Origin: a virus
Reading direction: 5' to 3' (one strand)
Virus record (IMG/VR): IMGVR_UViG_3300020470_000147
Location: 1 to 29,103 of that record
Length of the DNA: 29,103 bases
The position numbers and the translations under genes were made by a program. Positions 1 through 29,103 of this stretch are shown here, in pieces. Within the stretch, counting starts at the first letter, position 1; each line of letters starts with the position of its first letter. The notes beneath the pieces are model-generated. The model saw only the letters and a list, made by a program, of their open reading frames with translations. It was not told where the DNA came from and ran no database searches.

Positions 1-1477
1 CTTCAAGTGCTAATTGTCTTGCTTTATCAAAATTTAATTGTTTTCCTAATAATACACTAGCTTCCATTTGTGCATTAATTGAACTTTCAAAATCTAACAG
101 ATTATCTGCCATACTTGTCATATCACTCATTTCAAGTCCAAGTCTTCTTGCATATACAGCTGATTTTATAAGTGCCTTTGTATTACCCCCAAAGTATTTA
201 GAAGCTTTACCAGCATTATCTGCTATATCAGCCATTACTTCCGCTGGTGCGACTCCAGCAGCTTCAGATAGATGAATAGCTCCAGCCTGTAAATTAAGTG
301 CCGCTTCAGATGATAAATCACCCATCACCATTAGATTTCTCATAGCTCCTGCTGAATCTTTTTCTGCAATTCCAAAGTTTGCAGACATTAATGAAATAGC
401 CCCAACAGTATCTTCTGTAACTTCTTTCATTCTACCAAATTGTTCGTGAAGTGATTTAGCCGCTTCTCCTGCCTTTTCTATTGTTACCCCAGAATCACGA
501 TATTTTTCATTAACCTTTAATAACACATTATCCAAACCTTCTGTTTGACTCTTCATCATTCCAGTAGTTGTTCTAAAATCTTGTGCGGCCGCATCAAGTG
601 CTTTAAATCTATCTATTCCCATTTGAACAACTTTAATCATAGCTACTATTGCTACTGTTGCTGCTATGATAGCCAATAGAATTGGATTTGCTGCCATTTG
701 AGCGGTTAACATATTGATACCTGTTCCTAATTTAGCAAATGCTTGAGAACCAGCCTTACCTATACTTTGAAATCCTTTGGCAAACCTATCAGGACCTTCT
801 CCTGGGTCCATCATTTTTGCTAAGTTATCACCTATTGATTTTTTTAATTGTTCTCCAACTACATCAAGTTGTAAAGCATCTGAAATTAGTTGTCCTCCTG
901 GAAAACTTTCAATTTTATTTTTAACAGCATCAAACGAACTCATCATCATATCAGTTCCAGTTTTTGTTAAGTCGTTTCTCCTTTTTAGTTCTGCGGCAAA
1001 ATCTTGTGCAGTCGTAATTTGTTTTTTGGCTATATCTAATTGATTATTTAAATCTGTTGCTATCTCAGCATTTTTTCCTCTATATTTACTAATATTTCTT
1101 ATTTTTTCTTCTTCAATTTTTTCCATTAATTCTTGTAATTCTGCGTGTTTTGATACATCAGTTAAAGATTGTGCACCTAATGTAACTCCTTCTTTCATCC
1201 ATTTTGCTATATTTTTTCTTGAATCTGCTTCTGCACCACCAACTCTTTCGGCTATCAATAAATTTTCATTAATAGCTGTCATTATATCTTTTGTTCCCAT
1301 AATGGTTCTAAAAGATTTCTGTTGAGATAATGTCATATTGTGTATAGAATCTTTTATCTCTTTTTGGATATCTCTGAATCCTTCTGCAAACTTATTCTGC
1401 TTAGCCTGTTCTTGAGTAATCTTTTTCTCTGTTGCTAATCTAGCTTTTGCATCTTTATTTGTTGGATTTACTGGCAT
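1..1477 (-). CDS. Tail tape measure protein, N-terminal part (runs off the left edge)
   Basis: About 492 codons are open from an ATG at 1477 to the window edge, so the gene is partial at its C-terminus. The start has an AGGA-type ribosome binding site and lies 9 nt after the stop of the 69-aa gene. The N-terminal 200 residues are rich in Lys, Glu and Gln and look helical. A hydrophobic segment around residues 262-284 (NPILLAIIAATVAIVAMI) resembles the membrane-like stretches usual in tape measure proteins. It is followed by Ala/Gly-rich helical sequence typical of the family (GAIHLSEAAGVAPAEVMADI). Tape measures set tail length, fill the tube lumen and leave with the DNA at infection. The position just after the sheath, tube and chaperone genes supports the call. 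The gene is expected to continue well beyond this window. Confidence 0.8.
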   Translation of the reverse strand, partial: MPVNPTNKDAKARLATEKKITQEQAKQNKFAEGFRDIQKEIKDSIHNMTLSQQKSFRTIMGTKDIMTAINENLLIAERVGGAEADSRKNIAKWMKEGVTLGAQSLTDVSKHAELQELMEKIEEEKIRNISKYRGKNAEIATDLNNQLDIAKKQITTAQDFAAELKRRNDLTKTGTDMMMSSFDAVKNKIESFPGGQLISDALQLDVVGEQLKKSIGDNLAKMMDPGEGPDRFAKGFQSIGKAGSQAFAKLGTGINMLTAQMAANPILLAIIAATVAIVAMIKVVQMGIDRFKALDAAAQDFRTTTGMMKSQTEGLDNVLLKVNEKYRDSGVTIEKAGEAAKSLHEQFGRMKEVTEDTVGAISLMSANFGIAEKDSAGAMRNLMVMGDLSSEAALNLQAGAIHLSEAAGVAPAEVMADIADNAGKASKYFGGNTKALIKSAVYARRLGLEMSDMTSMADNLLDFESSINAQMEASVLLGKQLNFDKARQLALE

Positions 1478-1486
1478 TATCTATTC

Positions 1487-1696
1487 CTATATTCCAAGTT
1501 TCTTCATTCTATCTTTTCTGGATTTATCTGCTTTTGCTATAGCCTTTTTTAACTCTTGTGCAGATTTATCTGTCTGTTTTGCTAATCTGGCTAATTCTGG
1601 GTCAGCTTGTAGTAATTTAATAACCTTTTTGGCTTGTCCTTTTAACAATCTACCCATTATTTTACCAAACAAGTTTTCAACTAATGGTTTTTTCAT
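1487..1696 (-). CDS. Small basic helical protein between chaperone and tape measure genes
   Basis: A 69-aa protein starting MKKPLVENLFGKIM and ending RKDRMKKLGI. It is strongly basic (many Lys and Arg), has no membrane segment, and appears to be two amphipathic helices (around residues 5-30 and 45-65). The start is well supported: AAGGAG lies about 8 nt upstream of the ATG, and a TATTTAT element sits 36 nt upstream. Its stop is 9 nt from the tape measure start, so the two are probably co-transcribed. I do not recognise the family. The position between tail chaperone and tape measure suggests a small tail assembly factor or a tape-measure-associated protein, but that rests on location only. 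Confidence 0.7.
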   Translation of the reverse strand: MKKPLVENLFGKIMGRLLKGQAKKVIKLLQADPELARLAKQTDKSAQELKKAIAKADKSRKDRMKKLGI

Positions 1697-1731
1697 ATTA
1701 GCACTCCTTCACTATTTACATTTATTCATAT

Positions 1732-1739
1732 ATAAATAT
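1732..1739 (-). promoter_or_regulatory. Intergenic ATATTTAT element upstream of the 69-aa gene
   Basis: Sense-strand ATATTTAT, 36 nt before the start at 1696, in the gap after the chaperone extension. It is one of seven equivalent elements, one in each gap longer than about 40 bp. Read on the plus strand it is TATAAATAT, which equals the T4 late-promoter core but points away from the gene. Confidence 0.35.
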
Positions 1740-1765
1740 CAGGAGGATAAAAAAGTTGAGAGAAC

Positions 1766-1996
1766 TTATCTTATATTAGGACGGGAAACACCACTTGGTT
1801 TTGAGGCACTTTTCTTCTGTGCTTCGTTTTCTTGTTTAACCGTTTTTTCAAGTAATTTAAGGTTAAACCTACGAAGGTAAACTGGCATATTATAGACTTC
1901 TGTATGAGTGAATCCACCTTTTCCATAATATAACAGAGTAAAGATTTCCTCGTGAATAGCCGGCCTACTTGACGCCGGCAGGCCAAAAAAACTCAA
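1766..1996 (-). CDS. Tail assembly chaperone second segment, probably made by frameshift fusion
   Basis: This frame is open from just after a TGA at 2000-2002 to a TAA at 1766. The only upstream start is a TTG at 1996 with no Shine-Dalgarno sequence, so independent initiation looks unlikely. From about 1955 it encodes IHEEIFTLLYYGKGGFTHTE, then an EVYNMPVYLRRF stretch and a charged Lys/Glu/Gln tail ending near SGVSRPNIR. The helical pattern with a conserved-looking NMPVYLRRF motif resembles the C-terminal part I associate with gp26-type tail chaperones, where it would be continuous with the preceding zinc-site domain. Here it lies in the +1 (equally -2) frame relative to the 271-aa gene. The overlap of both open frames is only 35 nt and holds a U7 run. 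A +1 shift there gives a 337-aa fusion and a -2 shift a 338-aa fusion. A plain frameshift mutation or sequencing error is the alternative. Confidence 0.65.
   Translation of the reverse strand: MSFFGLPASSRPAIHEEIFTLLYYGKGGFTHTEVYNMPVYLRRFNLKLLEKTVKQENEAQKKSASKPSGVSRPNIR
1959..1991 (-). promoter_or_regulatory. Candidate programmed frameshift site: U7 slippery run plus GC hairpin
   Basis: In sense orientation the codons read GAG TTT TTT TGG, forming a run of seven T (1991-1985). Five nt later comes GCCGGC (1979-1974), a 9-nt loop GTCAAGTAG, and GCCGGC again (1964-1959): a perfect six-pair all-GC stem in an otherwise AT-rich region. The zero-frame stop TAG (1967-1965) lies inside the loop. A tRNA-Phe on the second TTT can re-pair perfectly after +1 or after -2 slippage, and either move enters the frame of the downstream segment. 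The spacing between slippery run and stem is typical of known stimulators. Efficiency cannot be read from the sequence. Confidence 0.6.
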
Positions 1997-2780
1997 CGGT
2001 CATAGGAATCGGCATTACTTTCTCGTGAGCACATTCTGCACAAGAAAAGTAGTAATTCATATCCACATCAGCTGTGGCGGCTGTTAAGTGATTTCTAAAT
2101 GCGAGAGAATCTCTTGAAAGAAATTCTTCATCAACGAATTTTCTAATTTTTCCTTTATCCGTTTCACCATCTATTGAAGTAATAACATGCTTTAATCGTG
2201 TAGTAATCTCTGAATCTACATCTTTATTAAATTTCTTCAAACTTTTAATTTCAGCATCAATTGCTCTGTCATCATTACTATTTAATAGTTTATACTTAAT
2301 CAGACGATTTGATGCTGGTAATGTAAATTCAAATTCATTCTTACCCTTTTCATAAGAAGACCAATCAAGTTCCTTATGTTCTAAATGAGTTAAATCAATA
2401 TTATCTTCATTTTTTGCATTACAGGCTGGACAATTTACCTCTACCTTGTAATCTTTACCATAACCAAGAATACGAGCTGCTACCATAAGTGCATTCTTAT
2501 CACCAACTAATAAAGAACCAAAATCTATTTTGGATACTATCAAAGATTGTAATAGTTTATCTAATACAATACCTTTTTTAATTAAATTAGTAGATGTAAG
2601 AATATCTTCCTCTTTCGCAGTCATATATTTTATTTCAACTTGACCTGATGATAGTGGATTGTCTGAAGGATAAAAATAACCCTTTGACGGTAAATCAACT
2701 ATTTCAGTTGGAAATTTAGGTTTAGTTTCTTCATTTACAACATCTTCTGTTGCTTGTGTAGTTTTATTATCTTCTGCCAT
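1965..2780 (-). CDS. gp26-family tail/baseplate assembly chaperone (zero-frame product)
   Basis: A 271-aa protein with a disordered acidic N-terminus, then VDLPSKGYFYP (residues 28-38), a motif I associate with the T4 baseplate gp26-like family. It carries two CxxC pairs, CPAC at residues 117-120 and CAEC at 247-250, which could form one zinc site. The start at 2780 has AGGAG about 9 nt upstream. Tube gene before and tape measure after match the position of tail assembly chaperones, such as lambda G and GT, which coat the tape measure during tail assembly. The zero frame ends right after FFWPAGVK, inside a GC-rich hairpin, and sequence that appears to continue the family is found in the next frame. 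A gp26-like role in hub assembly is the family inference; the G/GT-like role is mine from gene order. Confidence 0.7.
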   Translation of the reverse strand: MAEDNKTTQATEDVVNEETKPKFPTEIVDLPSKGYFYPSDNPLSSGQVEIKYMTAKEEDILTSTNLIKKGIVLDKLLQSLIVSKIDFGSLLVGDKNALMVAARILGYGKDYKVEVNCPACNAKNEDNIDLTHLEHKELDWSSYEKGKNEFEFTLPASNRLIKYKLLNSNDDRAIDAEIKSLKKFNKDVDSEITTRLKHVITSIDGETDKGKIRKFVDEEFLSRDSLAFRNHLTAATADVDMNYYFSCAECAHEKVMPIPMTVEFFWPAGVK

Positions 2781-2833
2781 TGTTTTATCTCCTATATAAC
2801 AATTGTTAAAACCTTGTACATATCTCTATATAC

Positions 2834-2841
2834 ATAAATAT
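2834..2841 (-). promoter_or_regulatory. Intergenic ATATTTAT element upstream of the chaperone gene
   Basis: Sense ATATTTAT followed by GTATATAG, 54 nt before the start at 2780 and downstream of the tube terminator. The following bases closely match those of the element at 6896-6903 (GTATATAT). A sense-strand TATAAATG, close to the T4 late core, lies just upstream at 2844-2851 as an alternative promoter. Confidence 0.4.
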
Positions 2842-2867
2842 AACATTTATAAAAAAAACCTTATAAT

Positions 2868-2912
2868 AAAAAATTCCCTGCTATCTATCCGAAAATAGTT
2901 AGTAGGGAATTT
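2868..2912 (-). terminator. Intrinsic terminator after the tail tube gene
   Basis: In sense orientation AAATTCCCT pairs with AGGGAATTT (nine pairs). The helix then continues inward as CTAaCTAT with ATAGATAG, around one mismatch and a short loop, and is followed by a U-rich run. It lies about 25 nt past the tube stop and before the promoter-like element of the chaperone gene. Confidence 0.75.
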
Positions 2913-2936
2913 AATATTAATCTTAAATAATGTAGT

Positions 2937-3425
2937 TTAGTATTGTAAGATTGCGTAATCGTATTTCAATGTTAATGAAATACCAACAACATCATTTGTT
3001 GCCCAATCCATATCACCAAAAGTAGCTTCTTTAATCCAAGTACCTTTTAGTGTCCATTCTTCTACTTTATCACCAACAGGACCGAGAACATTGATTACAA
3101 CATCTTTCTTATAGAAATCAGAATAACCATCTCTACCAGTTACCGATTCGTGTGATAATCTTATCCACTCCATACAAGCTTGAGCAGCAGAAGGAACAAC
3201 TGGGTCATATAATTCAATTGCTAAATCTTGCCAAGCACCTTTACCTTTAACATATCTTTGAATGTTAATGTGGTCTAATGTTACTTCTTCAAAAGTAATA
3301 CTTGGTCTAGCAACTTTCTTAATCAAATATGCTGGAACACCTTCTACATACATTATAAACCTATTCTGTAATTTAGGTTCAAATGGTGTAAACATTATTT
3401 CTGTAGGGTCTAATATTTGAGCCAT
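2937..3425 (-). CDS. 19: Tail tube protein (gp19-like)
   Basis: A 162-aa protein, the same size as T4 gp19 (163 aa). It begins MAQILDPTEIMFTPFEPKLQ and contains NRFIMYVEGVPAYLIKKVARP, followed by a short-strand pattern ending KYDYAILQY. This matches the tube fold of T4-type phages, in which an N-terminal strand precedes an NRF(I/V) segment and the C-terminus reads TLKYDYA. Hexamers of this protein stack to form the inner tail tube on the baseplate. The ribosome binding site is GGAGAAG, 6 nt before the ATG. The gene is separated from the sheath gene by its own terminator and promoter-like element and is closed by another hairpin, which fits separate high-level expression. Confidence 0.92.
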   Translation of the reverse strand: MAQILDPTEIMFTPFEPKLQNRFIMYVEGVPAYLIKKVARPSITFEEVTLDHINIQRYVKGKGAWQDLAIELYDPVVPSAAQACMEWIRLSHESVTGRDGYSDFYKKDVVINVLGPVGDKVEEWTLKGTWIKEATFGDMDWATNDVVGISLTLKYDYAILQY

Positions 3426-3484
3426 ATTTCTTCTCCAATTTCAAATTATACTAAAAAAACTTCGTGTTTCTTTCTCATTCGGTA

Positions 3485-3492
3485 ATAAATAT
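3485..3492 (-). promoter_or_regulatory. Intergenic ATATTTAT element upstream of the tube gene
   Basis: Sense GATGATATTTATTACCG, 60 nt before the tube start at 3425 and about 40 nt downstream of the sheath terminator, so it is the natural place for transcription to restart. It is one of seven equivalent elements. Confidence 0.4.
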
Positions 3493-3532
3493 CATCAAAA
3501 AAGTTTTTTTCGTCAAAAATTGAAAAAATGAT

Positions 3533-3565
3533 AAAAAAAAGACTCCCCAAATTAATGAGGAGTCT
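3533..3565 (-). terminator. Intrinsic terminator after the tail sheath gene
   Basis: In sense orientation AGACTCCTC, loop ATTAATTT, GGGGAGTCT form a nine-pair stem with one U-G pair, followed by a run of eight U. It begins about 33 nt past the sheath stop at 3598. Confidence 0.85.
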
Positions 3566-3597
3566 TTCTTCGTTTTTTAGTATATGTACTTTATTTA

Positions 3598-6384
3598 TTA
3601 TTCAGGGAATGTAGCTCCTGTTGGCATAATATTGAAGTCCAATATAATAAACTCAGCCGTTCTTGTAGGTTGAATGTATATTTGTCCAAATAAGATATTT
3701 CTATCTACGATATCTGGAGTATTATTTGTTTCATCCATAACTACTTTAAATGCGGATAAACCACTATTTTGTTGAACTTGTTCAAGGAATGGATTCACTA
3801 TATTAAGGAATCTATTTCTTGTAGCTGCTGTGTTTTGTTCAAATACCAAGAATTTAGTAGATGAAGCGATAAACTTTTTAAGTTTAATCAATAATCGTCT
3901 TACATTCACTCTATCAAGTGCTGATGGTTTACCTTGTAAGGTTTTTTGTCCCCATACAACCACACCCTGTCCAGGGAATGTAGCGATTGGATTAACTCTA
4001 TTTTCATAAAGTTCATCTCTTTCATCGTGTGTTAATCTTGTTTCAGCTTCTATCACATCAGATAATCCACCTCTTAATAAACCAGCAGGTGCGAACCATT
4101 CGTGAGATACTTTATCAGTAAATGCTATAACACCAGCCATTACTACTGAAGGTGGAACCCAGATAAGTTTTCCTGTTGATGTATCAAGGATTCTGACCCA
4201 AGGATAGTAAGTAGCTGCGTAATTTGTATCAAATGAAGTTGCAGTTCCAGTAGCTGTTGATATACCAGTTCCTTTATTACATAAGTCCATAATATAGAAA
4301 GTATCACCTCTATCTTCACACATATTCTTAGCGTATGTTGTAACAGATGAGTGATTTAATGCATCTACACCAGGAACTACTAACATATTGATGTCAAATT
4401 CGTCTGGATTACTAATAGCGTTTATAGCTTTCTTGAATGATGCGTAATCTGTGTCTGTTCCTACACCACTTAAATCCCAACCTTGTGTATTTCCATTTGT
4501 GATATCTCCATCCATTTTAACAACTCTCTGTGGTGCAAAACCATCATATCCACCTTGAAATCCAACACTAAATTGTCTTGCTCCAATTGGTGTATTAGCT
4601 GCGTCACCATATTTCAATGTTTTACCATCTGATGTCTTACCTTCTAATGTAAATGCTATATTAGAACCAGTTGCGTTTTCAGCCTCTGCTAAGGTTGGTA
4701 ATGGTTTATGATATTGTCTTGTATCATAACTACCAAAATCAACACCAAAATGAACTCTTGAATTAAACTGATTGTCTGATTCTTGAGATTCCACGAATGA
4801 TATTGTAGGTATTGCTGTTGTTGTAGAAGTTTCACCGTCAAATGGAACTTTGTATGCTGAAAATCCCCACGGTATGTGATTAACTAAAGGAGCTGCTCCT
4901 TTATAGTTATCAACTCTAATATATTTAGATTTATTAGGCCAATCACCTTGTAATGTCAATTTACCATTATCATCAACTTCAACATATCTATCACCAATAG
5001 CTCTTGGGAAATAGTTAGGTGAATCTGGGTCAAGTGATACATTATTATATTGTTCTAATATAATAGGTCTTAAATCACCCTCTGGAGAATTACCATCCCA
5101 ATATTTTCTAACTTGAAGATTAAATGAACCATAATCTGAACCAGGAACTGACCCAGGCCATTTTACATTACTAATAGATATCTTCAATTCATCATTAGAA
5201 TTATTTCCGTGAGATAGAGTTTTAACTGTAAATAGTGTTGCTCCATCTTGTGATAAGATACTTGGTGTTGAAGCTTCTTTATATGAAGTTTGGAAATTCA
5301 AATTAACTTTTTCAAGAGATGGTGATGAACCAGATAACTCATTTGCTTTATCTTTAAAATTAACCCATAAGTAACAAGGTTGATTACCATCTTTATCTTC
5401 ACCAAAAATATTAGTTAAGGAATTTGAATCACTTGCCTTAAATGAACAAGTATAAGCGTGGAATTTACTTGCTGCTGCTCCATCTACACTAAAATCTACA
5501 CTTGAACTTAAAGTGAAATGTCTTGATGCTGCTGTATCACCATCTGATATTGTTGATTTAATTACTCCGTCATCATTTATTAAGAATGCAACTTGATTAT
5601 TTGCTGTTCCATCTGCATATGTGGCTGAGTATTGATCTGTTCCATCTGGACCACTTCCCTCACCTTTAACTGGTGAAGTAACTGCAACTAATGTTCCACC
5701 AACTGAATCTACACCACCTGCTAATGTTTCACCAATCAATCCTTTTTCTGTTGAACCAGAAGCGAATGTTATAGTATTACCATTTGCTCCCTTTGCACTT
5801 GCACTTAATATTAATGTAGCTCCATCAGTTGTTGCCTTTACAAATGTTTGTGCTGCGTTGATTTCCTGTGAAGCTGATGCTACACCGTTAGCTGCACTTG
5901 AACCAGTTCCGAAAAACCATTGTCTTGAAGATGGTGAATCAGTTGATATCGGATAATGATCTGATTCAAATGTATATGTTAAACCACCATATTTAAGATA
6001 GAATTTTCTTCCTGGACCACCATTTGGACCCCAAGCTGTTAAATCAAATGATTTACTTGAACCAGTTGCTGCTGTGGTATCTCCAAGTCTAAACCCTATT
6101 TGATTATTAATTTCGTGTCCTCTTTGTCCAAGAACCCTTACGATAGTAACTTGTCCAGCACTTTTCATATATTGTTGGACAGTAAAGGGAACATAACTTT
6201 CATCCCATACTGCACCAAACTTTGTTTCAAAGTCGGCCATACTATCACAAAGAGTAGGAACAAAGGCAGGACCCTTACGAGTGGCACCTATTACACAAGC
6301 ACCAATTTCTGCGACACCTTGTGGTAAAAACGATAAATCTTTCTCTCTCGTAAATACACCCGGCGATACTATTTTTTCTGCCAT
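3598..6384 (-). CDS. 18: Contractile tail sheath protein (gp18-like), with a large insertion
   Basis: A 928-aa protein. The N-terminus (MAEKIVSPGVFTREKDLSFL) and the stretch up to QVTIVRVLGQRG near residue 100 are the classic gp18 start. The C-terminal part from about residue 798 (FPGQGVVVWGQKTL, then VNVRRLLIKLKKFI) to the end, with LFGQIYIQPTRTAEFIILDF, is the conserved sheath core that packs on the tube. The sheath contracts to drive the tube through the host envelope. T4 gp18 is 659 aa; the extra length lies in the middle, roughly residues 115-620, which is Ser/Gly/Thr-rich and looks like added beta domains exposed on the sheath surface. The start has AGGAG 7 nt upstream. The gene is closed by its own terminator. 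Confidence 0.95.
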   Translation of the reverse strand: MAEKIVSPGVFTREKDLSFLPQGVAEIGACVIGATRKGPAFVPTLCDSMADFETKFGAVWDESYVPFTVQQYMKSAGQVTIVRVLGQRGHEINNQIGFRLGDTTAATGSSKSFDLTAWGPNGGPGRKFYLKYGGLTYTFESDHYPISTDSPSSRQWFFGTGSSAANGVASASQEINAAQTFVKATTDGATLILSASAKGANGNTITFASGSTEKGLIGETLAGGVDSVGGTLVAVTSPVKGEGSGPDGTDQYSATYADGTANNQVAFLINDDGVIKSTISDGDTAASRHFTLSSSVDFSVDGAAASKFHAYTCSFKASDSNSLTNIFGEDKDGNQPCYLWVNFKDKANELSGSSPSLEKVNLNFQTSYKEASTPSILSQDGATLFTVKTLSHGNNSNDELKISISNVKWPGSVPGSDYGSFNLQVRKYWDGNSPEGDLRPIILEQYNNVSLDPDSPNYFPRAIGDRYVEVDDNGKLTLQGDWPNKSKYIRVDNYKGAAPLVNHIPWGFSAYKVPFDGETSTTTAIPTISFVESQESDNQFNSRVHFGVDFGSYDTRQYHKPLPTLAEAENATGSNIAFTLEGKTSDGKTLKYGDAANTPIGARQFSVGFQGGYDGFAPQRVVKMDGDITNGNTQGWDLSGVGTDTDYASFKKAINAISNPDEFDINMLVVPGVDALNHSSVTTYAKNMCEDRGDTFYIMDLCNKGTGISTATGTATSFDTNYAATYYPWVRILDTSTGKLIWVPPSVVMAGVIAFTDKVSHEWFAPAGLLRGGLSDVIEAETRLTHDERDELYENRVNPIATFPGQGVVVWGQKTLQGKPSALDRVNVRRLLIKLKKFIASSTKFLVFEQNTAATRNRFLNIVNPFLEQVQQNSGLSAFKVVMDETNNTPDIVDRNILFGQIYIQPTRTAEFIILDFNIMPTGATFPE

Positions 6385-6454
6385 TGAATTTCTCCTATTG
6401 TTTGAAAATGTTAAAAAATGAAAAATCTTTAAAAACGCTTATAAATTCTCACTA

Positions 6455-6462
6455 ATAAATAT
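6455..6462 (-). promoter_or_regulatory. Intergenic ATATTTAT element upstream of the sheath gene
   Basis: Sense TCTAATATTTATTAGTGAG, 71 nt before the sheath start. It is nearly palindromic (CTAATATTTATTAG), which leaves its orientation open. It lies in a 128-bp gap that is otherwise AT-rich and has no clear hairpin. Confidence 0.4.
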
Positions 6463-6512
6463 TAGATTAAATTTCTAAAATAGATTAAATATAAGGTTTT
6501 TTTATTTTTTTA

Positions 6513-6842
6513 CTATTTTTTTTCAGTTTCAGTAGGAGTAGGTTCTGGTGTATCTTCAGTTTCTGGTTGTTCTACTGGAATAAACTCACCAGTATCAATA
6601 TTAACCGTTCCAACACCATATTTTTCATTGTATTTTTGAACTAATTCTTGTTCTTGTTGTGTTAATGAAAGATAATTTTTCTTCAACTCATCTTCAGCAT
6701 TAGATAGAGCTTCGTATTGTTGTTCAGCAAGTACTTTTTGAACTGCTAATCTACCAAGTTGATTTTGAGTTGTAACATAACCATTTCGTAAATCGGTTAA
6801 TGCTTTAATATCTTCATCTTTGAATTTTATTGGATTTGCCAT
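6513..6842 (-). CDS. Small coiled-coil protein of unknown role between gp15-like and sheath genes
   Basis: A 109-aa protein. Residues about 10-75 are rich in Gln, Glu, Leu and Ala with heptad spacing, and look like a long helical hairpin or coiled coil. A short turn or strand motif, YGVGTVNIDTGEF, follows, and then an acidic Pro/Thr tail (about residues 90-109) likely to be disordered. The start has a strong GGAGG 7 nt upstream and a TATTTAT element 54 nt upstream. T4 carries gp16 and gp17 (terminase) between gp15 and gp18. This protein occupies that place, but it is shorter than the T4 small terminase and shows no helix-turn-helix I can see. I would call it a hypothetical virion or assembly protein. 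Confidence 0.75.
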   Translation of the reverse strand: MANPIKFKDEDIKALTDLRNGYVTTQNQLGRLAVQKVLAEQQYEALSNAEDELKKNYLSLTQQEQELVQKYNEKYGVGTVNIDTGEFIPVEQPETEDTPEPTPTETEKK

Positions 6843-6895
6843 TATAAAACCTCCATTGTTTTTTGTTTATTATAATAAATTAAATTCATATATAC

Positions 6896-6903
6896 ATAAA
6901 TAT
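6896..6903 (-). promoter_or_regulatory. Intergenic ATATTTAT element upstream of the 109-aa gene
   Basis: Sense TTTATATTTATGTATATATG, 54 nt before the start at 6842. Both the spacing and the following GTATATA match the element in front of the chaperone gene at 2834-2841. Confidence 0.4.
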
Positions 6904-6933
6904 AAAAAAAATTTCAAAAACACTATTTTTTTT

Positions 6934-7854
6934 TTAATCTGTTGTAGTATTTATGTCTGCTTCTTCTATAATTGTTGATTTACCAGTTGTTGTATCTCCT
7001 TCTTCTATAACAACTTGATCAAATGTCTGAACAACACCTGTATTTACTTGTTCATTTATTGTTTCTGGAACTAAATATCCGTGAAATGTTAAATTAAAAT
7101 TAGTCTTAATCATTCTATCATTATCCGCCGTTAGTTCAGAAGCATCATCCCAACTATCCGTTGTTGTTCTAAATCTAAATCTGTTCTCTTCACCCCAATA
7201 CTTTTTATCGTGATAAATTACCTTTTCAACCAATGGATTCATATGTTCGGTGTATTCTGTCCATATAACACACTCATAACTTAATGTAATAAAATCTGGA
7301 ACTGCAGTAGTAACAAGTTCTTGTGGTGGAATATATCCATTAAGAACTGAAAAGTTATCGTATCTAAAATTTTGTGTATATTTCTTTTCTGCTACATATA
7401 CCAAATTTCTATTAAAATCATCTATCATCATTTGGTCATCTCTTGCTACAGCAGTTCTTCTGAACATAACTAATGGTAAAATAAGATTTCCTTTATTATC
7501 TCTAACAAATCCATCAACTTGCATTGATTTCCATCGTTCAGGATTTCCCCACATTAATGGAACATCAATTAAATCAGTTCCACCAGCTTCCTTAACTTGT
7601 GGTTTAATAACTTCTTTCCAATAATGAATAATAGCAGCATCTATATCATATAGTCCAATTGATATATTAGATGTATTATCATCTGGTGCTCCTGGACCAC
7701 CTCTTGATAATTGATTCGCTCTATTTACATTAGTTGATGGGTCAGGTGGAGCAACCGTAGTAATCAAAGGACTATTTTCTACCTTTTCAATAGCCTCTTC
7801 TTTATTCACTAAACTATTCAGTTCTTGTGCAGTTGGTTTTAATCTATTGGCCAC
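6934..7854 (-). CDS. 15: Tail terminator / proximal sheath stabiliser (gp15-like)
   Basis: A 306-aa protein starting at GTG (7854), with GGGGAG 6 nt upstream; the start lies inside the end of the gp14-like gene (11-nt overlap). The central part carries IDVPLMWGNPERW, then LPLVMFRRTAVARDD, then a TLSYECVIWTEYTEHMNPLV segment. This order (a VP..y...RW stretch, LP plus an Arg-containing strand, then a conserved helix ending in E) resembles gp15 and the related tail-completion proteins of T4-type phages. The gp13, gp14, gp15 gene order matches T4. In T4, gp15 caps the sheath and tube and joins the tail to the neck. The N-terminal 60 and C-terminal 35 residues are low-complexity and probably flexible. 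Family assignment rests on motif pattern plus order, not on a search. Confidence 0.7.
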   Translation of the reverse strand: MANRLKPTAQELNSLVNKEEAIEKVENSPLITTVAPPDPSTNVNRANQLSRGGPGAPDDNTSNISIGLYDIDAAIIHYWKEVIKPQVKEAGGTDLIDVPLMWGNPERWKSMQVDGFVRDNKGNLILPLVMFRRTAVARDDQMMIDDFNRNLVYVAEKKYTQNFRYDNFSVLNGYIPPQELVTTAVPDFITLSYECVIWTEYTEHMNPLVEKVIYHDKKYWGEENRFRFRTTTDSWDDASELTADNDRMIKTNFNLTFHGYLVPETINEQVNTGVVQTFDQVVIEEGDTTTGKSTIIEEADINTTTD

Positions 7855-8335
7855 TATGTGCTCCCCTTCTTATTTGATTATCAATATTTAATTTAGATAG
7901 TCGTGTTAGATGTGCAGTTGCTTGTAAATCGTGATTTAATTCTGTATTACCACCGACTAATAAATTTTCATTAATTGTATTAATCTCAAAAAATGCATAA
8001 TTCCATTCTACTATATCACCAATTTCTGGACGGAAATTCATTTTTGTTAAATATTGTCTTTGGAATGCAAATTTAACAACTTGGTCAGAAGAAGGACCAA
8101 ATTCATTAGTTTCAAATGTTAAATCATCGTGTTCAATGATTGATGGCATTCTTACACCATTTTCATAAACTTTTCCTGTATTAATTGAAGACTCTCCATA
8201 TAAATTAACCTCTGTATCCGAAGGATTAATCCTATAAATCGTAACATAAGTACCAATCACATCATCGATTAACTCTCTGTTTAGTCTTTCAACCAATACT
8301 TCATAATCTCTGTTTCCCCAATATAATCCTGACAT
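7844..8335 (-). CDS. 14: Neck protein (gp14-like)
   Basis: A 163-aa protein. It contains LYGESSINTGKVYENGVRMP, then EFGPSSDQVVKFAFQRQYL, then a FRPEIGDIVEWNYAFFEI segment, GGNTELNHDLQATAHLTRLS and KLNI. This series matches what I know of T4 gp14 (YGES, an efG...q.v.f block, vGDiiE.N..fyEI, and a final lSrlSKLNIE-like end). With gp13 it forms the neck that seals the packaged head and binds the tail. It is shorter than T4 gp14 (256 aa), lacking N-terminal sequence. It starts 5 nt after the gp13-like stop, with an AGGA site inside the end of that gene, and overlaps the next gene by 11 nt, so translational coupling is likely. Confidence 0.75.
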   Translation of the reverse strand: MSGLYWGNRDYEVLVERLNRELIDDVIGTYVTIYRINPSDTEVNLYGESSINTGKVYENGVRMPSIIEHDDLTFETNEFGPSSDQVVKFAFQRQYLTKMNFRPEIGDIVEWNYAFFEINTINENLLVGGNTELNHDLQATAHLTRLSKLNIDNQIRRGAHSGQ

Positions 8336-8340
8336 AGCTA

Positions 8341-9513
8341 TTATCCTGTATAAATTTTAGTTGGAACTTTTTTCAAGAGTTCCATTGCATGATCCGCTTC
8401 TGTTGCTTCTGACTCCATTATTTCCTGTGATGAAGCTAATTCTAACATCTCTGTTAATTGAGTAATCAATCTTTCTTGTTCTGCTATTGCTTCACTTCTT
8501 AAAGTTTCACCATCTAATGTAGTTTCGGCTCCTGGTATAGGAATAGAACCATATTTACTTCGTATCAAACCTAATAATTCTTTTACAAGTGCAAGTCCAA
8601 ATCTTCTTATCCATTGTTTTCCAGGGTCATTAATGTCTTTATATGCCATATTGTCATATCTAATATTTGAGAAATCCGATTGGACACTTTTCTGTCCTCC
8701 CTCACTTCCACTACCATATGCATCAAAGGTTTTCCATCTATCTTCTGTGTGAATATACTGAAAGTACATTCTGAAATTTGATTGTGGTAAAGGAAATACT
8801 CTTAATTTATTATTTATTAATTCAAATGTATATCCAGATTTTCTTACTTGATCGTTTAATTCAATTGCCTGTATTCGTAATAAATCTGCGTTTATTGGCA
8901 TCATAGTAAATGTAGTTGCTGGTGTCATATTACCCCAACCAAATTCACTAAACATATTTTGTGCCCCATAACCAGTTCCCACATATGGGTCAAAATATCT
9001 TGTAATAGCAGGTGTAGCTTCGTGGAATACTCTTTTGATTTCTATATCAGTTCCACTTGCAGATACTTGTGCCCATTCATTCAAGTCATATACTTGACTT
9101 CCACTTTTAACATTAACATATCCCTGTTTCCAATCAACCTTTCCACCAACTCCTGCTTCAGCTCCATAAAATTCTGAAACCGTAATTGCTCTTCCTAAAT
9201 CTGATACTAATTGATGTGTAAAATTAGATGATGTAGGAGCTCCTACTAATTTTGACATATTTTCTTTAATATTATATTGGTTAACATGCGATGAGTATTC
9301 AGTTATTGCCTCTTCAAAACAAGCATAAAATGAACCAGAAGGTAATTCAATTTGAATTACTGGATATCCAAGTTTTTGTGCACACCAATCTGCAAATTTT
9401 GGACCTTCCGATTGAAATTCGCTATCATTATCGTAAAATCCATATGGTGTGGCTCCTTGAATACTTCCACCACTACCACTCCAAAATGTTATATTATCAT
9501 ATTTTCCTGACAT
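8341..9513 (-). CDS. 13: Neck protein (gp13-like)
   Basis: A 390-aa protein. Residues about 43-78 (WCAQKLGYPVIQIELPSGSF and following YACFEEAITEYSSH) match the start of T4-type gp13 proteins, which have a LGxPxIxVEL stretch followed by a Tyr/Cys-containing helix and an A.eeY motif. The middle is beta-rich with aromatic residues, and the end is helical and acidic. T4 gp13 is 309 aa; this one has a glycine-rich N-terminal extension (GSGGSIQGATPYGFYDN) and extra central sequence. gp13 is a head-completion neck protein that binds the portal vertex. The start has GGAG 7 nt upstream. The genes after it (gp14-, gp15-like) match the T4 neck order. It could also be called a conserved virion structural protein. 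Confidence 0.65.
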   Translation of the reverse strand: MSGKYDNITFWSGSGGSIQGATPYGFYDNDSEFQSEGPKFADWCAQKLGYPVIQIELPSGSFYACFEEAITEYSSHVNQYNIKENMSKLVGAPTSSNFTHQLVSDLGRAITVSEFYGAEAGVGGKVDWKQGYVNVKSGSQVYDLNEWAQVSASGTDIEIKRVFHEATPAITRYFDPYVGTGYGAQNMFSEFGWGNMTPATTFTMMPINADLLRIQAIELNDQVRKSGYTFELINNKLRVFPLPQSNFRMYFQYIHTEDRWKTFDAYGSGSEGGQKSVQSDFSNIRYDNMAYKDINDPGKQWIRRFGLALVKELLGLIRSKYGSIPIPGAETTLDGETLRSEAIAEQERLITQLTEMLELASSQEIMESEATEADHAMELLKKVPTKIYTG

Positions 9514-9542
9514 TAATTAACTCCATTTATACCCTTATATTA

Positions 9543-9549
9543 ATAAATA
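9543..9549 (-). promoter_or_regulatory. Intergenic TATTTAT element upstream of the gp13-like gene
   Basis: Sense TTACTATTTATTAATATA, 30 nt before the start at 9513. It is the weakest match of the seven (C before TATTTAT). A sense TATAAATG, one base from the T4 late core, lies at 9524-9531, but it overlaps the ribosome binding site. Confidence 0.3.
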
Positions 9550-9582
9550 GTAAAAATTGTAACATAGATTAGAAAAAAAATG

Positions 9583-10365
9583 TTAAGATCCACCACCTGG
9601 ACCACCAAGACTTTTTCGTTTGAGAGTTAGTACCATTGATTGAGAATATGTTGGATAAGCTCTCGTTGCTTCAAATATATTTCTTTTTCTATAATCATAA
9701 TTAAAAACATCTACAAATGATACGCTAAGTTCTCCATTATAGATATGTGAAGTAGAACCACCTGGACCTACAAACTGTAATCCACATATGTACCCTTGAT
9801 TATCCCATTCATTGAGAGGTGCATTATATTCAGCTGCTGAAGCTGAATTAAATGTTACATAATCAGCGAAGGTATTTCCACTAAATCCTGTATCATTATC
9901 TGTATCTGTTATTTTCCAAATTTCTGTGGAATTGGCTTGTTTTGCAAAATTTTGCCATCTATTAGCTATCTTATGAAAATAAGAACCAGTATTTTGAAAG
10001 TTAAATGACCCAGTTACGACTCTTATAGTACCTTGAACAAGAATCACATCTTCTCTACTTTCCACCAAACTCTGTGAAAATGTATTTGATGGATCTCCGT
10101 CAATACCATCTATTGCTCCAGAAACTTCTGCATAAAAATCAGATATTTTTATTTCAGGATTTCTTTGTCCAAAAGCTAAAGCTGCATTTGGGTCCCCACC
10201 AATACAACGATGAAGACTACACGAAATTCCAGCATTACCTATTGGGTCCTGCCTGAAATTGGCGATTGATTCACTCTCAGCCAGAAGAGAACCACCCTTT
10301 GTATATTGTCCAGTGGCTGCACCTAAATCACCAAGACTTAAATTATTTCTTCTGATGGTAGGCAT
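9583..10365 (-). CDS. Unknown virion protein downstream of the S74 fibre
   Basis: A 260-aa protein beginning MPTIRRNNLSLGDLGAATGQ and ending in a glycine-rich KSLGGPGGGS tail. It is Ser/Thr/Asn/aromatic-rich with no signal peptide or membrane segment and looks mostly beta. Its ATG shares one base with the TAA of the fibre gene (TAATG), and GGGGA lies upstream, so translation is probably coupled to the fibre. A segment near the middle (FNFQNTGSYFHKIANRWQNF) and YNGELSVSFVDVFNYDYRKR near the end look like folded domain sequence. I do not recognise the family. Position suggests a fibre-associated adaptor, a collar/whisker protein or a neck decoration, but nothing in the sequence decides this. 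Confidence 0.75.
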   Translation of the reverse strand: MPTIRRNNLSLGDLGAATGQYTKGGSLLAESESIANFRQDPIGNAGISCSLHRCIGGDPNAALAFGQRNPEIKISDFYAEVSGAIDGIDGDPSNTFSQSLVESREDVILVQGTIRVVTGSFNFQNTGSYFHKIANRWQNFAKQANSTEIWKITDTDNDTGFSGNTFADYVTFNSASAAEYNAPLNEWDNQGYICGLQFVGPGGSTSHIYNGELSVSFVDVFNYDYRKRNIFEATRAYPTYSQSMVLTLKRKSLGGPGGGS

Positions 10366-10673
10366 TAGCTATCCCCTTTTAATTTTTCAACCTCGTCTTT
10401 CAATTCATCAATCTGTTTTTGTTGTTCCTTAACAGATTCTATTAATAACCCAACCAATCTATCGTGTCTAACACCAAGATATCCATTATGATTTGTTCTA
10501 ACTAATTCAGGTAATACTTTCTGAACATCTTGTGCTATGATTCCACTATCACTTGTTCCTTCTGGATATGTTGTTTGATTACTACCCCAATTATATCTAA
10601 CACCTCTTAATTGTTGAACTTTATCAATTGGATTTTCAATTGTTTTAATATTATATTTTAAGTTTTCATCTGA
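10365..10673 (-). other. Peptidase-S74 autocleaving chaperone domain of the fibre
   Basis: It encodes the C-terminal 102 residues, starting at the Ser of SDENLK. By family knowledge the chain is cut just before this Ser, with the Lys five residues later as the second catalytic residue. The final 25 residues form a trimeric-type coiled coil. After maturation this piece would be absent from the virion. Confidence 0.8.
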
Positions 10674-13600
10674 TGAATAATAAGCTACAACATCACCTGC
10701 AGAATTTATATCACTTCCAGATATAGTTCCGACTGTATGAAAGTCTGCCATTGGGTCAATTGTATTGACACCCACCTTTCCAGTTGCACCTTTAATAATC
10801 ATATGAGTATTTATTGTCGCATCGGTTCTACTACCAAATACTCCAAAGTGCATATCATCTTGATCGTCCCAACCAAGACACATATCATCATCTGTAGCTT
10901 CTACACCCAATCTAACAAATCTTGTAGAGCTTTCTTCTATTAAAAGTTGAGGATTACTTTCAGATACTATATGAAGAAATTGATCAGGAGTATTTGTTCC
11001 TATACCTACCCAACCTTTAGGTGTAATAGCTAATCTATCATTAACTTTATAATTTGCAAATGCACCTTCACCAGTTCCAAATCTCAATGAAGCTTCAGTC
11101 TGTGTTACACTACCTTGAGATGTTCTAACTGACCTTATATAATTTGAAACCATATTTGGATTAATATCTGGTTGATTTGTATTAGTTAAAAATCCAATAC
11201 CAGCAAATGTTCCTTCATTACTACTTTGGTTATGTATAACCATACCATAATTGTTATATGATGAAGAAACATCACCACTTAAAAATCCAGAACGAACTTG
11301 TAGTGAAGAACTTATTTTATTTCCATATTCTCTATCTGCTGCTTGTCCATTTTCTGGGAATCCATATCCACCTACTATAACTTGTTTATCAGAACGAACT
11401 AATCTACTAGCACTTACTGTTGATGAACTTATATTTGAATTTGCCCATAAACCACCAAAAACTTGTAATCTATGTCCTCTCTTGTCAGTAACATCTTTAT
11501 CTTGAGCAGTTCCGTGATTTTGAATAGTATCTGAACCTACTACTAATGAACCAGATTGATCAAAACCACGCATTGAAAAGTTGTTATTAGTTGCAAATGC
11601 TATATCAGAGTTCAAATAATTAGAATCAACACCAGTGAAATTTTCTATTGTAAAACATCCGTCAGTATCTTGTTGTAAAGAAGTACCCCAACCATTGTTG
11701 TTCCCTTCAATTGTCAATGTTGCAGCTGATGGAGATTTGATATGTATATTATCAGTAGCTTTAATGATTGAACCTCTAACTATTCCACTTGAACTTACAT
11801 AACTTGCAGTTATAGCTCCACCTATATTTAAATCTTTACTACCAGTTATATTACCACCGAATGAACCACTTCCAATAGAATAAAAATCTCCTGTGGTAAT
11901 TAAATCACCAATTGCTTGAACTTTACTATGATTGTTGTTTCCAGTTGTTCCACCAAGAATCACAGGAAAACTACCTGGGTCAATAAAATTACTTCTTCCA
12001 CTTCCTAAATCAACTTTAGGTGTTGATGTACTTCTTAATATTAATCTTCCCGCTGTTGCACCATTATTAGATATTTCCCAAACACGCTGAGCAGAACCAT
12101 TATTACCTGTTCCAAATATAGTTGCAGAATAGTTACTACTTGCATCTGAACTAGCTGATATTATTCCATAATTTTTACCCCATTCTTGTGATGCAAATGT
12201 TGAATGGTCAGCTACATATAATTTTCCAGAGATATTAGTATTACCACCTATACTTGCAAATGAAGATGTAATACCACGCGAAACATTTATACTTCCAGTA
12301 ATAGTATGTTTATTGTCATCTGTATGTCCAATATCTACTCTTGAAGATGAAAGATATAAGTTTGATAATATATTATCATAATCTCCAACACCTTGACCAG
12401 TTTGTATTTTAATTTCACCACCTTTAAAATCATCACCAGCTTCTTCCGTAACGCCGTCAGAACCTAATATCCATATACCTTTACCGAAACCTGAATTATT
12501 TTTTGTGTGTATTTTAGTATAACTTGTATCACCACTTGCTGTAGGTAGAAGTACTATATCACCTTGTGCTAAAGTTATATTACCTTTATGTTGATTAAAA
12601 CTTCCAGTATTAGTAAGTCCTTCTCTGAAATTACCACCACCTCCATAAACATTTAATGCAAATCCATCGTGATATCTATTACCATCATTACTTGAATGAT
12701 GACTATCTGGTGGATTTATAACTACTCTATGTTTAGGACTTCCATTAGATCCACCTAAATATATTTCACCATCTCCGTATCTACTTGGTTGTATAAAAAT
12801 GTAATTTGCATTGGCAGAAGGAGGATTGGCCTCTACATTTCCACCAATAACTTCTTCATTACCAATTGTTATGTCTAATTGTTCTAATTGAGTTTGTATT
12901 TTAGTTTTATTACCAAAATCTATAACTCTGTTTCCTTTCATATCTCCTTGTGCAGCTCCAATATCCTCTGCAAATTTAATTCCACCACTACCACTTATTA
13001 TAAGTCCGTGACCGTCATTGGCTTCACTATTATTTCCTACTATTAAACTTCCAGAAGGAACTTTAACTTCATTGTATAAGGTATTAATACCATTAACATC
13101 AAACCCAGCATCTTGTATCATAAATAAAGATCTTGGTCTGGTATTTCCACCTCCAGCATCTGTTATAAATTCAAATCTTCCTGTTTCTGATACATCTCTT
13201 ACAAAAGCTATTCTTCCATCTGCGTTATTTACTCTGAAATCAACTGCTGAATATGCACCTTGTAGTGAGTTGGAATTATTAATAAATAATGAACTTGCTC
13301 TATGATTTGTACCCCAAAATGAATTACTATATACATCATCAAGGATAGATGAAAAATGGATTCCAAGTTGTCCTTTTATGGTTGTGTGACTTCCAAGTCC
13401 AGTTTGTACAGAACCATCAGAAAGAACAGATAATGCAGTATCTCCTGTTTGAGTAGAATTGGGTCCAGTTGCTGCTTGAGGGAAATTACTATTAACAATC
13501 ATATTAATATCTTTACCATTTCCTGCTTGTATCTCCATATCATATGAACCTTGATTTAACCCAACACTTCCAGAACCTCCACCATTTGTAGTTCCATCTT

Positions 13601-16600
13601 CTTGAACTGCACTTGACCAAAACCACAATCTTGGATGTTTAGAATCTTGTGTTTGGATAACCATATTTGAACCCTTTAAACCAACATCGAAAAAGGTATC
13701 GGTAGTTGGAACATAACCAATTCCAATTTTTCCTTTAGAATGATAAAGATTAGTAAGTTGACTACTACCAATTCTAATTACTTGATTTGTGTTTGCTTCT
13801 GTATATCTTCCAATATTAAGATACTTATTTCCAAGAGTATTAGTACCAATATCTATCGAACCTTTTTGTGCAGTAGTATCTATATCAATAGACATAGAAC
13901 TTTTTGCTAATATTTGTGATTTAAATGCTGTTCCATCACCTTGAGGAGTACCCCATAAATTTATATCACCACTTGCACTTATATTACCACCTACTGTTAA
14001 TCCAGTAGCTAAATCTGTTCCATCATTCCAATATGAACTATCAGTTTTACCTTTTGTATGATTTATACCAACATTTCCTTTTTCATCTACAACCATACCT
14101 ATATATTTGATACCTGTATTGAAGTCATCTGTTGTTCCAAATAATAATTTTGTACCATAATTACTATAATGTGCTCCAATTCCAGCTAAATTTCTTGGAT
14201 AGGTATGATAATCTCTTCCAGAAAATCCAATTTGAGTTATATTATTATTATCAGATTTTCCTATTAATCGTATTCCTTGTTTATTATCACCTATAAAATC
14301 TGTAAGAGTATGATTAGACATTACTGATAATTCAGTTTCAGGGTGTGGATTAATACCAATTCCAACTTCACCACTTGATGAGATGTTAAGATTTGTTGAA
14401 CCCATAGCATTATCAAATCCAAGTGACATATGTTTAGCTGATCCATCTATACCCCAATATGTTGTATCAACATTATCACCAACACTAATTAGTGCATCGT
14501 TATCAGATGAAGCAAATCTAGCAATTTCATTTGTTGTTCCACTATTTACAGTAAGTTTATAACCTGGACTTGTTGTTCCGATACCGACATTTCCACCATT
14601 AGTTCCATCTAATATTAAATCACCATCAGCTTGTAATTCTAATTCAGCTCCACCCGTTCCAACATAACTTATTAAAAAGTTACTATCGTTATTATTATCA
14701 GTAAAATACATTTTAACATCATCATATGCATTTTCAAACATTAAACCACTTGTATTACCACCAGTTCCATTTATGGTTAATAATGATGCTGGAACAGCTG
14801 TTCCAATACCTATCCTACCATCATTCACCATTGAAAGTCTTGAATGGAAAGTTCTACCAGAACCATCACTAGCAGAGTGTTCAGATTGAATATGATATCG
14901 TAATAACGAATCATTACTTCCACTTGATACAATAGTATTAAGAATCCCTCCTTGAAGATTAACAGTTCCACGAGCATCAACTCTATCTTGGGAATATCCT
15001 TTTGTCTTAATATTAATTGAATCTGAACCATCATCATCTACTATAAGATTTAATGAACTTGCTGTTCCATCTATTTCAGAATAAATTTCAACATTATCGT
15101 TAATTCCAGAACCAAATATAATCTTTGACTTTGCGTTACTTCTATGTCCAACATATATATTACCACTTGAACTTACATCACCAACGACAGTTAATGATGC
15201 ATTAGACATTTCAGTAAAAGTTGGAGAAGTTATATCATCTCCAACTTTAATCTTACCTCCAACTCTTATAATATCAGCTATATAAGCATCATCCATAGAA
15301 GTTAAGTGTTCTGCACTTATATTTCCACTTGCACTAACATCACCACCAAGATGGATATCATATGGTCCAGTTAAATCAACATCTCCTAATCCAATTTTTG
15401 AACCACTTAAAACAAGAGATGGAGTTACACCACCGAAAGTAGAATTACCGTGTGCAAAGTAAAGAGGTTTATTTAAACCAGCTTGTATTAAACCACCACC
15501 CTTATTATCATTAAGTGATTTATCAATACCTATCATTAACGAACCTTGATTACTTTTACGAATTTGAATATATTGGTCTTCTAACGCTGTAGTTCCAAAT
15601 TCTGCTATTTTTCCACTACCAGAAACATTAAGAGAACCAGTAAATGAATGTATATCATCAGTAGAATCACCAAATGTAGTATCACCCGATGAATATAATA
15701 TTGATGAAGAGTTATATGTATTTTGATATTGAGTTGCCATTACAATACCTTCAACATGCACATCACCACTTGCAGATATTGCAACAGATTCTCCAGCTAT
15801 TTTAGTAACCGTAAGTGCCGCGTCTGTAGTTTGAGTACCTCCTACTGCAACTTTACCACCCTTTGTTTGTAATGCTGGTGTTGAAGAATTTCCATATATT
15901 GTAACAGTTCCACTACTCCAACCACTTTGTCTTCCCATATAGATATGGTCTGTTTGTGATGTTCCTAAATTAAGATTGGCTCCTGGTATAATAGTTAAAC
16001 TATCTTCACCAGCAGTTTTTATATCTCTATCACCATCAAATATAATATTTCCACTTGAACTTATAGGTATAGAAGTAACTATTAAAGCGTTATTATCTAA
16101 TGTAGTTGTATTTCTTACTAATACTCCATCTTCATTATCAGTTAATATTCCTCTCTTTAAAGTACCACCAGCTCCTATAATTTCAGTAATATCTAAATTT
16201 ATTGTTTTTGCAGCTGAACCATCAAATGTTGTACCTGAATTTAAATCAACACCAGTTCCTGCAGTTAATGAATTAGTAGTTGTTCCAATAGTTGTTGAAT
16301 TAAATGCGTTATCACCTAATTCTCTCGTTCCAACAATATTAGAACCATTTATCAGAAGAGCTGTCTTTTCAGAACCTTGAGTTGATAATCCATCTAATTG
16401 AAGTCCACTTCTACCAATTATATTTCCATCAACATCGATGAGACTCGCGGATACATAACCACTTGAACTCAAAGTATTTACATTAAGATTAACACTTGGA
16501 ATAGTTAGAGTATTAAATACACCTTCATTTGCATATAATGTTCCAGAAGCAGTAATAGCTGAAGCACTTAAATCACCTGTTATGTTCAATGAACCTTCTG

Positions 16601-17291
16601 CTCCACCACTACCACCAAGAATTAAACTTTTTGCTATTATATTTCCACTTGCAGATATATCATTACTTGCTGAAATACTACCTTCCATATTCAAATTACT
16701 ACCCGATAAGGTTAGTCTTAAATCATTTTCTGATTCAAATTTTATTTGACCAGCTGGTCTTATTCTTATATCTCCCACAGAATTATAGAACATATTTCCA
16801 GCAGATTCACCTATATAATTATTCCCAGTTCCATTTGCTAAATTTGAAGGATTAAATATAATTTTTTTAGAAGGTGCTATACCATAATGTCCACTTGCAC
16901 TTATATTTCCTTCTACATCTAAATTTGTTGCGGGATTTGTTTTTCCGATTCCTATTCTTGCATCTTTACCAGAACCATCGTAACCACTTTTTGATATTGT
17001 CAATAATATATCACCAGTTGTTGTATTTGAACCACTATTAAATTCAAACGCACCATCAACTGCTCTGAAAGCTATTTCTTGATTTGGTTGGGAAGAAAGT
17101 TGGCCAAATCTAATATATTTTTTGGGAGGTATATAAAACCCTTCACTTGAACTTATAGCCCCATCAATGTTTAAACCAACTACTTGTGGACTTGTTGTAT
17201 TGATACCCACTCTATCCACTGCTGTATAAAGAACGCTTTCACTTACAATAAGTCCGTGTTTTATTTTAAATTTTTTACTTGCTTTTGACAT
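10365..17291 (-). CDS. Giant fibre protein with C-terminal peptidase-S74 chaperone
   Basis: About 2308 aa. The frame opens at a GTG (17306), but the ATG at 17291 has GGAG about 9 nt upstream and is the better start (MSKASKKFKIKHGL). The protein is built from at least ten shaft modules of the form VGIGTTSP..xLxVxGNISASG, joined by Ser/Asn/Gly-rich linkers. The C-terminus (about the last 100 residues) is an intramolecular chaperone of the endosialidase type (peptidase S74): SDENLK carries the Ser (about residue 2207) and Lys five residues later that form the autocleavage dyad. Next come RGVRYNW and SGIIAQDVQKVLPELV, and then a heptad coiled coil (ESVKEQQKQIDELKDEVEKL). Such domains trimerise the fibre and then cut themselves off. 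The receptor-binding part cannot be located by eye. Confidence 0.85.
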   Translation of the reverse strand: MSKASKKFKIKHGLIVSESVLYTAVDRVGINTTSPQVVGLNIDGAISSSEGFYIPPKKYIRFGQLSSQPNQEIAFRAVDGAFEFNSGSNTTTGDILLTISKSGYDGSGKDARIGIGKTNPATNLDVEGNISASGHYGIAPSKKIIFNPSNLANGTGNNYIGESAGNMFYNSVGDIRIRPAGQIKFESENDLRLTLSGSNLNMEGSISASNDISASGNIIAKSLILGGSGGAEGSLNITGDLSASAITASGTLYANEGVFNTLTIPSVNLNVNTLSSSGYVSASLIDVDGNIIGRSGLQLDGLSTQGSEKTALLINGSNIVGTRELGDNAFNSTTIGTTTNSLTAGTGVDLNSGTTFDGSAAKTINLDITEIIGAGGTLKRGILTDNEDGVLVRNTTTLDNNALIVTSIPISSSGNIIFDGDRDIKTAGEDSLTIIPGANLNLGTSQTDHIYMGRQSGWSSGTVTIYGNSSTPALQTKGGKVAVGGTQTTDAALTVTKIAGESVAISASGDVHVEGIVMATQYQNTYNSSSILYSSGDTTFGDSTDDIHSFTGSLNVSGSGKIAEFGTTALEDQYIQIRKSNQGSLMIGIDKSLNDNKGGGLIQAGLNKPLYFAHGNSTFGGVTPSLVLSGSKIGLGDVDLTGPYDIHLGGDVSASGNISAEHLTSMDDAYIADIIRVGGKIKVGDDITSPTFTEMSNASLTVVGDVSSSGNIYVGHRSNAKSKIIFGSGINDNVEIYSEIDGTASSLNLIVDDDGSDSINIKTKGYSQDRVDARGTVNLQGGILNTIVSSGSNDSLLRYHIQSEHSASDGSGRTFHSRLSMVNDGRIGIGTAVPASLLTINGTGGNTSGLMFENAYDDVKMYFTDNNNDSNFLISYVGTGGAELELQADGDLILDGTNGGNVGIGTTSPGYKLTVNSGTTNEIARFASSDNDALISVGDNVDTTYWGIDGSAKHMSLGFDNAMGSTNLNISSSGEVGIGINPHPETELSVMSNHTLTDFIGDNKQGIRLIGKSDNNNITQIGFSGRDYHTYPRNLAGIGAHYSNYGTKLLFGTTDDFNTGIKYIGMVVDEKGNVGINHTKGKTDSSYWNDGTDLATGLTVGGNISASGDINLWGTPQGDGTAFKSQILAKSSMSIDIDTTAQKGSIDIGTNTLGNKYLNIGRYTEANTNQVIRIGSSQLTNLYHSKGKIGIGYVPTTDTFFDVGLKGSNMVIQTQDSKHPRLWFWSSAVQEDGTTNGGGSGSVGLNQGSYDMEIQAGNGKDINMIVNSNFPQAATGPNSTQTGDTALSVLSDGSVQTGLGSHTTIKGQLGIHFSSILDDVYSNSFWGTNHRASSLFINNSNSLQGAYSAVDFRVNNADGRIAFVRDVSETGRFEFITDAGGGNTRPRSLFMIQDAGFDVNGINTLYNEVKVPSGSLIVGNNSEANDGHGLIISGSGGIKFAEDIGAAQGDMKGNRVIDFGNKTKIQTQLEQLDITIGNEEVIGGNVEANPPSANANYIFIQPSRYGDGEIYLGGSNGSPKHRVVINPPDSHHSSNDGNRYHDGFALNVYGGGGNFREGLTNTGSFNQHKGNITLAQGDIVLLPTASGDTSYTKIHTKNNSGFGKGIWILGSDGVTEEAGDDFKGGEIKIQTGQGVGDYDNILSNLYLSSSRVDIGHTDDNKHTITGSINVSRGITSSFASIGGNTNISGKLYVADHSTFASQEWGKNYGIISASSDASSNYSATIFGTGNNGSAQRVWEISNNGATAGRLILRSTSTPKVDLGSGRSNFIDPGSFPVILGGTTGNNNHSKVQAIGDLITTGDFYSIGSGSFGGNITGSKDLNIGGAITASYVSSSGIVRGSIIKATDNIHIKSPSAATLTIEGNNNGWGTSLQQDTDGCFTIENFTGVDSNYLNSDIAFATNNNFSMRGFDQSGSLVVGSDTIQNHGTAQDKDVTDKRGHRLQVFGGLWANSNISSSTVSASRLVRSDKQVIVGGYGFPENGQAADREYGNKISSSLQVRSGFLSGDVSSSYNNYGMVIHNQSSNEGTFAGIGFLTNTNQPDINPNMVSNYIRSVRTSQGSVTQTEASLRFGTGEGAFANYKVNDRLAITPKGWVGIGTNTPDQFLHIVSESNPQLLIEESSTRFVRLGVEATDDDMCLGWDDQDDMHFGVFGSRTDATINTHMIIKGATGKVGVNTIDPMADFHTVGTISGSDINSAGDVVAYYSSDENLKYNIKTIENPIDKVQQLRGVRYNWGSNQTTYPEGTSDSGIIAQDVQKVLPELVRTNHNGYLGVRHDRLVGLLIESVKEQQKQIDELKDEVEKLKGDS
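15620..15730 (-). repeat. YSSG-TTFGDS-DDIHSFTGSLNVS module in the S74 fibre
   Basis: It encodes ILYSSGDTTFGDSTDDIHSF followed by TGSLNVSGS, at about residues 520-557. Related copies in the 2891-aa fibre are at about 21790-21890 (YASGSNKLGDSPDDIHSFSG) and 19150-19260 (YSEGNTQFGDDLTDTHQFTG). All three follow a Ser-rich xTSSS stretch and lead into a new shaft block. Confidence 0.7.
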
Positions 17292-17330
17292 AGCTTCACT
17301 CTCCACTATTCATTGTTATTATTAATTTTG

Positions 17331-20300
17331 TTAATCTCTTGTTATCATTTTCCTACTAAATCTAATATCAATTGGATTCCAAGATGATGATATATACATT
17401 TCTACTTTCTTACCATCATCTGATTTTTCAGTTCCTACTCTTACCCAACCTGCATCATAACTATTTAAAACAGCATATTCTGTTAATAATGGTTCTCCTT
17501 CACCTCTACTTGCTACAAGGACTTCCGATGTATAAACTTGTTGATATAATCCAGACCCACTTGTTACTTCAAGAATATATTTTCCACTACCATATCCCAC
17601 TTCTTCACCATTCGCGTGGAGTCCAGCTGTTACAACACTTGAAGTATAGAATGAATCAAATACTATTACATTTTCACTTGATTTTGTTATTTTTCTTGTA
17701 TTTAAGAAATCACCACTTGAACTTATGTTACCATTCACTTCTAATTTTTGTGTTGGTGTTGTACAATCACTACCTATACCAACATTTGCTTCTTTACCAT
17801 TAGTAGCATCTGTTTGTAATAATACATCTCCGTCTTTGAATTTACCCCAACCACCATCTATTTCTACATCACCACCAGAATATCCAGGACCCGTTGACCA
17901 AACTTCTACACCACCTGCAATTGCAACATCATATCCTCTTCCAGTTGTTTTTCTGGTAGAACCTATTATCTTATTAGTTGCATCTAATGGAAGAAACTGA
18001 ATATGAGATGATGTTACAGGACCATGTACATAAAGTGTTGATTCTGAATCACCTTGTGGATTTAATGTAAGATTACCACTTGCACTTATATTACCCCTAA
18101 CTACTAATGCTTCCGTTGGTGCTAAATCTCCAAAACCAACAGAACCACTATTAGTTAATAAAGCATAATTTTTTGTACCTCCGTCTGCGTGAAGGAAAGC
18201 TGCTCTATTTTCATCTGAAGTTCCTAATACTTCTCCATTAAATCCAGTTTTAATTCCAGTTCCTGCATTACCATTTATTCTAGCTGTTATTACATTTCCA
18301 GTTGTCCAAGCAGTTGAATCGGAATGTGCATCAATACATCTTCCAGAAGTTATATTACTTGAATGAACATCTAACACATCACCAGTTGTTACATTATATT
18401 CAATATCTGTTCTTTCTTCTAATTTTATGTCTCCACCATCAGCTCCAATTGTTAAATCACCAGCTGAACCTACTCGGAATGTTGCTCCGTTACTATCATC
18501 ATATGAAAGTTTTAATTGTTGTCCTGTATTTGACATTATTTCAGTTTTATAATCTGGGGTAACAGTACCAACACCAAGTTTTCCACTTGTGTCTGCTGCT
18601 ATTCCTACTGAATTTCCAAAATATGCTGAGGCAACTGGTGTTCCCGAATCAAGGTTTGTAAATTGTGTAGTTCCATTACTATAGTTTCCACTAACTATAA
18701 GTCCACTTGTTCTAACTTTAAGTCCAGCACCTCCGTGTGAATACATTGACATATAACTGGCTTTTGATCTTATCAATCCACCATCTATTACAAGATTACC
18801 ACTTGCAGATATATTACCTTCTGAATGTATAAATCCACTTGAACTTACATTACCATAGAAGTAAGACATCTTACCTCTTTCATCTATTTGACTATCAAGA
18901 ATTAATTGTGGAGTGTTAGAAGCGGCGTCATCACCAGCTGTATTATATGTAGAAAATCCTAATGAATAACTACTATTACCAATTCCTTCAGTTATTGATG
19001 CATCTCCATTTTGCCAAGTAATCTTCTTATTACTTCCCATATATAAATCTTGTGATAACTTTATACCACCTACGACATCTAATTCCTTTGTTGGATTATG
19101 TAGTCCTATACCAACTTTTCCACCATTTGTAATACTGAAATTAGATGCAGAAACATTTAAACTTCCTGTAAATTGATGTGTATCAGTTAAGTCATCACCA
19201 AATTGTGTATTACCTTCAGAATAAGATGTTGTCATATAAGTTGTAGATGAAGATATAATATATTGATCAGCTATTATAGCTCCACTAGCAGATATATTAC
19301 CTTCTACGGTTAAAGCTTCTGGTGGTGTAACAGCTGTTTTACCAATACCAATCTTACCACTATTATCAACTCTAATTCTTGGATTACCATTTGTATAGAA
19401 CAACATAGAAGAGTTTGCGGTAGTACCAATTCTCATAGTAGTATCACCTGATATATTAAGTCCAGCTGCTAATTGAGCTCCACCTTCGTTATCACCAATT
19501 TTTAAAGTATAATTATTGGCGTGAGTTTTAATAACTAATTTTTCATCAGGAGAAACTCCACCAATTGCAACTTTTTCAGTACCATTATGTGCCATTTTAG
19601 TTCCAACTGAACTTAAATTTAGTTTTTCTACAGTACCATTAACAAAAGTAGTTTCACCATTTTTAATAGTTATTAGATTATCAGCTGTTCCACTTGTACC
19701 ATCTCTTTTTAATGTTACATCATTACTTCCATAACTTCCAAACATATCACCATCAGTAACTATTCCCCTATTAAAATAAAATGTTGCATTGTCTGTTTCA
19801 ATATGTCCAAAAGAAGTATTTTTTGTACCTAATCTGATATATCCTTCTTGGTTCTTAACCTCTAATTGTCCTTTATTTGTAGATGTCTGATACATACCAA
19901 GACTAATTTCATCTAATCTTGTTGGAGTATTAACTGTTCCTCCTAAATTAATTGCTCCACTTGCAGTTATATTACCTTGAACATGCAATCTTTCTTGTGG
20001 ATTTGTATTTCCGACACCAAGATTTCCAGTAGAAGCTGAAAGAATCATTCCAGTTGGCATTTCTGATGAAGTAGCTTCTGTTAGAAGTCTACCATCATTT
20101 GTTTTAGCGTAATGCCATTTGTGTCCAGCGTTATCTGAATAGAAATAAACTTGTCCTTGCCATTCTGAACCACTTATTGGTCCAAGACTTCTTCGTTGCC
20201 AAGATATTCTTGGGTCGTTGTTAGCAGCTGCAGCTCCAATATTAAATGCTTGTTGGAATGAATGCCAAGTGTGTTTAGTATGAGTTGGAGCATCAGTACC

Positions 20301-23300
20301 AGCACTTCCACTTAATGCTCTGGCGGTTAATTTAATTCCTGCTCCATTATAATCAGCGTGTCCTGCTCCATCTAAATGTAACCAAGGCTTTGTCGCACCA
20401 CTAATATGAAGTTCATCTGTTGGGGCTGTAGTTCCAATTCCAATTTTATCTGTATGAGTTATATGTAAAGTTTTATTACTACTATTACTACTTAATGATA
20501 ATCCACCATTACCTACATTATATATGGAAGCTATTGCACTTCCAACATCAAATTTAATATTACCACTATTATCAATTCTAAATCTTTGGTCGTTGTTTAT
20601 TTTTGCATCTAATATATGACCACTTGAAGAACCAGATATGTAAATATATGGAATAGTTCCACCATCTTGTCTAACATCAAGTGCTGCAGTTGGATGTTTA
20701 TCAGCTGTTTTTGAGAAATCTATACCAACTCTTGAACCACTTATAACTAATCCATAATCACTTAAATGTGAAGAAAATCTAATATTTCCTGTACTATTTG
20801 TTATATTTTTTCCAGCAGTTGCTGAAGTTTTCCAATCTCTATAAGATATATAATTTGAAGAATAATCTGGACCACTTGTTGGCCACGCTAATCTATAATC
20901 ACTTTCAGTATATCCACTAAATACCATATGTCCAGCTGCATCTGATACGATACCAGCAGTTGTTGAAGGTGAATTTGTTCCAAGTCCAACGGTATTACCA
21001 CTTGCATCTACAAAAAGAGTTCCACCATCAACTTCAGTATCTACACCATTTCCGTGATTTATTTTTAATGTTGCTCCGGTGTGATTTAATGTTCCAGCAG
21101 AAACATCATATTTTAATCTTCTTGCTCCGTCATATATTTCTAAATCACCAACTGCTCTCAATGCTTTGCTTGTACTTATATCACCTGCTACTTCTAAACT
21201 TAAAGCTCCATCTGATAGTTGTGGGTCGGATATTCCAATACCCATACCATTATCAGTAACATACACTCTATCTGAACCACCAGTTCTGACTTTAAATTTA
21301 TTAGCTCCATTGAATCCAAATTTTGTATCTCTGTCACCATTATGAAGAATATAATCATCTATGGCTACTGAATCACCACCTTCTACTTGTAATGGACTTA
21401 TTGGATTTGTTGTTCCAATACCAACTCTTCCACTTGCAGATACATTTAATATTTTATTACTTGTTCCGTCTGCATTTACTTGTGTAAATTCAAGTGTTCC
21501 ATCTTTAAATGTTTGTCTGAACATATAGTGGTCTGGATTAGTATTATCTTTATTACCAAACCATAATGAACCTGATTTGTTAGAATTTATAATAACAGCG
21601 GGATGAGAACCAGATACTTCAAGTATTGCTGAATGTCCTGCGTTCCAAGCGTTATATTGTCCTGCAATAGTTCTTCCAGGTTTTTCTGTTCCTATACCAA
21701 GTGCAACTTTACCATAATTATTACCTTTTTTGTATCCCAACATAAAGTTAATAGGTTCAACTGAACCAATGTCAAATGCATCACTTGAAGAAAATGCAGT
21801 ATGGATACTTCCAGAAAATGAGTGAATATCATCTGGTGAATCACCAAGTTTGTTTGAACCACTTGCGTATGCTATAGAAGAAGATGTAAATGTTTTATGA
21901 TATTCTAATGCAGTTACGATACCAGTAACATCAACTTTTCCATCAACTTTTGCATTACCATTAACATTCAACTGATGTTCATCAGTTGCCTTTATTCCAA
22001 TACCTAATGATCTACTTACATATGTATCACCTGAACTACTTACTTGTAATAATAAATCTTCTTGTCCAGGAACTTCTGTTATTTTCTTTCTCCAAACATT
22101 AAGACTATTATCCCATTCACCACCTTGACCCTTACCAGTAAATAGATTAACTGATTTATCCGTGTCTTCTACACCAAATCTTAATCCTTTTGGATTTTCA
22201 GAATATGAAGCTCCGATTCCACCAACAATAGTACTACCATTAACTAATTTTAATCCTAATCTTTCAGTTGGATTTTCAAATGAATAATAATCTGTATTAT
22301 CTGGTTCAATTCTAACATTACCACCACTAACATGCAATAATTCCCTTCCATAGAATGCAGACGCTGAATTTGGAGCTATCTTAATACTATTTTTTGAAAT
22401 ATCATTGTTTTCAGGACGACTTGCTGACATTTCTAACATCATAGAATCTGCTATAACAAAATGTAACTGGTCATTATCTGTATTTGGTAATGGTGATTCT
22501 GCTTTAATATATGTATCTCTATCTACATCAATTACACCACCAAGACTTCCCCAATGATTTCCATCATATCCCTCAAACTGAATTAATTCTGTATTAAATC
22601 TTACTGAACCTGTATTGATTTTCGTATCATCATCACCGAAACCCCTTTGTGCTGTTGTTCCATATGGTAATATTAAGTTATCTGTTGCTTTAAATTCAAA
22701 TGATGATGTTGGTGTTGAAGCGTATAATCCATCTTTTCCTGCAAATCCCATTCTTCCATCATTTCCGATGTGTAATGATGCACTATGATGATGCATAGAT
22801 GAGTCGAAACCACTATTTTTATATCCACCAGCTTCACCTGAATGTCCTATACTAAATCCATAATTAGTTCCAGCATATGCTCTTCCCATAAACCAATTAT
22901 GATTATCTTGTCCATTATTAATTAATACACCAGCAGCTCTTGAATTAGTATCTTTTTCGTGTAGTTCTATTATGGCTGACGCTAAATGAGAATCTTCGTT
23001 TTTACCACTAACGATTTTAAGTTGAGCACCACTTGAATATGCTTCTTCATCTGTTTCGATTAATATTCCTTGTGATTCCTTTGAAACAATATGTAGTGCT
23101 GGTGTTGAAAGAGATGTTGAAATATGTAATGCTGATGTTGGAGAATCTTCACCAATACCAACTTTTGTTCCTAATTCATTTCCATTAAAATAATTATCTG
23201 AAGTTGGATTTGAAGTAATTTGTGTTTTTAAATCATTACCATCATACATTCTTATGTTTGCTGCATCTGAATCTTGTTGGTGTATTTCTACTAATTTTTT

Positions 23301-26006
23301 ACCATCAACTCTATCAAGTCTTATACCATCATCATTTCCACTTGCAGATAGATGTAATATTGTCAATGGATTTGTTATTCCATTTAATCCTACCTTTCCA
23401 GTATCCTTATCTATATTTAATACATTTACATTTCTTGTTTTATCAATAATTTGAAAATCTTGATTTGAACTAACTCTTGTTTGCCACTCATAAGAAGGTT
23501 GTTTATATGATATAACAACATCATTACTATCACTTGTACTTTCTTGTCTCCACCCAGTAGAAAGTGTTCCCTTTGAATGTAATTGATAACCACTTACAGC
23601 TGTAGTATGTCCAATAAGAACCTTGTTTCCAGCTGCTGTATTATCGTGTGTTGCTAAATGAATATCACCACTTGCACTTACTGAACCACTAACTGTAAAT
23701 GTTGATCTAAGTGAACCAGTTGGAACATTTATACCAAGTTTTGGACCATTTGATGAAGTTGCAAAGTGTCCATAAAGTAATGGTTGTTTAGAATCACTAT
23801 TTTCAATTATTAAAGTATTATCTTCTACTGAATAATATCCAGCCTTATGTCCTATAAAAATACTTCCTGTTATATTTGAACGATTTTCTCCGTGTGACCA
23901 AGAACCACTATTACCATTAACATTAGCTCCGATTAATACATTATAATTACCATTTCCTAAATTATATCCAGCTTTACCACCAATTACTACATTTTTATTT
24001 GCATATGCTGCTCCTTGTCCAGCTTCATCTCCAACCATAACATTAGCTCTTGCAAATCCAAGAGTCTGTGCTTGTAAGTCATCACCTGCGTGAAAACCAA
24101 GTAATGTATTCTCTGATGAAGATATTGGTGTAAAGAAATCTGTATGTTCACCTAAAATTGTTCCTCGTTCATCTACAACATAAAATGCAGAACCATTCTT
24201 TAAAAATTCTCCACTAACATCTATTGAACCAGAAACTTTAAATGCAACTTTTGAATGATTTGAATCAGATGAATCTTCCGTTCCGACAAATGTCTGTGAT
24301 AACCCAGTAAATATATTAGAACCAGTTGCAGTTAAGAAACTTCCTGTGTTTTCCGATGTAATATACTCAAGTCCATTTTTTAACATTCTACCTTCTGTTA
24401 TATTAACATCACCACCCTTAATTACAATACCCGAACCATCTGAACTTCTAACATCTTTTAACCATACTCTGTTTTTTAACCAAGCATCTCCTTCGGTGTA
24501 AATACCACCCGATGATGATATATGATTACTTGCACTTATATTACCGATAACGGTTAATTTATGTGTTGGTGTCTTTGTTCCAATACCAACTAAAGCATTT
24601 TCTGATGATTGGATTGATACGATTGAACCAGATATTTGTGTAGGTGTAGTTGCCTCACCCAAATCAAGTCCAGTACTATCCATATTAATATAATTTACAT
24701 TATCCGCGTTTATCTTAACTCTGTCATTAGTTGGGAAGAACAAACCAGTATGTCTATTTGTCCATTGGGAGAACCCATAATTAGATGATATTTGATGACT
24801 ACTTGATATATCTGATTTAATATATAATAATTCTTCTGTTTGTATTTGTCCGTAACAATATAATCCACCACCATCTGTACCATTTTGATCTTTTCCTAAT
24901 ACTAAACTAAATCTTGAATTAATACCTTCAATAGAACCAGTTCTTGTATTAATACCAATTCTATTAGAATCAAAATTACCATAAATAATTGGTACATCAG
25001 TATCAGAATTTGCTATAATTAATTTATTACTATCTCCGTGAAATATATTCTTTCCAGCCTCATATCCAATAAGAACATTAGAATCACCTTCTATAAGATT
25101 ATAACCAGCCTTGTATCCAAGTATAGTACTATTTGCAATTCCAGTACCTTTATAAACTGATTCAAATCCAATAATTGTATTTCCTCTTGAATTTACATCT
25201 GATAAAGTTTCACCTGCACTATCACCGATTATTACATTGTATTTACCTATTGATGGCGAACCACCTCTTAAACCAAGTGAAACTGAACGATTACTTCCAC
25301 TTGCTACTACAAATATTGGTTCTCCGTATTGAGCGTTTCTAACATACTTACTATTATCAAGTAATAAATCACCACCATCAATATCTACATTACCTACAAT
25401 ATGTAATCTACTCTTTGGACTATTTGTTCCTATACCAACATTTCCAAATTCTCTGTAAATATTATCAGAAGAACCAGTCATAAATAATGATGCTGAATAT
25501 GGGAAATCGTTTGAAGCAGATAAAATATATCCACCATTTTCCCCTGATAGATAAAATGCACTTGCAGTTACAGTATTACCTACTTGAAGATTACCATCGG
25601 TTTGTAAATTATCAACATTGATAGCTCCACTAATAGCACCCATTACATTTAATGAACCTGTAATATTTAAACTACCAGTTGTTTCCCATCTTTGTGTGTA
25701 ATCAGTTCCACCATCGGCGTTGTCGTAAAAACGACTTTGTTGGGAGAATATACCAGATATTCCACTACCACCAGCATAAATATCTCCGTGTTTATATACA
25801 TCCCCTGAAATATAAATATTCCTAAACTCACCTGTTGTTAATTGTCCAATGTCTGTCTGTTCATCAACAGCAGGTAAAATTCTATTTCCATCAACATCAA
25901 GTTTTAAAACCGTTCCTGTTGCAGATGGTTGTACTACTTCTATTCCCTTTGGGTTGTGTAATGAACTTCCTGAAAGTTCACTGTGCTTCTTTGTAATCGC
26001 CGCCAT
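17331..26006 (-). CDS. Giant repetitive fibre protein, 2891 aa, without S74 domain
   Basis: A 2891-aa protein that starts MAAITKKHSELSGSSLHNPK with AGGAG upstream. The first 120 residues look like an attachment domain (TDIGQLTTGEFRNIYISGDV). The rest is shaft: about 17 modules of the type NVGIGTNSPKSRLHIVGNV or RVGIGTTNP, commonly followed by NISASG. Two segments, about residues 250-350 and 630-755, carry many NxxIGxxAG repeats (NTIIGFESVYKG, STILGYKAGYNL, NVLIGYEAGKNI), which suggest a parallel beta-helix or YadA-head-like fold. The C-terminal 120 residues (from about NVIVFDSFYTSSVV to the end) are not repetitive and end in PIDIRFSRKMITRD; this may be a knob or a joint to the next fibre. No S74 chaperone is present. 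Clearly paralogous to the next gene, 39 nt downstream; the two probably form one multi-part fibre or two related fibres. Confidence 0.85.
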   Translation of the reverse strand: MAAITKKHSELSGSSLHNPKGIEVVQPSATGTVLKLDVDGNRILPAVDEQTDIGQLTTGEFRNIYISGDVYKHGDIYAGGSGISGIFSQQSRFYDNADGGTDYTQRWETTGSLNITGSLNVMGAISGAINVDNLQTDGNLQVGNTVTASAFYLSGENGGYILSASNDFPYSASLFMTGSSDNIYREFGNVGIGTNSPKSRLHIVGNVDIDGGDLLLDNSKYVRNAQYGEPIFVVASGSNRSVSLGLRGGSPSIGKYNVIIGDSAGETLSDVNSRGNTIIGFESVYKGTGIANSTILGYKAGYNLIEGDSNVLIGYEAGKNIFHGDSNKLIIANSDTDVPIIYGNFDSNRIGINTRTGSIEGINSRFSLVLGKDQNGTDGGGLYCYGQIQTEELLYIKSDISSSHQISSNYGFSQWTNRHTGLFFPTNDRVKINADNVNYINMDSTGLDLGEATTPTQISGSIVSIQSSENALVGIGTKTPTHKLTVIGNISASNHISSSGGIYTEGDAWLKNRVWLKDVRSSDGSGIVIKGGDVNITEGRMLKNGLEYITSENTGSFLTATGSNIFTGLSQTFVGTEDSSDSNHSKVAFKVSGSIDVSGEFLKNGSAFYVVDERGTILGEHTDFFTPISSSENTLLGFHAGDDLQAQTLGFARANVMVGDEAGQGAAYANKNVVIGGKAGYNLGNGNYNVLIGANVNGNSGSWSHGENRSNITGSIFIGHKAGYYSVEDNTLIIENSDSKQPLLYGHFATSSNGPKLGINVPTGSLRSTFTVSGSVSASGDIHLATHDNTAAGNKVLIGHTTAVSGYQLHSKGTLSTGWRQESTSDSNDVVISYKQPSYEWQTRVSSNQDFQIIDKTRNVNVLNIDKDTGKVGLNGITNPLTILHLSASGNDDGIRLDRVDGKKLVEIHQQDSDAANIRMYDGNDLKTQITSNPTSDNYFNGNELGTKVGIGEDSPTSALHISTSLSTPALHIVSKESQGILIETDEEAYSSGAQLKIVSGKNEDSHLASAIIELHEKDTNSRAAGVLINNGQDNHNWFMGRAYAGTNYGFSIGHSGEAGGYKNSGFDSSMHHHSASLHIGNDGRMGFAGKDGLYASTPTSSFEFKATDNLILPYGTTAQRGFGDDDTKINTGSVRFNTELIQFEGYDGNHWGSLGGVIDVDRDTYIKAESPLPNTDNDQLHFVIADSMMLEMSASRPENNDISKNSIKIAPNSASAFYGRELLHVSGGNVRIEPDNTDYYSFENPTERLGLKLVNGSTIVGGIGASYSENPKGLRFGVEDTDKSVNLFTGKGQGGEWDNSLNVWRKKITEVPGQEDLLLQVSSSGDTYVSRSLGIGIKATDEHQLNVNGNAKVDGKVDVTGIVTALEYHKTFTSSSIAYASGSNKLGDSPDDIHSFSGSIHTAFSSSDAFDIGSVEPINFMLGYKKGNNYGKVALGIGTEKPGRTIAGQYNAWNAGHSAILEVSGSHPAVIINSNKSGSLWFGNKDNTNPDHYMFRQTFKDGTLEFTQVNADGTSNKILNVSASGRVGIGTTNPISPLQVEGGDSVAIDDYILHNGDRDTKFGFNGANKFKVRTGGSDRVYVTDNGMGIGISDPQLSDGALSLEVAGDISTSKALRAVGDLEIYDGARRLKYDVSAGTLNHTGATLKINHGNGVDTEVDGGTLFVDASGNTVGLGTNSPSTTAGIVSDAAGHMVFSGYTESDYRLAWPTSGPDYSSNYISYRDWKTSATAGKNITNSTGNIRFSSHLSDYGLVISGSRVGIDFSKTADKHPTAALDVRQDGGTIPYIYISGSSSGHILDAKINNDQRFRIDNSGNIKFDVGSAIASIYNVGNGGLSLSSNSSNKTLHITHTDKIGIGTTAPTDELHISGATKPWLHLDGAGHADYNGAGIKLTARALSGSAGTDAPTHTKHTWHSFQQAFNIGAAAANNDPRISWQRRSLGPISGSEWQGQVYFYSDNAGHKWHYAKTNDGRLLTEATSSEMPTGMILSASTGNLGVGNTNPQERLHVQGNITASGAINLGGTVNTPTRLDEISLGMYQTSTNKGQLEVKNQEGYIRLGTKNTSFGHIETDNATFYFNRGIVTDGDMFGSYGSNDVTLKRDGTSGTADNLITIKNGETTFVNGTVEKLNLSSVGTKMAHNGTEKVAIGGVSPDEKLVIKTHANNYTLKIGDNEGGAQLAAGLNISGDTTMRIGTTANSSMLFYTNGNPRIRVDNSGKIGIGKTAVTPPEALTVEGNISASGAIIADQYIISSSTTYMTTSYSEGNTQFGDDLTDTHQFTGSLNVSASNFSITNGGKVGIGLHNPTKELDVVGGIKLSQDLYMGSNKKITWQNGDASITEGIGNSSYSLGFSTYNTAGDDAASNTPQLILDSQIDERGKMSYFYGNVSSSGFIHSEGNISASGNLVIDGGLIRSKASYMSMYSHGGAGLKVRTSGLIVSGNYSNGTTQFTNLDSGTPVASAYFGNSVGIAADTSGKLGVGTVTPDYKTEIMSNTGQQLKLSYDDSNGATFRVGSAGDLTIGADGGDIKLEERTDIEYNVTTGDVLDVHSSNITSGRCIDAHSDSTAWTTGNVITARINGNAGTGIKTGFNGEVLGTSDENRAAFLHADGGTKNYALLTNSGSVGFGDLAPTEALVVRGNISASGNLTLNPQGDSESTLYVHGPVTSSHIQFLPLDATNKIIGSTRKTTGRGYDVAIAGGVEVWSTGPGYSGGDVEIDGGWGKFKDGDVLLQTDATNGKEANVGIGSDCTTPTQKLEVNGNISSSGDFLNTRKITKSSENVIVFDSFYTSSVVTAGLHANGEEVGYGSGKYILEVTSGSGLYQQVYTSEVLVASRGEGEPLLTEYAVLNSYDAGWVRVGTEKSDDGKKVEMYISSSWNPIDIRFSRKMITRD
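19150..19260 (-). repeat. Third copy of the GD-DDIHSFTGSLNVS module (2891-aa fibre)
   Basis: It encodes TSYSEGNTQFGDDLTDTHQF then TGSLNVSAS at about residues 2249-2285, preceded by a Ser/Thr-rich stretch. Homologous to the modules at 21790-21890 and 15620-15730. Confidence 0.65.
21790..21890 (-). repeat. Second copy of the GD-DDIHSFSGS module (2891-aa fibre)
   Basis: It encodes IAYASGSNKLGDSPDDIHSF then SGSIHTA at about residues 1372-1405. It differs from the other copies at the end of the module (SIHTA in place of SLNVS). Confidence 0.65.
23740..24110 (-). repeat. Second NxxIGxxAG repeat block of the 2891-aa fibre
   Basis: It encodes repeated NTLLGFHAGDD, NVMVGDEAGQG, NVVIGGKAGYN, NVLIGANVNG and SIFIGHKAGYY units, closing with NTLIIENSDSKQPLLYGHF. 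The same closing sequence type (NKLIIANSDTDVPIIYGNF) ends the first block near 24960-25040. Confidence 0.75.
24960..25260 (-). repeat. First NxxIGxxAG repeat block of the 2891-aa fibre
   Basis: It encodes NVIIGDSAGETL, NTIIGFESVYKG, STILGYKAGYNL and NVLIGYEAGKNI, each about 18-24 residues apart, then NKLIIANSDTDVPIIYGNF. The regular I-G-x-x-A-G spacing suggests turns of a trimeric beta-helix. Confidence 0.75.
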
Positions 26007-26088
26007 ACTTTTTATCTCCTAATAATAACCAGCATATATCTTTATTAAATCAATTATTTAAAAATTTTTAATATATTATCTACCATTT

Positions 26089-26096
26089 ATAAATAT
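26089..26096 (-). promoter_or_regulatory. Intergenic ATATTTAT element upstream of the 2891-aa fibre
   Basis: Sense AGAGATATTTATAAATGGTA, 83 nt before the start at 26006 and about 40 nt past the capsid terminator. Here the element overlaps a sense TATAAATG, so both strands carry a near match to the T4 late core. Confidence 0.4.
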
Positions 26097-26138
26097 CTCT
26101 TTTATTAAAAAATCTATTATAGATTGTTGTTTGAGCAC

Positions 26139-26168
26139 AAAAAAGGGTGAGAAAAACTCACCCTTTTT
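26139..26168 (-). terminator. Strong intrinsic terminator after the major capsid gene
   Basis: GGGTGAG (26145-26151), a five-base loop and CTCACCC (26157-26163) form a perfect stem that extends through A/T pairs on both flanks. In sense orientation it is followed by six U. It begins about 30 nt past the capsid stop. The A run on one side and T run on the other mean it could act in both directions. Confidence 0.88.
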
Positions 26169-26196
26169 CATTATACTCTAAAAATCATCTAAATGA

Positions 26197-27870
26197 TTAA
26201 ACAAAGTTTAAGTCACCAACGATAATTTTACCATAAAACTCTGGTCTTACGATTTTCTTAGCATATCTTGTCATCACGCCTTTTCTTGGTGTGAAGTTTA
26301 CTGGATCGTATACAAGAGGAGTCATAATCAATGGAATGTAAGGTGCGTAAACAGCTCCTGTTTCAAGGAAGTTACTACCTCTATATCCCATAAGAATTAC
26401 ATTCTCTTTCATATAAGGATTTTTGTAAACTTGGAATCTATTAGCGTATGAACCTACTTTTTGAACACCCATAGCGAAGTTGTTTTTATCACCATCTGTG
26501 TCTGCAGTAAATCCTGGAATAGATTCTATGATTGTTGCTACATCAGGACCACAAACAAGGAAGTTTGCACCACCTCTCATAGTTTTTTGATGTATTTTAT
26601 TAGATACTTTTTGAATCTTAACACCAAGTGTTTCAAACCAAGAAGACTTTTGATAAGCCATTGGAGCACCATCACCAGAACCAAGAGCAAATCCACCAGT
26701 TGTTTGACCAGTTGATGAACCTACTGTTGATTTAATTGCTGAATCATACTCATAACCAACTCTAGCTGACCAATAATCTGTTGTTACTGTGTTTTGGATT
26801 AACATATCAAGAATTTCTAAATCTATTTCCATTGAAATATATTCAGATAACATTGATGTTAATTCAGCTTCAGCATCAACACTATGATAAGCGTTTAAGT
26901 CTTGAGCTAATTCAGGTGTCCATACAGCTTTTAGTTTTCTTGTTTTTGCAACGATTGGTTTAGATGTCATTTGTATATCTATCTCTGGGATATCTATATC
27001 TTTAACATCACCACCATCGTAATCACTTGTTGTAACTGATGTAAATTGATCTTCAAAATCACCTCTTGAATTATCTTCAGGTGCTTTGTGGTATTTAACT
27101 AATACACTTGCTACATCTACACCAGCTGCTGAACCTTCAACGATAAAGATTGCATTACCAGAAGTATCAGATTTAGTATATGCTGGATAGTAAGTACCAG
27201 CAGCGTTAAATTTACTACCTGATATTTCAAATCCTCTAACACCTTCTAAATCAGCTTTTGGTAATTCAGATGCTTTAATTGTAACTTTTTTCAATGTACC
27301 AGCTGCTACTGAAGCAGATAGTTCAGGGTCAAAGTTAACATCTGACAATGAAGCTGAAGTACAAGCTTCAAGTGTCTGTGAATTTCCGTTCAAGTTATCT
27401 ACATCGTTAATTGAATAACCGAATGCACCAGCACCATATAAACCACCAGTGGCGTCTGTGTCTGCTGTATCAGTTGTTCCAAATACCGAATTACCTTTTG
27501 TATGTCCTGCTTGTGCTGTTCCATATTTAAATTCTAAATAGAACACAAGACCAGAAGGTAGATTCATAGGTTGAACACTTACAAAGTCCTTTGCTGCGAT
27601 TTCACCAAATACTTTTCTTACTAATGGAAGTGCTACACCAGACCATTGTTCTGAATTAGTATCAGTACCAGCCTTTGAGCTTTCATCAATAAGTTGTCTT
27701 GCTTGGTTTTCAAGAAGAACTGACATTCCGTGAACTTCTGATTCACTATTCAATCCCTCTAACAAACCTGTTGATTCCCATTTTTTAACAAGACCTTTTG
27801 TTTGTTCGCGGAGTTCTTTGTAAGGGCTATAACCTTCCATAATATTGGATAAGTTTTTCATATTTCCCAT
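26197..27870 (-). CDS. 23: Major capsid protein (gp23-like)
   Basis: A 557-aa protein; T4 gp23 is 521 aa. KDFVSVQPMNLPSGLVFYLEF near residue 95 is the hallmark (I..D..GVQPM..PtG.vF) of T4-type gp23. The later part includes a KPIVAKTRKLKAVWTPELAQDL segment (the SRKLKA.Ws.E.AQDL motif), EYISMEIDLEILDML, and the final GVMTRYAKKIVRPEFYGKI, all typical. It forms the hexamers of the head shell after gp21-type proteolysis. Candidate cleavage sites of the (L/I)xE type are LLE at residues 52-54 and IDE at 61-63, close to the T4 site at residue 65. A Ser/Gly/Ala-rich insertion at about residues 165-270 may be a surface domain. The start at 27870 has AGGAG 7 nt upstream. The gene follows the scaffold gene after 35 nt and is closed by a terminator. 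Confidence 0.95.
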   Translation of the reverse strand: MGNMKNLSNIMEGYSPYKELREQTKGLVKKWESTGLLEGLNSESEVHGMSVLLENQARQLIDESSKAGTDTNSEQWSGVALPLVRKVFGEIAAKDFVSVQPMNLPSGLVFYLEFKYGTAQAGHTKGNSVFGTTDTADTDATGGLYGAGAFGYSINDVDNLNGNSQTLEACTSASLSDVNFDPELSASVAAGTLKKVTIKASELPKADLEGVRGFEISGSKFNAAGTYYPAYTKSDTSGNAIFIVEGSAAGVDVASVLVKYHKAPEDNSRGDFEDQFTSVTTSDYDGGDVKDIDIPEIDIQMTSKPIVAKTRKLKAVWTPELAQDLNAYHSVDAEAELTSMLSEYISMEIDLEILDMLIQNTVTTDYWSARVGYEYDSAIKSTVGSSTGQTTGGFALGSGDGAPMAYQKSSWFETLGVKIQKVSNKIHQKTMRGGANFLVCGPDVATIIESIPGFTADTDGDKNNFAMGVQKVGSYANRFQVYKNPYMKENVILMGYRGSNFLETGAVYAPYIPLIMTPLVYDPVNFTPRKGVMTRYAKKIVRPEFYGKIIVGDLNFV

Positions 27871-27905
27871 TATTTTTCTCCTATAATGTTTTTAATTGTT
27901 TAAAA

Positions 27906-29057
27906 TTACTTAATACCTGCTAATTTCTTTAATCTATTTGCAAATGCGTCACCATCAGATACTACTTTTTTAGATGATTTTGTAGATGCTACTGGTTTAG
28001 AAGCCAAACCTTCTGTGATTTTAGAAACTTTTTTAACTTTTCCATTTCTGAAAGATTCTTGTAATGTTGCATAAACAAGTTTAATTTCACGAAGATTTTT
28101 CGTTCTATCAAACATTTCTACAACACGAAGTTTTCCAGAATTGTCTAAATCAAATGATTTGAATAATTTATTTGTAAATAATAATTTAGCATTTAATAAA
28201 TTAATTTCATTTAATTCGCTTCTTAATTTTCTAATCACATCTTGATGTTCTTTTAAAGATTCTTTTAAGTCATCAAGTTTTTCAGTTTCGCCTTCGTAAC
28301 CATCTTCAGATTCTGTTACTTCTTCTTCATCTTCTTCAGATAAAGCTTTAAGAACAGATTCTAAATCAAGTTCCTCTTCACCTTCACCATCTTCTTCTTT
28401 AAGATCGTCAAGTTTTTCAGATTCACCTTCCATACCATCTTCAGATTCAGTAACTTCTTCTCCGTCTTCATCTTCTTCTTCTTTAACAAGAGCGTAAGTT
28501 TGACCATTAACATTAATAGTTTCACTAACTTCATCTTCATCAGAAACACCAGATTCAACTTCTCCACCTTCGTTTTCAGTTACTTCTTCTTCATCTTCTA
28601 TACCATCTTCAAGTTCTCTTAAAATAGCTTCAAGATCTAGATCTTCACCTGCTTCTTCTCCGTCATCGATTTCATCATCGTCATCGTCATCGTCATCATC
28701 TTCGACTTCAACTTCTGGAGCAACTTCTTCACCACCTTCTTCATCTTCAACTGCAATTTCATCATCAGCAACTTCAGCATCTTCTGCTGGAATTTCTTCT
28801 GTTTCATCTGCAGGAATATCAAGTTCAGCTGGTACATCTGATCCGCCTTCTTCACCACCTACTTCTTCTTCACCTGCCTCTTCATCTTCAACAGCCACTT
28901 CGTCTTCGTCACCTTCAACTTCTGACTGTATCTTTTTAGATAACATTGATTGAATAGTAGGAGTAAATGCTTCTTCAAGAGCTAACTTAGCGTTTGCAAG
29001 AGCAGTTTCACGAACTAACCCAGCATCTGCAATAGCTTCTTTTAATAATTTAGACAT
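27906..29057 (-). CDS. 22: Prohead core scaffold protein (gp22-like), highly acidic
   Basis: The frame opens at an ATG at 29063, but the ribosome binding site AGGAG ends 1 nt before it; the ATG at 29057 has a 7-nt spacing and is the better start (MSKLLKEAIADAGLVRETAL, 383 aa). The N-terminal helix with RETALANAKLALEEAFTP is typical of marine T4-type gp22. Residues about 50-260 are extremely rich in Glu and Asp, including a run of nine Asp. The C-terminal third is helical and basic (LKEHQDVIRKLRSELNEINL to LKKLAGIK). Scaffold proteins of this kind fill the prohead, guide capsid assembly and are then cut up by the gp21 protease. The position directly upstream of gp23 matches T4. Confidence 0.85.
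   Translation of the reverse strand: MSKLLKEAIADAGLVRETALANAKLALEEAFTPTIQSMLSKKIQSEVEGDEDEVAVEDEEAGEEEVGGEEGGSDVPAELDIPADETEEIPAEDAEVADDEIAVEDEEGGEEVAPEVEVEDDDDDDDDDEIDDGEEAGEDLDLEAILRELEDGIEDEEEVTENEGGEVESGVSDEDEVSETINVNGQTYALVKEEEDEDGEEVTESEDGMEGESEKLDDLKEEDGEGEEELDLESVLKALSEEDEEEVTESEDGYEGETEKLDDLKESLKEHQDVIRKLRSELNEINLLNAKLLFTNKLFKSFDLDNSGKLRVVEMFDRTKNLREIKLVYATLQESFRNGKVKKVSKITEGLASKPVASTKSSKKVVSDGDAFANRLKKLAGIK
28264..28478 (-). repeat. Two-copy tandem repeat in the scaffold acidic region
   Basis: About 60-75 nt around 28264-28337 and again around 28398-28478 are similar at the DNA level. They encode VTESEDGYEGETEKLDDLKE and VTESEDGMEGESEKLDDLKE. A more diverged copy may lie near 28560-28650 (DLDLEAILRELEDG with EEVTENEGGEVE). 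Confidence 0.75.
28670..28704 (-). repeat. GAT/GAC trinucleotide run (poly-Asp tract)
   Basis: A tract of GAT and GAC codons, read on the plus strand as repeated atc/gtc triplets, encodes nine consecutive Asp in the scaffold protein. Such runs can gain or lose units by slippage without breaking the frame. Confidence 0.8.
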
Positions 29058-29103
29058 AATCATTCTCCTATAATTATTTTTCTTTTGGAATTTAAAGTTA
29101 TTA

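Follow-up and report, generated by a model that had tools for sequence, protein, structure and literature searches.

We suggest that the window, the whole 29.1-kb virus record IMGVR_UViG_3300020470_000147 (29,103 nt, GC 33%), carries a tail-assembly chaperone (TAC) gene of a T4-superfamily contractile-tailed phage, which would give a short and a long product by programmed +1 ribosomal frameshifting. We put the probability of this reading at about 85%.

The zero frame of the gene (1968..2780, minus strand) encodes 271 amino acids, the short form TAC-N, and terminates at the TAG stop at 1965..1967 (minus strand). Its last codons are GTT GAG TTT TTT TGG CCT GCC GGC GTC AAG TAG. The +1 frame is open from 1999 to 1766 on the same strand and encodes PLSFFGLPASSRPAIHEEIFTLLYYGK...NMPVYLRRF...; its translation over this interval reads SFFGLPASSRPAIHEEIFTLLYYGKGGFTHTEVYNMPVYLRRF..., and both frames are open together over 35 nt. 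The overlap includes the U7 slippery run (1985..1991, minus strand; zero frame TTT TTT T(GG)), which is separated by GGCCT (1984-1980) from a hairpin. These coordinates, given already in the first-pass annotation, are all reproduced here. With one base skipped the long form has 337 aa and the junction is ...VEFF followed by GLPASSRPAIHEEIF..., so that the C-terminal segment of the +1 frame (1769..1984, minus strand; GLPASSRPAIHEEIF...SRPNIR, stop at 1768-1766) would be fused to TAC-N by the frameshift.

The short form belongs to the gp26 family. It matches PF12322 (T4_baseplate, gp26; E=4e-13, 49.9 bits at a curated cut-off of 24.5) and PHROG 150 (E=1e-15), where it covers positions 8-234 of 282, and the fused 337-aa product scores 65.5 bits against PHROG 150 and covers positions 8-281 of 282. 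The C-terminal segment is similar to the small cyanophage gp51 (hhalign probability 96, E 1.5e-9), which in turn is similar to the end of T4 gp51 (probability 91, E 1.3e-6). The link between the segment and T4 gp51 goes via the cyanophages because their direct comparison is not significant (E 0.13). The AlphaFold2 model, which covers the short form only, has a mean pLDDT of 88.8 and is matched by gp26-family models in BFVD. A profile search of solved structures gave no match, and a fold search of the PDB gave no significant one, the HK97 chaperone gp13 (2ob9) having the highest probability (E 3.9, probability 0.21, TM 0.49 on the target).

Profile searches also reveal a T4-type structural module in the window, with a gp23-type major capsid protein, a sheath, a gp15-type sheath stabiliser and a gp19-type tube. 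The gene of the tail tube protein (2937..3425, minus strand; PHROG 4542 E=2e-28, PF06841 E=8e-8) lies directly upstream of the chaperone gene. The tape measure gene (2..1477, minus strand) lies downstream and was recognised in a single BLASTP comparison (E=2e-12) with the protein that carries this annotation in Flavobacterium phage immuto. The gene order is the same in immuto and similar in Mel-JY01. The position between tube and tape measure, the short and long forms and the gp26/gp51 homology fit a tail-assembly chaperone, the role that we ascribe to the gene by comparison. A lysine-rich 69-aa ORF (1487..1696, minus strand) between the chaperone and the tape measure belongs to no family found in the profile searches, and in Mel-JY01 an ORF of similar size, without clear sequence similarity, occupies this position. 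Comparison of the window with phage isolates by megablast gave no match, nor did the Rfam and tRNA searches of the window. Elsewhere in the window, 10365-17306 and 17331-26006 encode giant proteins, 2313 and 2891 aa long. Both are rich in ISASG-like repeats and probably form tail fibres, and the former has a Peptidase_S74 chaperone domain at its end. The major capsid gene is adjoined by a gene for a very acidic, Asp/Glu-rich protein of 385 aa (27906-29063) with no PHROG match.

Relatives were sampled as 80 IMG/VR loci via the protein, 80 rows via the profile and 15 from genome bins, plus isolates, and isolate-phage rows were left out of the alignment. Some of the sampled loci overlap, and distinct sites were counted separately (147 +1 sites). 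Among the 175 informative loci, meaning those where the C-terminal segment is identifiable, the segment is in the +1 frame in 172, in the −1 frame in 3 and in frame with the short form in none. The continuous frame that would have spoken against a programmed shift is thus not seen in any of them. The frame breaks at the same codons throughout, TTT TTT TGG/TAC CCT. The 147 distinct +1 sites comprise TTT TTT TGG (108), TTT TTT TAC (24) and TTT CTT TGG (8), the others being single or double variants; TTT TTT T is present in 135 of them and is followed by GG in 108, AC in 24, TC in 2 and AT in 1.

The site is locked at the nucleotide level. Phenylalanine codons at the slippery site are TTT rather than TTC in a ratio of 274:2, compared with 979:258 upstream in the same genes; counting only the first Phe codon and ignoring relatedness, the binomial p is ~3e-12. 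In the core conserved block TTTTTTTGGCCT (1980..1991, minus strand), which reads FFWP in the zero frame and FGL in the +1 frame, the wobble entropy at the Phe and Pro codons is 0.06-0.15 bit, against about 1.8-1.95 in most upstream codons. The zero-frame protein places no constraint on the third position of the first Phe codon, so its near-invariance indicates that the nucleotide sequence as such is conserved. At 20 distinct sites just 20 nt separate the opening of the +1 frame from the zero-frame stop, and the event is thereby confined to the slippery block. In the window TTTTTTTGGCC occurs once (expected 0.05). Taken with the nearly complete coverage of PHROG 150 by the fused product, the frame and codon counts support the first-pass proposal of a programmed frameshift that fuses a gp26-type chaperone to its C-terminal segment. 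Of the alignment of homologues that it had called for, the U7 run and the frame break have come out as kept and the hairpin as mostly not.

The hairpin (1959..1979, minus strand) starts 5 nt 3′ of the U7 run. Its GCCGGC arms (1979-1974 and 1964-1959) enclose a 9-nt loop, GTCAAGTAG (1973-1965), with the zero-frame stop at the end of the loop, and the window holds a single GCCGGC-loop-GCCGGC element (expected 0.00). The local fold energy around it is unremarkable (z −1.1 to −1.4), so that it is covariation in the relatives which argues for the stem. With a stem defined as at least 6 pairs, at least 4 of them GC, stems appear in 22 of 138 distinct loci and in three registers only, 27 (n=16), 28 (n=5) and 31 (n=1), the window being represented in register 28 by the near-identical L001. 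All of them begin just 3′ of the slip block. The register of the window hairpin (i+j=28) is common to L001, L016, L018, L029 and L150. For register 27, 16 stems are seen and 1.4 are expected when the 3′ parts are shuffled; across these 16 loci 96.4% of the cells pair, 4 of the 7 pairs vary on both sides, and sliding the partner arm gives nothing close. In one of the varying pairs the third base of a Tyr codon is matched with a base of the stop codon, for which coding alone is an insufficient explanation.

Hence the stem is real in its clades, where it may stimulate the shift, and it is a lineage-specific accessory; in most of the family the shift must take place in its absence. The hairpin noted in the first pass is present as described and the covariation is good in one subclade, but a general signal is ruled out by its absence from about 116 of the 138 distinct loci. 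Translational bypass across the hairpin is rejected as well: the +1 frame is colinear through it, and the residues of the hairpin region align with relatives that have no hairpin.

We propose the following mechanism. Most ribosomes would terminate at 1965 and release the 271-aa TAC-N. Some would slip by +1, when the peptidyl-tRNA-Phe on a UUU within U7 re-pairs with the overlapping UUU, the A site at this moment presumably holding UGG or the second UUU. Reading would then restart at GGC and proceed to the 337-aa long form, TAC-NC. By analogy with lambda G/GT, TAC-N may coat the tape-measure protein, and tail-tube subunits may be recruited by the part that only TAC-NC has.

The same fusion could arise in other ways. 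Slippage by −2, which the first pass had named beside +1 and which is documented in phage Mu (PMC5009743), would yield the product with one extra Phe (VEFFFGLP), and tRNA-Phe is indeed able to re-pair 2 nt back on U7 at most individual sites. However, re-pairing 2 nt upstream is impossible and +1 re-pairing possible at L063 and L164 (TTC TTT T) and in Streptococcus phage GXN1 (TTC TTT C), whereas +1 re-pairing of at least one slip codon is possible at all 147 sites. The variant TTT CTA (L084; LR756508) is best explained by a TTT-to-TTC +1 slip, and TTT CTT TGG is similar to the CUU U slippage of the RF2 site. We thus prefer +1 over −2, at odds that we estimate as about nine to one, and regard −2 as unlikely. 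Even less probable is slippage of RNA polymerase on T7, in which a mixture of mRNAs, one of them lacking one U, is then read straight. A seven-base homopolymer would suit it, and where U7 is intact it gives the same protein as the +1 shift; nevertheless, the layout persists where a C splits the run into T3-C-T3 (TTTCTTTGG, 8 distinct sites), in TTTCTATTC (TTT CTA, 1 site) and where the run is cut to T4 (TTCTTTT, 2 sites). Because the T run is broken in the TTT CTT TGG and TTT CTA relatives, we consider this source of the long form very unlikely, and the covarying downstream hairpin of one clade also suits a ribosomal signal.

Nor do two separate proteins seem a credible outcome, with the C-terminal segment made from its own start or by reinitiation. 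Cyanophage records do annotate gp51 as a gene of its own, starting from an ATG that follows the gp26 stop by a few bases, but in 91 of the 147 +1 sites no ATG or GTG precedes the conserved C-terminal motif in the +1 frame, which makes separate initiation unlikely. The slippery heptamer is moreover invariant in all 80 cyanophage-type loci, and T4 gp51 has the segment fused to a full gp26-like domain. Finally, a homopolymer run in a single metagenome-derived record might point to a sequencing or assembly indel, or to a decaying pseudogene. We give practically no weight to this: the independent contig L001, whose protein is 99% identical, has the same bases and the same site, and in over 170 homologues the break falls at that codon too. 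The assembly error against which the first pass had cautioned is excluded by this agreement. Programmed +1 ribosomal frameshifting therefore remains our preferred reading.

Wider in the family, the direction of the shift differs. Gp26 of cyanophage S-PM2 ends TCT TTT TTC GCA TAA, with gp51 in the −1 frame, and T TTT TTC with the −1 arrangement is found in 80/80 cyanophage-type relatives examined. Cyanophage gp51 (S-PM2 locus L188, 1156-1364; loci L189-L268) is listed in the annotation as a baseplate hub assembly catalyst with a gene of its own; it seems to be the C-terminal portion of a gp26 −1 product. A similar −1 layout occurs in isolate phages of Aeromonas, Stenotrophomonas, Vibrio, Agrobacterium and Xanthomonas, and inspection of the frames shows the +1 layout in SP-15, LIS04, GXN1, RM378, Mel-JY01 and immuto. 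The only −1 loci among the 175, L050, L054 and L149, have A AAT TTC TTC TGG at the break. Shift directions cluster strongly on a maximum-likelihood tree built from 109 short forms, with 5 changes in all against 17 in shuffles. The L050/L149 pair (−1) lies inside a +1 clade, whose enclosing forks are moderately supported, and long branches blur the deep order. The tree thus makes it likely that a homologous gene has switched its shift direction on more than one occasion.

Frameshifted tail chaperones are already known, and −1, −2 and +1 shifts are all documented among phages (PMC5009743). The cyanophage pair gp26 and gp51 (S-PM2, P-SSM2; Kyanoviridae) belongs to the same family as the window gene and has a homologous C-terminal segment; however, its shift would be a −1 tandem slippage on X XXY YYZ, at T TTT TTC just before the stop, into the other frame and without U7-UGG. 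The lambda G/GT tail chaperones, reportedly the subject of Levin 1993 and Xu 2004, are not known to be related to the window gene in sequence. They share with the window gene the position between tail tube and tape measure, the slip near the 3′ end and the short and long products, but differ in that the shift is −1 and the phage a siphovirus (PMC5009743). Unlike the classic −1 cassette (X XXY YYZ), the window and the 172 loci use the +1 frame downstream, and unlike the −2 type of phage Mu, re-pairing 2 nt upstream does not hold at every site. The +1 site of E. coli prfB (RF2) is CUU UGA C, where the P-site tRNA slips from YUU to UUU. The window family resembles it in the YUU U-G pattern, the variant CTT TGG being found at 8 of the 147 distinct sites; in contrast to RF2, it has a sense codon, UGG or UAC, in the A site rather than a stop, and no consistent Shine-Dalgarno-like internal stimulator, a loose motif being present in just 31/147 sites. 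Since its A-site codon is a sense codon, the site is unusual for bacteria-type ribosomes, and it offers a simple system for studying what drives +1 slippage.

In T4 (locus L092, 3303-4729) the short gp26 is adjacent to gp51, a full-length paralogue with the extra segment (BLASTP E 2e-6 between the two). T4 gp51 covers positions 13-280 of PHROG 150 and T4 gp26 reaches only 235, the same short and long logic as in the window, where the fused form fills the profile to 281. The difference is that T4 has two paralogous genes with no frameshift site, and the window one gene with a +1 shift. Thus T4 seems to encode by duplication what its relatives make by frameshifting: the relatives appear to produce both proteins by +1 or −1 slippage, T4 by two genes. 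This suggests that T4, the long-stated exception to the rule of two forms made by frameshift (PMC5009743), is only the odd one out in its own superfamily. Gp26 and gp51 are listed as hub assembly chaperones, gp51 being essential and of unknown function (PMC3004832), and a testable reading of T4 gp51 would be that it is the long form of gp26.

The T4-like TACs are themselves known. Passages of PMC10885494 and PMC12846349 credit Vladimirov, Gautam and Davidson (2022, Virology 566:9-15) with identifying T4-like TAC genes, and passages of the latter also credit them with poly-T −1 signals in T4-like TAC-N genes. As we understand it, these TAC genes belong to the same family as the window gene. The title of that study reportedly names a mechanism other than frameshifting. 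The use of a frameshift in a gp26-family gene thus stands less alone than the first pass assumed, given the T4 gp51 paralogue, the cyanophage −1 version and the TAC genes of that study. Our literature search nonetheless found no description of a +1 shift in the gp26/gp51 family, with overlap with Vladimirov et al. 2022 possible. The apparent novelty lies in the occurrence of a +1 shift in this family, in its conserved U7-UGG/UAC block, in the covarying stem and in the switches of direction. On balance, we lean towards a widespread and distinct +1 cassette, UUU UUU U with a sense codon (UGG/UAC) and CCU, conserved in the TAC genes of marine, Bacteroidetes-associated and Firmicutes T4-superfamily phages, with a covarying hairpin stimulating in some subclades, a direction flipped between +1 and −1 within the family, and the shift replaced in T4 by duplication into gp26 and gp51. 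The slip signature is kept in well over a hundred related viruses, mostly uncultured. The records of immuto and SP-15 carry no annotation of the long form, and in those of cyanophages gp51 is entered as a separate gene.

Two further records carry the gene in other settings. In NHDW01000006.1 (305,838 bp, binned as Methylococcaceae) the same gene is found with identical scores near both contig ends (L183 and L184), and the contig probably represents a phage genome of some 280 kb whose assembly ran on beyond the starting point. In CP070664.1, a 2.85-Mb chromosome of a WOR-3 bacterium, a +1-type gp26-family gene (L182) is present in a bacterial chromosome record; it could belong to a prophage, a tail-like injection system or a misjoined phage.
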